A DNA stretch of 64,000 nt from positions 62,001-126,000 of the forward strand of contig DYMU01000009.1 of NCBI GenBank assembly GCA_020721445.1, in the 5' to 3' direction. Origin of the DNA: Gemmobacter nectariphilus. GTDB lineage: Bacteria > Pseudomonadota > Alphaproteobacteria > Rhodobacterales > Rhodobacteraceae. How positions within the stretch are numbered: position 1 is the stretch's first letter; every line of letters starts with the position of its first letter. Below the pieces are notes generated by a model. It worked only from the letters and a program-made list of their open reading frames with translations. It was not told where the DNA came from and ran no database searches. The translations under genes were made by a program, and so were the position numbers. Below are positions 1 to 64,000 of the stretch, piece after piece.

Positions 1-46
1 CATAATGGTCGTAGCTCAGGGCAAGGCCCAGCAGGGGAAGCGGCAT
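1..46 (-). CDS. 5' end of an unidentified gene cut by the window edge
   Basis: Fifteen codons are visible, reading MPLPLLGLALSYDHY, then the window ends. The start is supported by an AAGGA ribosome-binding motif five bases upstream of the ATG; an in-frame ATG two codons earlier would sit on top of that motif. The gene is divergent from phnF and shares its ~200-bp upstream region, which holds a PhnF-type palindrome, so it may belong to the same regulon (inference). The product cannot be named from so little sequence. Confidence 0.45.
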   Translation of the reverse strand, partial: MPLPLLGLALSYDHY

Positions 47-224
47 GGTCATCCTTTCGGTTCTGTCAGGGGCGCGCAAGGGGCATGGCCCGACTTGCCG
101 CCGAAACCGGCAAAAGCCAAGCAGGTATGGCGGCCCCCCTTTCGGCGTTGCACACGGTTGCAATAGCGTCATGGAAGTTTTGGCTGCGGGTCACAGGACT
201 GTTGTGTCCCTCTGCGATCACGAG

Positions 225-236
225 TCATTCGGATGA
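225..236. promoter_or_regulatory. Putative PhnF operator, site 1
   Basis: TCATTCGGATGA is a 12-bp inverted repeat with one mismatch. The same 12 bases recur at 8961-8972 and a perfect version occurs at 8857-8868; I found no other copy in the intergenic regions examined. The site ends 13 bp before the phnF ATG, as expected for autoregulation by a GntR/HutC repressor. Binding by PhnF is inferred from position and repetition. Confidence 0.6.
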
Positions 237-249
237 ATTGACGACCTAT

Positions 250-1014
250 ATGGACGGAGGGCCCGGCTTGGGGCATGACAACTGGAAACTGATCCGCGAC
301 GGGATCGCGGCCGAGATTGCCGAAGGCGCTTTGCCCCCCGGGTCACAATTGCCCACCGAATCGGTGCTGTGCGAACGCTTTGCCACGGGGCGCCATTCGG
401 TGCGCCGCGCCGTGCAGGCCCTGGCGGTCGAGGGCAAGCTGCGCGTCGTGCAGGGGCGCGGCACCTTTGTCGAAAGCGCGCCGATGATCCGCTATGCCAT
501 CGGGCGGCGCACAAGGTTCCGGCAGAACCTGCTGGATCAGGGCCTGACCCCGGCGGGCGAGCAGTTGCGGGCGGAAATCATGGCCGCGCCCGAGCGTGTG
601 GCGTCGGCCTTTGGGCTGGTGCCGGGCGCGCCGGTGCACCGGCTGTTGCGGCGTGCTCTGGCCGACGGGCTGCCGATCAACCTCAGCCTGTCCTGGCATC
701 CGGCCGAGCTGTTTCCCGATCTGGCGGCGCAACGGCTGGCCGGGGTGTCGGTGACCCAGGTCTATGCGGCGGCCGGGATCACCGATTATTTCCGCAAGCG
801 AACCGTGATCTTTGCCCGCCGCCCCGAGGGCGACGAGGCGAAATTGCTGCAACAGCACCCCGATCAGCCGGTGATGGTGCTGGTTAAGACCGATGTCGCC
901 GCCGATGGCCGTGGCATTGGCCATTCCGAGGCGGTGTGGTCGGCCAACCGGGTGCAGTTCACCATCGACAGTCTGGAAGACGCACCGGATACCGCAGGGG
1001 ACCGCGATGTTTGA
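250..1014 (+). CDS. phnF: PhnF, GntR/HutC-family regulator of phosphonate genes
   Basis: The 254-residue protein has an N-terminal winged helix-turn-helix (about residues 8-75; PPGSQLPTESVLCERF and VVQGRGTFV are typical GntR segments) followed by a UTRA effector-binding domain (about 90-240), the HutC-subfamily layout. PhnF proteins repress phosphonate operons and probably sense a phosphorus metabolite. The ATG at 250 has a weak ribosome-binding site; an in-frame TTG at 268 behind GGAGGG is a plausible alternative start. The reading frame is open further upstream, but that stretch does not look like a GntR protein. The 3' end overlaps phnG by 8 bp, making it the first gene of the C-P-lyase-type operon. 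Confidence 0.9.
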   Translation: MDGGPGLGHDNWKLIRDGIAAEIAEGALPPGSQLPTESVLCERFATGRHSVRRAVQALAVEGKLRVVQGRGTFVESAPMIRYAIGRRTRFRQNLLDQGLTPAGEQLRAEIMAAPERVASAFGLVPGAPVHRLLRRALADGLPINLSLSWHPAELFPDLAAQRLAGVSVTQVYAAAGITDYFRKRTVIFARRPEGDEAKLLQQHPDQPVMVLVKTDVAADGRGIGHSEAVWSANRVQFTIDSLEDAPDTAGDRDV

Positions 1015-1435
1015 CCGGGGCACAAGCGACGACGCGTCGACCCACCTGTCGGTGCTGGCACGGGCAGAGCCCGGGCGGATCAAGGCGATGGCCGAGCAGG
1101 TTCTGCCGGCGCTGGGGGCGGTCGAGGTTCTGATCTCGCGCACCGGGCTGGTGATGCTGCCCCTGCGCGACACGGTCAAGGGCGTCGATTTCTTTCTGGG
1201 CGAGGTGCTGGTGGCCGAGGCGCACATTCGGGCCGGCGGGGCCGAAGGCTATGGCATGGTCACCGGGCGCGATCTGGAACAGGCGATGGCGATGGCGGTG
1301 CTGGACGCCGCGCGCAGCCTGCGCTTGCCGGGGGTGCCGGAGTTTGTCCGCCAAGAGGCCGCGGCGCAGGCCGCAAGCGACGATGCCCGGCTGCGCCGGA
1401 TCGAGGCCACCCGTGTCGAGATGGAGACATTCTGA
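1007..1435 (+). CDS. phnG: PhnG, C-P lyase core complex subunit
   Basis: The 142-residue protein matches PhnG in size and order, with the recognisable segment GYGMVTGRDLEQAMAMAVLD in its second half. In E. coli PhnG forms the PhnG2H2I2J2 core and, with PhnH, PhnI and PhnL, is needed to couple the phosphonate to the ribose C1 of ATP with loss of adenine. It acts in the cytoplasm. The ATG at 1007 lies inside the end of phnF, and the stop shares one base with the phnH start (TGATG), indicating translational coupling. No unusual residues are apparent. Confidence 0.93.
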   Translation: MFDRGTSDDASTHLSVLARAEPGRIKAMAEQVLPALGAVEVLISRTGLVMLPLRDTVKGVDFFLGEVLVAEAHIRAGGAEGYGMVTGRDLEQAMAMAVLDAARSLRLPGVPEFVRQEAAAQAASDDARLRRIEATRVEMETF

Positions 1436-1968
1436 TGGCTGACCCGGTTCCGACGCAGGACGATCTGCGCGACAACGCGGCGTTTGAGGCACTGATGTGG
1501 GCGATGGCGCGGCCCGGCAGCCTGCACGATCTGCCGGGTGGTATCGCCGATCTGGTGCTGGCGCTGGTGGACCGTGAATGTCGGGTGCTGGTGGACGACC
1601 CTTCCCTGGCGCAGGTGGTGGCCGCGACCGGCGCGGCGCTGGTGGCGGCCGAAGGTGCCGATCACGCCTTTCTGACACGGGCCGAGGGTGCGTTGGCGGT
1701 GTTGGCCGCCTTGCCCGCCGGATCCCCGCTTTACCCCGATCAGGGCGCGACGCTGGTGCTGCCCGCGACGCTTGGGCAGGGCCAAAGGCTGCGGCTGACC
1801 GGGCCGGGGATCGAGGGCGCGACCGAGGTGCATATCAGTGGCCTGCCCGATGGGTTCATCGACCTGCGGGCGGCGCGCTGCCGCTACCCGGAAGGGGTGG
1901 ACATGGTGTTTGTTGACGTTTCTCGGATCATGGCCTTGCCACGGTCCACCACGGTTGAGGGGATATAA
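1435..1968 (+). CDS. phnH: PhnH, C-P lyase core complex subunit
   Basis: The 177-residue protein has the PhnH pattern: an N-terminal FEALMWAMARPGSLHDLP segment and a C-terminal RYPEGVDMVFVD segment. PhnH is a fold relative of PLP enzymes without a cofactor and is a structural subunit of the cytoplasmic PhnGHIJ core, required with PhnG and PhnI for phosphonate-ribose coupling. It is slightly shorter than the E. coli protein (194 residues). Both junctions are one-base overlaps (TGATG with phnG, TAATG with phnI), so stoichiometric co-translation is likely. Confidence 0.93.
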   Translation: MADPVPTQDDLRDNAAFEALMWAMARPGSLHDLPGGIADLVLALVDRECRVLVDDPSLAQVVAATGAALVAAEGADHAFLTRAEGALAVLAALPAGSPLYPDQGATLVLPATLGQGQRLRLTGPGIEGATEVHISGLPDGFIDLRAARCRYPEGVDMVFVDVSRIMALPRSTTVEGI

Positions 1969-3026
1969 TGGCCTATGTCGCAACCCGGGGCGGTGAACGC
2001 GCCATCGAACAGGCCGAACGGCTGTATCGCGAACAGTTGGGCACCATTGACGCGGCACGGGTGCAGGGCTTGCGCGACGCGCTGCCGTGGCTGATTGACC
2101 GGGTGATGGGCGAGGCCTCGCTTTACGACGCCGATCTGGCGGCGCTGGCGCTGGCGCAGGCGGGGGGCGATCTGTACGAGGCGGTGCTGCTCTTGCGCGC
2201 CTGGCGCACCACGCAACCGCGCATCGCCATTGCCGCCCCGGTGTTGCAGGAAGACCTGTTCACGCATCGCCGGATTTCGGCGGCGTTCAAGGACATTCCG
2301 GGCGGGCAGATCCTTGGCCCGACGCTGGATTACGCGCACCGTCTGCTGGCGACCGATGTGCTGGGCGGGGCAGATTTCGTGCCGGTTCCGGTGACGCCGG
2401 CGCCGCAGGCCGCGCCCGCACAGCAGCCCAGCCTTGCCGCCTGGCAAAAGGCGATGGGTCTGGTGGCCGACCCGCCGCGCGCAGAGGTGGCCACCGACGA
2501 CATCCCTGATGTGACGCGCGAGCCGCTGTTGTTTCCCGCCGCCCGCGCCCACAGCCTGCAATCGCTGGCCCGCGCCGATACCGGGGGGGTGCTAGCCTTG
2601 GGCTATGCCGCGATGCGCGGCTATGGCAACGCCCACCCCACGGTCAACGAATTGCGTCTGGCAGAGGCCGAGGTGATGGTGCGCCATCCGTCCGGCGTTT
2701 CGTTTTCGGCGGGCCGGGTGAAGGTGTCGCAGGCCGAGGTTACCTCCAAGGGCAAATCCGGCCAGTTGGAACTGGGGTTTTGCGCCACCTTTGGCTGGAA
2801 CGAGGTCAAGGTGATTGCCGGGGCCACACTGGATTTGAACGCGGGCGGCGCGGAAAAGGGGTCGGCGGTCGAGGAAGAGTTCGTGCTGTATCACACCGAA
2901 CCCGTCGAATCGTCAGGCTTTTGCATCCACTTCAAGCTGCCGCATTACGTGACCTTCCAATCGGCTTTGGATGCGATGCGCGGGGCCGCCGTCGCGGACC
3001 CTGCCAAAGAAGAGGTGCCGGCATGA
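1968..3026 (+). CDS. phnI: PhnI, nucleosidase-type subunit of C-P lyase core
   Basis: The 352-residue protein is homologous to E. coli PhnI along its length (opening GGERAIEQAE, then RRISAAFKDIPGGQILGP, then EEFVLYHTEPVESSGF). PhnI carries the nucleosidase activity that displaces adenine so that phosphonate joins ribose C1. H321 and H326 in HFKLPHYV correspond to the two histidines that bind Zn at the PhnI-PhnJ interface in the E. coli structure, so this half of the active site looks intact. The gene overlaps phnJ by 4 bp (ATGA). Confidence 0.94.
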   Translation: MAYVATRGGERAIEQAERLYREQLGTIDAARVQGLRDALPWLIDRVMGEASLYDADLAALALAQAGGDLYEAVLLLRAWRTTQPRIAIAAPVLQEDLFTHRRISAAFKDIPGGQILGPTLDYAHRLLATDVLGGADFVPVPVTPAPQAAPAQQPSLAAWQKAMGLVADPPRAEVATDDIPDVTREPLLFPAARAHSLQSLARADTGGVLALGYAAMRGYGNAHPTVNELRLAEAEVMVRHPSGVSFSAGRVKVSQAEVTSKGKSGQLELGFCATFGWNEVKVIAGATLDLNAGGAEKGSAVEEEFVLYHTEPVESSGFCIHFKLPHYVTFQSALDAMRGAAVADPAKEEVPA

Positions 3027-3937
3027 GCCTTTCCAACCTGACCCGGCCCTGGGCGGCGTTTTCCTATGGTTTTCTGGACCCGTCGGCCAAGCGCGAGATC
3101 CGGCGCAAGATGATCAAGGCCATCGCGGTGCCGGGCTGCCAGATTCCCTATGCCAGCCGCGAGGTGCCGATTGCGCGCGGCTGGGGCACCGGCGGCTTGC
3201 AGGTCACGCTGACGCTGATCAAGCCGGCTTCGGTGGTCAAGGTGATCGACCAAGGCGCCGATGACAGCGTCAACGCCGCCTCGATCCGGCGGTTCTTGTC
3301 GCGGGTGTCCGGCGCGGGCGAAACCTGGGATACGCTGGCGGCCACGATTGTGCAAAGCCGCCACCGCATTCCCGAAGAACGCCTGCGCGACGATCAGGTG
3401 CTGGTGTTGCAGGTGCCCAACCCCGAACCTTTGCGCCCGGTGCAGCCGAACATGAGCATTGCGCGCCAGATGCACGCCGATGCCGATTATGGCCGGCTGT
3501 GGCTGGTCTTGTATGAACAGATGGTCCGTTCGGGCCGCATCATGCAGGGTGCGGCCTACCCGGCGCTGGTGAACGGGCGGCATGTGATGACGCCATCGCC
3601 GATCCCGCGTTGGGACGTGCCAAAGCTGAACATGGCGCGGCATCTGACATTCCTGTCGGCGGGGCGCGAAAAGCGGCTGTATGCGGTGCCGCCATTCACC
3701 CGGGTGGAACCCCTGGTGTTTTCCGACGTGCCCTACAAGGTCGAAGACCACACCCGGCTGACCTGCCACCGTTCCGGCCTGACCGGCGTGTTCATGAACG
3801 AAATCCCGCAGGCGGCGGGCGGGTCGGTGTTTGAAGCCTCTGACAGCCATCTGGGCATCAAGGCGATCCGCCGGGCCGAAGGTGATGCCGCCGAAATCGG
3901 CCCCTTGTGGTATCAGAACGGGGAGTTCCGGGGATGA
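3023..3937 (+). CDS. phnJ: PhnJ-like C-P lyase subunit with degenerate Fe-S cysteine motif
   Basis: The 304-residue protein aligns end to end with PhnJ: GWGTGGLQVT, VIDQGADDSVNAASIRRF, PSPIPRWDVPKL and AGREKRLYAVPPFTRVE are all present, and G38 matches the conserved Gly32 of E. coli PhnJ. PhnJ normally cleaves the C-P bond of ribose-1-phosphonate 5-phosphate by radical SAM chemistry using a CX2CX21C cluster plus a further cysteine. Here only C248 remains: the later positions read S251, A272 and G278 (CHRSG and FEASDSHLG). The C-terminus extends about 20 residues beyond that motif. The frame is clean, so this is not a simple sequencing frameshift. Homology is certain; whether it still cleaves C-P bonds is doubtful. 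Confidence 0.9.
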   Translation: MSLSNLTRPWAAFSYGFLDPSAKREIRRKMIKAIAVPGCQIPYASREVPIARGWGTGGLQVTLTLIKPASVVKVIDQGADDSVNAASIRRFLSRVSGAGETWDTLAATIVQSRHRIPEERLRDDQVLVLQVPNPEPLRPVQPNMSIARQMHADADYGRLWLVLYEQMVRSGRIMQGAAYPALVNGRHVMTPSPIPRWDVPKLNMARHLTFLSAGREKRLYAVPPFTRVEPLVFSDVPYKVEDHTRLTCHRSGLTGVFMNEIPQAAGGSVFEASDSHLGIKAIRRAEGDAAEIGPLWYQNGEFRG

Positions 3938-4734
3938 GCGTGCTGGACCGGCTGGCCCCGGAGTTGATCACGGGCGCGCCCTTGCTGGTGATGCAGGGCA
4001 TCGCCAAGCGCTATGGCCCGGTGGTGGCACTTGAAGATGTGGCCGCTACCGTCTGGCCGGGCGAGGTTTTGGGGATTGTCGGAGAAAGCGGGTCTGGCAA
4101 ATCCACCCTGCTGCGGATGATGAACCTTGAAGACACGCCCGATACCGGGACCTATACCCTTGCGCTGCCCGAGGTGGCGGGCAACCTGTTTGACCTTGAC
4201 CGTTTTGCCCGCCGCCAGTTGTGCGCGCGGCGGATTGGCATCGTCTACCAGAACCCGCATCAGGGCCTTTTGATGGGCCATTCGTCATCGGGCAACGTGG
4301 CCGAGCGGTTGCTGGTGGCCGGAGAGCGGCGCTTTGCCACCCTGCGCGCCCGCGCCCGCGAGGCGCTGGATGTGTCGGAATTTCCGCTGAACCGGATGGA
4401 TGACCCGCCGCGCCTGTTGTCGGGCGGCATGCAGCAGCGGGTGCAACTGGCCAAGGCGATTGCGTTGGAACCGGCGCTGTTGTTGCTGGATGAACCCACG
4501 ACCGGGCTGGATGTCAGCGTGCAGGCATTGGTGCTGGATACGCTGAAACGGCTGCAACGGGACCGGGCGATCACCATGGTGATCGTCAGCCATGACCTTG
4601 GCGTGATCCGCACCATGGCCGACCGGGTGATGGTGATGCGCCGCGGCCGGGTGGTGGAAGAAGGGCTGGTCGATCAGGTGTTCCAAGACCCGCAGCACCC
4701 CTACACGCAGGAGCTGGTTCATGCCAAACTCTGA
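3934..4734 (+). CDS. phnK: PhnK, ABC-type ATPase of the C-P lyase complex
   Basis: The 266-residue ABC ATPase has Walker [12 protein letters not shown], signature LSGGMQQRVQLAKA, Walker B LLLLDEPTTGLD and switch histidine in IVSHDLG. It resembles oligopeptide-type nucleotide-binding domains, as PhnK does, but has no permease partner; in E. coli PhnK docks on PhnJ in the soluble complex. The ATG at 3934 overlaps phnJ by 4 bp; starts further upstream would run deep into phnJ. It overlaps phnL by 14 bp. Confidence 0.93.
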   Translation: MSVLDRLAPELITGAPLLVMQGIAKRYGPVVALEDVAATVWPGEVLGIVGESGSGKSTLLRMMNLEDTPDTGTYTLALPEVAGNLFDLDRFARRQLCARRIGIVYQNPHQGLLMGHSSSGNVAERLLVAGERRFATLRARAREALDVSEFPLNRMDDPPRLLSGGMQQRVQLAKAIALEPALLLLDEPTTGLDVSVQALVLDTLKRLQRDRAITMVIVSHDLGVIRTMADRVMVMRRGRVVEEGLVDQVFQDPQHPYTQELVHAKL

Positions 4735-5458
4735 ACGCGGCGCGATGGTCCCGGGGGCGGTGGTCTTGCAGGTCGAAGGTCTGGCAAAAAGCTTTCAGAT
4801 GCACCATCTGGGGCAGAACCTGCACGCCTTTGACCATGTCAGCTTTACCCTGCGGGCGGGTGAGTTTCTGTTGCTGAAAGGCCCGAACGGGGTGGGCAAG
4901 TCCACGCTGCTGCGCACGATCTATCGCAGCTATCTGCCGCAGGCGGGGCATGTCTGGTTCAGCCATGGCGCGGGGCGCACCGATCTTGCCCACGCGGCGG
5001 ATGTGGATATCGCCCTGCTGCGGCGGCGCGAGATCGGCTTTGTGACGCAATTCCTGATCGCGCGGCCGCGGGTGGCCGCCGAAGACATCGTGGCCGAGCC
5101 ATTGCGCAAGGCAGGGGTGGCGGCGGAAGATGCCTTGGAACAGGCGCGGCACTGGCTGGCGACCTTTGGCGTCAAGCGTGACCTGTGGCGCGCCTATCCG
5201 ACCAGTTTTTCGGGCGGCGAGCAGCAGAAGGTGAACCTTGCCCGCGCGCTGATCCTGCCGCCACGGCTGCTGTTGTTGGACGAACCCACCGCGTCTTTGG
5301 ACGTGGGCGCGCGGGCGGCGCTGGTGGCGCGGCTGGCCGACCTGAAGGCGGCGGGCGTGGCGATGATTGGGGTGTTTCATCACCCCGGCGATGTGGCGGC
5401 ACTGGTGGACCGTGATCTTATGCTGATGGCGAAAGAGGTGGATGATGTGGCTGTCTGA
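4721..5458 (+). CDS. phnL: PhnL, ABC-type ATPase of the C-P lyase pathway
   Basis: The 245-residue ATPase has Walker A GPNGVGKSTLLR, signature FSGGEQQKVNLARAL and Walker B LLLLDEPTASLD. PhnL is needed in vivo and, with PhnG, H and I, for the phosphonate-ribose coupling reaction; it shares an ABC fold with PhnK but is not a transporter. An AGGAG motif eight bases before the ATG at 4721 supports this start; M9 (4745) is an alternative beyond the phnK stop. The 3' end overlaps phnM by 17 bp. Confidence 0.93.
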   Translation: MPNSERGAMVPGAVVLQVEGLAKSFQMHHLGQNLHAFDHVSFTLRAGEFLLLKGPNGVGKSTLLRTIYRSYLPQAGHVWFSHGAGRTDLAHAADVDIALLRRREIGFVTQFLIARPRVAAEDIVAEPLRKAGVAAEDALEQARHWLATFGVKRDLWRAYPTSFSGGEQQKVNLARALILPPRLLLLDEPTASLDVGARAALVARLADLKAAGVAMIGVFHHPGDVAALVDRDLMLMAKEVDDVAV

Positions 5459-6614
5459 TTTTCAGGTGGTTCTGGCCGATCGCGTGCTGTCGCGCGGATC
5501 GGTGCGGGTGCAAGATGGCCGGATTGCCGAGGTCAGCGACCAGATCGTCGCCGGGGCCAGCCTGTGGGGCGAAGGGTTGCTGCTGATGCCCGGTTTTGTC
5601 GACATGCACGGCGACATGATCGAGCGCGAGGTGGAGCCGCGCCCCAACGTGCGGATGCCGATGGAGTTGGGCCTGCGCGATCTGGACCGCAGGCTGGCGG
5701 TGGCGGGGGTGACCACGGGCTATGCCGCGGTCAGCTTTCACCCCGGCAGCGCCTATGGCCACATGCGCAGCTATGACCATACCAAGGCGATGCTGCGCGG
5801 TCTGAAAGACATGCGCGACCAGTTGAAGGTCGATCACCGGGTGCATGCAAGGTTTGAGGTGACCTTCCCCGATGCGCTTGCGGTGGTCGAGGAGTTGATC
5901 CGCGAAGGCACCGTCGATCTGGTCAGCCTGACCGACCACACGCCGGGGCAGGGGCAATACCGCGATCTGGAACGCCATGTGCAATCGGTGGCCAAGAACA
6001 AGAAGCTGAGCATGGAGGAAGCCCGCGCCGAGGTCGAGCGCCGGATCGCGCATAAGAAGGCCGAAAGCGGCGATCTGATGGCCACCATCGCCGCCATTAC
6101 CGCGCTGTGCCACGCGCATGGCGTGCGGCTGGCCAGCCATGACGATGACACGGTGGAAAAGGTGGCGCTGATGCAAAGCCTTGGTGCCGATATCAGCGAG
6201 TTTCCGGTGACCGCCGAGGCGGCAGCGGCGGCGCGGCGCTGCGGTCTTGCCACGGCGATGGGTGCACCCAACGCGCTGCGCGGCCAAAGCTATTCCGGCA
6301 ACCTGTCGGCGCGCGATGCGCATGCGGCGGGGCTTTTGGACATTCTGGCCTCGGATTATCACCCTTCGGCCATTCTTCCGGCGGTGCTTGAACTGGCCAA
6401 GGCCGATATAAACGGGCTGGCGGGGGCGACGCGGTTGGCCACGCTGAACCCGGCGCGGGCCTTGGGCCTGACTGACCGGGGCGAGATTGCGGTGGGGATG
6501 CGGGCCGATCTGGTGGTGGCCGACAAGGCCGGGATCGGCCATGTCCGCGCCACGCTGCGAGCCGGGCAGAAGATCTTTTCCGACGGATCGGTGGGCCTGC
6601 CGGTAGCGGCGTAA
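5442..6614 (+). CDS. phnM: PhnM, ribosyl triphosphonate pyrophosphohydrolase (first copy)
   Basis: The 390-residue amidohydrolase-superfamily protein carries PhnM landmarks: FVDMHGDMIER near residue 50, TDHTPGQGQYRD, LASHDDDT, MGAPNALRGQSYSGN and ILASDYHPSAIL. PhnM removes pyrophosphate from 5-triphosphoribosyl-1-phosphonate to give the 5-phosphate that PhnJ acts on. It starts with ATGATG behind a GAGGTGG motif, inside the end of phnL, and is the last gene of the first transcription unit. No phnN or phnP follows, unlike in E. coli. Confidence 0.93.
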   Translation: MMWLSDFQVVLADRVLSRGSVRVQDGRIAEVSDQIVAGASLWGEGLLLMPGFVDMHGDMIEREVEPRPNVRMPMELGLRDLDRRLAVAGVTTGYAAVSFHPGSAYGHMRSYDHTKAMLRGLKDMRDQLKVDHRVHARFEVTFPDALAVVEELIREGTVDLVSLTDHTPGQGQYRDLERHVQSVAKNKKLSMEEARAEVERRIAHKKAESGDLMATIAAITALCHAHGVRLASHDDDTVEKVALMQSLGADISEFPVTAEAAAAARRCGLATAMGAPNALRGQSYSGNLSARDAHAAGLLDILASDYHPSAILPAVLELAKADINGLAGATRLATLNPARALGLTDRGEIAVGMRADLVVADKAGIGHVRATLRAGQKIFSDGSVGLPVAA

Positions 6615-6627
6615 CCGCGGCGGCGGT

Positions 6628-7395
6628 CTAGACCCGTCGCACCCATTGCGCTTCGGTCTGCCAGTGCAGAGTCAGGCGGCCTTCGGGCAGATTGTCTTGG
6701 CACAGGGCAGACAGGTCGTGCAGCACCCGGTCCAGCCCGATGCGGCGCACCACATCCCATGTGGTGGACCGGGTCAGCCACAGGTCAATCAGCCCGCGGC
6801 AATCGGTGTCGCTGTGCCATGGCCACAGCGCGGTTTGCGGATCGGCAAAGCCGCGTTGCGCGCCCAGATAGGCCGCGCCCGGCAGTTTGCGGTCGTTGCG
6901 GCGCAGGTAGTCTTCGCCTTGGGTGCTGTGCTGCGCGACATAGGCATCGAAGGCCGCCAGAACCGGATGCGACAGCCGCTGGTGGCGGATGATCGCCAGC
7001 ACCCCGCCCGGAGCCAGGATCCGCGCCATCTCGGCCATGGTGCGGTCGGGGTGCAGCCAGTGCCAGGCGGTGCAGATCGTGGCCAGCGCGGCAAAGCCCG
7101 CGGGCAGGGGCAGGGCCTCGGCGCGGGCGCCAAGGATCATCAGGCCGGACGCGCCTTCGAACCGCCGCGTCAGCACCCGGCGCATGTCTCGGCCCGGTTC
7201 GGCGGCGGCAATAACCCAGTCCGGCCCCAAGGCCTGCCGCAGTGACTGGGTCGAGGTGCCGGGGCCTGCGCCCACATCCACCGCGCGGCGCAACGCTGTG
7301 GTGATGCTGGCGGCGATGTCCTGAAACGCCGCCACCGGATAGCCGGGCCGAAAGGCGGCATAGGCCTCGGCCAGCCCGTCAAAGCGTTCGGTCAT
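6628..7395 (-). CDS. Class I SAM-dependent methyltransferase
   Basis: The 255-residue protein has a Rossmann-type methyltransferase domain: motif I AVDVGAGPGTSTQSLRQ, an acidic AAAEPGRDM turn, and the LPAGFAALATICTAWHWL segment typical of ubiE/Methyltransf_11-type enzymes. The substrate is not known. It is convergent with phnM (13 bp gap) and lies downstream of the second phnM-like gene on the same strand, so it could be co-transcribed with it. The start at 7395 gives the common opening MTERF; an ATG at 7404 is possible. Confidence 0.75.
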   Translation of the reverse strand: MTERFDGLAEAYAAFRPGYPVAAFQDIAASITTALRRAVDVGAGPGTSTQSLRQALGPDWVIAAAEPGRDMRRVLTRRFEGASGLMILGARAEALPLPAGFAALATICTAWHWLHPDRTMAEMARILAPGGVLAIIRHQRLSHPVLAAFDAYVAQHSTQGEDYLRRNDRKLPGAAYLGAQRGFADPQTALWPWHSDTDCRGLIDLWLTRSTTWDVVRRIGLDRVLHDLSALCQDNLPEGRLTLHWQTEAQWVRRV

Positions 7396-7413
7396 GTCCC
7401 CCATCGGACGATA

Positions 7414-7447
7414 CCCCCCATCTGCCTTAGCCCCCCATCTGCCTTAG
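7414..7447. repeat. Perfect 2 x 17 bp tandem duplication
   Basis: The 17-mer CCCCCCATCTGCCTTAG occurs twice head to tail at 7414-7430 and 7431-7447. The second copy contains the TAA stop of the phnM-like gene (7444-7446, - strand), so the duplication probably copied the 3' end of that gene. Confidence 0.85.
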
Positions 7448-8688
7448 CCCATCGCTGTGGCGCTGTAGGCGGGTTTGCCGGCCACCCATGTGGCGCGGGT
7501 GGCGGGGGCCGCGCCATCGGGCCAGTCGATCAGCACCAGATCGGCGCGCAGGCCCGCGGCAATCCGGCCCCGGTCGGCCAGGTTCAGCGCCTGCGCCGGG
7601 TTTGCGGCAACCCGCGTCCACAATGCGGGCAGCGGCGCCACGCCATCGGCGCGCATCCGTGCCATCGCCCCCAGCATCGCGGGATAATAGTAATCCGACG
7701 CAAGGATATCGCACAGGCCTTCGCGGATCATCTCGGCCGCACCCGGGCTGCCCAGATGGCTGCCGCCGCGTGCCGCATTGGGGGCACCGAACACGATCCA
7801 GTCGCCGGCATCGCGCGCCGCGCGGGCGGTGGGGTGGTTCATCGGAAACTCGGAAATCCGGCTGCCCATGGTGCGATAGATCAGCCGGGTTTCGGGCTGG
7901 CTGTCATCATGCGACAGCATCGGCACCCCGGCGGCCCGGCCCAAGGCGGCGACCGCTTCGATCTTGGCCAGCGCCTCGGGTCTGCGGGCCCAGACATGCA
8001 ACGCAAGGGCCATCATCTGGGCGGCGGGCACCTTGGCGCGCAATGCGCGGTCCGCCACCCGATGCGCGAGTTCCGGATGGCCGGGGTCGATGACGGGATA
8101 GGCCGGGTCATGGTCAAACGGGCGGTCTTGCAGCGGTGTGCCGGGGTCGCGCATCAGCATGCTGGTATGGTCGTTGAAGGCGATCGACGGCGCAAGCGGC
8201 CCGGCCAGAACCGCCTCGATCAGCGGCAGGGCCTCAAAGCAGAACGTCTCCCAGCGCAGTTGCAGGCGGTTTTCCACCGTCAGGCGCGGGGCAAGGCGGG
8301 CCAGCGTGTGAAACACTTCCCAGCCGGTCTCGACCGAGCGCAGGCCCGGCTCCCAGCTCAGCGTCAGGGCATGATAGGCGGTGGCGATGCCGTTGGCGGC
8401 AAGCTGGCGGTCGGTTTCCAGCAGCGCCACCTCGTGGGGCAGCATCACGCCGGGGCGCGGCATCAACTGGCGTTCAAACGCATCGCCGTGGATGTCGATC
8501 ATTGCCGGGGCCAGCAACAGGCCGCGAGCGTTGATCCGGGTGGCCCCGTCGGCCGGCACATCCAGCCCGGTGATCACGCCATTCTCGATCCGCAAGGCGG
8601 CGGTGTCGATCCGGTCGTCAAACAGGATCTGCGCGCCCTCGATCAGCTGGGCTTCGGGGGTTTCGGGGCGGCGAAAGGCGGCGTTCAT
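7444..8688 (-). CDS. PhnM-like amidohydrolase (second copy)
   Basis: This 414-residue protein is a PhnM-family paralogue: MIDIHGDAFERQLMPRPGV, MLSHDDSQPE, FGAPNAARGGSHLGSP and ILASDYYYPAML match the family, and NPAQALNLADRG is near-universal in PhnM. It differs from the first copy where that has TDHTPGQGQ: here the segment is FNDHTSMLMRDPGTPLQD, so substrate preference may differ. It is transcribed divergently from phnC, 321 bp away, across a region with two PhnF-type palindromes, which suggests co-regulation. It could duplicate PhnM or act on another triphosphoribosyl compound. Confidence 0.85.
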   Translation of the reverse strand: MNAAFRRPETPEAQLIEGAQILFDDRIDTAALRIENGVITGLDVPADGATRINARGLLLAPAMIDIHGDAFERQLMPRPGVMLPHEVALLETDRQLAANGIATAYHALTLSWEPGLRSVETGWEVFHTLARLAPRLTVENRLQLRWETFCFEALPLIEAVLAGPLAPSIAFNDHTSMLMRDPGTPLQDRPFDHDPAYPVIDPGHPELAHRVADRALRAKVPAAQMMALALHVWARRPEALAKIEAVAALGRAAGVPMLSHDDSQPETRLIYRTMGSRISEFPMNHPTARAARDAGDWIVFGAPNAARGGSHLGSPGAAEMIREGLCDILASDYYYPAMLGAMARMRADGVAPLPALWTRVAANPAQALNLADRGRIAAGLRADLVLIDWPDGAAPATRATWVAGKPAYSATAMG

Positions 8689-8856
8689 GTGCGAGGCTCC
8701 GGTTGCAAGGGGTCCGCATTCGGGTCGGGCTGCGGTCTGGCTGTGGGCAGGGTGCCAAAGGTGACATCTGGCGCAAGTCTGTCTTGGGTCGTGATCGGGT
8801 GGCCCCGTTGCGGTTGGCCGGGGCTGGCTGGTTGCTTGCGCCCGAGTACGCCCGAG

Positions 8857-8868
8857 TCATTCGAATGA
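8857..8868. promoter_or_regulatory. Putative PhnF operator, site 2 (perfect palindrome)
   Basis: TCATTCGAATGA is a perfect 12-bp palindrome, matching sites 1 and 3 at 11 of 12 bases. It lies 169 bp upstream of the phnM-like start and 141 bp upstream of phnC. Confidence 0.65.
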
Positions 8869-8960
8869 ATACGCGCCAGTTGTGACAGGCGTTTTGCACA
8901 AGCGTAACGGTTTTGTCGCGAAACCATGGCGGCGGCCGTCGCAAAGCCGAAACGCAATAT

Positions 8961-8972
8961 TCATTCGGATGA
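8961..8972. promoter_or_regulatory. Putative PhnF operator, site 3
   Basis: TCATTCGGATGA, identical to site 1 in front of phnF. It ends 37 bp before the phnC ATG, a position where a bound repressor would cover a promoter or block elongation. Confidence 0.65.
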
Positions 8973-9009
8973 CGTGGACAGGTTACGGAATCGGGTCAGA
9001 CAGGGGGGC

Positions 9010-9816
9010 ATGGAACAGCACACCCTTTCCCTTAAAGATCTCACGCGCAGCTTTGGTGACACCAAGGCGGTGGATCGCGTGTCACTTGATATTCCCCCCG
9101 GCCAGTTCGTCGGGGTGATCGGTCGGTCGGGTGCGGGAAAATCCACCCTGCTGCGGCTGGTCAACCGGCTGATCGACCCGACGCAGGGCCAGGTCACCTA
9201 TGGCCCGCGCGATATCACGGCGCTGAAAGGCCGGGCTTTGCGCGAATGGCGGCGCGATTGCGCGATGATCTTTCAGCAGTTCAATCTGGTCGAGCGGCTG
9301 GATGTTTTGTCAAACGTGCTGGTCGGGCGTCTGGCGGATCACGGGTTTTTCTCGTCGATGGCCATGCAGTTTTCCGATGCCGAGCGGGCCGAGGCCCTGC
9401 GCGCGCTGGAACGCCTCGATCTGCTGCCGCAAGCCTTGCAAAAGGCCGGCACCCTGTCGGGCGGCCTGCAGCAGCGTGTGGCGATTGCCCGCGCGCTGGT
9501 GCAGCGCCCGCGCATCATGCTGGCGGATGAACCCATCGCCAGCCTTGATCCCGGCAATGCCACACGGGTGATGGAGGCGTTGAAGACGATCAATGCCGAA
9601 GACGGGCTGACCGTGCTGGTCAACCTGCACACGCTGGATACTGCCCGCGCCTATTGCCACCGCATCATCGCGATGCGCGCGGGCCGGGTTTATTTCGATG
9701 GCGTCCCGCGCCAGCTGACCGATGATGTCGTGCGCGACATCTATGGCAGCGAAGGACTGCAAGAGTTCAACGAAGCCGTCACCTCGACCGCCGTGCGGAT
9801 CAAGGTTCCGGCATAA
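9010..9816 (+). CDS. phnC: PhnC, phosphonate ABC transporter ATPase
   Basis: The 268-residue ATPase has Walker A GRSGAGKSTLLR, signature LSGGLQQRVAIARAL, Walker B IMLADEPIASLD and switch His in VNLHTLDTA, the last being typical of PhnC rather than of other ABC importers. It energises uptake with PhnD and the two PhnE permeases. The ATG at 9010 follows a G-rich ribosome-binding stretch and fits the family N-terminus. It is the first gene of a transcription unit that runs through to the phosphodiesterase at 15633. Confidence 0.94.
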   Translation: MEQHTLSLKDLTRSFGDTKAVDRVSLDIPPGQFVGVIGRSGAGKSTLLRLVNRLIDPTQGQVTYGPRDITALKGRALREWRRDCAMIFQQFNLVERLDVLSNVLVGRLADHGFFSSMAMQFSDAERAEALRALERLDLLPQALQKAGTLSGGLQQRVAIARALVQRPRIMLADEPIASLDPGNATRVMEALKTINAEDGLTVLVNLHTLDTARAYCHRIIAMRAGRVYFDGVPRQLTDDVVRDIYGSEGLQEFNEAVTSTAVRIKVPA

Positions 9817-9841
9817 CCCCCACCCCATAGGGAGACTTCCC

Positions 9842-10744
9842 ATGCGTCTGCTTGCAACCTCTGCCCTTATTGTGCTGTGCGCCGTTCCGGCCATGGCCCA
9901 GGACTGGAAGACCGATTACAAGGTCGTCCGCTTCGGCGTTTTGTCGGGCGAGAACGAAAAGGACCGCGTCGCGCGTTATACGCCGTTCGAGCAGTATCTG
10001 GAAAAGACGCTGGGCGTTGATGTCGAGATCTTCACTGCCGGCAACTATGACGGTGTGGTGCAGGCGCTGGCCGCCAACCAGATCGAGTTTGCCTTCCTTG
10101 GCTCGTCGGCCTACGCCGCCGCCTATACCGCAACCGATGGCGGGGTCGTTCCGTTGCTGACCAGCCAGCAAGACGATGGTTCGACCGGCTATTTCTCGAT
10201 CATCGCCGTGCGTTGCGATGCGGGCTACAAGTCGGTGGATGACCTTAAGGGCAAGGTTCTGGCCTTTGCCGACCCGGACAGCACCTCGGGCTACAACGTG
10301 CCTTATTACAATCTGGTCCAGCAGGGTTACAAACCCGAAGAGTTCTTCTCGGCCACCCCGTTCTCGGGCAGCCACGAAGCCGGTGTTCAGGGTGTTGTGA
10401 ACGGCCAGTTTGACGCCGCCGCCACCTATATCAACAACGAAAAGAACGGCATCCCGCAGCGGATGGAAACCAAGGGCATGATCAAGGAAGGCGAAGTCTG
10501 CTGGATCTGGACATCGCCCGAGATCACCTCTGGCCCGTTCACCGCGCGCGCCAACATTCCGCAAGGTTTGATGGACGAAATGAAGGCCGCCGTGATGGCC
10601 ACCCCGACGGCCGCACCCGAGGTTTACAAGGAAATGACCGGCGGCGAAGACTCCACCGCGATGGGCTATGTCGAGGTTGATCACGCCCGCTACCAGTGGA
10701 TCATCGACATGCGCGACTGGTTCAAGGCACAGCGCAAGTCCTGA
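9842..10744 (+). CDS. phnD: PhnD, phosphonate-binding periplasmic protein
   Basis: The 300-residue precursor has a 19-residue signal peptide ending AMA before QDW, then a PhnD-family periplasmic binding domain (VRFGVLSGENEKDRVARYTP, EFAFLGSSAYAAAYT, FADPDSTSGYNVPYY, FSGSHEAGVQGVVNG). It delivers the ligand to PhnE1E2C. Ligand range cannot be judged from the sequence; PhnD proteins bind phosphonates and sometimes phosphite or phosphate esters. A hairpin followed by a T-run separates it from phnE, which would allow more binding protein than permease. Confidence 0.93.
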   Translation: MRLLATSALIVLCAVPAMAQDWKTDYKVVRFGVLSGENEKDRVARYTPFEQYLEKTLGVDVEIFTAGNYDGVVQALAANQIEFAFLGSSAYAAAYTATDGGVVPLLTSQQDDGSTGYFSIIAVRCDAGYKSVDDLKGKVLAFADPDSTSGYNVPYYNLVQQGYKPEEFFSATPFSGSHEAGVQGVVNGQFDAAATYINNEKNGIPQRMETKGMIKEGEVCWIWTSPEITSGPFTARANIPQGLMDEMKAAVMATPTAAPEVYKEMTGGEDSTAMGYVEVDHARYQWIIDMRDWFKAQRKS

Positions 10745-10757
10745 TCTGACACAACAC

Positions 10758-10791
10758 GGGGCGGCACCGCAGGGTGTCGCCCCTTTTCTTT
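10758..10791 (+). terminator. Intra-operon terminator-like hairpin between phnD and phnE
   Basis: GGGGCGGCACC pairs with GGTGTCGCCCC across a 4-base loop (one G-U pair), directly followed by TTTTCTTT. It sits 14 bp after the phnD stop. Partial termination or 3'-end protection of a phnCD transcript is the likely role. Confidence 0.7.
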
Positions 10792-10802
10792 GCGGGGACC
10801 GC

Positions 10803-11705
10803 ATGGCCTATACCACTGCCGATTTCGATCGCGACTTTGCCCGGCATCGTCGCAAGTCCCGACTGACCTTCTGGGCGGTCATGGTCATTCTGGCCTTGCT
10901 GACCTGGGCCACGGCGCAGATGTCGGGGTTTTTCCGCGTCACGCAACTGACCCTTGCCGATGGCAGCCGGGCAGAGGCCTGGGTGGTGGCGGCCGGTCTG
11001 CCGCGTTTGGGCGAATATCTGGAAAAGACGCTGCCGGTCTTGCGCGCCGAAAGTCTGGCGGCTGATTTCGGCCAGTGGTTCTGGCGCTGGAAGATCTGGG
11101 GCTGGCTGCTGTTGGAAACCGTGTTGATCGGGTTTCTGGCGACGGTGTTTGGCGTGGCGGGCGGGTTGGTGCTGTCGTTTGCCGCCGCCCGAAACCTGTC
11201 GCCGTCACGCCCGGTGCTGTGGATCACGCGGCGCATTCTGGAAGTGATGCGCACCGTGCCCGACATCGTCTTTGCGCTGATCTTCGTGTTCTGCTTTGGC
11301 GTCGGGCCGATGGCAGGGGTGCTGGCGATTGCGATGCACTCGACCGGCGCCTTGGGCAAACTTTATTCCGAAGCCAATGAAAACATCGACATGCGCCCGG
11401 TGGACGGCATCAAGGCGGCGGGCGGCAGTTGGGCCGACCAGATGCGCTGGGGGGCCTTGCCGCAGGTCATTCCCAACATCATCAGCTACACGCTGCTGCG
11501 GTTTGAAATCAACGTGCGGTCGTCGTCGATCATCGGCTATGTCGGTGCGGGCGGCTTGGGGCAGGAGCTGCGCACCGCCATTTCCTTGCAGGAATACACC
11601 GACCTGTCGGCGCTGTTCCTGATCATTTTCGTCACCGTGATCGTGATCGACTCGGTATCGGAAAGGTTGCGTCACCGGGTGATCGGGATGGAGAGAGCAG
11701 CATGA
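10803..11705 (+). CDS. phnE: PhnE1, phosphonate ABC transporter permease
   Basis: The 300-residue integral membrane protein has an N-terminal membrane segment (about residues 20-40), a periplasmic stretch, then the permease core with several hydrophobic helices. The EAA loop region is seen in DGIKAAGGSWADQMRWGALPQ, which contacts PhnC. GYVGAGGLGQEL is a typical PhnE motif. The ATG at 10803 follows GGGGACC; the gene overlaps the second permease by 4 bp (ATGA), so the two probably form a heterodimeric channel. Confidence 0.92.
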   Translation: MAYTTADFDRDFARHRRKSRLTFWAVMVILALLTWATAQMSGFFRVTQLTLADGSRAEAWVVAAGLPRLGEYLEKTLPVLRAESLAADFGQWFWRWKIWGWLLLETVLIGFLATVFGVAGGLVLSFAAARNLSPSRPVLWITRRILEVMRTVPDIVFALIFVFCFGVGPMAGVLAIAMHSTGALGKLYSEANENIDMRPVDGIKAAGGSWADQMRWGALPQVIPNIISYTLLRFEINVRSSSIIGYVGAGGLGQELRTAISLQEYTDLSALFLIIFVTVIVIDSVSERLRHRVIGMERAA

Positions 11706-12559
11706 GCGTTTCGCAAACCGATCTGACCCGCTACAAGACCGCTCTTCCGCTGGCGTTTCGTGCGCCCGCGCAGGTGCGCCTGCGGCGTGCCCTGCTGTGG
11801 ACCGGGTTTTTCCTGCTGATCGCATGGTGCCTGTTCGTGTTCAACTTCTCGCCCGTTCGCATCTGGAACGGTCTGGGGCGTCCTGGCAACGTGCTGGGCT
11901 TCATGTTCCCGCCGAAAATCTGGACCGACTGGGACGAGGTTGCCGAGATCGCCAAGGGTCTGGGCGAGACCCTGTCGATGGCATTTCTGGGCACACTGCT
12001 GGGGGCGGTCTTTGCCTTTCCGCTGTCGTTTCTGGGGGCCAAGAACATCAACCGATTGTCTTTCCTGCGCTTTGGTGTGCGGCGCGGATTTGATATCATC
12101 CGCGCGCTGGAAACGCTGATCCTGGCGCTGGTGTTCATCCGCGCCTTCGGCCTTGCGCCGTTGCCGGGGGTGCTGGCGATTGCGGTGGGCGAGGTGGGGG
12201 TGCTGGCCAAGCTTTATGCCGAGGCGATCGAGAACACTTCGAACAAGCCGATTGACGGGATTGTCGCCAGCGGCGGCAGCCGGTTTCAGGCCATCCGCAT
12301 CGGGTTGATGCCGCAGGTCTGGCCGGTGCTGTTGTCGATCACGCTGTACAACTTTGAATCCAACGTCCGCTCGGGCACCATTCTGGGCATCGTCGGTGCC
12401 GGCGGCATCGGGTTTTTGCTGGCCGACCGGATCGGCGCTTACCGCTGGGACGAGGCATGGTCGATCATCTTTCTGATCATCGCCATGGTCTATGTGATCG
12501 ACGCGCTGTCCGCGCGCATCCGGGCAAGGTTTATTGGCACATGGGAAGGGGCGCGCTGA
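11702..12559 (+). CDS. phnE: PhnE2, second phosphonate ABC transporter permease
   Basis: The 285-residue permease is a paralogue of the preceding one: one N-terminal helix (about 33-52), then the core helices, an EAA loop in DGIVASGGSRFQAIRIGLMPQ and GIVGAGGIGFLL. Two adjacent phnE genes are common outside the enterobacteria. It shares ATGA with phnE1 and one base with the following transglutaminase-like gene (TGATG), so translation runs on into the accessory genes. Confidence 0.92.
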   Translation: MSVSQTDLTRYKTALPLAFRAPAQVRLRRALLWTGFFLLIAWCLFVFNFSPVRIWNGLGRPGNVLGFMFPPKIWTDWDEVAEIAKGLGETLSMAFLGTLLGAVFAFPLSFLGAKNINRLSFLRFGVRRGFDIIRALETLILALVFIRAFGLAPLPGVLAIAVGEVGVLAKLYAEAIENTSNKPIDGIVASGGSRFQAIRIGLMPQVWPVLLSITLYNFESNVRSGTILGIVGAGGIGFLLADRIGAYRWDEAWSIIFLIIAMVYVIDALSARIRARFIGTWEGAR

Positions 12560-13380
12560 TGGCTGTTGGCGTCGAAATCACGGTGCCGGGCACCGAAGGG
12601 GTGATCTTTGCACCCGTGGGCGTGTCGTCGCCGCAGGCGCAAAGCCTGGGCTGCACGGTGCGCGGCGGTTCGGTGCGCACACTGGTCGAGCCGACATCGG
12701 GGCAAGAGGTCGTGCTGGTCACGCCAGATGCGCCCGAGGTGACCTTTCGCTACGCTTTCGCCGATCATCCCGGCCGGTATCCCGAGGCGATGTTTCACCC
12801 TGCGCCGTCGCGCCATACGCTTGCGGCGGCGGCGCTGGAGGAGGAGGCCCGCGCGGTTGCCGGCACCGGCGATGACCTGACCCGCGCCATCCGTCTTGCG
12901 CGCCATGTGGCCGGGCGGTTTGACTATGGCCACCCCGAGCAGAAATTCACCGATGGCCATGACCATGTCCCGCATCTGGCCTGTGGTCTGACCGAAGGCT
13001 CTTGCATTGATATCCACACCTATCTGCTGGCGTCATTGCGCGCGGTCGGGATCGAGGCGGGCTACGCGGTGGGCTATTTCTTCCCTGACGTGGGGGAGTG
13101 CACCAGCGGCCATTGCTGGGCTGTTACCCGTATCGGTGGCCAGACGCAGGAATGGGATATCTCGCATTTCCTGCAAATGGGGCGGCGAGACGCGGGCCCT
13201 GCGCTGAACCCAAAGGGCGGTTTTCGGGTGCCGGTCGGCCATTCGATGGGCCTGAGCCTGGCCGAAGTCGGCTTTGAAGACCTGAAGTTGCTGGTGGAAC
13301 CGATGGTGATGCGCGACGGCCAGCCGGTGCGGTTTGAAACCAGGACGATCACGCTTAGCCGACCGGACTCTGCCGTATGA
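12559..13380 (+). CDS. Transglutaminase-like cysteine protease-fold protein in the phn operon
   Basis: The 273-residue protein shows the transglutaminase-like Cys-His-Asp triad: C149 in [16 protein letters not shown]185 in [10 protein letters not shown] and D200 in EWDISHFL. An N-terminal beta-rich segment (about 1-95) precedes the catalytic domain. There is no signal peptide, so it is probably cytoplasmic. Such proteins hydrolyse or transfer amide/isopeptide groups. It overlaps phnE2 by one base and the acyltransferase by 4 bp, so it is an integral member of the operon. A role in removing an amide or peptide group from an imported phosphonate or phospho-compound is an inference; the substrate is unknown. 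Confidence 0.75.
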
Positions 13381-13985
13381 AACTGCTGACCGAAGCCCCG
13401 ACCATCCACGAAACCGCCAAGGTGGTGGATTGCACCCTTGGCAAATGGACCGAGATTTATGCCGATGTCACGATGAAGGAGGTCACGTTTGGCGACTATT
13501 CCTACATCGTGCGGGGTGGCAACGTGGTCTGGTCCACCATCGGCAAGTTCTGTTCCATTGCCGAAGGCGCGCGGATCAACCCCGGCAACCACGCCACATG
13601 CCGCGCGAGCCAGCACCATTTCACCTATCGCGCGGCGCAATATGGGCTGGGCGAAGATGACGAAGCCTTCTTCCAGTGGCGCCGCGATCATTGGGTGACC
13701 ATCGGCCATGATGTCTGGATCGGCCATGGTGTCACGGTGCTGGCAGGCGTTACCATTGGCACCGGGGCGGTGATCGGCGCCGGGGCCGTGGTGTCCAAGG
13801 ATGTGGCCCCGTATGAGATCGTCGGCGGTGTTCCCGCGCGGCACCTGAAATGGCGCGTTACGCCGCCGCAGGCCGAGGCGTTGCAAGCCATCGCCTGGTG
13901 GGATTGGGACCACGCACGGCTGAAAGCCGCGCTGCCCGATATCCGCGCGCTGCCGATCGACGCCTTCATCGAGACATACCGCTAA
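13377..13985 (+). CDS. Hexapeptide-repeat acyltransferase associated with phosphonate genes
   Basis: The 202-residue protein has left-handed beta-helix hexapeptide repeats (about 15-150; [47 protein letters not shown]) and a C-terminal helical tail, as in xenobiotic/chloramphenicol-type O-acetyltransferases. It fits the family of DapD/GlmU-related transferases repeatedly found in phn operons. It probably acetylates an amino- or hydroxy-phosphonate, by analogy to PhnO, which belongs to a different fold. It overlaps the preceding gene by 4 bp. Confidence 0.82.
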
Positions 13986-14017
13986 CCCCCCCCCGATTAT
14001 TCCCGGAGTGCCCCCCC

Positions 14018-14833
14018 ATGTCCTTGCCCATCCTTGGCGCCGCCCTGACCCTTGCCGACCTTCCCGGTCATGCTGATTGGCTGCGCGAAGCGCCGCGCGA
14101 TCTAGAACTGCAATCCTTTGTCGACGCCGAGGTGCTGAACGGCGACTGGCAGCCCCGCGCCGACGAGGCCAAGCGCCTGCTGGACGGTCACACCGGCCGC
14201 TTGGGGATTCACGGGCCGTTCTGGGGCTGGACGATTTCCAGCTATGATCCGGACGTGCGGGCCATTGTGCGCAAGCGGATGATGCAGGCGCTGGATGTTT
14301 GCGCGGCCATTGGCGGCACGCATGTGGTGATCCATTCGCCGTTCACCACCTGGGGCTATAACCACAAGGGGCTGTATCCGTCGGATGCCGAGCGCATGAT
14401 CGCCGCCACCCAGGATACCATGATGGCCGCACTTGAGCGGGCCGAGGACATGGGCGTGACCTTCATGCTGGAAAACATCGAAGACATCGACCCGCGCGAC
14501 CGTGCCGATCTGTGCGAAGCTTTGGGTTGGCGGGCCTTGGCGCTGTCGGTGGATACCGGGCACGCGCATTACGCCCATGGGTCCACCGGCGCGCCGCCGG
14601 TCGATTTCTACATCCGCGCGGCAGGCAACCGTCTGGGGCATGTCCACCTGCAAGACGCCGATGGCTATGCCGACCGGCACTGGCAGTTGGGGCAGGGCAC
14701 CATCCTGTGGCCGTCGGTGTTTGCCGCCCTGTCGCAGATCACGTCAAACCCGCGCCTGATCATCGAATTGCGCGACAAGGCCGGGGTGATCCCGTCGGCG
14801 CGCTATCTTGCGGGTCTGGGGCTGGCGCAATGA
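14018..14833 (+). CDS. TIM-barrel sugar phosphate isomerase/epimerase-like protein
   Basis: The 271-residue protein looks like an AP-endonuclease-2/xylose isomerase-like TIM barrel: IHGPFWG, HVVIHSPF, MLENIED, SVDTGHAHYAHG and GHVHLQD supply the His/Glu/Asp metal-ligand pattern of that family. The reaction could be isomerisation, epimerisation or a metal-dependent hydrolysis. The ATG at 14018 is preceded by GGAG twelve bases upstream and gives the opening MSLPILGAAL. It shares ATGA with the phosphodiesterase gene, so the two products may act on one sugar-phosphate intermediate (inference). Confidence 0.78.
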   Translation: MSLPILGAALTLADLPGHADWLREAPRDLELQSFVDAEVLNGDWQPRADEAKRLLDGHTGRLGIHGPFWGWTISSYDPDVRAIVRKRMMQALDVCAAIGGTHVVIHSPFTTWGYNHKGLYPSDAERMIAATQDTMMAALERAEDMGVTFMLENIEDIDPRDRADLCEALGWRALALSVDTGHAHYAHGSTGAPPVDFYIRAAGNRLGHVHLQDADGYADRHWQLGQGTILWPSVFAALSQITSNPRLIIELRDKAGVIPSARYLAGLGLAQ

Positions 14834-15633
14834 CCGGGCTGAAGTTCATCGTCCTGTCGGACCTGCATCTTGGCGCGCCCGGTGTGCCGGTCAACGGGCT
14901 GGACACCGGCGCGCGGCTGGCGCAGGCGGTGGCGGTGATCAACCGTGACCACGCCAATGCCGATTTCGTGCTGGTGGCGGGCGATCTGGCCGATCAGGGC
15001 GAGGCCGCAGCCTACCACGCGCTGCGCGACCTGCTGGCACCGCTGAAGATGCCGGTTCACATCACCCTTGGCAATCACGATGACCGTGACACCTTTCTGT
15101 CGGTCTGGGGGGCGGACCGTGACCACCCGCAGGGCCGGGTGTCCAAGGTGATTGACGGCGGCGGCCACCGGGTGATCTTGCTGGATACCTCGGAGCCGGG
15201 GTTGGTTGGCGGGCGGCTGTGCCAAGGGCGGCAGGCCTGGCTTGCCGACCGTCTGGACGAGGCCGAGGATCGCCCGGTGATCGTGGTCATGCACCATCCT
15301 GCCAATCGGCTGTCGCTGCCGGTGGATGACATCGCGCTGGAAGACGGCGCGCGGTTTGCCGCGATTCTGGCCACCCACCCCGAGGTGCGGATGGTGATCG
15401 CGGGCCATGTGCATCTGCCGACGGCGGGCGTCTGGTGCGGTTTGCCGATGGTCACGATGGCAGGCAGCCATTATTCGGTCAGCCCGCATGTGCCCGGGGT
15501 GCCAGGCGACCAGCGCCAGTTGGAAGGGCCTGCACAGTTCGCGGTGGTTCTGGCCGCCGATGACGGGGTGACGGTGCATTTTCACGACTACCTTGACCGC
15601 CACCTGACCATGGCGCGCGGCCTGTTCCGCTGA
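14830..15633 (+). CDS. Calcineurin-fold cyclic/glycero-phosphodiesterase (CpdA/GpdQ-like)
   Basis: The 267-residue protein has the full binuclear metallophosphoesterase motif set: LSDLHLG (D10, H12), VLVAGDLADQG, TLGNHDD, VMHHPAN and IAGHVHLP. This places it with class III cyclic nucleotide phosphodiesterases and GpdQ, which cleave glycerophosphodiesters. It has no signal peptide, so it is probably cytoplasmic. As the last gene before the ugp transporter it may release glycerol-3-phosphate or phosphate from imported diesters, or open a cyclic ribose phosphate in place of the absent PhnP (both inferences). Confidence 0.82.
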   Translation: MTGLKFIVLSDLHLGAPGVPVNGLDTGARLAQAVAVINRDHANADFVLVAGDLADQGEAAAYHALRDLLAPLKMPVHITLGNHDDRDTFLSVWGADRDHPQGRVSKVIDGGGHRVILLDTSEPGLVGGRLCQGRQAWLADRLDEAEDRPVIVVMHHPANRLSLPVDDIALEDGARFAAILATHPEVRMVIAGHVHLPTAGVWCGLPMVTMAGSHYSVSPHVPGVPGDQRQLEGPAQFAVVLAADDGVTVHFHDYLDRHLTMARGLFR

Positions 15634-15649
15634 CGCCTGCTGCCAGATC

Positions 15650-15693
15650 ACCAAAGCAACCGGGATGACCAAGGTCATCGCGGTTGTTTTGGT
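15650..15693. terminator. Long inverted repeat between the phn accessory genes and ugpB
   Basis: A 44-base imperfect inverted repeat can fold into a stem of about 20 pairs: ACCAAAGCAACCG pairs with CGGTTGTTTTGGT (one G-U pair) and, after one mismatch, GATGACC with GGTCATC around a minimal loop. It begins 17 bp after the phosphodiesterase stop. No T-run follows, so it may act as a Rho-independent-like stop, an mRNA 3'-stabilising stem or an attenuator. An AT-rich stretch at about 15705-15745 probably holds the ugpB promoter. Confidence 0.6.
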
Positions 15694-15824
15694 GCGCGCC
15701 ATTCAACCAATTGAAATTGTTACAAACATTTCTGATTACCTTTGCTGGCCTGACACCAAGGCCCGTCATCACGCCGTAATGCCGCCTTTGGGTGCGGCTG
15801 CCATCCAACTCGGAGACAGCGACG

Positions 15825-17150
15825 ATGAAAACCAAATTCGCAACCGCCGCGCTTGCGGTTCTGGCCACGGCAGGTGCTGCCTCGGCCGAAAAGACCAAGT
15901 TCGAATACTGGTACGGCCTGACCGGCGATCTGGGCAAGGTCGTGCTGGAAACCTGCAACCGCTTCAACGCGTCGCAGGATCAGTATGAGGCCGTTTGCGT
16001 AGGTCAGGACGGCTATGAAAAGGCCGTTCAGAACACGATTGCCGCCTTCCGCGCAAAGCAGCACCCGACGCTGCTGCAATCTTTCGACGCCGGCACCGCT
16101 GACCTGATGCTGTCGGGCCAGTTCTACCCGGTGCACCAGATGATGAAGGATTTCGACATCACCATCGACTGGGCCAACTATTTCCCCGGCATCGCCAACT
16201 ACTATTCGTCGTCCAAGGGCGATTTCGTGTCGATGCCGTTCAACTCATCCACCCCGGTTTACTACTTCAACAAAGAGCAGTTCGAAAAGGCCGGCATCAC
16301 CGAGGCGCCGCTGACCTGGGAGGGCATGGAAGCTGCGTTCAAGGCGCTGAAAGCCAGCGGTCAAGAGTGTGCCTACGCCTATGCCCCCGACAGCTGGATC
16401 GACCTTGAGCAGTTCTCGATGGCGCACAACGTCCCTGTTGCCAGCAACAACAACGGCTATGACGGGCTGGACTCTGAGCTGCTGTTCAACACCACCGCCC
16501 ATGTGAAACACATGGAAGACGTGCAGCGCTACATCGCCGATGGCTATGCCCAGGTCCGCACCCCGCAGTCGGGCAAATCGGCGCGTGACAGCTTTGTCGA
16601 GGGTGAATGCTCGGTGTTCTTCTCGTCGATCGCCGACCACAACACCGTTCACAAGCTGAAGCCCGCCTTCGCCTGGGACGTGCAGATGATCCCGGTTTAT
16701 GAGGGCACCGAGCGCCATAACACCGTCGTCGGTGGCGCGTCGCTGTGGGTTCTGGCCGGCAAGTCGGATGACGAATACAAGGCCGCCGCTGCCTATCTGG
16801 CCTTCCTTGCCACCCCCGAGTCGGAAGAGTTCTGGGTGTCGAACACCGGCTATATCCCCGTCACCAAGGCCGGCTATCAGGCGCTGCTGGACAAGGGTTT
16901 TTACAACGCAGAACCCTACAAGAACCGCGATCTGGCGCTGAAGTCGCTGACCTTTACCGAGCCGGGCCCGCTGACCCGCGGCATCCGTCTGGGCAGCTTC
17001 ATCCAGATCCGTGCCGAATGGAAAGCCGAAGTCGAGGCCGCCTTGGCCGGTCAGAAGACCATGAAAGAGGCGCTGGATACCGCCGTTGCCCGTGGCAATG
17101 ACCATCTCAAGCGTTTCGCCCAGACCTATCAGGGCAAGTCGTTCCCATAA
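15825..17150 (+). CDS. ugpB: UgpB, sn-glycerol-3-phosphate-type periplasmic binding protein
   Basis: The 441-residue precursor has a 21-residue signal peptide (ending ASA before EKT) and an extracellular solute-binding family 1 domain. FEYWYGLTGDLGKVVLET, FVSMPFNSSTPVYYFNKE and WDVQMIPVYEG are characteristic of UgpB, which binds glycerol-3-phosphate and glycerophosphodiesters such as glycerophosphocholine. It heads the ugpBAEC operon. The start fits the signal peptide and follows CGGAGACAGCG. The ligand assignment is by family only. Confidence 0.9.
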   Translation: MKTKFATAALAVLATAGAASAEKTKFEYWYGLTGDLGKVVLETCNRFNASQDQYEAVCVGQDGYEKAVQNTIAAFRAKQHPTLLQSFDAGTADLMLSGQFYPVHQMMKDFDITIDWANYFPGIANYYSSSKGDFVSMPFNSSTPVYYFNKEQFEKAGITEAPLTWEGMEAAFKALKASGQECAYAYAPDSWIDLEQFSMAHNVPVASNNNGYDGLDSELLFNTTAHVKHMEDVQRYIADGYAQVRTPQSGKSARDSFVEGECSVFFSSIADHNTVHKLKPAFAWDVQMIPVYEGTERHNTVVGGASLWVLAGKSDDEYKAAAAYLAFLATPESEEFWVSNTGYIPVTKAGYQALLDKGFYNAEPYKNRDLALKSLTFTEPGPLTRGIRLGSFIQIRAEWKAEVEAALAGQKTMKEALDTAVARGNDHLKRFAQTYQGKSFP

Positions 17151-17215
17151 GCACCCTCGGGCGTGGCGGCGATGCGTCGCCGCGCCCACCCTTTCGTGCA
17201 GACCCCCCGGAGGCA

Positions 17216-18100
17216 ATGATGCGCCGCGCCTATTTCAAGACCAGCTGGATTGCCGCGCTGCTGCTTGCACCGCAGCTTTTGATCATTTTCGTGTTCTTCT
17301 ACTGGCCCTCGGCGCAGGCGGTCTATTGGGCCTTCACGCTGGAACAGCCTTGGGGCGGCGGCAACACATGGGTGGGGTTTGACAACTTCCGCAACATCCT
17401 GGCCGATCCGTATTACTGGTCATCGGTGCGGGTCTCGGTGATCTATGCCATCGCGGCCACCGCTTTGGCGATGGGCATGTCGCTGATCCTGGCGATGTTC
17501 GTGGACCGGCAACTGGCGGGCTACAAGGCCTATCGCGTGGCGCTGATCTGGCCCTATGCGATTGCGGCCCCGGCGGTGGGTCTGGCGTTCCGCTTCATCT
17601 TCAACCCCAATGCGGGGATTTTTTCCTACGTCAACACGGTCATCCCCGGCCTGTGGGATCCGACACAGATCGGCTGGCAGGCGCTGGTCACCATCATTCT
17701 TGCCGGGGCGTGGAAGCATGTGGCCTACAGCTTCATCTTTTTCCTGGCGGCGCTGCAATCCATTCCGCGCAGCCTGACCGAGGCCGCCGCGATGGACGGC
17801 GCGCGCCCGTTGCGCCGGATGATCGACCTCCAACTGCCGCTGCTGACGCCGACGGTGTTTTTCCTGTTCGTCATCAACATCACCGACAGCTTTACCGACA
17901 GCTTCGGCATCGTCGATACCCTGACCGGGGGCGGGCCGTTTCACGCGACCGATCTGATGGTGTACAAGATCTATTCCGATGGCTTTCGCGGCTTTGACTA
18001 TTCCGGGGCGGCGGCGCAGTCGATCATCCTGATGGTGCTGGTGATGGCCCTGACCTTCGTCCAGTTCCGCTATGTCGAACGCCGCGTGCATTATACCTGA
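17216..18100 (+). CDS. ugpA: UgpA, glycerol-3-phosphate-type ABC permease
   Basis: The 294-residue permease belongs to the MalF/UgpA group with about six membrane helices and the EAA loop LTEAAAMDGARPLRRMIDLQLP near residue 190. UgpA length in E. coli is 295. GGAGG stands two bases before the ATG at 17216 and five before a second ATG at 17219, so the latter may be the real start. It forms the channel with UgpE. Confidence 0.9.
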   Translation: MMRRAYFKTSWIAALLLAPQLLIIFVFFYWPSAQAVYWAFTLEQPWGGGNTWVGFDNFRNILADPYYWSSVRVSVIYAIAATALAMGMSLILAMFVDRQLAGYKAYRVALIWPYAIAAPAVGLAFRFIFNPNAGIFSYVNTVIPGLWDPTQIGWQALVTIILAGAWKHVAYSFIFFLAALQSIPRSLTEAAAMDGARPLRRMIDLQLPLLTPTVFFLFVINITDSFTDSFGIVDTLTGGGPFHATDLMVYKIYSDGFRGFDYSGAAAQSIILMVLVMALTFVQFRYVERRVHYT

Positions 18101-18109
18101 GGGCAAGCC

Positions 18110-19039
18110 ATGATCGAACGCACCCCGCTGTTGAACTTTGCCACCCATGTCATTTTGCTTGTGGGTCTGGCGCTGGTGATCTTTCCGATCTGGCTGGCCT
18201 TTGTTGCGGCCACGCATGATCTGCGCGCCGTCAACTCGGCCCCGGTCGAGCTGTGGCCCGGCCCGCATCTGTGGGCCAACATGCAAGAGGCATGGGTCTT
18301 GTCCGACTTCGGCCCCAAGTTCGTCAACACGCTGATCGTTGCGGTGGGTGTGGTGGTGGGCAAGGTGACATTGGCCTGCATCACCGCGTTTTCGCTGGTG
18401 TTTTTCAACTATCGCGGGCGGATGCTGATCTTCTGGCTGATCTTCATCACGCTGATGCTGCCACTGGAGGTGCGGATCGTGCCGACATATGCGGTGGCCG
18501 CCAATGCGCTGTCGCCGTTTCAGGTGATGCTTGATGCCACTGGGCTGACCGGGCTGATTGAGACCGTTTCGGGCATAAGGGTGGCGCTGGAATGGAACCT
18601 GCTCAATTCCTATACCGGCATGATCCTGCCCTTGGTCGCCACCGCGACCGGCACCTTCCTCTATCGCCAGTTCTTCCTGACCGTGCCGGATGAATTGGTC
18701 GAGGCCGCGCGGATGGATGGTGCCGGTCCGCTGCGGTTCTTGTGGGATACGCTGATTCCGCTGTCGAAGACCAATATCGCGGCTTTGGCGACGATCATGT
18801 TCGTCTATGCCTGGAACCAGTATCTGTGGCCTTTGCTGATCATCACCGACCGGGCGAATTATGGCATGGTCGTGGTGCAACTGTCCGACCTTGTGCCGGA
18901 CCAGTTTTCCACCGGGGGCGGCACACCCACCTGGCATCTGGCGATGGCGGCCACGCTGATGGTGATGTTGCCGCCGATTGCCATCGTCATCTTCATGCAG
19001 CGCTGGTTCGTGCGCGGCCTGATCAACACCGACAAGTAA
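18110..19039 (+). CDS. ugpE: UgpE, glycerol-3-phosphate-type ABC permease
   Basis: The 309-residue MalG/UgpE-type permease has about six membrane helices and the EAA loop [20 protein letters not shown] near residue 200. It starts nine bases after the ugpA stop. A loop in the middle (about 138-165) adds some residues relative to E. coli UgpE (281). It is the heterodimer partner of UgpA. Confidence 0.9.
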
Positions 19040-19049
19040 GGGGGCAGCC

Positions 19050-20156
19050 ATGGCCGAAATCGCCATTCGCAACGCAGGCAAGACCTACGGCAAGACCACG
19101 ATCATGCAAGGCATCAACCTTGATATCCGCAACGGCGAGTTTGTGGTGATCCTTGGCCCGTCAGGCTGTGGCAAATCCAGCCTGTTGCGGATGATTGCCG
19201 GTCTGGAAGAAATCAGCAGCGGCGAAATCGCCATCGGCGGGCAGGTGGTCAACCAGCTTGAACCGCGCGAACGCGGCTGTGCCATGGTGTTCCAGAACTA
19301 TGCGCTTTACCCCCATATGACGGTCGGCGAAAACATCGGCTATGCGCTGAAGGTGGCGCGCATGCCCAAGGCCGAACGGCTGGCAAAGGTGGCCGCCACC
19401 GCGCAATCGGTGGGCCTGACCGAGTTTCTGGACCGCAAGCCGGGGCAGTTGTCGGGCGGGCAGCGTCAGCGCGTCGCCATGGCCCGTGCGATTATTCGTG
19501 AACCCAAGGTGTTCTTGTTTGACGAGCCGCTGTCGAACCTTGATGCCAAGCTGCGGGTGCAGATGCGGCATGAGATCAGGCGCATCCACAACCAGATCCA
19601 CGCCACCAGCGTTTTCGTGACGCATGACCAGCACGAAGGCATGACGCTGGCCGACCGTCTGGTGGTGATGAACAAGGGCACCATCGAACAGATCGGCACC
19701 CCGGAAGAGGTTTATGAACATCCGGCCTCGGTTTACGTCGCGGGCTTCATCGGCAGCCCGGCGATGAACTTTCTGCCCGGTCGTGTGGACGACAGCCGCG
19801 CGGCTGTGGTGCTGGATGATGGCCAGATTATCCCGCTGATGTCGGCGATCAGACCTGCCGCAGGGCAGTTGGTGCAGATCGGACTGCGGCCGGAAAAGCT
19901 GTCGCTGGCCCCACTGGGCGGCGGCGCATTGACCGCGCGGTTTGATTTTGCCGAAGAACTGGGGTCAGGCCGATTGTATCATCTGAAGATCGAGGATGTT
20001 CCGATCAGCGTGATGGCGGCGGAAAAACACAGCTTTGGCGAAGGCCAGACCATCGGCCTTCGGTTCCCGAATGATGCGGTGCATGTGTTTGACGGTGCCT
20101 CGGGCCTGCGGCTTGACCTGCATCCTGCCCCGACGGCTGCCATGGTGCCTGCATGA
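19050..20156 (+). CDS. ugpC: UgpC, glycerol-3-phosphate-type ABC transporter ATPase
   Basis: The 368-residue MalK-type ATPase has Walker [14 protein letters not shown], signature [14 protein letters not shown], Walker [13 protein letters not shown], switch His in [10 protein letters not shown], and a C-terminal OB-fold regulatory domain from about residue 235. In E. coli the regulatory domain of UgpC links uptake to phosphate status. It overlaps the 2H phosphoesterase gene by 4 bp (ATGA). Confidence 0.92.
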
Positions 20157-20878
20157 TCCGGCAAGGCGCGGCTTTGCGCGCAGCGGGCAGGGACTATCTG
20201 ACCGGCGCGGGGCAACAGGCCGCGCGCCCAGGTGCGGTGGGGCAGAAGTTCGATCCGGCAGGGCGCGTGCTGCCGTTTGCCGGCAACACGTTCCTGTGCC
20301 ATATCGCGCCCGCAAGCGAAGCCCACGCCGCGCTGACCGAGGCCAGCCTTGCCCTGCAACAGGGGCCGTTCGCGCAGGCGTTCAGCTTTTTGCCACCGTC
20401 CAGCTTTCACATGACGGTGTTTGAAGGCGTCTGCGACGCGCATCTGGACGGTGACCGCTGGCCGGCGGGAATGGCCACTGACACGCCGCTGGACAAGGTG
20501 ACAGATGCCTTCGGCGCGGCTGCGGCACGGCTTGCGCTGCCTCAATCGCAGACCATCCAGCCCACGGGCATTTTCGCCGGGTTCTCGGTCGCGGTCAGTG
20601 GGGCGGATGCCGGGGCCGAGGCCAGCCTGCGCCAGACCCGTCAGGCGTTGCGTGACGCGACAGGCATCCGCCGCGCCGATTTCGACAGCTATGATTTTCA
20701 CATCACGCTGGGCTATCTGCTGCGCTGGCTGACCCCCGATCAGGCCGAGGCGGTGCTGGACCTGTCGCAGGTGGTGTTTGCGCGGCTGCTGGCCCGCGCC
20801 CCGGTCATCACCCTTGGCCCGGTCGAGTTCTGCCGCTTTGACGACATGCATGCCTTCCCCCTGATCCGGCAGCTTTGA
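20153..20878 (+). CDS. 2H-type phosphoesterase (DUF1868-like) coupled to ugpC
   Basis: The 241-residue protein has two HxT motifs, H86-M-T88 in SFHMTVFEG and H183-I-T185 in [10 protein letters not shown], the hallmark of the 2H phosphoesterase superfamily; overall length and surrounding sequence resemble the DUF1868 group. Such enzymes open cyclic phosphodiesters. It is translationally coupled to ugpC at the place where ugpQ (a glycerophosphodiesterase of another fold) is often found. I infer that it processes an imported or intermediate cyclic phosphodiester; no substrate can be proven from sequence. Confidence 0.78.
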
Positions 20879-21138
20879 CCCCCCCCGGCGGCGGCCTCAG
20901 ATCTGGTGTGGCGGGACGGGCCATACGTTGCGCCAGGCGCAGCCACCGATGCGGCAAATTTCATCAGGCTGGATCACAACACCGTCAACTTCAGCCGCAA
21001 ACCCGTCTGGCCGACCGGAATGGCGAAATTGTCGCACCCTAAGGCAGGATTATTTTGGACAACTTGTTACGCTATCAGGGTTGAATCCGGATGCGCTATC
21101 GCCACCCATCACCACACGATCATCATTGGAGTAGACCC
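20879..21138. other. Intergenic region ahead of cytochrome c'
   Basis: No coding feature with family resemblance is seen in these 260 bases. An AT-richer stretch at 21040-21085 could carry the promoter of the following cytochrome gene, but no clear -35/-10 pair stands out. Confidence 0.4.
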
Positions 21139-21585
21139 ATGCGAAAAATTGCTCTTCTGTCTGTCACGGCAGGCATTCTGGGTACGGCCGTGCTGGCCGA
21201 CCCGCTTGCGACCGTCGTCGCACGTCAGGAATATTACAAGGCGCTTGGCGGCGTCATGAAGCCGATGGGCGAACTCGCCAAGAACTTTGACGCCGAGCAG
21301 GCCAAGGTCCAGACCGCCCTTCTGGTCACCGCCCTGTCGAAGGACGTGCTGCCGCTTTATGTCCCCGGCACCTCGGACGCTGACCTGCCCGGCAAGACGC
21401 GTGCCATGGCAAAGATCTGGGACAATCTTGAGGATGTGACTGCCAAGAACCAAGCGTTGCAAGATGCCGCGAAAGTGGTGGTCGCTGCTGCCGAAGCCGG
21501 TGACGGCGCGGCCTTCGCGGCAGCCTATGCCCAGTTGGGCGGCACCTGCAAATCCTGCCACGACGCGTACCGCGTTCCTGAATGA
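21139..21585 (+). CDS. Cytochrome c' (class II c-type cytochrome)
   Basis: The 148-residue precursor has a 20-residue signal peptide (MRKIALLSV... ending VLA before DP) and a single C-terminal haem site C137-K-S-C140-H141, as in four-helix-bundle class II cytochromes c'. These periplasmic proteins bind NO and are linked to NO tolerance. R near the N-terminus and the TCKSCHDAYR ending are typical. Together with the following b561 gene it may form a small electron-transfer or NO-detoxification pair. Confidence 0.88.
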   Translation: MRKIALLSVTAGILGTAVLADPLATVVARQEYYKALGGVMKPMGELAKNFDAEQAKVQTALLVTALSKDVLPLYVPGTSDADLPGKTRAMAKIWDNLEDVTAKNQALQDAAKVVVAAAEAGDGAAFAAAYAQLGGTCKSCHDAYRVPE

Positions 21586-21642
21586 CACGATCCGGCCGGG
21601 TTCGCGCCCGGCCGGCCCCCCCCTTTGCCAAGGAGTATCGAC

Positions 21643-22212
21643 ATGGGTGAACCTGCCGAGGGTCAGAAAGTCTGGGATCCTGCCATCAGAGTGTTTCACT
21701 GGGCGCTTGTGGTGGCTGTTTTCGCGGGATGGCTTCTTGGGCATTACGGCCCGTTGCAGATGACCTGGCATTTCTGGGCGGGCTATACCGTGGCTGGACT
21801 GATTGTCTTCCGCCTGGTCTGGGGGATGATCGGGCCGAAGAACGCGCGGTTTGCCACCTTCCTGCGCTCACCCCGCACGGTCGGGGCCTATGTGCAGACC
21901 CTGCCTGACCGGCGGCCAACGGCGGCGGCCGGACACAACCCCTTGGGTGGCTGGTCGATCATGGCCATGTTGATCGTTCTGGCCGCGCAGGTCGCGACGG
22001 GCCTGATCCTTGACCCCGAGGATTACATCAACACCGGCCCGCTGGCCGGCCTTGTGTCGGCCGAATGGAACCGTTGGGCACTGGGCATGCACCACCGGCT
22101 TGGCGTGCTGATGGCGGCTTTGGTCGGGCTACACGTGGCGGCGATCATCTTCTACCGCGTTTGGAAGCGCGAAGATCTGGTCACGCCGATGATCACCGGG
22201 CGCCGCCCCTGA
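21643..22212 (+). CDS. Cytochrome b561 family membrane protein
   Basis: The 189-residue protein has four membrane helices with haem-ligand histidines in RVFHWALV, TWHFWAGY and MHHRLGV...LHVAAI. It starts at an ATG seven bases after AGGAG. The family moves electrons from the quinone pool to periplasmic c-type cytochromes, so the adjacent cytochrome c' is the likely partner. A strong bidirectional terminator follows. Confidence 0.88.
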   Translation: MGEPAEGQKVWDPAIRVFHWALVVAVFAGWLLGHYGPLQMTWHFWAGYTVAGLIVFRLVWGMIGPKNARFATFLRSPRTVGAYVQTLPDRRPTAAAGHNPLGGWSIMAMLIVLAAQVATGLILDPEDYINTGPLAGLVSAEWNRWALGMHHRLGVLMAALVGLHVAAIIFYRVWKREDLVTPMITGRRP

Positions 22213-22243
22213 CCCTGATGGGACGATGCGCGGATCAAAAACG

Positions 22244-22274
22244 AAAAAAGGGTGCCATGGCGGCACCCTTTTTG
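22244..22274. terminator. Bidirectional Rho-independent terminator
   Basis: A-run, then GGGTGCC pairing with GGCACCC around a 5-base loop, then TTTTT; flanking A and T runs extend the stem to 12 pairs. It serves both the cytochrome b561 gene (+) and ilvC (-), which converge here. Confidence 0.92.
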
Positions 22275-22291
22275 TTGTTTCGCCGCGTGGG

Positions 22292-23344
<1,053 letters not shown>

Positions 23345-23439
23345 TTAGGGAATTTCGGGTGTGATCCCGTGCATTGTTTGCTATGGATCGCCGAATATGC
23401 GAAAGATCATTTGAAAGAAGTCTAAATATCGGAAAATTC

Positions 23440-23898
23440 ATGCAGGTTGACGATGCGGATCGCCGGATCTTGCGCCACCATCTGGCCGAGCCGGGCATGG
23501 ATCGGGCCGAACTGGCCCGGCGGGCAGGGGTGACGCCTGCAACCCTGTGGCGGCGGTTGGAGCGGTTGCGCGAAGCCGGCGTGATCCGGGCCGAGGCGGC
23601 GGTGATCGACTGGCGGGCCTTGGGCTATGCGGTCGAGGTGTCGTTGCGCTTTACGCTGGACAAGACCAACAGCCGCGCCTTTGACGAATTCATCGCGGCG
23701 GCGCGCGAGGTGCCCGAAGTGGTGGCGATCGAGACCTTTCTGGGCCGCGTCGATGTGCGGCTGAACGTGATCGCCCGCGACATGGCGCATTATCAAGAGG
23801 TCTATCGGCGCCGTATCCTGACCCTGCCGCATATTGCCGAGCTGGACGCGCTGATGCTGATCGCCACGATCAAGGACGAAAGCGGGTTGCCGCTGTGA
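23440..23898 (+). CDS. Lrp/AsnC-family transcriptional regulator (first of a pair)
   Basis: The 152-residue protein has an N-terminal helix-turn-helix (about 5-55; ELARRAGVTPATLWRRLERL) and a C-terminal ligand-binding domain ending in LPHIAELDALMLIATIKDE. Lrp-type proteins respond to amino acids. It is divergent from ilvC, so control of ilvC is a reasonable inference. The start at 23440 gives the standard length; upstream codons in the same frame look non-coding. It overlaps the next regulator by 4 bp. Confidence 0.88.
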   Translation: MQVDDADRRILRHHLAEPGMDRAELARRAGVTPATLWRRLERLREAGVIRAEAAVIDWRALGYAVEVSLRFTLDKTNSRAFDEFIAAAREVPEVVAIETFLGRVDVRLNVIARDMAHYQEVYRRRILTLPHIAELDALMLIATIKDESGLPL

Positions 23899-24353
23899 TC
23901 GACCTTGACGATCTGGACCGGGCCTTGCTGCGGGCGCTGTCGGTGGATGCGGGGATCTCGGCCGGCGCCTTGGGGCGACGGTTCGGCCTTAGCCAGCCCG
24001 GCGCATGGCGGCGGATCAAGCGGTTGGAAGAGGCCGGCGTGCTGGCCGGCAGGCGGATCGAGGTGGACCGGGCGGCGCTTGGCTTTGGCGTGACGGTGTT
24101 TCTGGGGGTGAAGCTGGCCACGCGCGGGCGGGTCAGCTTGGAGGATTTCGAGCGTGCGGTGACGGCGATCCCCGAGGTGCAGGTGGTGCAGCATGTGCTG
24201 GGGGTGTTCGATTACCGCCTGCGGGTGGTGGCGCGCGACATTGCCGATTTCGAGCGCGTGCTGCGACGCCGGATCATGACCTTGCCGGGGGTGGGCAATG
24301 TCGAGGCCAACGTTCTGTTGACCGAGGAACGCAGGCCGGGGCCTTTGGGGTAG
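23895..24353 (+). CDS. Lrp/AsnC-family transcriptional regulator (second of a pair)
   Basis: This 152-residue Lrp-type protein has the helix-turn-helix LGRRFGLSQPGAWRRIKRL and a C-terminal segment DYRLRVVARDIADFERV...LPGVGNVEANVLL. It begins with GTG overlapping the stop of the first regulator (GTGA). The two are equal in length and related, suggesting an old duplication and perhaps a hetero-oligomer. Confidence 0.87.
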   Translation: MIDLDDLDRALLRALSVDAGISAGALGRRFGLSQPGAWRRIKRLEEAGVLAGRRIEVDRAALGFGVTVFLGVKLATRGRVSLEDFERAVTAIPEVQVVQHVLGVFDYRLRVVARDIADFERVLRRRIMTLPGVGNVEANVLLTEERRPGPLG

Positions 24354-24363
24354 CACGCGAAGT

Positions 24364-24430
24364 GGGGGCGCTGCCCCCCCGAGGCGCGCGGCGCCTCTCC
24401 CCCCCCGGGATATTTGTCGAAAGAGAAAGC
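24364..24430. repeat. Dispersed GC-rich intergenic repeat, copy 1
   Basis: Two short GC hairpins (GGGGGCGCTGCCCCC and GAGGCGCGCGGCGCCTC) are followed by the tail CCCCCGGGATATTTGTCGA then AAGAGAAAGC. The same layout is found at 46062-46130 and 62084-62157. Each copy lies just after a + strand gene, so it may serve as terminator or mRNA-end element. Confidence 0.75.
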
Positions 24431-24492
24431 GGCATGGGTGGCTTTGGACGTGGCTTGGGCTATGGTCACGGAAAACAGCAGGAGACCCTCGC

Positions 24493-25617
24493 ATGCCCGG
24501 CTTGCACGCAGATATCGACCCCGATGGCCTTGAAGAGTTTTCGGTGGTGTTCACCGACCGCAGCCTGAACCACATGTCGGCGCGCTTTCAGGGCGTGATG
24601 CGCGATGTATCGGGGATGCTGAAGGAGGTCTACCACGGCTCGGCAGTGGCGCTGGTTCCGGGCGGCGGCACCTATGCGATGGAGGCGGTGGCGCGGCAGT
24701 TCGGCCAGGGTCGGGTGCTGATCGTGCGCAACGGCTGGTTTTCCTATCGCTGGAGCCAGATTTTCGACGCTGGTGGTTTTGCGGGCGACGCATCGGTGGT
24801 GATGGCGCGCCAGACCGGCAACGATGCCCGCGCCCCCTATGCGCCGCCGCCGGTCGAGGAGGTTGTGGCGCGCATCCGGGCCGACCGGCCGGACGCGGTG
24901 TTCGCGCCGCATGTGGAAACCAGCGCCGGGATCATTCTGCCCGATGACTATATCGCGCAGGTGGCGGCGGCGGCGCATGAGGTGGGGGCGCTGATGGTGC
25001 TGGATTGCATCGCGTCGGGCTGCATCTGGGTGGATATGCAGGCCACCGGGGTGGATGTGCTGATCTCGGCCCCGCAGAAGGGCTGGTCGGCCTCGCCGTC
25101 AGCCGGGGTGGTGGTGATGAGCCCGCTGGCCGAGGCGCGGCTGGCCGAGACCACGTCCAGCAGCTTTGCGCTGGATCTGAAGAAGTGGCGGGCGATGATG
25201 GCGGCCTATGAAAACGGTGGGCACGCCTATCACGCTACCATACCGACCGATGCCATTGTGGGCTTTCGCGACGCCATGCAGGAAACCAGGGCGATGGGGT
25301 TTGCGGCGGCCAAGGCGGCGCAATGGGAACTGGGGGAGGCCGTCCGGGCGCTGCTGGCGGCCAAGGGCGCGCGGTCGGTGGCGGCCGAGGGCTTTCAGGC
25401 GCCGGGTGTGGTGGTCAGCTATACCGATGACCCCGATGTGCAGACCGGCGCGAAGTTCCGTGAACAAGGCTTGCAGATCGCCGCGGGCGTGCCATTGCAG
25501 GTGGGTGAAGGCGCGGCGTTCAAGACCTTTCGCATCGGACTGTTCGGGTTGGACAAACTGGCCGATGTGCCCGGCACCGTGGCGCGGCTGGAGCGGGCGG
25601 TCGAGGCGGTGCTGTAG
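24493..25617 (+). CDS. Class V aminotransferase (alanine-glyoxylate/serine-pyruvate type)
   Basis: The 374-residue PLP enzyme has the fold type I pattern VPGGGTYAMEAVARQF near the N-terminus, VFAPHVETSAGI, the aspartate in LMVLDCIASGC and the likely PLP lysine K196 in SAPQKGWSASP. It resembles alanine-glyoxylate and 2-aminoethylphosphonate-pyruvate aminotransferases. The latter relation is of interest beside a phosphonate island, but no phosphonatase gene (phnX) is present, so a general amino-group role is as likely. The start follows CAGGAGACC. Confidence 0.82.
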   Translation: MPGLHADIDPDGLEEFSVVFTDRSLNHMSARFQGVMRDVSGMLKEVYHGSAVALVPGGGTYAMEAVARQFGQGRVLIVRNGWFSYRWSQIFDAGGFAGDASVVMARQTGNDARAPYAPPPVEEVVARIRADRPDAVFAPHVETSAGIILPDDYIAQVAAAAHEVGALMVLDCIASGCIWVDMQATGVDVLISAPQKGWSASPSAGVVVMSPLAEARLAETTSSSFALDLKKWRAMMAAYENGGHAYHATIPTDAIVGFRDAMQETRAMGFAAAKAAQWELGEAVRALLAAKGARSVAAEGFQAPGVVVSYTDDPDVQTGAKFREQGLQIAAGVPLQVGEGAAFKTFRIGLFGLDKLADVPGTVARLERAVEAVL

Positions 25618-25637
25618 CGCACCGCCCGGCCTTTGGG

Positions 25638-26837
25638 TCAGCGCACCCCAAGCCCGGCGCGCATCAGGGTCTTGCGCACCGGGCTTGCCGAGTAGAGCAC
25701 ATTCAACGCCGCGGCGCGCAGGTCGCGCAAGGGTTGGGCATGGATCATCGAGGCCCGGTTCAGCAGGTCGATGCCGGCGACGCGGGCCTGCACCTCTAGG
25801 CGGCGCTTGCGGTGATAGGTGTCCAGCATCCGGGCCGAGCCGATTTCATCCGGGGCCGCGTTGGCCAGTTCCAGCAGAACGCGCAGATCGGCCAGCGACA
25901 TGTTCAGGCCTTGTGCCCCGATCGGTGGCACCACATGCGCGGCTTCGGCAATCAGGGCGCAGCGTTCGCCCGACATCCGTGCGGCGATCTGGCTGATGAT
26001 CGGCCAGACCGTCAGGCGGCTGGCCAGCGTCAGCGGGCCAAGGATCTGGCACGACCGCGCGGTCATCTCGGCCTCGAACGCCTCGACCGGCAGGGCGCGC
26101 AGACGGGCGACCTCGGGGCCCGATTCCATCCAGACCACCGCCGAGGCGGGCTGGCAGTTGCGATCGGGCAGCGGCACCAAGGTGAATGGCCCGCCCGAGC
26201 GGTGGATCTCGGTCGAGACGTTGTGGTGCGGCAAGGGATGGGTCACCGCGAAGGCCAGGGCCTTCTGGCCATAGCGCGTGGTGCGGACGGGGATGTTCAA
26301 GGCCTCGCGCACCACCGAATTGCGACCGTCGGCCGCCACCACCATGCGGGCGTGAACCTGGCTGCCATCCGACAGGGTCACCAACGCCTCATCCGCGCGC
26401 GTGGTCAGGCGCTGGGTGGCGACGCCGGGGCGAAAATCGACATTGGGCAATTCGGCCAACCGCGCCACCATTTCACGGCGCAAGAGCCAGTTCGGCAGGT
26501 TCCAGCCAAACGGCTGGTCCGAGACATCGGCCGCGTTGAAATCCTTGGTCAGGCGCGGCTTTGCCTCGCGTCCGCCGGCATCGACGATTCGCATGATTTG
26601 CAGTGCGGCGGCATAGGGTTCAAGCCGCGACCACAGACCGGCCGCCTGCAATACCGGAATTGACGGATGCAGAAAGGCGGTTGTGCGCAGATCGGCGCCG
26701 TCGTCGCTTTCGGACAAGACCGGGGGCGACGGGTCGACGCAGATCACGCTGAAACCGGCGGCGCCAAAAGCGGCCGCCGCGGTCAGACCGGCGACGCCGC
26801 CGCCGGAAACCAGAATATCGGTGCTGATGCGTGTCAT
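25638..26837 (-). CDS. UbiH/Coq6-type FAD-dependent hydroxylase
   Basis: The 399-residue flavoprotein monooxygenase has the N-terminal dinucleotide motif VSGGGVAGLTAAAAFG, the DG motif VVAADGRNSVVREAL and the C-terminal PPIGAQGLNMSLADL. Alphaproteobacterial homologues hydroxylate the ubiquinone ring precursor. It acts at the cytoplasmic membrane. It converges with the aminotransferase gene (20-bp gap). Which ring position it hydroxylates cannot be told from sequence alone. Confidence 0.87.
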   Translation of the reverse strand: MTRISTDILVSGGGVAGLTAAAAFGAAGFSVICVDPSPPVLSESDDGADLRTTAFLHPSIPVLQAAGLWSRLEPYAAALQIMRIVDAGGREAKPRLTKDFNAADVSDQPFGWNLPNWLLRREMVARLAELPNVDFRPGVATQRLTTRADEALVTLSDGSQVHARMVVAADGRNSVVREALNIPVRTTRYGQKALAFAVTHPLPHHNVSTEIHRSGGPFTLVPLPDRNCQPASAVVWMESGPEVARLRALPVEAFEAEMTARSCQILGPLTLASRLTVWPIISQIAARMSGERCALIAEAAHVVPPIGAQGLNMSLADLRVLLELANAAPDEIGSARMLDTYHRKRRLEVQARVAGIDLLNRASMIHAQPLRDLRAAALNVLYSASPVRKTLMRAGLGVR

Positions 26838-26910
26838 CTCACTCTCCCTGTGTGATCCGAAGATAGGTTCGGTGACCGGGAAAACGAAGCGACAAAGCGC
26901 CCCGGTCGCG

Positions 26911-27156
26911 TCAGCCCTGACGACGCGATTTGCCGGGCCACGAGATGCTGACGAAGAAGATGAACATCAGCGGCACCAGAACAAGGGCGGACATGGTCAG
27001 CGCCACCGGGCCCCAGGTCATGAACGCCACCACTTCGCCCAGAATCGCGGCGACCAGCACCAACAGGATGACGGTCGCGGTTTTGCTGGTGTCATCGCCG
27101 TGCGGCAGATCGAGTGAGGCTGCGGGCGGGAAGGTTGCTGCGGGATTCATAGCCAT
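26911..27156 (-). CDS. Small two-helix membrane protein of unknown function
   Basis: This 81-residue protein has a soluble N-terminus of about 28 residues, two hydrophobic helices (about 29-48 and 50-70) separated by a short turn, and a basic C-terminus (PGKSRRQG). A strong AGGAGG lies eight bases before the ATG at 27156; an ATG two codons earlier is only two bases from it. No family is recognised. It lies between the ubiH-like gene and a HAD hydrolase on the same strand. Confidence 0.7.
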   Translation of the reverse strand: MAMNPAATFPPAASLDLPHGDDTSKTATVILLVLVAAILGEVVAFMTWGPVALTMSALVLVPLMFIFFVSISWPGKSRRQG

Positions 27157-27243
27157 ATTCATATCCTCCTATATGTATGACATCTGCGTATACACGCCAA
27201 CGCCGTCTGGCGAAAGATTAAACATCGCGTCCAGGAGTCAGAT

Positions 27244-27888
27244 TTATATCAGCTTTGCCAGAAAGGCTGACAGGTCGGTATCGTGGTGGTCGATATGGCG
27301 GGCGGGCGCGGCGACCGGGGCGATGTGAACCGTGCGCAGACCCATGGCATGCGGGGCCGCCAGATTGCGCGCATCGTCTTCGAACATCGCGGCGCGGTCG
27401 GGGGACAACCCGTCCAGACCGAAGACGCAGGCAAAGGCGGCTGGCTCTGGCTTTGGCAAGAACCCTGCGTGTTCAACGCCATAGACCGCATCGAACAGGC
27501 CAGAAAGGCCGCGCGCTGCCAGCACCTTATGGGCATAGGGCGCATCGGCATTGGTATAGACAATCCGCCGACCGGGCAGGGCGGCGATCTGCGCCGCAAG
27601 GATGGGGTCCGGGTCCAGCACCGAAAAGTCGATGTCATGCACATCGGCCAGATAGGCCATCGGGTCGATGTCATGCTCACGCATCAGCCCGGCAAGGGTG
27701 GTGCCGTGACGGCGCCAATAATCGGCCCGCAAATGATTGGCGCTGTCGTGGTCCAGCCCAAGCTTGGCCATCACCCAGCGGGTCATGCGCTGCTCGATCT
27801 GGTCAAACAGCCGCATCCGGGGCGGATACAGCGTGTTGTCCAGATCAAAAACCCACGTCGTTATGTGCGAAAAACTCTTGTCGTTCAT
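27244..27888 (-). CDS. HAD-family hydrolase, pyrimidine 5'-nucleotidase type
   Basis: The 214-residue protein has HAD motif I VFDLDNTLYPP (nucleophile Asp), motif II VYTNAD, motif III lysine in LPKPEPAAF and motif IV MFEDDARNLAAP. The helical cap inserted after motif I matches SDT1-like pyrimidine 5'-nucleotidases, which dephosphorylate UMP/CMP-type nucleotides. It is cytoplasmic and is divergent from the GntR gene. Confidence 0.87.
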   Translation of the reverse strand: MNDKSFSHITTWVFDLDNTLYPPRMRLFDQIEQRMTRWVMAKLGLDHDSANHLRADYWRRHGTTLAGLMREHDIDPMAYLADVHDIDFSVLDPDPILAAQIAALPGRRIVYTNADAPYAHKVLAARGLSGLFDAVYGVEHAGFLPKPEPAAFACVFGLDGLSPDRAAMFEDDARNLAAPHAMGLRTVHIAPVAAPARHIDHHDTDLSAFLAKLI

Positions 27889-28008
27889 GGGGCTAGGTTA
27901 GCGTGGCCGCACAGCCCCGGCAAGCCTGCGGCGCGGCAACGGCTTGCCAAGACCGGGGGGCGGGTTGTAGCGTAGCGTGTTGTAACGCAGATGTGACAGG
28001 ATGCGCCG

Positions 28009-28647
28009 GTGCAGAAAGATGCCTATACGCTGATTCTCGACGCGATTGAGGCGGGGATTTACCAACCGGGCGACCGGCTGGTTGAATCAGAACTGGCCGA
28101 ACGACTTGGGGTCAGCCGCACCCCGGTGCGTGAGGCGCTGCAACGGCTGGAAACCCAGGCCATGCTGACACGCGACGGACGCAGCCTGATCGTGGCCAGT
28201 CTGGACCACAACCAACTGGCCGAGCTTTATGCGGTGCGGACCGAGCTGGAGGGCCTTGCCTCGCGACTGGCCGCCCGCCATGCCACGGATGAGGAAATCC
28301 GCGTGCTGCGCGGGATGGTCGAGGATGACCGTGCCCTGCTGACCGGCGATCCGCGCGCCATGAGCCGGGCCAACAAGCGCTTTCACCGGCAGATCCATCT
28401 GGCCAGCCACAACCGCTTTCTGGTGCAGCAGCTTGATCTCGTCCACCGGTCGATGGCGCTGATGGCCACCACCTCGCTTGCGGCCGAAGGCCGTGGCGAG
28501 GGCGCCTTGGCCGAGCACGAGCAGATTGTCGGTGCCATCGAGGCGCGCGACGGTGACGCCGCCTACAAGGCGCTGCGCACCCATATCAGCCGCGCGTTTG
28601 AGACGCGGTTGCGGGTGGATGCGGGTGAGTTGAAGCTGAAGTTCTGA
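28009..28647 (+). CDS. GntR/FadR-family (FCD) transcriptional regulator
   Basis: The 212-residue protein has a winged helix-turn-helix (ESELAERLGVSRTPVREALQRLE, residues about 28-50) and a C-terminal all-helical FCD domain with likely metal-binding residues in NKRFHRQIHLASHN. These regulators sense small organic acids. It begins with GTG, giving the family-typical N-terminus. Targets are unknown; it is divergent from the HAD gene. Confidence 0.85.
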   Translation: MQKDAYTLILDAIEAGIYQPGDRLVESELAERLGVSRTPVREALQRLETQAMLTRDGRSLIVASLDHNQLAELYAVRTELEGLASRLAARHATDEEIRVLRGMVEDDRALLTGDPRAMSRANKRFHRQIHLASHNRFLVQQLDLVHRSMALMATTSLAAEGRGEGALAEHEQIVGAIEARDGDAAYKALRTHISRAFETRLRVDAGELKLKF

Positions 28648-28679
28648 CGCGCAGGGCGCGCAGCGCTGCCCCCCGGCCG

Positions 28680-30551
28680 TCAGTCCAGCGGATCAAACTG
28701 GCCATGCGCCGTCTTGTCCCAAAAGAACGGGCGGCGGACCAGTTCCCACGCCGCCTTGTAAGAGGCCAGCGCGCCAAGCGGAAAATAGACGTGCATCGAG
28801 ACCACCCACCACCGGCTGAGCCTGTGGCCCGACAGATGCAGGGCGACGATCCCCAGCACGATATTGGTGACCTCGGACAGCACGAACAGCGCGATCAGCG
28901 CGACAAACGCCATCGGCGGCAGGGCATCGGCCAGCGGATGCGGCACATCAAGCCAGGTCAGCCAGAAGGACCACAACAAGGGCGCCAGCAGAAACTGCGA
29001 CAAGGTGCCCAAGAATAGCACCTGAAACCCCGCAAAGCGCCACCAGCCCAGTTGCCGCAGCAACTGGCGCGGGTCGCGCATATGGGTGGCCCAGGTCATC
29101 ATGTAGCCCTTGAGCCAGCGCGAGCGTTGCCGGACCCAAGGCAGGGCACGACAGTTGGCCTCTTCGCCGGTCACGGTGTCGTTCACCTCGGTCCGATAGC
29201 CGTAGCGGTAAAGCCGCATCCCCAGATCGGCGTCTTCGGTCACGTTATGGGCATCCCAGCCGCCGACCTTTTCCAGCGCGTCGCGGCGGAAAAACACCGT
29301 GGTGCCGCCCAGTGGCACCGGCAGGCCAAGGCGTTGCAGCCCCGGCAGGATCAGGCGGAACCAGCTGGCGTATTCGATGGTAAAGCAGCGCGACAGCCAA
29401 TTGGTTGTGGGGTTGTAGAAGTCCAGCACGCCTTGCAGGCAGGCAACCTCGGGCCCGCGCTGATAAAAGCGCTGCACGATCCGGGTGATCTGGTCAGGCT
29501 CGGGCGCGTCTTCGGCGTCATAGACCCCGATGATCGAGCCACGGCAATGGTCCAGCGCAAAGTTCAGCGCCCGTGGCTTGGTCTGGACGCGGCCGCCCGG
29601 CACCACGACCTGTCGCATCCAAGGGGGCAGGTTGGCGGCGGTCAGCGCGGTGCGGGTGGTGGTATCTTCTTCTTCCACCACCAGCACGATATCCAGCAGT
29701 TCGCGCGGATAATCCAGCCGCGACAGCCGACGGATCAGGCGGGGTGCGATATCGCTTTCCTGAAACAGCGCCACCATGACGGATACCGTGGGCAGGCGCG
29801 CGATCAGCGGTGGCGGTGCGGGGGGCTGTGCCCGCGCCCGCGCGGCGAACGCCGCAGCAATCTTCAGCGTGGTTGACAGGATCAGGGTTACGACCGCCCA
29901 GGCCAGCAGCAGCCAGCCAAGGGCCAAAGGCCAGATCAGGATCAGGGCGCAGGCCAGCAGCGCCACAACGACCAACGGGCGCAGCACGGCGTCCCCCCCC
30001 AGGTGCCGGCAACTGTCTGCCGCGCTGACGCGGGTTTCGGCGCTGCGGGCAAGGCGGGGGCCGCGCATCGCCAACAGGGCGGTGTCAATGGCTGCGGCCG
30101 GGGCGATGGCCATGGCGATCGGGCCGAACAGCCCAGTCAGATGATCCCGGTGGCGCAGGAAATCTTCCGGCTGGGCGGTGGCCACGATGGTGACGCTGCC
30201 GGCGCCGCGCCAAGGCAAGACACTGTGGCGCAGGCAGTAATCCGCGCCAAGCCGGTCTATCAGCCGCACATCCGGCGGGCTTGCCTGCGGGTCGATGACA
30301 GTGGTGCCCCATTGGCGGGCCAGTCCCGCATAAAGCTGGTCTGGCGCGATCAGGCCGCGCGACAGCAAGATGTCGGTCAGTCGCCCGCGCCCAAGTGCCT
30401 GCTGGGCCAGCGCCTGCACCATGCCGTCGCCCGACACCAGACCCTCGCGCAACAGCGCCATGCCCAGCGTCGCCGCGCGCGGGTTTGGCTGCGCCGGCAG
30501 GGGGGACGCTTGCGCCACATCGGGCGACAAAAGGAACGGCAGTGCGGACAT
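28680..30551 (-). CDS. Membrane glycosyltransferase family 2 with fused secretion-ATPase-type N domain
   Basis: The 623-residue protein has three parts. Residues about 25-165 resemble the N-terminal domain of type II secretion ATPases (MshEN-like: LGRGRLTDILLSRGLIAPDQL, WGTTVIDPQ), a c-di-GMP-binding fold in some relatives. Two hydrophobic helices follow (about 190-235), then a processive GT2 catalytic domain with YDAEDAPEPDQ, TEDADLGMRL and RQRSRW (QxxRW motif), and four or so C-terminal helices. It probably makes and exports a beta-linked polysaccharide. Control by a nucleotide second messenger is inferred from the domain only. Confidence 0.85.
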   Translation of the reverse strand: MSALPFLLSPDVAQASPLPAQPNPRAATLGMALLREGLVSGDGMVQALAQQALGRGRLTDILLSRGLIAPDQLYAGLARQWGTTVIDPQASPPDVRLIDRLGADYCLRHSVLPWRGAGSVTIVATAQPEDFLRHRDHLTGLFGPIAMAIAPAAAIDTALLAMRGPRLARSAETRVSAADSCRHLGGDAVLRPLVVVALLACALILIWPLALGWLLLAWAVVTLILSTTLKIAAAFAARARAQPPAPPPLIARLPTVSVMVALFQESDIAPRLIRRLSRLDYPRELLDIVLVVEEEDTTTRTALTAANLPPWMRQVVVPGGRVQTKPRALNFALDHCRGSIIGVYDAEDAPEPDQITRIVQRFYQRGPEVACLQGVLDFYNPTTNWLSRCFTIEYASWFRLILPGLQRLGLPVPLGGTTVFFRRDALEKVGGWDAHNVTEDADLGMRLYRYGYRTEVNDTVTGEEANCRALPWVRQRSRWLKGYMMTWATHMRDPRQLLRQLGWWRFAGFQVLFLGTLSQFLLAPLLWSFWLTWLDVPHPLADALPPMAFVALIALFVLSEVTNIVLGIVALHLSGHRLSRWWVVSMHVYFPLGALASYKAAWELVRRPFFWDKTAHGQFDPLD

Positions 30552-30605
30552 GGCCCCTCGGGATTAATCTTTCCGAAAGGTCGCATGCTCGTGGTTAACA
30601 GGGGG

Positions 30606-31784
30606 TTAACCCGGAAGATGATCCCCGGCCTTGGGGCCGCGACGTTGCTGCATCGCTTCGGCAAACCGCTCGAACAGATAATAGCTGTCTTGCGGGCCGG
30701 GGCTGGCCTCGGGGTGATATTGCACCGAAAACACCGGCTTGCCGGTGACCGCAATGCCGCAGTTCGAGCCGTCAAACAGCGAGACATGGGTTTCGGCCAC
30801 GCCATCGGGCAGGGTCTGGCTGTCCACCGTAAAGCCGTGGTTCATCGAGGTGATTTCAACCTTGCCCGTCGTCAGATCCTTGACCGGGTGGTTGGCGCCA
30901 TGGTGGCCGTGGTTCATCTTGACCGTGCGCGCGCCAAGGGCCAGCGCCAGCATCTGATGGCCAAGGCAGATGCCGAACACCGGCAGATCACGCGCCAGCA
31001 CGCCTTGGATCATCGGCACGGCATAGGCCCCGGTGGCCGCCGGATCGCCGGGACCGTTGGACAGGAACACGCCCTCGGGGTTCAGCGCCAGCACGTCTTC
31101 GGCCGTGGCGGTGGCGGGCAGCACGGTGACGTCGCAGCCGGCGCTGGCAAGGCAGCGCAGGATGTTGCGTTTGGCGCCATAGTCGATCGCCACCACCCGC
31201 AGGCCCGGCCCGGTCCGCTTGGTATACCCCTCTGGCCAGGCCCAGCGCTTTTCATCCCACCGGTAAGATTGGGCACAGGATACGTCCTTGGCCAGATCAA
31301 GACCGACCAGACCTTTCCACGCCCGCGCCTTTGCCACCAGTGCGGCAATGTCGAAAACGCCATCGGGGTTGTGCGCAAGGGCGACATGCGGCGCGCCTTG
31401 CTGGCGGATGGCGCGGGTCAGGCGGCGGGTGTCGATGCCGCCCATGCCGATGCGGCCCTTTTTCACCAGCCAGTCCCCCAACTCGCCGGTGGCGCGCCAA
31501 TTCGACGGTTCGGTCACGTCCCATTTCACCACCATGCCGGCGGCAACAGGTTCGGCGGTTTCGTCATCTTCCGCCGTCACCCCGGTGTTGCCGATATGCG
31601 GGAAGGTGAAGGTCACCACCTGGCCCGCATAGCTGGGGTCGGTCATGATTTCCTGATAGCCGGTCATCGCGGTGTTGAACACCAGTTCGGCCACGGTTTC
31701 GCCCACCGCGCCAAAGCCCATGCCGTAAAACAGCGTGCCATCGGCAAGCGCAAGGCAGGCGGTAGGCTTCTGCAAGGCAGGCAT
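30606..31784 (-). CDS. carA: Carbamoyl-phosphate synthase small subunit
   Basis: The 392-residue glutamine amidotransferase subunit supplies ammonia for carbamoyl phosphate in arginine and pyrimidine synthesis. The N-terminal CarA domain (YGMGFGAVGETVAELVFNTA, MTDPSYAGQVV) is followed by a class I amidotransferase domain with the nucleophile in FGICLGHQMLAL and the histidine/glutamate pair in YHPEASPGPQ. The large subunit carB is not in the window. It is divergent from yqeY. Confidence 0.96.
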   Translation of the reverse strand: MPALQKPTACLALADGTLFYGMGFGAVGETVAELVFNTAMTGYQEIMTDPSYAGQVVTFTFPHIGNTGVTAEDDETAEPVAAGMVVKWDVTEPSNWRATGELGDWLVKKGRIGMGGIDTRRLTRAIRQQGAPHVALAHNPDGVFDIAALVAKARAWKGLVGLDLAKDVSCAQSYRWDEKRWAWPEGYTKRTGPGLRVVAIDYGAKRNILRCLASAGCDVTVLPATATAEDVLALNPEGVFLSNGPGDPAATGAYAVPMIQGVLARDLPVFGICLGHQMLALALGARTVKMNHGHHGANHPVKDLTTGKVEITSMNHGFTVDSQTLPDGVAETHVSLFDGSNCGIAVTGKPVFSVQYHPEASPGPQDSYYLFERFAEAMQQRRGPKAGDHLPG

Positions 31785-31974
31785 GGCGCGACTCCCGTTG
31801 GTGGATCGGGCGGAATCTACGGGGGAAGGGGGGCAGGGTCAAGGCTTTGCTGCAAAAGGAATATGACGCGAAATCAATAGTTTGGGGAAACGGCGCAGAG
31901 TTGCCCTTTGGCATGAAGCCCTGTATTGTGACAACCGTTCCCCGATGGAACGATCCTTGATGGAAGGCGACCCG

Positions 31975-32433
31975 ATGTTTCTGCGTGACCGTTTGCAGTT
32001 TGCCCTGAAGGACGCGATGAAGGCAAAAGAGGTGGCGCGCCTGTCCACCCTGCGCCTGATCAACGCCGCCATCAAGGACCGCGAGATTGCGGCGCGCGGC
32101 GAAGCGACCCCGGTGGCGGTGAACGAGACCGATATCATGGCCATCCTTGGCAAGATGGTGAAGCAGCGTCAGGAATCCGCCCGCGCCTATGAAGAAGGCG
32201 GCCGGTTGGAGCTGGCCGAAAAAGAGCTTTCCGAAATCAAGGTGATAGAGGAATTCCTGCCGCGCCAATTGGCAGCGGCAGAGGTCGAGGCGGCGATTGC
32301 CGAGGCGATCACCGAGGCGGGTGCCACCAGCATCCGCGACATGGGCAAGGTCATTGCCCTGCTGAAGGCCAAATATACCGGCCAGATGGATTTCGGCGCC
32401 GTGGGACCAATGGTCAAGGCGCGGTTGGGCTGA
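31975..32433 (+). CDS. YqeY/GatB-like domain protein
   Basis: The 152-residue protein matches the YqeY family (FLRDRLQFALKDAMKAKE, TLRLINAAIKDREIAARG, EFLPRQLAAAEVEAAI, DMGKVIALLKAKYTGQMDF), related to the tRNA-binding tail of GatB. Its exact role is not established. The ATG at 31975 with AAGG nine bases upstream gives the usual length. Placement opposite carA is common in Rhodobacterales-like genomes. Confidence 0.9.
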   Translation: MFLRDRLQFALKDAMKAKEVARLSTLRLINAAIKDREIAARGEATPVAVNETDIMAILGKMVKQRQESARAYEEGGRLELAEKELSEIKVIEEFLPRQLAAAEVEAAIAEAITEAGATSIRDMGKVIALLKAKYTGQMDFGAVGPMVKARLG

Positions 32434-32475
32434 ACGGCTGCAACGCCGCCCTGTCCCATCGGGGGCGATGCGGCC

Positions 32476-32805
32476 CTATCGGGTGCAGGTGATCTGCACC
32501 TCATACTGACGGTAAAGAAAATCGTCGCGCACCTCCTCGGCCCCGACGGGGCGCGAGGAATACAGGCTGAAACCGCCAAAGCCGCACACATCCCGCGCGG
32601 CGGCGGCGATCTGGTCACGGAACGCCAGTTCGCGCGGGTCGGTCAGGCTGTAGGCGCGGTCGATGGTAAAGCCGTGCACGGCAACCGATCCCGGATCAGG
32701 CGTTTCGCGGGGCATGTCGGGGCCGCCCGCATCGGGGCCGCCCGCGGGTTGCTGGATGCAGGCGGCAAGGGCAAGGATCAGGACAAAAGACAGGGGCAGG
32801 CGCAT
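32476..32805 (-). CDS. Small lipoprotein of unknown function
   Basis: The 109-residue protein begins with a lipoprotein signal peptide ending in LAAC (lipidated C16). A proline/glycine-rich linker to about residue 40 precedes a small domain containing two cysteines (VCGFGGFSLYSS and QITCTR) that could pair in the periplasm. No family is recognised. It converges with yqeY. Confidence 0.68.
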   Translation of the reverse strand: MRLPLSFVLILALAACIQQPAGGPDAGGPDMPRETPDPGSVAVHGFTIDRAYSLTDPRELAFRDQIAAAARDVCGFGGFSLYSSRPVGAEEVRDDFLYRQYEVQITCTR

Positions 32806-32954
32806 CCGGGGCTTTCTCGATCATCGGTATCATTGGTGGCAAAGTGTCTGCCAGACACCTTGCCCGGAAGTCTTGCCCAGAATGCCGGCCACGTCAAAGC
32901 CGGGGATGTCCGACCCTGAGAAGGTGGGGCGCCGGTGCCGGGTGAAGATGGCCC

Positions 32955-33647
32955 CTAGCCTGCACACGCCGGCGGCGCCACGCCATCGGGGTGCATCCCG
33001 CCCTCGGGGAAAAAGCGCCCGAAGGTGGCGACCAGCGCCGCGTCCAGATCGGCCATGGTCACCGGCAGGCCCAGGTCCACCAGACTGGTGACGCCATGAT
33101 CGCGGATGCCGCAGGGGACGATGCCCGAGAAATGCCCAAGGTCAGGCTCGACGTTGATCGACACCCCGTGAAAGCTGACCCAACGCCGTAGCTTTACGCC
33201 GATGGCGGCGATCTTGTCTTCGGGGATCAGACCATCGGCACCGCGGCGGTCGGGCCGCGCAACCCACACGCCCACACGGCCGGCGCGCACCCCGGCCTGC
33301 ACATTGAACTCGGCCAATGCGGCGATCACCCAGTTTTCCAGCGCGCGCACGAAACAGCGCACATCGCGCCCCCGCGCGCCGACATCCAGCATCACATAGA
33401 CCACCCGCTGACCCGGTCCGTGATAGGTATATTGCCCGCCACGCCCCACCTGATGCACCGCAAAGCGGGTGGGATCGGTCAGATCCGCGGGTTTGGCCGA
33501 GGTGCCCGCGGTGTAAAGCGCCGGGTGTTCCAACAGCCAGATCGCCTCGGGTGCAGCACCTTGGGCAATGGCCTCGGCGCGGGCCTCCATCGCGGCCAGC
33601 GTGGCCTGATAGTCCGACAGGCCGGGAAAGGTGCGCCATTCGGGCAT
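32955..33647 (-). CDS. lipB: Octanoyl-ACP:protein octanoyltransferase
   Basis: The 230-residue LipB transfers octanoyl from ACP to lipoyl domains, the first step in making protein-bound lipoate. [20 protein letters not shown], the lysine segment [17 protein letters not shown] and the acyl-accepting C179 in [14 protein letters not shown] are all in place. Length fits the family. It lies 150 bp upstream of the lipoprotein gene and is divergent from the peptidoglycan-binding protein gene. Confidence 0.95.
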
Positions 33648-33746
33648 TTTTTGCCTTATAACAGGGAAAACGAGACTGGTCAGATCGTCAGACCATGGTA
33701 GCCTTTATTCAATAGGAATTGAGTCTGTCATTTGAGGAGACATGGG

Positions 33747-35294
33747 ATGAAATTGAAGGCAATTGCAACAGCGGGCATCATTGCTGGCCTGTCAATGGTT
33801 CCGGCCGAGCCGGTTCAGGCAGATGCGGGCGACGCCATCGCCGGGGCGCTGATCGGCGGGATCATCGGCCATGCCATCGCCAACGATCAGCGAAACCGTC
33901 GGGTCACCACGCAGCGCAGGTCGACCAAATCGACCAAGCCCGGCATCTCCAGCGCCCAGCGGGAACAAAACCGCGAAGTGCAACGGGCGCTGAACCACTT
34001 CGGCTATCCGGTGGGCACGCCCGATGGGTCCATCGGCCCGAAAAGCCGGGCGGCGATTTCCAGCTATCAGGCCACGCTGGGCTATCCGCCCTCGGGGCAA
34101 CTGACGGATTATGAGCGCAGCGTTCTGGTCAGCGCCTACCACCGCGCGATCGCGGGCGGGCCGATGGTGGCGCAAGCGGCGGCAACGCATCCGATGGGGA
34201 TGAAGGGGCTGCTGCTGATCCAGCGCGACGAGATGGCGGGACTGCCGCCGTCGATGCCGACAGCGCAGCAATACCCCCCGATGCAGCAATTCACCCCCGT
34301 CCCGGTGGCACCGCTGCCCATGGCGCCAGCGGCGCAAGCTGGCACCATGGCGGCTGCTGCCCTGCCCAGCCTGATGCCGGATGCCGACACCGCAAGCGAA
34401 CCCGTCGCGGCGGCCTCTGGCCTGCCCAGTTTCATGGGGGCAGGTGCCGTTCAGGTGTCCCTGGCCAGCCAGTGCAACAAGGTCAGCCTGATGACCAATA
34501 CCAACGGCGGCTATGTGACCGCCGCCAGCATGACCGACCCCACCTTTGCGCTAAGCGAACAGTTCTGCCTTGCCCGGACCTATGCCATGGCCACGGGTGA
34601 GGAATTGGCGGGCAAGGTGGCCGGCTTCACGCCGCAGCAGATTGCCGAGCAATGCGCCGGTTTTGGCCCGGTTCTGGCCGAACATGTCGCCGGTCTGTCG
34701 CTGAAAACCCGCGATGAGGTGCTGACCGGGGTCAAGGGCTTCATCCTTTCCTCTGGCATGTCGCCTTCGCAGCTTTCGGGCACGGCAAAGGTCTGCCTTG
34801 GCGTGGGCTATACCACCGATGCCATGGATGTGGCGGTGGGGTCTGCGCTCTTGCTGACCGCAATGGGCGAGGCGGGCTATGCCGAGTTGCTGGGCCACCA
34901 CCTGAGCCAAGGCTTTGGCGCGACGGTGCGGCCGGAACTGGCGCTGGAATGGTATGATATGGGTCTTGGGGCCATTGGCGCGGGGCAGGCGGTGTTTGCG
35001 CCCGGTCTTGGCGACCGGGGCGAGGTCATTCGCAAGGCCGCCTATTCGGTTGCAGGTCGCGCGGATGCCTTGACGCCGACCGTGCCCGCCGCTTTGCCGC
35101 AGTTTGCGCTGGTGCCCGAGGCCGCGCCTGCGCCCGCCACCGCCACCGTGGTCGCCCCCCCGCCTGCGCCGGTTCCACGCGTCGCCGCGCAAACCGTCGA
35201 GCCACCGACCACGTCCGCGGGCCAGACCTATCCGGCAGGCGCGCGGGTGGTGACCTCGGCCGCCCGGTTGCCATTCCTGCTTTTGGGCAACTGA
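33747..35294 (+). CDS. Secreted peptidoglycan-binding-domain protein
   Basis: The 515-residue precursor has a signal peptide (about 25 residues, ending VQA before DAG), a glycine-zipper-like stretch (GDAIAGALIGGIIGHAIAN) and a peptidoglycan-binding domain at about 70-135 (VQRALNHFGYPVGTPDGSIG, GYPPSGQLTDYERS). A proline/alanine-rich linker (170-230) leads to a cysteine-containing domain of unknown type and a proline-rich tail. A GAGGAG motif seven bases before the ATG at 33747 fixes the start. It is probably periplasmic and cell-wall associated; no enzymatic motif is seen. Confidence 0.8.
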   Translation: MKLKAIATAGIIAGLSMVPAEPVQADAGDAIAGALIGGIIGHAIANDQRNRRVTTQRRSTKSTKPGISSAQREQNREVQRALNHFGYPVGTPDGSIGPKSRAAISSYQATLGYPPSGQLTDYERSVLVSAYHRAIAGGPMVAQAAATHPMGMKGLLLIQRDEMAGLPPSMPTAQQYPPMQQFTPVPVAPLPMAPAAQAGTMAAAALPSLMPDADTASEPVAAASGLPSFMGAGAVQVSLASQCNKVSLMTNTNGGYVTAASMTDPTFALSEQFCLARTYAMATGEELAGKVAGFTPQQIAEQCAGFGPVLAEHVAGLSLKTRDEVLTGVKGFILSSGMSPSQLSGTAKVCLGVGYTTDAMDVAVGSALLLTAMGEAGYAELLGHHLSQGFGATVRPELALEWYDMGLGAIGAGQAVFAPGLGDRGEVIRKAAYSVAGRADALTPTVPAALPQFALVPEAAPAPATATVVAPPPAPVPRVAAQTVEPPTTSAGQTYPAGARVVTSAARLPFLLLGN

Positions 35295-35300
35295 CGGGTG

Positions 35301-35325
35301 GGGGGATGAAAATCCCCCTTTCCTT
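35301..35325 (+). terminator. Rho-independent terminator after the peptidoglycan-binding gene
   Basis: GGGGGAT pairs with ATCCCCC around a GAAA loop, followed by TTTCCTT. It starts 7 bp after the stop codon. Confidence 0.85.
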
Positions 35326-35368
35326 CGTCGCGGCGCTTCGCTAAAAGCCCGCCATCCAAGTCGTGTCG

Positions 35369-35455
35369 GCGGATGTGGCGGAATTGGTAGACGCGCAGCG
35401 TTGAGGTCGCTGTTCCTTAACCGGAGTGAAAGTTCGAGTCTTTTCATCCGCACCA
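35369..35455 (+). tRNA. tRNA-Leu (anticodon GAG)
   Basis: The 87-base gene has acceptor arm GCGGATG/CATCCGC, D-arm with AATTGGTAGACGC, anticodon arm CAGCG-TTGAGGT-CGCTG (anticodon GAG), a long variable arm and TTCGAGTC in the T-loop. The 3' ACCA is encoded. The long variable arm and GAG anticodon identify it as leucine tRNA. Confidence 0.95.
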
Positions 35456-35471
35456 CGACTTGGAGAATAGC

Positions 35472-35501
35472 AAAAAGCGCCCGATGTTTCGGGCGCTTTT
35501 T
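35472..35501 (+). terminator. Rho-independent terminator after tRNA-Leu
   Basis: AAAAAGCGCCCGA pairs perfectly with TCGGGCGCTTTTT around a 4-base loop, then GATTTTTT. It is positioned 16 bp after the tRNA. Confidence 0.92.
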
Positions 35502-35664
35502 GATTTTTTGCATCGGTCGTTCTGGGTTGAATTTCTGTGTCACAGCAGGGTGTTGGCCAAAGCCCCCCCCCCGCAGGGCCGGGCAACAGCGGGTGCCGTC
35601 AGCCCGGATGCCGCATCGCCGCCTTGCCCTGTTTGGCTGTCGGTGTCCACGGCCTTGCGTTTCA

Positions 35665-36092
35665 ACAGTCGCAGGTCGTGCAGCACCACAAAGGCCGCTG
35701 GGGTGTACGGGCCCGCTGTGCCTGCAAGGCGCCGCGTTCGGTGGCAGTCCTCGCCCACCGGTTTTCCACCTCGGTCAGCTTGGCGCGGGCGGCCAATTCC
35801 GGCTGCGCGGCCTGATCGCGCGCGGCTTGCGGCACCGTGCCTTGCTGCAACAAGCCGTCCTGTTGCGCCAGATCGGCCCGGCGGACAGAAGCGGCGATAT
35901 TTCGGCAATCACCCCTTCGATCCGCGCCACCGCCCGCCATTTCCGCGCCGGCGCCACCGCGCCATGGCCGCTGACCCGCGGCATGAACGGGGGTGACGCC
36001 ACCTGAATGACACGCACCGAGGGCTGCTGATGTTTAGGCACCTGCGCATCTGGCGCGGCCTTGGTTTGCACGGGGTGGTTTCCCTGTGGCAC
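35665..36092 (-). pseudogene. Remnant of an efflux membrane-fusion (HlyD/MFP) protein gene
   Basis: On the - strand, VRVIQVASPPFMPRVSGHG and WRAVARIEGVIAEISPLL (36020-35890) look like the start of an RND-type periplasmic adaptor. After a frame change near 35880 comes DLAQQDGLLQQGTVPQAARD then AARAKLTEVENRW, which matches the later coiled-coil part. About 50 residues are missing between the two and the gene has no intact C-terminus or secretion signal, so it is a deleted, frameshifted relic. No partner RND pump gene remains nearby. Confidence 0.7.
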
Positions 36093-36427
36093 AGATATCG
36101 GCTATAGGGCTCGCGCTGGGGTCACTGAATGCTGTGCAGACCGGGCATGCACGATGGGCCACGGCGGCCGCGCCCGATCGACCGGGGCCTTGGCGTGGAC
36201 GGCATCCATTTCCGGGCGTTGTCACGGCGCAAGGGGCGTCTTGCGCGCGGGGGGCACGCTTTTGTCCGGTCCGAACCCGGATCGGGCAGCCGAGGATGCC
36301 GGGTGATCGGGGCCGTTTTCGTGCGCGCGCGGTGCAACACGTCGTCGTTGGGGGATGATCGGGGATATCAGGGCGCTGTCTGGCGTAGGGGCAAGACTTA
36401 GATCAACGTAATGAATATATTGGACAA
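36093..36427. other. Non-coding or decayed stretch between the MFP relic and dusA
   Basis: These 335 bases have short open frames on both strands but none shows a recognisable domain or a good ribosome-binding site. It is probably an extension of the decayed region. An AT-rich segment at about 36400-36427 probably contains the dusA promoter/leader. Confidence 0.5.
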
Positions 36428-37411
36428 ATGAACAAAGAACACCCACATCGCCTGTCGGTCGCCCCGATGATGGACTGGACCGACCGTCATTGCCGGTTTT
36501 TCCACCGGCTGATGACGCGGCGGGCGATGCTGTATACCGAGATGGTCACTGCGCCTGCAATTCTGCACGGGCCCAAGGCGCGGCTTCTGGATTACAGCCC
36601 GCAAGAGCACCCTGTCGCCTTGCAACTGGGTGGGTCGGACCCGGTGGAACTGGCCGCTGCGGTGCGGATCGCGCGGGACTGGGGCTATGACGAGATCAAC
36701 CTGAACGTCGGCTGCCCGTCAGACCGGGTGCAATCGGGCTGTTTTGGCGCGGTGCTGATGGAGCGGCCCAAACTGGTGGCCGACTGCGTGGCGGCGATGC
36801 AGGCCGAAACCGATGTGCCGGTGACGGTAAAATGCCGGATCGGGGTGGATGACCAGATCCCCGAACAGGTCTTGCCCGATTTCATCGACCAGGTTTCACG
36901 CGCCGGTGTGCGGCATTTCATCATCCATGCCCGCAAGGCCTGGCTGCAAGGCCTGTCGCCAAAGGAAAACCGCGATATACCGCCGCTGGATTATCCGCTG
37001 GTCTTGCAGATGAAGCGTGATTTTGCCGACCTGACGATCTGTCTGAATGGCGGCGTGGTGACGTTGGATCAGGCAAGGTCGCTGTTGGCGCAAGGTCTGG
37101 ACGGGGTGATGATCGGGCGTGCGGCCTATCATGACCCATGCGCCGCGCTGATCGGGGCCGATGCGCTGTGGGGCGATGCCCCGGGCCCGGATGCCGAAAC
37201 CGTGGTGACCCTGATGCTGCCCTATATCGACGCGCATCTGTCGGCGGGTGGCAAGCTGCACCAGATAACCCGGCACATGCTGGGTCTGTTTGCCGGGCGG
37301 CCCGGGGCGCGGGGCTGGCGACGGGTGCTGTCAGAGGGCGCCACACGCGACGGGGCCGGGCCCGACCTTGTGCAGCGCGCGCTTGGCCATGTGCAGGGCA
37401 GGGCCGCCTAG
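36428..37411 (+). CDS. dusA: tRNA-dihydrouridine(20/20a) synthase
   Basis: The 327-residue flavoenzyme reduces uridine to dihydrouridine in the tRNA D-loop. SVAPMMDWTDRHCRFFHRL at the N-terminus is a DusA signature; the catalytic cysteine lies in NLNVGCPSDRVQSG; LNGGV and DGVMIGRAAYHDP form the FMN phosphate site. Length is as expected for DusA. Confidence 0.95.
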   Translation: MNKEHPHRLSVAPMMDWTDRHCRFFHRLMTRRAMLYTEMVTAPAILHGPKARLLDYSPQEHPVALQLGGSDPVELAAAVRIARDWGYDEINLNVGCPSDRVQSGCFGAVLMERPKLVADCVAAMQAETDVPVTVKCRIGVDDQIPEQVLPDFIDQVSRAGVRHFIIHARKAWLQGLSPKENRDIPPLDYPLVLQMKRDFADLTICLNGGVVTLDQARSLLAQGLDGVMIGRAAYHDPCAALIGADALWGDAPGPDAETVVTLMLPYIDAHLSAGGKLHQITRHMLGLFAGRPGARGWRRVLSEGATRDGAGPDLVQRALGHVQGRAA

Positions 37412-37481
37412 GCGATCAATTCCGGCACTGGTCGTCGTCGCCGTGCTGCGCTATCTGGGCAGAACTGCACAGGAGTGACCG

Positions 37482-38300
37482 ATGCCCGAGCTTTCCGTGA
37501 TCTTGCCGATGGTGGCGTTGCTGGCCGTGATCGGGGCCTTTGCCGGCGTGATTGCCGGGCTGTTGGGCGTGGGGGGCGGTATCGTGCTGGTGCCGGCGTT
37601 TTTTTACGCCTTCACCGAGATGGGGTTTGCCGGTCCACAACTGATGCAGGTCTGCCTTGCCACCTCGCTGGCCACCATCATCGTCACCTCGGCGCGCTCG
37701 GTGCTGTCGCATCACAAGCAAGGTGCTGTGGAATGGCCAATCCTGCGCGGTTGGGCGGTGTTCATCGGCATGGGGGCGGTTGTTGGCGTCATCACCGCCT
37801 CCAGCCTGAAATCGGCCACGCTTCAGGCGATCTTTGGCATCGTCGGCATTTTCATCGGGCTTTACATGGCCTTTGGTAAATCGGAATGGCGGCTTGGGTC
37901 AGAGATGCCCAAAGGGGCTGCGCGCATCGGGGCAGGGGGTGTCGTGGGCTTTTTGTCGGTGCTGATGGGCATAGGCGGTGGCAGCTTTGGCGTGCCGATG
38001 ATGAGCCTTTATGGCGTGCCGATCCATCGCGCGGTGGCCACCGCCGCAGGCTTTGGCGTGCTGATCGCGGTGCCCTCGGTGATCGGCTTCATGCTGATCC
38101 CGATCAGCGGCGCACCGCCGTTCAGCCTTGGCGCGGTCAACCTGCCTGCGTTTTTCCTGATCATCGCAATGACCTTGATCACGGCGCCGCTGGGGGCAAG
38201 GCTGGCGCATGCGATGGACCCCAAACCGCTGAAACGGGTGTTTGCGGTGTTCATCACGCTGGTGGCGCTGAACATGCTGCGCAAGGTGCTGGGCTGGTAA
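37482..38300 (+). CDS. TauE/SafE-family sulfite/anion exporter-like permease
   Basis: The 272-residue membrane protein has about eight hydrophobic helices arranged as two TauE repeats, each with a conserved glycine-rich turn (AGLLGVGGGIVLVPAFF near residue 22 and LMGIGGGSFGVPMMSLYG near 160). Family members move sulfite, sulfoacetate or other organosulfur anions. Substrate is not evident. It converges with DUF1289. Confidence 0.87.
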   Translation: MPELSVILPMVALLAVIGAFAGVIAGLLGVGGGIVLVPAFFYAFTEMGFAGPQLMQVCLATSLATIIVTSARSVLSHHKQGAVEWPILRGWAVFIGMGAVVGVITASSLKSATLQAIFGIVGIFIGLYMAFGKSEWRLGSEMPKGAARIGAGGVVGFLSVLMGIGGGSFGVPMMSLYGVPIHRAVATAAGFGVLIAVPSVIGFMLIPISGAPPFSLGAVNLPAFFLIIAMTLITAPLGARLAHAMDPKPLKRVFAVFITLVALNMLRKVLGW

Positions 38301-38304
38301 GGGC

Positions 38305-38535
38305 TTACGGCGCGACCCGCGCTGCCCGTCCCCCCCGGCGCTTTTGCAACAGGGCCGCACGGGCAGGCAATTCGGCCATAACCGCGCGCCGCGCGTCTGG
38401 CGTCATGCGTGACCAGGCCGTGATCTCGTCGATGCTGCGATAACAGCCGACACACAGGCGCGCCTCGGGGTGGATGGCGCACAGCTTGACGCAAGGCGAG
38501 TCGACCTCGTCGCGTTTCCAGATCTCGTCGGTCAT
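38305..38535 (-). CDS. DUF1289 protein
   Basis: The 76-residue protein has the DUF1289 cysteine pattern [21 protein letters not shown] followed by a helical segment and a basic tail. Four cysteines suggest a small metal or Fe-S site. Its function is not established. The ATG overlaps the ruvX stop by 4 bp, forming the operon ccmI-ruvX-DUF1289. Confidence 0.88.
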
Positions 38536-39071
38536 GCCGTCCCGTCCCGTGTTGCCGCGTCCCGTGCCGTCCCGTCCCGTGTTTCCGCATCCCGGGCTGC
38601 GGCTGCGGTGATATGGCCCATCCGGTCCAGCGCGCCCTGCAAGATATAGCCTGCCGCCACCTGATCAATCACCTCGCGGCGACGCTTGCGCGATGTATCG
38701 GCCTCGATCAGGGCGCGTTCGGCGGCGACGGTCGACAGCCGTTCATCCCAGAACGCAATCGGCAGCGCGGTCAGCTTTTCCAGATTGCGGGCAAAGGCGC
38801 GGGTCGATTGCGCGCGCGGGCCTTCGCTGCCATCCATGTTCAGCGGCAGGCCAAGGATGATCCCCGCCACGTCGCGCGCCGTCAGCACCTCCAGCAGGCG
38901 GGCGGCATCAAGGGTGAACTTTTCGCGCCGGATCACCTGCGCCGGCGTCGCCACCCCGCGCCGCAGGTCCGATATTGCCACGCCGATCGTCATGGTGCCC
39001 AGATCCAGCCCCGCCACCGACCGATTGGGCGGCAACGCTTTGGCAAAATCGGCGATGTCGGGCAGGATCAT
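38532..39071 (-). CDS. ruvX: RuvX/YqgF putative pre-16S rRNA nuclease / Holliday junction resolvase-like protein
   Basis: The 179-residue RNase H-like protein has [16 protein letters not shown] (first catalytic Asp), [15 protein letters not shown] and the segment [18 protein letters not shown]. YqgF is needed for 16S rRNA 5'-end maturation in E. coli. The start at 39071 overlaps ccmI by 4 bp. The C-terminus ends in two in-frame copies of a 10-residue repeat ([20 protein letters not shown]), which is not part of the family and looks recent. Confidence 0.9.
38536..38595. repeat. 30-bp tandem duplication at the 3' end of ruvX
   Basis: Two 30-bp units (38536-38565 and 38566-38595) differ at 3 positions and encode the duplicated 10-residue tail of RuvX. 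Within each unit CCCGT is itself repeated, which would favour slippage. Confidence 0.85.
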
Positions 39072-40309
39072 TCGGCCACGCCGGCGCTGACGGCGGCTTC
39101 CTTGATCCCGGCCAGATCGACGCTGCGCCCGGCAAAGCGGGTCTGCGCCTCGGCATAGATCGCGCGGGCCTGATCGGTGCGCCCCAGGTTTGCCAGCGCC
39201 GAAATCAGCCGCGCCCATTCTTCGGCGGTGCCGCCTTCATTGGCCAGCCGTTCGCCCAGGCGGTCCACCATGCCTTCGATCATCGCCTGACGCTCTTGCG
39301 GCGTCATGTCGGCGGCGTTTTCCATATCCTCGGCGGTTGGGCCGGGGGCACCGGCAACGGCGGCACCTTTGGCTTCGGGCAGGGTGTAGTCGATCCCGGC
39401 CCGCATCGCGGCCTCTTCGATCTGCTCGCGGATCGGCGCGACCCATGGCGCTTCGGGCGGGCTTTGTTCCAGCAGCCGCTTCCACAGCACGAATGTACGG
39501 TCAAACCGGCCGACTTGCGCGAACATCACCCCCGAATAATAGCGCGCGGTGCCGTTTTCCGGGTCAATCTGCAAGGTCTGCGCCAGCACCGTTTCAGCCT
39601 CGGGCGAGATATAGCCGCCCGCCGCCATGATCATCAACTCGGCCAATGCGGCATGGTCTTCGGCGGTTGCGGTATCGCCCTTGACGCGGATCACCGCCTC
39701 TTGTGCGTTGCGCGCGGCACTGATGTTGCCAATCGCGGCCTCGTTGCGGGCCAGCAGTTCCAGCCCGCGCAGATCGTCGGGGCGGGCGATTACGGCGGCA
39801 CGCAGCTTTTCCATCAGTTCGGCAAAGGCCGGTTCCACATCGGCGCGCGGTGTGGGCAGCGGGGTATTGCCCTCGGCCTCGGCCTGTGACGGGCGGGTTT
39901 CGCGCAACTCCTCCGACATCGCAAGCCGCTGTTTTAGCGGCAGATCGGGATAGCCGGGGGCGCCCAGATCCCAATACAGCGCGACCGATCCGATCAGCAC
40001 CACCCCGACCAGCGCCGCCATGCCCCAACCCGCCGATCCGCGCACCTGCGGCGCGGCCGCACGTGCGGCGCGATCCGCCTCAAGCAGGCGGCGCGACACT
40101 TCGGTGCGCAGCCGGGTGCCTTCATCGGCGGCAATCACGCCACGGGCGATATCACGCTCGATCTCGACCAACTGGTCACGATATACCGCAAGGTCATAGT
40201 CGGCTGACGCCCGGACATCGGCCTTTGCCCGCGCCATCGCACGCGCCAGTATGGCCGACACCAGCAGCACCACGGCGGCCACCACCGCCCAAAAGCCCCA
40301 GACACCCAT
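39068..40309 (-). CDS. ccmI: CcmI, c-type cytochrome biogenesis protein
   Basis: The 413-residue protein has the CcmI layout: an N-terminal membrane helix ([20 protein letters not shown]), a cytoplasmic leucine/charge-rich loop ([18 protein letters not shown]), a second helix (about 98-118) and a periplasmic TPR domain ([40 protein letters not shown]). CcmI chaperones apocytochrome c to the haem ligation complex. The start with GGGAACCAAAG upstream fits the family. Confidence 0.92.
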
Positions 40310-40559
40310 CTTTGGTTCCCTTTTCGTCGTTGCCTTCATGTAAGGCGCAAAAGCCGCCGACAAAAGATGAGAATTGGCCGCAGCGATCACAGCTTTGCAA
40401 TTTGTCCTGTGCAGGGCCGGTTTCGGCGGCGGCCGAGGTCTGCGATTGTGGGCGATGTCGCAATTTTCCCGGATGTGCCGCTTGCGGTTGCGGCAAGAAC
40501 GCGGTCAGGGTTCAAACAGGGGACCAGCCCCCCCCGCGCGCCCGACGGAGTGATCTTGG
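40310..40559. other. Divergent intergenic region between ccmI and soxB
   Basis: These 250 bases should hold promoters for both ccmI and the sarcosine oxidase operon. I see no coding frame with family features, no clear palindrome and no riboswitch-like fold. Confidence 0.4.
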
Positions 40560-41807
40560 ATGAAACGCTATTCCCTGTTTGCCATCGCGCGTGAGGCGTT
40601 TAGTCATCATCAGGGGTGGGAACGGGCATGGCGATCGCCCGCCCCGAAAGTCGCCTATGATGCTGTCATCATCGGCGCAGGCGGGCATGGTCTTGCCACC
40701 GCCTACTATCTTGGCAAGAACCACGGCATCACCAATGTGGCGATCCTTGAAAAGGGCTGGCTGGGCGGCGGCAACACCGGGCGCAACACCACGATCATCC
40801 GGTCGAACTATCTGCAAGACCCCTCGGCTGCGATCTATGAAAAGTCGCGGTCGTTGTATGAAACCCTGTCGCAGGATCTGAACTACAACGTCATGTTTTC
40901 GCCCCGAGGTGTGATGATGCTGGCGCAGACGCATCATGAGGTGCGCGGCTATCTGCGCACCGCCCATGCCAATGCGCTGCAAGGGGTGGTGACCGAATTC
41001 ATCAGCCCGGCCCGGGTGAAAGACCTGTGCCCGATCCTGAACATCGACGGCCCACGCTATCCGATCTTAGGCGCGCTGTGGCAGCCGCGCGGCGGCACCG
41101 GGCGGCATGACGCGGTGGCCTGGGGCTATGCGCGCGCGTGTTCCGACATGGGGATGGACATCATCCAGCACTGCGAAGTCACCGGGGTTCGGTCGGAAAA
41201 CGGCGTGGTGACCGGGGTGGACACCACCAAGGGCTTCATCGGCACCAAAAAGCTGGGCATCGTGGTGGCCGGTCATTCGGGGCAGGTGGCGCAGATGGCG
41301 GGCTTTCGTCTGCCGGTCGAATCGATGGCCTTGCAGGCGCTGGTCAGCGAACCGATCAAGCCCTGCATGGATGTGGTGGTGATGGCCAACACCGTGCACG
41401 GCTACATGTCGCAATCCGACAAGGGTGAGATGGTGATCGGCGGCGGCACCGACGGCTTCAACAACTATACCCAGCGCGGCAGTTTCCAGCACATCGAAGA
41501 AACCCTTCGCGCGCTGATCGAAACCTTCCCCATGCTGTCGCGCCTCAAGATGCTGCGCCAATGGGGCGGCATCGTCGACATGACCGGCGACCGCTCGCCC
41601 ATCATCTCGAAAACGCCCTTGGGCAATTGTTTCATCAACTGCGGCTGGGGCACCGGCGGGTTCAAGGCGATCCCCGGGTCGGGCTGGGCGATGGCCGAGT
41701 TGATGGCGAAGGGCGAACCCGGCCCGCTGGCCGCCGCCTTTGACATGGGGCGCTTTCGCGAAGGCCGGTTCATCGACGAATCCGTCGCCGCCGGGGTGGC
41801 GCATTGA
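40560..41807 (+). CDS. soxB: Sarcosine oxidase beta subunit
   Basis: The 415-residue FAD-dependent subunit of heterotetrameric sarcosine oxidase demethylates sarcosine to glycine. It has the dinucleotide motif VIIGAGGHGLATAYYLGKN, the GNTGRNTTIIRSNYLQDPS segment and the C-terminal FINCGWGTGGFKAIPGSG. Length and order (B-D-A-G) are standard. Neighbouring folate genes such as glyA or purU are not in the window. Confidence 0.95.
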   Translation: MKRYSLFAIAREAFSHHQGWERAWRSPAPKVAYDAVIIGAGGHGLATAYYLGKNHGITNVAILEKGWLGGGNTGRNTTIIRSNYLQDPSAAIYEKSRSLYETLSQDLNYNVMFSPRGVMMLAQTHHEVRGYLRTAHANALQGVVTEFISPARVKDLCPILNIDGPRYPILGALWQPRGGTGRHDAVAWGYARACSDMGMDIIQHCEVTGVRSENGVVTGVDTTKGFIGTKKLGIVVAGHSGQVAQMAGFRLPVESMALQALVSEPIKPCMDVVVMANTVHGYMSQSDKGEMVIGGGTDGFNNYTQRGSFQHIEETLRALIETFPMLSRLKMLRQWGGIVDMTGDRSPIISKTPLGNCFINCGWGTGGFKAIPGSGWAMAELMAKGEPGPLAAAFDMGRFREGRFIDESVAAGVAH

Positions 41808-41928
41808 TGCGTCGCCCTGTTCCCTTGCCCGGCCGCTTCGCGCTCTATCGTCGCGCCCCCACCCCGCATGCCTTGACGCGGGCCGCGCAATGCCCAAATG
41901 TGCGGCCAAATTACCGGAGTACTGTGTC

Positions 41929-42093
41929 ATGGCCACCCGCTCTTTCTTGTTGTTCCCCAGCAGACAGGCTGTCTTGGGACTGCTGCTTGGCATTTTCGTG
42001 CCGCTGGTTCTGGCGGGCTTTGTCAGGGTTGCGTATAACGGCGGCCTTTCGGATCAGCCGACGCTTAACGAACAAGCCTACATCATCGAATAA
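41929..42093 (+). CDS. Possible small single-helix membrane protein inside the sox operon
   Basis: A 54-residue frame between soxB and soxD has a basic N-terminus, one hydrophobic helix (AVLGLLLGIFVPLVLAGFV) and a polar tail. GGAG stands ten bases before the ATG. No family is recognised, and it may be a chance frame, but the helix boundaries and ribosome-binding site are reasonable. It would sit in the inner membrane. Confidence 0.45.
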   Translation: MATRSFLLFPSRQAVLGLLLGIFVPLVLAGFVRVAYNGGLSDQPTLNEQAYIIE

Positions 42094-42186
42094 CGTCGCC
42101 GCCGTTCCGGCCGTTGCCCGTGTCCCCTCTGCCAGCAGGGGGGACGGTCGCTCTCCTTTGCCCCATCGTCAAAGCGAGTGCGCCGC

Positions 42187-42510
42187 ATGCTTTTGCTGAC
42201 TTGCCCCTATTGCGGCGTTGAAGCCGAGGAAACCGAACTTGCCCCCGGCGGCGAAGCGCATCTGAAACGCTTCGGGCCGGGGTCTTCGGATGACCAGTTT
42301 GAAGCCTATCTGTTCGCCCGCAAGAACCCCAAGGGCGTGCATTTTGAACGCTGGCGCCACGCCTATGGGTGTGGCAAATGGTTTCTGGCCGCCCGCTGCA
42401 CCGCCACGCTTGAGGTGTTTGGCACCTATCCGGCGCAAACCTCGGGCCCGCCCGATGACATTATCGCCCGGATCAAGGCCCGCCGCCCGGATTGGAAGGG
42501 GTTCGCATGA
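42187..42510 (+). CDS. soxD: Sarcosine oxidase delta subunit
   Basis: The 107-residue protein matches SoxD: LLTCPYCGVEAEETEL at the N-terminus and HAYGCGKWFLAARCTATLEV supply the four Zn-binding residues, with TYPAQTSGPPDD near the end. An upstream in-frame GTG three codons earlier is possible. The stop overlaps the soxA start (ATGA). Confidence 0.94.
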   Translation: MLLLTCPYCGVEAEETELAPGGEAHLKRFGPGSSDDQFEAYLFARKNPKGVHFERWRHAYGCGKWFLAARCTATLEVFGTYPAQTSGPPDDIIARIKARRPDWKGFA

Positions 42511-45500
42511 GCACCCGCCTGACAACCGGCGGCCGCCTGATCGACCGCGCCGCGCCGATTGACTTCAGCTTCAACGGCAAACGGCTGAGCGGCTTTGCCG
42601 GCGATACCCTTGCCTCGGCGCTGCTGGCCAATGATCAGATGCTGGTGGGGCGGTCGTTTAAATACCACCGCCCGCGCGGGATTGTGGCCAGCGGCGCGGA
42701 AGAGCCGAACGCGCTGGTCAATCTGGGCCACGGCGCGCGGGCCGAGCCGAACCAGCGCGCCACCACGACCGAATTGTTTGACAGGTTGCAGGCACGCAGC
42801 CAGAACCACTGGCCCAGCCTTGAATTCGACGTTGGTGTGCTGAACAAACATGCCGCGCGGCTGTTGCCCGGCGGGTTTTACTACAAGACCTTCATCCATC
42901 CCCGCGCCGCATGGAAACATCTGTTCGAGCCGATCATCCGCCAGACGGCGGGTCTTGGGGCCGCGCCAAAGGACGGTGACGCCGACCGCTATGAGCAGGT
43001 CTATGCGTTCTGCGATCTGCTGGTGGTGGGCGGCGGGGTGGCGGGTCTGCATGCGGCGCTTGTGGCGGCCCGCGCCGGGGCGCGGGTCTGGCTGGTCGAG
43101 CAGTCGGCGCAGTGGGGTGGCCGCGCGCCGGTGGATGGCGATCTGATCGACGGTGTGCCTGCCGCCGATTGGGTCGATGCCGCGGTGGCCGAACTGGCCG
43201 GCATGGCCCACGTCACCTTGCGCGCCCGCACCATGGCGGCGGGGGTTTATGATCACGGCTATGTCCTGTTGGACGAAAGGCTGGCCGACCATACCCCCGG
43301 CGACGGGCGGCCCCGGCATCGGCTGTGGCGGATGCGCGCGGGCAAGATCATCGCGGCAACAGGGGCGATTGAACGGCCGCTGTCATTTGCCTGCAATGAT
43401 GTGCCCGGCGTGATGCTGGCCTCGGCCCTGCGCGATTATCTGGTGAACTGGGCCGTGGTGCCGGGGCAGCGCACGGTGGTGGTCACCAACAATGACGACG
43501 CCTATCGCACCGCCATTGCGCTGCATCAGGCCGGGCAGACCATTGCCGCGGTCATCGACGCGCGCGATCAGGCCGAAGGGGCCTTGCCTGCGCAGGCCCG
43601 CGCCTGTGGCATCAGGGTGGAAACCGGCAAGTCCATTGCCAGGGTCAAGGGTGGCAAGCGTGTGACCGGTGTCGAGGTGTGCCGCCAGACCGGCGACGGC
43701 ACGATCTCAAACTTTCTGGCCTGCGATGCGGTGGCGATGTCGGGCGGTTGGTCGCCGGTGGTGCATCTTTACAGCCATTGCGGCGGCAAGCTGATCTGGG
43801 ATGATGCGGGGGCCATGTTCCGCCCCGATGCGGCCCACCCGCCCATAACGCATGATGGCCGCGCGATGGTGATCGCTGCCGGTGCCGCCAATGGCGCGTT
43901 GCGCACCGCGGTGGCCGATGCTGATGCGCAGGTCAGGATCGCGCTGAAAGAGCTTGGCGTGAAAGCCAGAAAAGCCAAAGCCCCACGTCAGGACCTGCCC
44001 GATGAGGCCGCGTTGCAGCCGGTCTGGATCATGCCACAGGCGGCCACCCTTGGGTTGCGGGCAAAGGCCTGGCTGGATTTTCAGAACGATGTCAAGGTCT
44101 CGGACGTGCAACTGGCGGCGCGCGAAGGCTATCAGTCAGTCGAACACACCAAGCGCTATACCACGCTGGGCATGGCGACAGATCAGGGAAAGCTTTCCAA
44201 TATCAATGGCTTGGCGGTGCTTTCTGAGGCGCTGAATGAACCCGTGCCGCAGGTTGGCACCACCACCTTCCGCCCGCCCTATGCCCCGGTGCCCCTGGGC
44301 GCTTTGGCGGGCGAGGCGCGGGGCGCGGTGTTTCAGCCGCTGCGCAAGACCCCGATGGATGACTGGCATGCAGCGCAGGGCGCAACCTTTGAACCCGTCG
44401 GCCTGTGGCGGCGTCCGTATTGCTATTCCCACCCCAACGAAACACCCCAGCAGGCCGTTGCGCGCGAGGTGAAGAACACCCGCCAAGCCCTTGGTTTGCT
44501 GGATGCATCTACGCTGGGCAAGATCATCGTCAAAGGGCCGGATGCCGGGCGGTTCCTTGACATGCTCTACACCAACGTCATGTCCAGCCTGCCGGTTGGC
44601 AGATGCCGCTACGGGTTGATGTGCAATGAGCAAGGGTTTCTGTCCGACGACGGCGTGGTGGCGCGCATCGACGCTGACACCTGGCTGTGCCACACCACCA
44701 GCGGCGGCGCTGACCGCATTCATGGCTGGATGGAAGACTGGCTGCAATGCGAATGGTGGGATTGGCAGGTGTTCACCGCCAATGTCACCGAACAATACGC
44801 GCAGGTTGCCGTGGTCGGCCCGAACGCCCGCAAGGTGCTGGAAAAACTGGGCGGGATGGATGTGTCGCAAGACGCGCTGCCCTTCATGGCCTGGACCGAT
44901 GGCAGCCTTGCAGGCTTTGGCTGCCGGGTTTACCGGATCAGCTTTTCGGGCGAGTTGAGTTATGAAATCGCGGTGCCCGCCGATCAGGGGGCCGCATTCT
45001 GGCAGGCCTGCCATGACGCGGGGGCCGCGCTTGGCGCGATGCCCTATGGCACCGAGGCGCTGCACATAATGCGCGCCGAAAAGGGGTTCATCATGATCGG
45101 CGATGAAACCGATGGCACGGTGACGCCGCAAGACCTGGGCCTTGACTGGGCGGTGTCGAAGAAGAAGGCCGATTTTCTTGGCAAGCGCGGGCAAGAGCGC
45201 CGCTTTCTGGCCAGCCCCGAGCGCTGGAAACTGGTCGGGTTCGAGACGCTGGATGGCTCGGTCATCCCGGATGGCGCTTATGTTGCGGCCGCGGGAACCA
45301 ACGCCAACGGTCAGCGCCATGTGCAGGGGCGCGTCACCTCAACCTACCATTCGCCCACCCTTGGCCGCGGCATTGCCATGGGCCTTCTGCTGGACGGACC
45401 GGACCGGATGGGCGAGGTTGTAAGCTTTGCCAAGGTCGATGGCAGCACGGTGCAGGCGCGTGTGGTCAGCCCGGTGTTTTACGACAAGCACGGGGAGAAG

Positions 45501-45512
45501 CAGAATGTCTGA
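42507..45512 (+). CDS. soxA: Sarcosine oxidase alpha subunit
   Basis: The 1001-residue subunit has an N-terminal 2Fe-2S-ferredoxin-like fold (about 15-100; FSFNGKRLSGFAGDTLASAL), an NAD-binding pyridine-nucleotide domain (DLLVVGGGVAGLHAALVAARAG at about 170), and C-terminal folate-binding GcvT-like domains (KGPDAGRFLDMLYTNVMSSL, GTEALHIMRAEKGFIMIG). It passes electrons and captures the methylene group on tetrahydrofolate. It overlaps soxG by 8 bp. Confidence 0.96.
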   Translation: MSTRLTTGGRLIDRAAPIDFSFNGKRLSGFAGDTLASALLANDQMLVGRSFKYHRPRGIVASGAEEPNALVNLGHGARAEPNQRATTTELFDRLQARSQNHWPSLEFDVGVLNKHAARLLPGGFYYKTFIHPRAAWKHLFEPIIRQTAGLGAAPKDGDADRYEQVYAFCDLLVVGGGVAGLHAALVAARAGARVWLVEQSAQWGGRAPVDGDLIDGVPAADWVDAAVAELAGMAHVTLRARTMAAGVYDHGYVLLDERLADHTPGDGRPRHRLWRMRAGKIIAATGAIERPLSFACNDVPGVMLASALRDYLVNWAVVPGQRTVVVTNNDDAYRTAIALHQAGQTIAAVIDARDQAEGALPAQARACGIRVETGKSIARVKGGKRVTGVEVCRQTGDGTISNFLACDAVAMSGGWSPVVHLYSHCGGKLIWDDAGAMFRPDAAHPPITHDGRAMVIAAGAANGALRTAVADADAQVRIALKELGVKARKAKAPRQDLPDEAALQPVWIMPQAATLGLRAKAWLDFQNDVKVSDVQLAAREGYQSVEHTKRYTTLGMATDQGKLSNINGLAVLSEALNEPVPQVGTTTFRPPYAPVPLGALAGEARGAVFQPLRKTPMDDWHAAQGATFEPVGLWRRPYCYSHPNETPQQAVAREVKNTRQALGLLDASTLGKIIVKGPDAGRFLDMLYTNVMSSLPVGRCRYGLMCNEQGFLSDDGVVARIDADTWLCHTTSGGADRIHGWMEDWLQCEWWDWQVFTANVTEQYAQVAVVGPNARKVLEKLGGMDVSQDALPFMAWTDGSLAGFGCRVYRISFSGELSYEIAVPADQGAAFWQACHDAGAALGAMPYGTEALHIMRAEKGFIMIGDETDGTVTPQDLGLDWAVSKKKADFLGKRGQERRFLASPERWKLVGFETLDGSVIPDGAYVAAAGTNANGQRHVQGRVTSTYHSPTLGRGIAMGLLLDGPDRMGEVVSFAKVDGSTVQARVVSPVFYDKHGEKQNV

Positions 45513-46053
45513 TGCGGTCAGCCCGATCAGCGCGGCCGGTTCTGAAGGCTTTGCCCGGGTGCGCCAGATCGGGCCCTTGGGTATGGTCACCCTGCGCGCC
45601 AAGGCCGGGACCAAGGGCCTGAAGGCGGCGGTCAAGGACGCGACCGGCTGCGCCTTGCCAGACAAGCGCCGGATCGTCACCAAGGGCGCATTCAGGGCCG
45701 GCTGGATGAGCCCGGATGAATATCTGTTGATCCTGCCCCGGGCCGATGTGGCCAAGGCCCTTGCCGCAATCGCCAAGGCCTTGAACGGCCAGCATCATCT
45801 GGCTGTCGATGTCTCGGACGCGCGGGCGGTGTTCCGAATCGAGGGGGCAAAGGCCGATCAGGTGTTGCGCAAACTGTGCCCGGTTGATTTTGACCGGCTG
45901 GCGGCGGGCGAGCTGCGCCGCACCCGCGCGGCGCAGGTGGCGGCGGCGTTCTGGCGCGATGACGCCGGCTTTACCTTGGTGTGTTTCCGGTCGGTGGCAG
46001 GCTATATGGGGGATTTGCTGCGCCTCTGTGCCCAACCGGGGTCTGAGCTTTAG
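45505..46053 (+). CDS. soxG: Sarcosine oxidase gamma subunit
   Basis: The 182-residue protein matches SoxG (FARVRQIGPLGMVTLRAKAG, WMSPDEYLLILP, FRIEGAKADQVLRKLCPVD, RTRAAQVAAAFWRDD), a GcvT-like structural subunit. It overlaps soxA and closes the operon; a dispersed GC-rich repeat follows the stop. Confidence 0.92.
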   Translation: MSDAVSPISAAGSEGFARVRQIGPLGMVTLRAKAGTKGLKAAVKDATGCALPDKRRIVTKGAFRAGWMSPDEYLLILPRADVAKALAAIAKALNGQHHLAVDVSDARAVFRIEGAKADQVLRKLCPVDFDRLAAGELRRTRAAQVAAAFWRDDAGFTLVCFRSVAGYMGDLLRLCAQPGSEL

Positions 46054-46061
46054 GCGGCGCG

Positions 46062-46130
46062 AAGGGGGGCCTCGGCCCCCCTCGGCGCATCCGCGCCTTA
46101 CCCCCCGAGGATATTTGTCGAAAGAGAAAG
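46062..46130. repeat. Dispersed GC-rich intergenic repeat, copy 2
   Basis: Hairpins GGGGGGCCTCGGCCCCCC and GGCGCATCCGCGCC are followed by CCCCCGAGGATATTTGTCGA then AAGAGAAAGC, the same tail as copy 1. It lies between convergent soxG and gluQRS and may terminate soxG. Confidence 0.75.
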
Positions 46131-46132
46131 CA

Positions 46133-46987
46133 TCACAGGCCGAGCAGACGGCGAATGTCTTGCGGCGTGTTGCCTTCGGCACGGTAGCGCGACAGGGCGC
46201 GGGCGTTGTCGCGCTTGGCCAGCCGTTTGCCCTGATCGTCGCGGATCAGGCGGTGGTGGTGATAGAGGGGGGTGGGAAGGTGCAGCAGATGTTGCAGCAG
46301 GACGTGGATTTCTGTTGCGTCAAACAGGTCCATCCCGCGGGTCACTTCGGTGACGCCCTGCAACGCATCGTCAAGCACCACGCACAGATGATAGGCGGCG
46401 GCACCAATATCGCGGCGCGCCAGCACCACATCGCCCACCCGGTCCGTCAGGTGCTGCACGGTCAGCCGGTGCAGGCCAGCCCGCTCGGGCCCGGTTTCGG
46501 TAAAGCTGAGGCGGGTCGGGTCTATTGTCCCAAGCGCCGCCCGCATGTTCAGCCGGATCGCATCACCGGGGCTGCGGTCAGACATCGGGCGCGCGCGGCA
46601 GGTGCCGGGGTAGACCAGGCCATCGGGCGGCAGATGCGACACACCTTCTTGCGGGGCGGACACGGCGGCCTGAATGTCAGCGCGGGTGCAGCGGCAGGGA
46701 TAGCACAGGCCGAGGCCGATCAGGCGGTCAAGGGCCGCGGCATAATCGGCCAGATGGTCGGACTGCCGCCGCACCGGGGTTTGCCAGCGGATGCCCAGCC
46801 AGTGCAGATCGTCGTAAATCGCGGCCTCATATTCGGGGCGCACCCGGGCGCTGTCGGTGTCTTCGATCCGCAGCAGGAACCGGCCGCCATTCGCCTGGGC
46901 GCGGTCAAAGCCGGTCAGGGCCGAAAACGCATGGCCAAGGTGCAACGCCCCGGTGGGGGACGGCGCAAAACGGGTTACGTAAGCCAT
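46133..46987 (-). CDS. gluQRS: Glutamyl-Q tRNA(Asp) synthetase
   Basis: The 284-residue protein is a truncated glutamyl-tRNA synthetase lacking the anticodon-binding domain. It has [19 protein letters not shown] (HIGH-type motif), [11 protein letters not shown], the zinc-site cysteines in [13 protein letters not shown] and YPGTCRAR, and the KMSKS-like [13 protein letters not shown]. It adds glutamate to queuosine in tRNA-Asp. Overlaps trmFO by 13 bp. Confidence 0.93.
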
Positions 46988-48303
46988 GCCGTGAAGGCAT
47001 CTTTGGCGCGGTCGGTATAGGCCTTGTAGCGGTCCTTGCGACCCCGGCGCCCGCCACGCGCGTCAATTGGCGGGAACAGGCCGAAGTTCACGTTCATCGG
47101 CTGAAAGGTCTTTGCCTCGGCCCCGCCGGTTATGTGGGTGATCAGTGCGCCGGTGGCGGTTTCGGGCGGCGGCGGCGGCAGGGTCTGGCCCAGCACCTCG
47201 GCCGCGGCCATCCGTCCTGCCAAAAGCCCCATAGCGGCGCTTTCGACATAGCCTTCCACCCCAGTGATCTGGCCGGCAAAGCGGATGTTGGGCCGCGATT
47301 TCAGCCGCATCTGGCTGTCGAGCAGCGTCGGTGCGTTAATGAAGGTATTGCGGTGAATGCCGCCCAGCCGCGCAAAGCTGGCATTGGTCAGGCCGGGGAT
47401 ACGTTTGAAAACATCGGTTTGCGCGCCGTATTTCATCTTGGTCTGAAAGCCCACGATGTTGAACAGCGTGCCAAGCTTGTTGTCGCGGCGCAGTTGCACC
47501 ACGGCATGGGGTTTAAGATCGGGCCGGTGCGGATTGGTCAGCCCCACCGGCTTCATCGGGCCAAAGCGCAGGGTTTCGCGGCCGCGTTCGGCCATCACCT
47601 CGATCGGCAGGCAGCCGTCGAAATAGCCCGCCGTTTCACCCTCATGGAACTGGGTCTTGTCGGCGATCAGAAGCGCGTCGATGAAGGCCTCATACTCGTC
47701 GCGGGTCATCGGGCAGTTGATATAGGCGGTCTGTTCCTCGACCGTCTCGCCCTTGTCATAGCGCGACTGCATCCAGGCCACCGACATATCGACCGTGTCG
47801 GCATAGACGATGGGGGCAATTGCGTCGAAAAACGCCAGGGCGTCGGCCCCGGTTGTCGCACGGATGCTGTCGGCCAGGGCACCGCTGGTCAACGGGCCGG
47901 TGGCGATGATCCAGTGCCCTTCGGTGGGAAGCTGGGTGATTTCCTCGTAAGACACCGAAATCAGCGGATGCGCCAGGATCCGTTCGGTCACGCTTTGCGC
48001 AAACGGATCGCGGTCCACCGCGAGGGCGCCGCCAGCGGGCAGGCGGTGTGCCGCGGCCTGCTGCATGATCAGGCCCCCGGCGGCGCGCATTTCCCAGTGC
48101 AGAAGACCCACCGCATTGCGTTCGTCATCGTCCGAGCGGAACGAATTGGAACAGACCATTTCGGCGAGATACCCGGTGCGATGCGCAAAAGTGCCGACCT
48201 GTGGCCGCATTTCGTGGATCACCACGCGCACGCCCATGTTCGCTGCCTGCCAGGCGGCTTCGGACCCGGCCATGCCGCCGCCAATGATGTGAAGTGTTGT
48301 CAT
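46975..48303 (-). CDS. trmFO: Methylenetetrahydrofolate-tRNA-(uracil-5-)-methyltransferase
   Basis: The 442-residue flavoprotein makes T54 in the tRNA T-loop using methylene-THF. The FAD motif [42 protein letters not shown] and [14 protein letters not shown] are characteristic. The start at 48303 gives the canonical [10 protein letters not shown] opening. Confidence 0.95.
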
Positions 48304-48378
48304 GGCGACGTCATAGCGCCGGCCTGCGCGGGGTGCAATCACCCCGCACAGCCCTGTGATGCCGTGATCCGGGCCGGA

Positions 48379-49080
48379 TCAGAGGCCGGGCAGCAGGTCG
48401 ACCACGCTGCGCTGGTCAAAGGTTGCGCCGCGCTTGGCACCGAAGTTCACCTTGACACCGATCCCCATGAAGACTTCGGCCCCAAGGCCATCAATATCGG
48501 CGCTGCCGACCTCTCCGGTCAGGCCAAGGCCGGGCGCTGCGATGAATTCGCCGTTCAGCGCGATGGTCGAGGCCCCATAACCATCGACGTCGATCTTGTC
48601 ATAGGCAAGACCAAGGCTGGTGGTGTCGGAAAACGCGTAGTCGCCCGCCAGACCAAAGACCGTGCCTGTCTCACCGGCGTCATCCGCCCGGCTGATATAG
48701 GTTTCAAGGCCAATCGGCCCGGACTGATGCCCAAGCTCGATGCCGAAATAATCCAGGTCGCCAACGTCAGAATCGTCACGCCCCGCAAACGCGCCCAGCG
48801 AGGTGGTGTCACTGACGTGGAAGATGGCGTGCAGGCCGAAGTTCAGGTTGTCGACGTTGGAAAAGCCGAACTTGGTCAGGCGCAGATCGCCCTGCATCGA
48901 AAACTGCTGGGTAAATCCCATCTCGATCGAGCCGCCCAGCGTGACCTTGTTCAGGGCATCCAGATCGCTGTCTGTAAGGCCGGAATATCCCAGCGAAAGC
49001 GAGCCGCCGGTGACTTCGAAAGCCTGGGCTGCGGGTGCGAAAATGGCTCCGGCCAACGCCAGAAGGAGGGGGTATTTCAT
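48379..49080 (-). CDS. Small porin-like outer membrane beta-barrel protein
   Basis: The 233-residue precursor has a 20-residue signal peptide (ending AQA before FEV) and a chain of alternating amphipathic strands (GSLSLGYSGL, VTLGGSIEMGF, MQGDLRLTKFGF, LGAFAGRDDSD and more), consistent with a small outer membrane barrel related to Rhodobacter-type porins, though shorter. The ending lacks a terminal Phe. Function beyond that is unknown. The 216 bp upstream hold AT-rich promoter sequence. Confidence 0.7.
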   Translation of the reverse strand: MKYPLLLALAGAIFAPAAQAFEVTGGSLSLGYSGLTDSDLDALNKVTLGGSIEMGFTQQFSMQGDLRLTKFGFSNVDNLNFGLHAIFHVSDTTSLGAFAGRDDSDVGDLDYFGIELGHQSGPIGLETYISRADDAGETGTVFGLAGDYAFSDTTSLGLAYDKIDVDGYGASTIALNGEFIAAPGLGLTGEVGSADIDGLGAEVFMGIGVKVNFGAKRGATFDQRSVVDLLPGL

Positions 49081-49296
49081 AACTGCCTCTATTTTTTACT
49101 GCACGTTTTTTATCGTAACCTTTTGTTAACCTGTGCGACGCCTCAAGTAAACGCGGTCGGCCATAGCATGGCCCATGTTGTTGCGCCGCGGTAACACGTG
49201 GAAATTGCAGGCCGATAGCGAAATCTTGCTCTGCTTGTCGGGTTGGTCATGGCGGCTGGGTTCCCGAAGACGCATCAGGGCAGGATGACCCATGGC

Positions 49297-49611
49297 TCAG
49301 GCTGCGCCAAACAGATCTGCGCGCTGCTGCGCCACAAAGGCTGCGGGGTCGCTGGTGTCGAACCCCAGACTTGCCGCCTTGGCAAAGAAGCCGGGGGCCG
49401 GCATCCCCTGTGCAAGCCGCGCTTCGCACAGTGCGGCGCGCAGCGGGTGCCCGGCGGCGGCGTCTGCGTCCATCAGCGCCTCAAGGGCGGCGGTAAGGTG
49501 CCCGATGCGCCAGCCCAGATCGCGGGCAAGGGCGCCATAGGTGATGGTTTGGCGTGCCGCGGCCAAGGCCGACAGCCGCGCGGCAAGCAGGGGGTGTGCC
49601 GCATAGGTCAT
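49297..49611 (-). CDS. Uncharacterised helical protein next to DoxX
   Basis: The 104-residue protein begins MTYAAHPLLAARLSALAAAR and appears mostly helical; TITYGALARDLGWRIGHLTA may be a winged-helix-like segment and the C-terminus includes a likely amphipathic helix. No family is recognised with confidence. It overlaps the DoxX gene by 4 bp, so the two are co-transcribed. Confidence 0.65.
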   Translation of the reverse strand: MTYAAHPLLAARLSALAAARQTITYGALARDLGWRIGHLTAALEALMDADAAAGHPLRAALCEARLAQGMPAPGFFAKAASLGFDTSDPAAFVAQQRADLFGAA

Positions 49612-50048
49612 TTGGCCGGGGCCGGTCGGTTGCCCGGCCCGGCCCATCCGTCCACTGACAACCGCCCGGCCCCTTGCACCGCAAAATGCAGATAGCCGCC
49701 TGAAAGTGCGATGTTCTTCAGCAGGTTGACCAGATCGGCATGGCTTGCCAGATCGGCATAGGCCATCAGCGCCGACGCGATGGAAAACACCGCCATCGCC
49801 AGACCCACCCAGCGGGTCTGCCAGCCAAGCGCCAGCGCAAGGCCGGTTCCGGTCAGGAAATACATCACCAGACCAACCAGATAGGGCGCCAGACCTTCGG
49901 CCTGCAAACGGGTTGAAAACGCCGGGATGTCAAGAAAAGACTCAAGCCCGGCCATCAGGAACAGGCTTGCCATCATCAGCCGCGCCATCAGGGTGGCGAC
50001 ATCGGCCAGACCTGTGCCCCGCTGTTCCTGATCGCCCTGTGGCAGCAT
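49608..50048 (-). CDS. DoxX-family membrane protein
   Basis: The 146-residue protein has four hydrophobic helices with the DoxX-type segment LMMASLFLMAGLESFLDIPAF early and ALSGGYLHFAVQGAGRLSVD near the end. DoxX-family proteins are quinone-linked or stress-related membrane proteins with mostly unknown activity. It lies 54 bp downstream of gyrA on the same strand. Confidence 0.83.
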   Translation of the reverse strand: MLPQGDQEQRGTGLADVATLMARLMMASLFLMAGLESFLDIPAFSTRLQAEGLAPYLVGLVMYFLTGTGLALALGWQTRWVGLAMAVFSIASALMAYADLASHADLVNLLKNIALSGGYLHFAVQGAGRLSVDGWAGPGNRPAPAK

Positions 50049-50102
50049 CGCCTTGCGCCCCTTAACTTGATCAAGCCCGCAACATCCCGAAACCGGGCAG
50101 GC

Positions 50103-52838
50103 TTACCCTTCAGCCCCCGGGCCGTCTTCGCCCTGTTCGGCGACACGGGCGACCGACACCACTTCTTCACCCTTGCCGGTGTTGAACACCTTTACCCCGC
50201 CGGCCGAGCGAGAGCGGAAGCTGATCTGATCGACCGGCACCCGGATCGACTGGCCGGTGCTGGTGGCCAGCATGATCTGGTCGGTGATCTCGACCGGGAA
50301 GCTGGCAACCAGCGGTCCGCCCCGCATTGCGCCATCCATCGCCTTGACGCCCATGCCGCCGCGTCCGCGCACGGGGTAGTCGTGGCTGGACGACAGCTTG
50401 CCCGAGCCTGACATGGTAATGGTCAGGATCAGATCTTCCGCCGCCGACATTGCGGCATAGCGTTCGGGGGAAAGCTGTCCCACGGCCACCGCGTCTTCAT
50501 CGTCGTCGGCCTCGGCATCGTCTTCGACCGCGCCCGCCATCAGGCGGCGTTGCTTGAGGTAAGCGGCGCGTTCTTCGGCCTCGGCCTCAAAGTGGCGGAT
50601 GATCGACATGCTGACCACGCGGTCGCCCGTGGCCAGCCGGATGCCGCGCACCCCGGTGGACCCGCGCGATTTGAACACGCGGATGTCGGTGGTGGAAAAC
50701 CGGATGGCGCGGCCAAGGGCGGTGACCAGCATCACATCGTCGTTTTCATCGGCAATCGCCGCGTTCACCAACGAGACGCCTTCGGGCAGGTTCATCGCGA
50801 TCTTGCCGTTGCGTTTGACGTTGGTGAAATCCGACAGATCGTTTTGCCGCACGTCGCCATCGCTGGTGGCAAAGACGATTTGCAGGGTTTCCCACTCTTC
50901 TTCCGGCACATCGACGGGCATCAGCGCGGCAATGGAAATGCCGGGCAGGATCGGCAGGATGTTGACAATCGCCTTGCCCTTGGCGGTGCGGCCCGCCAGC
51001 GGCAGGCGCCAGGTCTTCAGCTTGTAGACCATGCCATCGGTTGTGAAGAACAGCAGCCAAGTGTGGGTATTGGCAACGAAAAGCGTCGTCACCACATCAT
51101 CTTCCTTGGTGGCCATCGACGACAGGCCCTTGCCGCCACGGTTCTGGGCGCGGAACTCGGCCAGCGGCGTGCGCTTGATATAGCCGCCCGAGGTGATGGT
51201 CACCACCATGTCCTCGCGCTCGATCAGGTCTTCGTCTTCCATGTCGCCCGACCAATCGACAATCTCGGTCCGGCGCGGCACGGCGAACAGGGCGCGCACC
51301 TCGCGCAGCTCGTCCGAGATGATGGCCATGATCCGGTCGCGGCTGCCAAGGATCAGCAGATAATCCTTGATCTTGCCGGCCAGTTCTTCCAGCTCGTCGG
51401 TGATTTCCTTGACGCCAAGCGCGGTCAGGCGTTGCAGGCGCAGGTCCAGAATGGCCCGGGCCTGCACTTCGGACAGGTTATAGGTGCCATCGTCGTTCAT
51501 CGTGTGGCTGGGGTCGTCGATCAGCCGGATATAGGCGGCAATGTCATGCGCGGGCCAGCGCCGTGTCATCAGTTTTTCGCGGGCCTCTGCTGCATCGGCA
51601 CTGGCGCGGATGGTGCGCACCACCTCATCGACGTTCGACACGGCCACCGCCAGACCACACAGGATATGGCTGCGCTCGCGGGCGCGGCGCAGCTCATACG
51701 CGGTGCGGCGGGCCACAACTTCTTCGCGGAACGTTATGAAATGGCTCAGAAAATCACGCAGCGTCAGCGTTTCAGGCCGCCCGCCGTTCAAGGCCAGCAT
51801 GTTGCAGCCAAAGCTGGTCTGCATCGGCGTGAAACGGAACAACTGGTTCAGCACCACATCGGGGGTGGCGTCGCGCTTCAACTCGATCACCACCCGAATG
51901 CCGATGCGGTCGGATTCGTCGGCCACGCCCGAGATGCCTTCGATCCGCTTTTCGCGCACCAGTTCGGCAATCTTCTCGATCATCGACGCCTTGTTGACCT
52001 GATAGGGCACCTCGTCGATGATGATGGCAAAGCGGTCTTTGCGCACCTCCTCGATATGGGTTTTGCATCGGATGATCACCGATCCGCGCCCCTCAAGATA
52101 CGCCTTGCGCGCGCCGGACCGGCCCAGAATGATGGCGCCGGTGGGAAAGTCGGGGGCGGGGATCAACTCCATCAACGCTTCGGACGACAGGTCGGGGTTG
52201 TCGATCAAGGCCAGCGTGCCGTCGATCACCTCACCCAGATTGTGCGGCGGAATGTTGGTTGCCATGCCAACCGCGATGCCGCCCGCACCATTGACCAGCA
52301 TGTTGGGAAAGCGGGCCGGAAGAACCGTCGGTTCGCGGTCCTTGCCGTCATAGTTGTCTTGAAAATCAACGGTTTCCTTCTCGATATCGGCAAGAAGGAA
52401 GGCAGAGGGCTTGTCCATCCGCACTTCGGTATAGCGCATCGCGGCGGCGCTGTCGCCGTCCATCGAGCCAAAGTTGCCCTGGCCATCCAGCAGCTTCAGG
52501 CTCATGGAAAACGGCTGCGCCATCCGCACCAGCGCATCGTAGATCGCAGAGTCGCCGTGGGGGTGATATTTGCCCATGGTGTCGCCGACCGGGCGGGCGG
52601 ATTTGCGGTAGGGTTTGTCGTGGGTGTTGCTGGTTTCGTGCATCGCGAACAGGATGCGGCGGTGCACCGGTTTCAGCCCATCGCGCAGGTCAGGGATCGC
52701 GCGGCTGACGATCACGCTCATGGCGTAGTCTAGGTAGGCGGTCTTCATCTCGGCCGCGATGTCGATCTGCGGGCCGGTGTGAACCGGCTTTTCCGGGGTT
52801 TCACCTGTGATATCAGTGTCTTCGGGCGTATCGCTCAT
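50103..52838 (-). CDS. gyrA: DNA gyrase subunit A
   Basis: The 911-residue subunit carries the breakage-reunion domain ([35 protein letters not shown]), catalytic Tyr in AMRYTEVRM and the C-terminal beta-pinwheel with a GyrA-box variant (QNRGGKG). The quinolone-resistance region [13 protein letters not shown] keeps the serine and aspartate found in susceptible enzymes. The start at 52838 (MSDTPEDTD) is chosen because further upstream the open frame has no GyrA homology. A charged insertion ([15 protein letters not shown]) lies in the C-terminal domain. Confidence 0.96.
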
Positions 52839-53029
52839 CTGGCGGGGGCATCCTTGGCGCGGGGCTATATCTTGTTGGCATGACCTTACACCAAGCAAGG
52901 GATGGGGTGCAATGCCGCGCCGCAACGGGTTTTGGCAGCCAGTCCACATCAGTGCCAACAGATTGAATTTGTTTATTTTTAATCTGACTTTGGCATGATT
53001 CTTTCCGAGGGGCTGGAAAGGAGACTGAT

Positions 53030-53299
53030 ATGGAAAAATCCGAAACCGAACTGATGCTGCGCGGCTATGGTCTGACCACGGCGGAAATGTTCTATCGCCT
53101 GCCGGATTATCGCAATGTTCTGAATACCTTCGTCTGGCAGGACTATGATCTTGCCCCCGATTATCCACGGCTGTTCAAGTTCATCGAATATTGGCACGAT
53201 GCCATCGAGGGGCCGCTGCATTCGGTGCGTTTCACCCACAAACGGCTGATCTCGCCGGGGGAATGGCGCAATGTGGTGGGCGAGTTGCGGCTGCATTAG
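53030..53299 (+). CDS. usg: Usg family protein
   Basis: The 89-residue protein matches the alphaproteobacterial Usg family ([40 protein letters not shown]), first noted near trp genes; its role is unknown. AAAGGAGACTG stands just before the ATG. It is divergent from gyrA. Confidence 0.9.
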
Positions 53300-53435
53300 C
53301 GGGCGTGCCTGGCGGGTGTGTCTTGGGTGGTGCATGCGTGTTTTATGCGTGACCACAAGGTCGCTGCCGCAGGGTCTGGTCGCTGGGCGTTTCGGTCGCT
53401 AAGGTTCTGGCGTTCACGCAAGGAAAGGTGATGCC

Positions 53436-54173
53436 ATGGACCAGCGCAGCATTCTGATCACCGGGGCCGGATCGGGCATCGGGCGGGCCACCGCGCGGGC
53501 GTTTATCGCAGCGGACTGGCGCGTGGCGCTGATCGGTCGTCGTGAAGATGCCTTGCGCCAGACCGCCGGCACGCATGAGGCGCTGATCCTGCCCGCCGAT
53601 GTGACCGACCCGGCGCAGGTAGAGGCGGCGTTTGCCCGGGTTGAGGCCGTCTGGGGCCGCTTGGACGTGCTGTTCAACAACGCCGGCATGTCGTTGAAAG
53701 GCGCGCCGATTGACGAGATCGCGGTCGAAGACTGGCTGGCGCTGTCGGGCGTGAACATCACCGGCATGTTCCTGTGCGCCCGCGCGGCCTTTGGCCTGAT
53801 GCGGCGGCAGAGCCCGCAAGGCGGGCGCATCATCAACAACGGCTCGATCAGCGCCGACCGTCCGCGCCCCGGATCGGTGCCCTATACCATGTCAAAGCAT
53901 GCGGTGACCGGGCTGACCAAGACGCTGGCGGTGGATGGGCGGCGGTTTGCCATTGCCTGCGGCCAGATCGACATCGGCAATGCCGCCAGCGAGATGACGG
54001 CAGGTTTTGCCGCCGGCATGCCGCAGGCCAATGGCGAGATGCGCCCCGAACCGCTGATGCCGGTGCAGCACGTGGCGGATACGGTGTTGCACATGGCCAG
54101 CCTGCCGCTGGAGGTGAACATGCCGTTCGTGACCATCATGGCGCGCGACATGCCATGGCTGGGCCGGGGGTAG
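53436..54173 (+). CDS. Short-chain dehydrogenase/reductase
   Basis: The 245-residue SDR has the cofactor motif ITGAGSGIGRATARAF, NNAG at about residue 85, the Ser in NNGSISADRP and YTMSKHA (YxxxK). Substrate is unknown. The stop codon lies within the first unit of a 17-bp tandem repeat, so the C-terminal residues LGRG are encoded by the repeat. Confidence 0.88.
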   Translation: MDQRSILITGAGSGIGRATARAFIAADWRVALIGRREDALRQTAGTHEALILPADVTDPAQVEAAFARVEAVWGRLDVLFNNAGMSLKGAPIDEIAVEDWLALSGVNITGMFLCARAAFGLMRRQSPQGGRIINNGSISADRPRPGSVPYTMSKHAVTGLTKTLAVDGRRFAIACGQIDIGNAASEMTAGFAAGMPQANGEMRPEPLMPVQHVADTVLHMASLPLEVNMPFVTIMARDMPWLGRG

Positions 54174-54241
54174 GGCTGGGCCGGGGGTAGGGCTGGGCCG
54201 GGGGTAGGGCTGGGCCGGGGGTAGGGCTGGGCCGGGGGTAG
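54157..54241. repeat. 17-bp tandem repeat, five perfect copies
   Basis: GGCTGGGCCGGGGGTAG is repeated five times without change from 54157 to 54241. The first copy holds the SDR stop codon; the last ends three bases before the ArsR stop. It fills the whole gap between two convergent genes. Perfect identity points to recent expansion by slippage. Confidence 0.95.
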
Positions 54242-54244
54242 GTG

Positions 54245-54649
54245 TCAGCCTTCGGCGCGGTGGCAGAACATGTCATAGACCAGCGCGATGGTGCGGCTGA
54301 CCTTGGGATCCTGTATCGAATAAAAGATCGCCTTGCCTTCACGCCGGCACGAGACCAGCCCTTCCAGCCGCAGACGGGCAAGTTGCTGGCTGACGGCGGC
54401 CTGACGGCTGTCCAAGAGATGCTCAAGCTCGGTCACCGATTTTTCGCCCGATGACAGATGACACAGGATCATCAGCCGGCCTTCGTGGCTGAGCGCCTTG
54501 AGGAAATTGGCGGCAATCGTGGCCTGCTGTTCCATCTCGGCTGCGGTCATCAGGCCACATGCCACCCCTTCGGCGACCGCAATGGCAAGGTCATCATCTG
54601 CAACGCTATGGTCCAACGACATTTCCCCGATCACCCCCAAGCCTGACAT
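54245..54649 (-). CDS. ArsR-family winged-helix regulator
   Basis: The protein (134 residues from the chosen ATG) has an ArsR-type winged helix from about residue 40: FLKALSHEGRLMILCHLSSG, SVTELEHLLDSRQAAVSQQL and VSCRREGKAIFYSIQD. The ELCVC metal box of ArsR/SmtB is absent, so it belongs to the group sensing redox or sulfur cues; a single Cys follows LMIL. An N-terminal extension of about 35 residues is unusual; starts at 54622 or 54688 are possible. Confidence 0.82.
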   Translation of the reverse strand: MSGLGVIGEMSLDHSVADDDLAIAVAEGVACGLMTAAEMEQQATIAANFLKALSHEGRLMILCHLSSGEKSVTELEHLLDSRQAAVSQQLARLRLEGLVSCRREGKAIFYSIQDPKVSRTIALVYDMFCHRAEG

Positions 54650-54745
54650 ATTCAGAACCCCATGTTGGGCGTCACGACCATAGTGCAAGGGGTAGGACTG
54701 CCCCAGTTGTGCCCGATGCGGAGTTTTTGTGCAAGTCTTGTGGCG

Positions 54746-55666
54746 TCAGCGCCCCCGGATGCGCGGATCAAGCGCATCGCGCAAACCGTCACCGATGTAG
54801 TTTACCGACAGAACCGTCAGCGAAATGGCGATGCCGGGCCACATCACCCGTTCGGGGTATTGCTGGATGTAATCGACGCCATCAAACAACAGCCGGCCCC
54901 ATGTCGGGAAATCGGGCGGAAAGCCAAGGCCAAGGAAGGACAGGGCGGATTCGGTGATGATGGCGCTGGCAATGCCAAGGGTGGCCGCCACCATGATCGG
55001 CGAGACCACATTGGGCAGGATGTGGCGCAGGATCATCCGGCGCGACGGCGTGCCGATGGACCGCGCGGCCAGCACGAATTCACGTTCCTTCAACGCCAGA
55101 ACCTCGCCGCGCACGACGCGGGCGGCCTGCATCCAGCTTGTCACGCCAATGGCAAAGACGATCAGCAGGAAGGTGCCGCCTTCGGGCCCCATGGCGCGGG
55201 CCAGCGGGTCGCGAAACAGCATGACCATGACCAGCAGCAGCGGCAGCAGCGGCAGGGCCAGAAACAGGTCGGTCAGGCGCATCAAGGGGCCATCCAGCCG
55301 CCGGAAATAGCCCGCCATCACGCCGACCAGTGTGCCCAGCAGGATGGAAATCGCCATCGCCACCAGACCGACGGCGATCGACACCTGACCGCCCTTCATC
55401 ATCCGGGCCAGCATGTCGCGGCCCAGCTGATCGGTGCCCAAGGGAAACTCCCAGCTTGGGGGTTTGTTGCGGGTCTTGATCATCTGCACCGCGTCGGGGT
55501 TGATGAACGTGGGGTCTTTGGTCCAGATGAACGGCCCCACCGTCACAAACAGGATCAACAGCACGAACACCGTCAGCCCCGCGACCGCGCCCTTGTGGGT
55601 TTTGAACTGCGCCCAGACATCGGCCCATTGGCTGCGCGGTTTTTCGATGACAGAGGTGTCAGTCAT
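54746..55666 (-). CDS. Dipeptide/oligopeptide ABC transporter permease (OppC/DppC type)
   Basis: The 306-residue permease has an N-terminal helix (about 30-50), FPLGTDQLGRDMLARMM (an OppC landmark), five further helices and the EAA-like loop REFVLAARSIGTPSRRMILRH. It pairs with the preceding permease, which it overlaps by 8 bp. It ends the operon. Confidence 0.9.
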   Translation of the reverse strand: MTDTSVIEKPRSQWADVWAQFKTHKGAVAGLTVFVLLILFVTVGPFIWTKDPTFINPDAVQMIKTRNKPPSWEFPLGTDQLGRDMLARMMKGGQVSIAVGLVAMAISILLGTLVGVMAGYFRRLDGPLMRLTDLFLALPLLPLLLVMVMLFRDPLARAMGPEGGTFLLIVFAIGVTSWMQAARVVRGEVLALKEREFVLAARSIGTPSRRMILRHILPNVVSPIMVAATLGIASAIITESALSFLGLGFPPDFPTWGRLLFDGVDYIQQYPERVMWPGIAISLTVLSVNYIGDGLRDALDPRIRGR

Positions 55667-56666
55667 AGCGGATCCTTGGGTCGAGCATGCCATAAAGGAC
55701 GTCGGCGATCAGGTTGAACATCACGATCAGCACGGCGAAGATGAAGGTCAGGGTCTGCACCATCGGCAGGTCAGAGCCATGAATGGCGTTGATCAGCAGC
55801 GCGCCAAGGCCATTCACCTTGAACACCTGTTCGGTGATGATGGCGCCGCCAAAGATGGTGGGAATGCCAAGCGCAATCACCGTGACGACCGGGATCAGCG
55901 AATTGCGCAACACGTGTTTCAGAACCACGGTGCGTTCCGGCATGCCCTTTGCGCGTGCGGTGCGCACATAATCCTGCCCCAGATTGTCCAGCAGCGATGA
56001 CCGCATGTAGCGGCTGATCTGCGCCGCATTATACAGTGCCAGCACCGCCACCGGCATGGCCATCTGCTTGATCTGCTTGAGGAAGCTTTCCCAGTCCGTC
56101 ACCTTCAACGTGGTGTCATAGATGGACGGGAACCAGCCCAGGTTGACCGAGAACACCAGGATCAGCACCACGCCGGTAAAAAAGGTCGGCACCGAAAAGC
56201 CGATCATCGCAAACAGCGTGCCGAACTGATCAAACCATGAATATTGCCGGTAGGCCGAATAGATGCCGATCGGCAAGGCGATCAGCACGCCGATGACATA
56301 GGCGGACCCCACCACCGTCATGGTTTGCGGCAGGCGTTCCCAGATGATGTCCATCACCGGGCTGCGCGACTGCCAACTGACGATGCGCTGCATGCCTTCG
56401 GCATAAGCGGTGCCGAAGATGCCGTCGATCATCACCAAGGGTTCGACCCAGAAAAACTGCTTCAGCCACAGCAGATAGCGCACAAAGATCGGCTCATTGG
56501 CGCCCATCGCCTCGATGATCTTCATCCGCACTTCGGGGGGCACGGTCAGGGGGATCTGGCTCATGGGGGAGCCGGGGGCGAAATCGACCAGCAGAAAGAT
56601 CACCAGACTGATGAACAGAAGCGTCGGGATCGCCAGCAACAACCGACGGATCGTGAAGGTGAGCAT
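55659..56666 (-). CDS. Dipeptide/oligopeptide ABC transporter permease (OppB/DppB type)
   Basis: The 335-residue permease starts with MLTFTIRRLLLAIPTLLFIS, a standard DppB opening, and has six helices, DYVRTARAKGMPERTVVLKH (EAA loop) and NGLGALLINAIHGSDLPMVQ. It is in the same operon as the binding protein, 140 bp downstream of it. Confidence 0.9.
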   Translation of the reverse strand: MLTFTIRRLLLAIPTLLFISLVIFLLVDFAPGSPMSQIPLTVPPEVRMKIIEAMGANEPIFVRYLLWLKQFFWVEPLVMIDGIFGTAYAEGMQRIVSWQSRSPVMDIIWERLPQTMTVVGSAYVIGVLIALPIGIYSAYRQYSWFDQFGTLFAMIGFSVPTFFTGVVLILVFSVNLGWFPSIYDTTLKVTDWESFLKQIKQMAMPVAVLALYNAAQISRYMRSSLLDNLGQDYVRTARAKGMPERTVVLKHVLRNSLIPVVTVIALGIPTIFGGAIITEQVFKVNGLGALLINAIHGSDLPMVQTLTFIFAVLIVMFNLIADVLYGMLDPRIRYD

Positions 56667-56806
56667 GGGGCAACGCCTCGGGTCAGCAGTCGGGCGGGCA
56701 CGAATTTTCTGCGAAAATTCGAACCGGCACGAGGGGAACGGAAAGGAAAGGGGCGCGCCTTGCAACCGTCGCTGTCGCGTCGTGCAAGGCGCGCCCCGGT
56801 GTCAGA

Positions 56807-58507
56807 TCACTTGATGCGGAACCAGTCGCTGGCGTTCCACAATTCGGAATCCCAGGTGTTCAGCACCACACCGCCAAGCGTGTTGGAATGGGCCGACAGG
56901 CGGCCCCGGTCCACCAGCGGCACCACGACATAGCTGTCTTTCGTCAGCATCTCGTTCAGGCGGATGGCGATTTCACCGCGCTTGGCCATGTCACGGGTGG
57001 TTGCCAGTTCGGCCACCAGCGCATCATAGGCCGGGTCGCAGAAGCGGTTGATGTTTTCACCCTGCCAGCCGTTTGCCGGGCTTGGGGCCTTGTCGCACAG
57101 GTATTGCGCCAGATACGGCTCGGGGTCGGTGCCGTCAAAGTTGTTGGCATACATTTCGACGTCGGCATAGAACTTCTGGAAGGTGTCGGGCGAACCCGGA
57201 TCGCCGCCGAAGAACACGCCGCCGTCGATAGACTTCAGCTCGACCTCGACGCCCAACTCGTTCCACCAGCCCTTGATCAGCGCCTGAAAGTCCTGACGGA
57301 CCGCGTTGACCGAGGTTTGATACAGCACTTTCAGCGGCTTGCCGTCCTTTTCGCGCACGCCGTTGGCACCCATCAGCCAGCCGGCTTCGTCCAGCAGGGC
57401 CTTGGCACCGTCCATGTCCTGCGCGATGCAATCGGTGTTGGGCGAGGCATAGATCGCCGGTGCGGGCACCAGATTGCAGGTGGCGCGACCGGCGTTGCCA
57501 TAGCCGACCTCGACCAGCAGGTTGCGGTCAATCGCCATCGACAGCGCCTTGCGCACGCGGATATCCGACAGGAACGGATGCGGGTGCATGGCGGTGGCGC
57601 GTTCGCCTTCGGGCAGGTCGGACGACGGGTCGGTCATGTTCATCTCGATCCGCTCGACCAGGGTGCCGAAGGCTGACACGAACTTGCCCTTGCCGCCGGC
57701 TTCCATCTGGGCTTGCAGCTCGGGGTTGATCTGGGTGTTCCAGGCGTAGTCATACTCGCCGGTTTCCATCACGGCACGCGCAGCCCCTGCCGCGTCGCCG
57801 CCGCCCTTGACGGTCATCGTGGCAAAGGCCGGTTTGGCCGGGTCGCGGTAGTTCGGGTTGGCGGCCAGTTCGACCACGTCATTCACCTTGAAATCGGTGA
57901 CCATGAACGGGCCGGTGCCGACGGGTTTGAAGTTCTGCTCGGTGCAGGTCGGCGCGGCGGTGCCAAGGCAACCGGCAAACTGCGCCTTTTGCAAGATGGG
58001 CGAGGTTGCGCCGACAAAGGCGGTGAAAGGGTTCGGTTTCGGCGCGGTCCAGATGATCTTGACAGTCAGGTCATCGACCGCCTCCACCTTTTCGATCCCT
58101 TCATAGCGGGCGGCCTGGGCACAGCCGCCTTCGGGGTGGGTGCAATATTCATACGAGAACACCGCATCCGCCGCCGTGACCGGGGTGCCATCGGACCACA
58201 GCAGGCCGGGGGTGATTTTCCAGGTGATCGTGGTCAGATCTTCGGAAATGCCGCCGTTTTCGACCGACGGGATTTCGGTGACAAGGCGTGGGATCACGTT
58301 GCCGTCCTGGTCAAACCCGGCCAGCGGTTCCAGCACAAGGCTGCCCACTTCGACGTCCTTGGTGCCCGACGACAGGTAGGCGTTCATGATCGACACGGCC
58401 TGCGAATACAGGACCTTGACGTTGCCATCGGCCCCGCGTTCGGCATAGGCTGCGGGGGCCATGGCCATGCAGGCGACGGCACCCATCAGGGCGGTTTTCA
58501 GCTTCAT
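56807..58507 (-). CDS. Peptide/nickel-type ABC transporter substrate-binding protein (family 5)
   Basis: The 566-residue precursor has a 22-residue signal peptide (ending AYA before ERG) and an SBP_bac_5 domain with WKITPGLLWSDGTPVTAADA, KPVGTGPFMVTDFKVNDVV and KALSMAIDRNLLVEVGYG. Ligands of this family include peptides, but also other amides. Its position after two ATPase genes is not the most common order. Confidence 0.9.
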   Translation of the reverse strand: MKLKTALMGAVACMAMAPAAYAERGADGNVKVLYSQAVSIMNAYLSSGTKDVEVGSLVLEPLAGFDQDGNVIPRLVTEIPSVENGGISEDLTTITWKITPGLLWSDGTPVTAADAVFSYEYCTHPEGGCAQAARYEGIEKVEAVDDLTVKIIWTAPKPNPFTAFVGATSPILQKAQFAGCLGTAAPTCTEQNFKPVGTGPFMVTDFKVNDVVELAANPNYRDPAKPAFATMTVKGGGDAAGAARAVMETGEYDYAWNTQINPELQAQMEAGGKGKFVSAFGTLVERIEMNMTDPSSDLPEGERATAMHPHPFLSDIRVRKALSMAIDRNLLVEVGYGNAGRATCNLVPAPAIYASPNTDCIAQDMDGAKALLDEAGWLMGANGVREKDGKPLKVLYQTSVNAVRQDFQALIKGWWNELGVEVELKSIDGGVFFGGDPGSPDTFQKFYADVEMYANNFDGTDPEPYLAQYLCDKAPSPANGWQGENINRFCDPAYDALVAELATTRDMAKRGEIAIRLNEMLTKDSYVVVPLVDRGRLSAHSNTLGGVVLNTWDSELWNASDWFRIK

Positions 58508-59568
58508 TGCGACTCTCCTTGTTGTGTGTGCTCTTTGGCCTCGGGGTCGCCGGTTGATCCGGCGGTTTTGGTATCGGGGTAAAGGTGGCAGGCGACAAAG
58601 CGGCCCGGTTCCACCTGAATCAGGTCCGGTTCCACCTGGCGGCACAGGTCGAACACGCGGGGGCAGCGGGTGCAGAAGTTGCAGCCCTGCGGCGGGTTGG
58701 CGGGCGAGGGCACGTCGCCTTGCAAGATGATGCGCTGCCGGGTCTGGGCCAGTGCGGGGTCAGGTTCCGGCACGGCCGACAGCAGCGCCTCGGCATAGGG
58801 GTGCAGCGGGCGGGCGTAAAGTGCGTCGCGCGGGGAAAGCTCGGCGATCCGGCCCAGATACATCACCGCCACCCGGTCGGCGATGTGGCGCACCATCGAC
58901 AGGTCATGGCTGATGAACAGATAGGTCAGACCGAACTTTTGCTGCAAATCTTCCAGCAGGTTCACCACCTGCGCCTGGATCGACACATCCAGCGCGGCAA
59001 TCGGTTCGTCACAGACAATGAAGCGCGGGTTCAGCGCCAGCGCCCGGGCGATGCCGATGCGTTGGCGCTGACCGCCGGAAAATTCATGCGGGAAGCGGTT
59101 GGCAAAGCGACGGTTCAGGCCGACGGCATCCATCAATTCATAGATCCGGGCCAGTTTCCTGGGCTTGTCCCAGTCGGTATGTTCATCCAGCGGTTCGCCG
59201 ATGATGTCGGCAAGGCTCATCCTCGGGTTCAGGCTGGCTTGCGGGTCTTGAAACACCATCTGCATCTGGGGCCGGGCGCGGCGCAGCTCTTCGGTGCCAA
59301 GGGTGGCCACATCAATGCCGTTGATCACCACATGGCCGCCGGTGATTTCGTAAAGCCGCAGCAGGGCCCGGCCGACGGTAGATTTGCCGCAACCGGATTC
59401 GCCCACAAGGCCAAGGGTTTCCCCAGCCATGATGTCAAAGCTGATGCCGTCGACCGCCTTCACATTGCCGGTGTGGCGGCGCAGCAGGCCAGAGTAGATC
59501 GGGAAATACATCTTCAGCCCGCGCACCTGCACCAAGGGCGTCTGCGCTTTTGGCGCGGCGTCAAGCAT
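58504..59568 (-). CDS. Oligopeptide-type ABC transporter ATPase (OppF/DppF type)
   Basis: The 354-residue ATPase has Walker [16 protein letters not shown], signature [15 protein letters not shown], Walker [15 protein letters not shown] and a C-terminal cysteine cluster [14 protein letters not shown] typical of OppF/DppF (Fe-S or zinc-binding). It overlaps the next gene by 4 bp and the preceding ATPase gene by 8 bp. Confidence 0.92.
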
Positions 59569-60571
59569 GGGCGGTCTCCGGCGTCCAGTGGCAGGCAACG
59601 TCGTGGCCGCGACCCACGGGGCTGTCATCAATCGCCCGGCGCTGCGGGTTTTCAGTGCGGCAACGGTCGAAGGCGTGGGCGCAGCGGGCCTGAAACGGGC
59701 AACTGGTGGGGGGGCCGGCCAGAATGGGCGGCTGACCTTCGATCACTTGCAGCCGTTCCTCGCGTTCGCCGGTCAGCGACGGGATGGTTTTCAGCAGCGC
59801 CCGTGTATAGGGGTGCTGCGGATTGGCGAACAATTCGCGCACCGGAGCCTGTTCGACGACCTGCCCGCCATACATCACCATCACCCGGTCGGCGATGCCC
59901 GCGATCACGCCAAGGTCATGGGTGATCCAGACAATCGCCATGCCCAGCTTTTGCCGAAGGTCCTTGATCAGCTCAAGGATCTGGGCCTGAATCGTCACGT
60001 CCAGCGCGGTGGTGGGTTCATCGGCGATCAGCACATCTGGGTCGCAGGCAAGGGCGATGGCGATCATCACCCGCTGGCGCATGCCGCCGGAAAACTGGTG
60101 CGGATACGCGTTCAGCCGCGCCTTCGCATCCGGGATGCCGACCATCGACAAAAGCTCGGCCGCGCGCACCGCCGCCTGTTTTCTGGTCAGCCCCATGTGG
60201 CGGATCAGCGGTTCCATGATCTGATTGCCCACCATGAACACCGGATTCAGGCTGGTCATCGGGTTCTGGAACACGAAGCCGACCTTTGCGCCGCGCACAT
60301 CGCGCAGGTCATCGGCGCTGATTTTCAGCAGGTCGCGGTTGCCCAGCATCACCGTGCCCGCGCGCACATCGGCGGGCGGCGAGGGCAACAGGCCGATCAG
60401 CGACATCATGGTGACGGACTTGCCCGAGCCGCTTTCGCCGACAACGCCCAAAAGTTCACCAGAGTTCAGGTGGAAGCTGACGGAGTTGACCGCATGCACC
60501 TCACCCCCGCGGGTGCGAAACACCGTTTGAAGCCCTTGGACATCAAGGACGGGTGCAGCCCCATCAGCCAT
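59561..60571 (-). CDS. Oligopeptide-type ABC transporter ATPase (OppD/DppD type)
   Basis: The 336-residue ATPase has Walker [19 protein letters not shown], signature [15 protein letters not shown], Walker [15 protein letters not shown] and a C-terminal segment [14 protein letters not shown]. It is the first gene of the operon D-F-A-B-C. Its promoter should lie in the 336-bp gap to the divergent M20 amidohydrolase gene. Confidence 0.92.
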
Positions 60572-60907
60572 AAAACACTCCCCAAGTCTTTGTTTAGTGA
60601 CGCTTTTTCGTGGCGGTTCTTCAGTCGCATGACGTCTTCACATAAGTGTCAATTATTTTTCCACATCCCGCAAGCGCGATCTTGTGCCTACCCCGGCGTC
60701 AACCTTGGTGGGCCCAGCCTTGGCCGGTTTTGCGGGGTGACGGACCGAGTTTGCGGTGGGTGTCAGGGCAAAAGGCCGGCTGTCTGTGCGCGACATCAGG
60801 GGGGCAGAGCCTGCTTTGACCATCGGGTCAGAAATCCGGGCCAAGCCCCCTTGAAGGCGGGCGCAATCCGGCCCACCATTGCAAGATGCCACGCACAGGA
60901 GCCGATG
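60572..60907. promoter_or_regulatory. Divergent control region between the peptide transporter operon and M20 amidohydrolase
   Basis: This gap of about 330 bases has no recognisable gene. The stretch 60575-60665 is AT-richer than its surroundings and is a good candidate for the transporter promoter. I see no strong palindrome or terminator. Confidence 0.45.
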
Positions 60908-62074
60908 ATGCCCGTCAAGAACCGTTTTGCCGAACTGCTGCCCGAAATCACCGCCTGGCGGCGCGACTTTCACCAGCACCCGGAACTGCTGTTTGACGTG
61001 CAGCGCACCGCAGGGCGCGTGGCCGAGTTGTTGCGCGGCTTTGGCTGTGATGAGGTGGTGGAAGGCATTGGCCGCACCGGCGTTGTGGGCGTGATCAAGG
61101 GCAAGACCGACACCTCGGGTCGCGTCATCGGGTTGCGCGCCGACATGGACGCGCTGCCGATCACCGAGCAGACCGGGGTCGACTATGCCAGCACCATCCC
61201 CGGCAAGATGCACGCCTGCGGCCATGACGGCCATACCGCCATGCTGCTGGGGGCGGCGAAATACATGGCCGAGACCCGCAACTTTGACGGCACCGTCGTG
61301 CTGATCTTCCAGCCCGCCGAAGAAGGCGGCGGTGGCGGGCGCGAGATGGTGGCCGATGGCATGATGGACCGTTTCGGCGTGCAGGAAGTTTACGGCATGC
61401 ACAACATGCCCGGCCTTCCGGTGGGCAGCTTTGGCATCCGCCCCGGTGCGATCATGGCGGCGGCCGACCAGTTTGATGTGGTGATCACCGGCAAGGGCGG
61501 CCATGCGGCCAAGCCGCATGAATGTGTCGATACAACCGTGGTGGCGGCCCATGTCATCGTGGCGTTGCAAACGATTGCCTCGCGCAATGTCGACCCTATG
61601 AAGCAGGTGGTGGTCAGCGTCTGCACCGTGCAGACCGATTCCACCGCGCACAACGTGATCCCGCAGGTGGTCAAGCTGAAGGGCACGGTGCGGACCATGG
61701 ACCCAGAGGTTCAGGTCTTTGTCGAACGCCGGATTTCCGAGATCGTCGAAGGCACCGCCCATGCCTTGGGTGCCCGCGCCGAGGTGAATTATCAGCGCGG
61801 CTATCCGGTGACGGTGAACGCCGAAGCCAACACCCGGCATGCGGTCGAAGTGGCGCGCGCGGTGTCGGGGAAGGTCGATGACAACACCGCGCCCCTGATG
61901 GGGGCCGAGGATTTCAGCTTTATGCTGAACGCACGGCCGGGGGCCTATATCTTTCTTGGCAACGGCGATACCGCCATGCTGCACCACCCGGGCTACAACT
62001 TTGACGACAACGCGATTCCCTTCGGGGCAAGCTGGTATGCCGGGATGGTCGAGGCGCGGATGCCGGCGGCGTAA
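60908..62074 (+). CDS. M20-family amidohydrolase (hippurate hydrolase/aminoacylase type)
   Basis: The 388-residue metallopeptidase has the M20D landmarks: WRRDFHQHPELLFDVQRTAG, GLRADMDALPI, MHACGHDGHTAMLLGAAKYM, FQPAEEGGGGGREMV (catalytic Glu pair) and MGAEDFSFML. It hydrolyses N-acyl amino acids or similar amides in the cytoplasm. The second of two ATGs is preferred because AGGAG lies six bases ahead. The divergent peptide-type transporter may import its substrate (inference). Confidence 0.92.
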   Translation: MPVKNRFAELLPEITAWRRDFHQHPELLFDVQRTAGRVAELLRGFGCDEVVEGIGRTGVVGVIKGKTDTSGRVIGLRADMDALPITEQTGVDYASTIPGKMHACGHDGHTAMLLGAAKYMAETRNFDGTVVLIFQPAEEGGGGGREMVADGMMDRFGVQEVYGMHNMPGLPVGSFGIRPGAIMAAADQFDVVITGKGGHAAKPHECVDTTVVAAHVIVALQTIASRNVDPMKQVVVSVCTVQTDSTAHNVIPQVVKLKGTVRTMDPEVQVFVERRISEIVEGTAHALGARAEVNYQRGYPVTVNAEANTRHAVEVARAVSGKVDDNTAPLMGAEDFSFMLNARPGAYIFLGNGDTAMLHHPGYNFDDNAIPFGASWYAGMVEARMPAA

Positions 62075-62083
62075 CGGGGGCGC

Positions 62084-62157
62084 TGGACTGGGGGGCGCTG
62101 CCCCCGTCGGGGCCATGCGGCCCCGACCCCCCCGGGGTATTTTCACCAAGAGGAAAT
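62084..62157. repeat. Dispersed GC-rich intergenic repeat, copy 3
   Basis: Hairpins GGGGGCGCTGCCCCC and GTCGGGGCCATGCGGCCCC(GAC) are followed by CCCCCCGGGGTATTTTCACC then AAGAGGAAATC, a diverged form of the tail of copies 1 and 2. It lies between the convergent M20 gene and moaA. Confidence 0.7.
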
Positions 62158-62165
62158 CGGGACGC

Positions 62166-63176
62166 TCAGCCGCCGGTATGGCTCATGTGGCGGGTCATCT
62201 GGCCGGTCACGGCCTGGCGTGAATAGTCAAAGTCGTGGCCCTTGGGTTTGTGGGCAATGGCGGCGCGGATGGCGTCTTCAAGCGGGCGGTTGTCCGGGCT
62301 GGCGCGCAAGGGCGCGCGCAGGTCGGCCATGTCTTCCTGCCCCAGACACATGTAAAGCGCGCCGGTGCAGGTCAGCCGCACCCGGTTGCAGCTTTCGCAG
62401 AAGTTATGCGTCAGCGGCGTGATGAAGCCGATCTTCTGGCCGGTTTCCTCGATCCGCACATAGCGCGCCGGGCCACCCGAACGTTCGGCAAGATCGGTCA
62501 GTGTGAACCGCTCGGCATAGCGGGCGCGCAGGTCGCGCAGGCTCCAGTATTGGTCAAGCCGGTTTTCGTTGCCCAGATCGCCCATCGGCATGACCTCGAT
62601 CCAGGTCAGGTCATGGCCTTCGCGCGCGCACCAGTCGGTCAGGCTGAACTGCTCATCCTCGTTGAAGCCTTTCAGCGCCACAGCGTTGATCTTGACCCGT
62701 ATGCCCGCCGCCTGTGCCGCCGCGATGCCGTCAAGCACCTGGGGCAGGCGGCCCCAGCGGGTGATGTCGGCAAATTTTTCCGCATCCAGCGTATCAAGCG
62801 AGACATTGACGCGCCGCACCCCGCACCCCGCCAGATCGGCGGCAAACTTGCCAAGCTGGCTGCCGTTGGTGGTCAGCGTCAACTCCTTCAGCGCACCCAA
62901 GGCCAGGTGCCGGTGCATCGCCTGAAAGAAGGTCATGATGCCCTTGCGCACCAAAGGCTCGCCGCCGGTGATGCGCAGCTTTTCCACGCCCATGCCGATG
63001 AAGGCCGAACACAGGCGGTCAAGCTCTTCCAGCGTCAGCAGGTCGGCCTTGGGCAGGAAGGTCATGTTTTCCGACATGCAATAGAGGCAGCGAAAATCGC
63101 AGCGGTCGGTGACCGACACCCGCAGATAGGTGATGGCACGGGCGAAAGGGTCGATCAGGGCGGGTGTTTGCATCAT
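62166..63176 (-). CDS. moaA: GTP 3',8-cyclase (molybdenum cofactor biosynthesis protein A)
   Basis: The 336-residue radical SAM enzyme starts molybdopterin synthesis from GTP. The N-terminal cluster motif is C26-DFR-C30-LY-C33; the second cluster cysteines lie in [15 protein letters not shown]; the protein ends in the GG pair required in MoaA. Here both 4Fe-4S motifs are intact. MoaC, which acts next, is not in the window. Confidence 0.96.
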
Positions 63177-63261
63177 TGGGCCAAGGTAAGGGGCGGCCTG
63201 CGCCCTGACAAGCGCTGTTCGCGGCATTGCGTGCCGGGGCGTGGCAGACTATCGTGGCGCC

Positions 63262-63744
63262 ATGCGGATGATCCTTGCCCTTGTGCTGTCCTTGACCCTT
63301 GTTTCCGGCTGTGGCCTGATCGACAGGCTGCGTCCGGTACCGGAAGACGGATACCGCGCCGCACAGCCGGCGGCGCCCGCGACGGATGCCGCACCTGTGG
63401 CCGCAGCACCGGTGCCGGTTCTGGGGCCGGGCAAGACCGCCGCCGCGCTGGACACCACCACCGCGGCGCAAAAGCAGGCCGCCCTTGCCGCCCCCGCCGC
63501 CCGTGGCGAACAAAGCCTGGGCAAGGTGGCCGTCAGTCTGGGCAGCCCGGCCGAGCCCGGCATCTGGCTGCGCAGCGCGCTGGTCAAGGTGGCGGGCAAG
63601 GGGCGGGTGGTCACGGCGGCGGGCACATCGGTTGCGGTGGACCTGATGCCGGGCGACGGGGCGGCGCAACTGTCGCTTGCGGGCTATCGCGCACTGGGGC
63701 TGGGGCTGACCGATCTGCCCGAGGTCACGGTTTACGCCAACTGA
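63262..63744 (+). CDS. Small lipoprotein of unknown function
   Basis: The 160-residue protein has a lipoprotein signal ending LVSGC (lipidated C17), an alanine/proline-rich linker (about 35-85) and a small globular domain (SLGKVAVSLGSPAEPGIWLR, VDLMPGDGAAQLSLAGYRAL). The C-terminal part resembles short D-galactarate-dehydratase-like/septal-type lipoproteins only faintly; no function is assigned. It is divergent from moaA. Confidence 0.78.
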   Translation: MRMILALVLSLTLVSGCGLIDRLRPVPEDGYRAAQPAAPATDAAPVAAAPVPVLGPGKTAAALDTTTAAQKQAALAAPAARGEQSLGKVAVSLGSPAEPGIWLRSALVKVAGKGRVVTAAGTSVAVDLMPGDGAAQLSLAGYRALGLGLTDLPEVTVYAN

Positions 63745-63768
63745 GCCTATTGGCCCCACACTGGCCCC

Positions 63769-64000
63769 CTATTGGCTGCCGTCGATCTGCTGCGCGGCCT
63801 CGGCGGCCAGAATGTCGGCCAGACGTTTGCGAAAGCGGGGCGCTTGCAGGCGGCGGGTCACACTGCGGCAGATCAGCTTTTCGTGCCATGTCCGGCCCGC
63901 GGCCTCGGCCCTTGTCAGCAGACCGCGCAGATAGGGGCCATAGTTGCGCCGCGCGCGCCAAAGCTGCGCAAAGCGCAGCGGTGTCAGGCTACCGTCAAGG
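63769..64000 (-). CDS. 3' end of an uncharacterised gene cut by the window edge
   Basis: The last 76 codons of a - strand gene are visible, in the frame ending at a TAG. The peptide (LRFAQLWRARRNYGPYLRG, then KLICRSVTRRLQAPRF, ending AAQQIDGSQ) is arginine-rich and helical. Thirty-odd bases of spacing to the convergent lipoprotein gene and clean third-position GC support coding. The family cannot be named from this part. Confidence 0.6.
   Translation of the reverse strand, partial: LDGSLTPLRFAQLWRARRNYGPYLRGLLTRAEAAGRTWHEKLICRSVTRRLQAPRFRKRLADILAAEAAQQIDGSQ

Follow-up and report, generated by a model that had tools for sequence, protein, structure and literature searches.

The window, a 64,000-nucleotide stretch of Gemmobacter nectariphilus DNA, carries near its beginning a forward-strand operon for a C-P lyase system with its regulator and transporter. 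Its features are as follows.

250..1014, + strand: phnF, GntR/UTRA regulator (TIGR02325, 185 bits, above cut-off)
1007..1435, + strand: phnG (PF06754; TIGR03293 at 84.3 bits, slightly below the cut-off of 89)
1435..1968, + strand: phnH (PF05845; TIGR03292 above cut-off)
1968..3026, + strand: phnI, with H321 and H326 retained (PF05861, 353 bits; alignment to 4xb6_C; histidine columns)
3023..3937, + strand: phnJ, Cys-less form (PF06007; E. coli alignment; residue census)
3764..3856, + strand: former cluster region of phnJ with C248, S251, A272 and G278 (start of codon 248 to end of codon 278)
3934..4734, + strand: phnK, ABC ATPase (top NCBIfam match TIGR02323, 223 bits, below the cut-off of 303; 7z15_I)
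4721..5458, + strand: phnL, ABC ATPase (top NCBIfam match TIGR02324, 233 bits, below the cut-off of 256)
5442..6614, + strand: phnM, triphosphate diphosphatase (NF011988, 538 bits; TIGR02318 above cut-off)
9010..9816, + strand: phnC, transporter ATPase (same position kept in many variant loci)
9842..10744, + strand: phnD, binding protein (TIGR03431 above cut-off; residue comparison)
10803..11705, + strand: phnE, permease (variant-locus comparison)
11702..12559, + strand: second phnE, permease (variant-locus comparison)
13377..13985, + strand: hexapeptide transferase of phn operons (TIGR03308 above cut-off)

We refer to loci with this Cys-less PhnJ as variant and to loci whose PhnJ has all four cysteines as canonical. 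The core genes phnGHIJKLM occur together in the window and in most variant loci compared; among the loci with gaps, some run into the end of a contig, and PhnM is unmatched in L142 and PhnG in L113. Neighbour counts given below take the best blastp match against a reference set at any position within a locus, and a few genomes are represented twice in the sets of 92 and 80 loci. The opposite strand between phnM and phnC (6628-8688, -) encodes a methyltransferase and another PhnM-like amidohydrolase; a PhnM2-type best match occurs at 24/92 variant and 7/13 canonical loci. The stretch after the second phnE (12559-20878) holds genes for a transglutaminase-like protein, the hexapeptide transferase, a TIM barrel protein and an SpdA-like phosphoesterase, joined by overlaps or a 32-base gap, and continues with ugpBAEC and then a 2H-phosphodiesterase gene.

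The phnJ open reading frame is intact (304 amino acids). Its product scores 379 bits against the Pfam PhnJ family (PF06007; curated cut-off 25), aligns with the E. coli PhnJ structure at E 1.6e-80 and has the PhnJ fold, including the C-terminal domain. A radical mechanism has reportedly been described for C-P lyase (Kamat, Raushel; reviews by Hove-Jensen), with Cys272 of E. coli PhnJ as the proposed thiyl site. At E. coli positions 32, 241, 244, 266 and 272, the window protein carries G, C, S, A and G, respectively (G38 = Gly32, C248 = C241, S251 = C244, A272 = C266 and G278 = C272). The glycine is therefore kept, only C241 of the three radical SAM cluster cysteines (C241, C244 and C266) remains, and the thiyl position is a glycine. 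The preliminary description of this DNA had reported these substitutions at 3764-3856 along with retention of Gly32 and of PhnI H321 and H326, and alignment to the E. coli proteins agrees with it exactly. Sequencing error is ruled out by independent genomes, such as those of L070 (PhnJ 94% identical) and L071 (90%).

A census of 142 PhnJ proteins (141 unique sequences plus E. coli PhnJ) divides into 104 that lack the same three cysteines and 38 that have all four, with no intermediate. The lost positions are occupied in the 104 variants by S or T, by V, L, A, I or T, and by G, A or M. Equivalents of Gly32 and C241 are universal across the 142 sequences (G38 and C248 in 104/104 variants), and the variants retain nearly all other canonical invariant residues. 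Haloarcula PhnJ keeps the cysteines, as does Mesobacillus PhnJ, which was read after the census.

This loss traces to a single clade with its own operon, as the preliminary description had suggested a tree might reveal. In a PhnJ tree of 75 rows, the 50 Cys-less rows lie on one side of a branch with support of 100/98, and the branch is recovered at 98/92 when E. coli residue 236 onward is removed. The unrooted PhnJ tree places a four-cysteine group beside the Cys-less clade with modest support (91/82), an arrangement that fits a single loss. A PhnI tree (81 rows), whose groups were defined by identity to the window PhnI (at least 49%) and not by the linked PhnJ, splits likewise (100/99). The variant phnGHIJKLM operons are syntenic across their hosts, which comprise Rhodobacterales, Rhizobiales including Devosia, and Thermus thermophilus plasmids.

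Sampling of the window's family recovers PhnJ (E <= 1e-20) in 201/394 genomes and a close relative of the window PhnJ in 24/394, the window's own included (75-100% identity, at least 525 bits); the next PhnJ match scores 294 bits. A phylum sample that partly overlaps the family sample has a close relative in 5/398 genomes, with a score gap from 588 to 370 bits. Phyla beyond Pseudomonadota were covered through plasmid records only, and these records add Haematobacter, Nitratireductor, Mesorhizobium, Sinorhizobium, Rhizobium, Microvirga and Thermus thermophilus; all eight PhnJ proteins read from these plasmid loci are Cys-less. A scan of species genomes with the new C-terminal motif of the variants, [GH][FYV]FMNE[IL]P, gave 188 matching stretches and 158 relatives, of which the best 80 were used; by title these 80 are alphaproteobacterial, one being given as Proteobacteria only. 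The scan is bound to its motif and so misses Cys-less forms that have a different one, including those of Thermus. In one family relative (G315), a single contig carries two sets of phn core genes separated by about 10 kb (L036), and one PhnJ at this locus is a very long branch that has all four cysteines.

Selection on the variant genes bears on whether the window PhnJ is simply a degenerate or artefactual form, such as a decaying duplicate. A canonical copy often coexists with it, as might be expected of a duplicate on its way out. However, dN/dS for variant PhnJ is 0.017-0.107, the phnGHIJKLM operons are under strong purifying selection, and the form persists with intact synteny in many species from two orders plus Thermus. 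The C-terminal part of PhnJ is less constrained than its body, with a dN/dS of 0.424 for one pair. Decay, artefact and strain noise are thus refuted by the census (104/142), the single clade, the low dN/dS and the synteny, and we assign this explanation a negligible probability. The earlier contention that the core genes are under selection, and that this is not simple decay, is borne out for PhnJ and its neighbours.

The rest of the window's genome also holds a second phnJ (G000:C45), the canonical copy that the preliminary description had proposed to look for. Its product is 46% identical to the window PhnJ, has the motif CDLC...CSDTDFC and is encoded in its own phn operon, with phnN and a TIGR03223-type gene adjacent. 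This operon (L002/L035) also matched phnF, phnHIJKLM, phnCDE and the hexapeptide transferase. The window phnJ is a paralogue, not the sole C-P lyase of the strain. The clade, the selection and the second, four-cysteine phnJ therefore make canonical [4Fe-4S]/SAM/Cys272 chemistry very unlikely in the variant subunit. To this extent the functional proposal made earlier holds; its further suggestion, that the complex processes another phosphorus compound or uses a different cofactor, finds weak hints in the transporters and neighbouring genes, with no significant enrichment of Ugp or TIM barrel genes.

Compared with the E. coli PhnGHIJ core and its PhnK/PhnL complexes (PDB 4xb6, 7z15-7z19), the variant lacks C244, C266 and C272, has a different PhnJ tail with invariant R250, N259, E271 and K280, is missing PhnI cysteine 253, and has phnN and TIGR03223 mostly away from the core. 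The phn operon on plasmid pVV8 of Thermus thermophilus HB8, whose product is annotated as C-P lyase PhnJ, belongs to the same Cys-less clade. It differs from the window in its PhnJ (about 60% identical), a LacI-type regulator, a shorter tail and a PhnI without C319. The C-terminal domain that variant PhnJ retains is absent from PhnH, according to the portion consulted of PMC9947105. The same paper gives a distance of about 30 A between the cluster site and the glycine radical, and describes the zinc site of E. coli PhnI, to which the histidine pair belongs, as the place where cyclic ribosyl phosphate was modelled.

In PhnI, H321 and H326 align with E. coli H328 and H333, and the pair is present in 101/101 variant and 36/36 other PhnI proteins. 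The cysteine at E. coli position 253, in contrast, occurs in 35/36 canonical proteins (Haloarcula has Ser) and in 0/101 variants. Its absence along with that of the PhnJ cysteines suggests a tie to the radical step, and it is possible, on this pattern of residues, that C253 is an unrecognized part of the radical apparatus.

New residues have appeared in the variants as well, including common cysteines (PhnJ C39 in 93/110, PhnH C49 in 99/106 and PhnI C319 in 104/107) and, in the PhnJ tail, the invariant polar residues E241, R250, N259, E271 and K280. These cysteines, along with C248 and G38 in 104/104 variants, are what might be expected if a cluster were still bound through other residues or subunits and an altered radical route survived. 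However, a search of the seven core subunits for re-housed cluster cysteines (PhnG lacking canonical rows for comparison) turned up no new CX2C motif, and none of the cysteines gained in PhnJ or PhnI is universal; the Thermus variant has neither PhnI C319 nor PhnJ C39, and the proposed thiyl site is gone. We consider a retained cluster quite improbable.

If the variant has lost the radical step, the canonical complex might supply it. Among the genomes behind the best 80 of the 158 relatives, 69 have another PhnJ and 11 have the Cys-less form only. In the family sample, a second PhnJ is found in 21/24 carriers versus one in 177/370 non-carriers (p 0.0002), although this enrichment may be caused by a shared lifestyle. 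The cysteine state of the second copies was read at some loci and is assigned elsewhere by score class (about 44-52% identity). These co-occurrences, together with the fact that most variant operons rely on the other operon for phnN, would suit a variant that serves as a front end only, ribosylating phosphonates that the canonical complex handles poorly while canonical PhnJ cleaves the ribosylated product in trans. The 11 of 80 genomes, as well as 3 of the 24 family carriers, speak against this arrangement, since their assemblies hold no other PhnJ match at E <= 1e-20, which is how we define variant-only. Six of the 11, all from a first batch of 50, are isolates (Paenochrobactrum gallinarii and Devosia indica, marina, subaequoris, sediminis and elaeis), and the other five, from a second batch of 30, are MAGs. 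Moreover, in one genome (G074) with no other phnJ found, a single-strand gene cluster joins the Cys-less phnJ with phnN and TIGR03223, and also includes phnF, the rest of phnGHIJKLM, phnCDEE and the transferase. A purely ribosylating role is thus improbable.

The distribution of downstream genes indicates where the variant pathway might lead. PhnN is the PRPP-forming enzyme. Its gene lies within (over 15 kb) 13/92 variant loci versus 13/13 canonical loci, and TIGR03223 is beside the core at 7/92 versus 11/13. Near the variant core, phnN is found at 7/11 variant-only loci versus 3/69 others. Genome-wide, phnN is above cut-off in 8/8 variant-only genomes tested versus 1/20 PhnJ-less genomes (p 2.9e-6), a comparison in which the 20 controls come from the window's family and six of the eight variant-only genomes are Devosia or Paenochrobactrum, not known to be members of it. 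TIGR03223 gives weak evidence (8/8 versus 10/20; p 0.025). For the step that would process the cyclic phosphate, PhnP is above cut-off in 0/10 genomes, and TIGR03223 is matched in 10/10 but also in 10/20 PhnJ-less genomes. The presence of phnN in all eight variant-only genomes tested suggests that the variant pathway probably still ends in ribosyl phosphate. On the simplest reading of these gene distributions, it would deliver ribose 1,5-bisphosphate to PhnN, sharing the enzyme of the canonical operon where one is present.

The transporters provide some indication of the substrate. PhnC/D/E-type transporter genes lie near 77/92 variant loci. The presumed functional residues 47, 93, 127-129 and 157 of PhnD (E. 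coli numbering) are kept in nearly all PhnD proteins compared. Residue 177 is D in 7/7 canonical-linked proteins, whereas most variant-linked proteins have N, T, S or R there; D is found in 10/59 near relatives of the window PhnD. This replacement argues against aminophosphonates as the main ligand. Some rhizobial variant operons have, in place of PhnCDE, either a sugar-type ABC transporter with a PfkB kinase or a transporter of the Opp/Nik type. Rhizobium operons of the former kind (L137, 2273-6056; similarly L069, L138-L141, L143 and L149) start with genes for two permeases and the binding protein of a sugar-type ABC transporter and have a PfkB kinase weakly matching a ribose-1-phosphate kinase model; no ATPase gene was seen between these transporter genes and phnG (L137 read in detail). 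Both the window and the surroundings of the Thermus operon contain Ugp and TIM barrel genes. Since their occurrence near the core (Ugp 16/92 variant versus 0/13 canonical loci; TIM 21/92 versus 1/13) is not significantly enriched, a link to glycerophosphodiester uptake is kept as a hint only.

A phosphonate-type binding protein and transporter usually conserved alongside the core, the retained PhnI histidine site and the five new polar tail residues are features that would also suit continued C-P cleavage without the cluster. Such a reaction might be restricted to activated phosphonates that yield a stabilized carbanion, or might rely on a different metal or an oxygen-dependent cofactor, placed at the histidine site of PhnI or in the new PhnJ tail. 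However, no new metal motif emerged as conserved, the PhnD acid at 177 suited to an amine is mostly replaced, and no linked cofactor gene turned up, although none was sought by name. We regard this alternative as unlikely, if worth keeping in view.

Without C244, C266 and C272, the known routes to the cluster and to the proposed thiyl radical are both closed, which leaves ribosyl transfer, the removal of pyrophosphate, the metal site of PhnI and the motion driven by the ABC subunits. The reading that we prefer, at a probability of roughly 0.45, is that the window encodes a distinct, functional C-P lyase paralogue that would carry out non-radical transesterification to a cyclic ribosyl phosphate, PRcP. 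According to this model, PhnGHI(L) would use the imported phosphorus compound to displace the base of a nucleoside triphosphate, PhnM would remove pyrophosphate, and PhnK/PhnL would open and close the core. Phosphorus release would then proceed without a thiyl radical, most likely through attack of the ribose 2'-OH on phosphorus at the PhnI-PhnJ metal site, expelling a group, for example an ester alcohol, that can depart without radical help. The PRcP product would be converted to PRPP by a 2H-phosphodiesterase and PhnN, either its own or that of the canonical operon, and the PhnJ C-terminal domain would be structural or substrate-guiding. We propose more tentatively, from the genes and residues conserved, the full picture of an ATP-consuming machine that fastens an organophosphorus compound to ribose and frees the phosphorus by metal-assisted 2'-OH attack, with neither cluster nor SAM.

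Several observations count against non-radical transesterification. Phosphatases open phosphate esters more cheaply, which leaves the ATP cost unexplained, and the PhnC/D/E genes near most variant loci also fit phosphonates. Gly32 is retained despite having no radical role, and the C-terminal part of PhnJ is less constrained than the body. The Ugp and TIM genes show no significant excess relative to the 13 canonical loci, the TIGR03223 contrast is weak, and the PhnJ-less controls come from the family only.

In the open PMC full text searched, we found no description of a Cys-less C-P lyase form, and it is confirmed here as widespread, conserved and undescribed in that literature. A Roseobacter phosphorus-stress proteome includes PhnI and PhnJ, with no variant described in the consulted sections of PMC10132767. 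The part consulted of PMC10574752 mentions a C-P lyase variant specific for glyphosate and revealed no tie to cysteine loss; excerpts of PMC9381506, PMC5649143, PMC5529391 and PMC6981132 served as background only.

The chemistry and structure of C-P lyase are still unreconciled, given the distance between the cluster site and the glycine radical. A natural complex that retains all but the cluster sets the ribosylation machinery apart from the radical step. The distinction also matters for annotation. Public records label the Cys-less proteins as C-P lyase PhnJ, and phnJ is counted as evidence for methane formation from methylphosphonate, for example as K06163 in the excerpt consulted of PMC8774927. 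That excerpt reports a full methylphosphonate pathway for the Marivita MAG SBSPR1, in which our search found one PhnJ match (L144 = G849), a Cys-less one, in a MAG that may be incomplete. A check of three residues would tell Cys-less from four-cysteine phnJ. If the more tentative picture of a machine with neither cluster nor SAM is correct, the variant would represent a new route of organophosphorus catabolism, which many Alphaproteobacteria would run in addition to canonical C-P lyase and some would run by itself.
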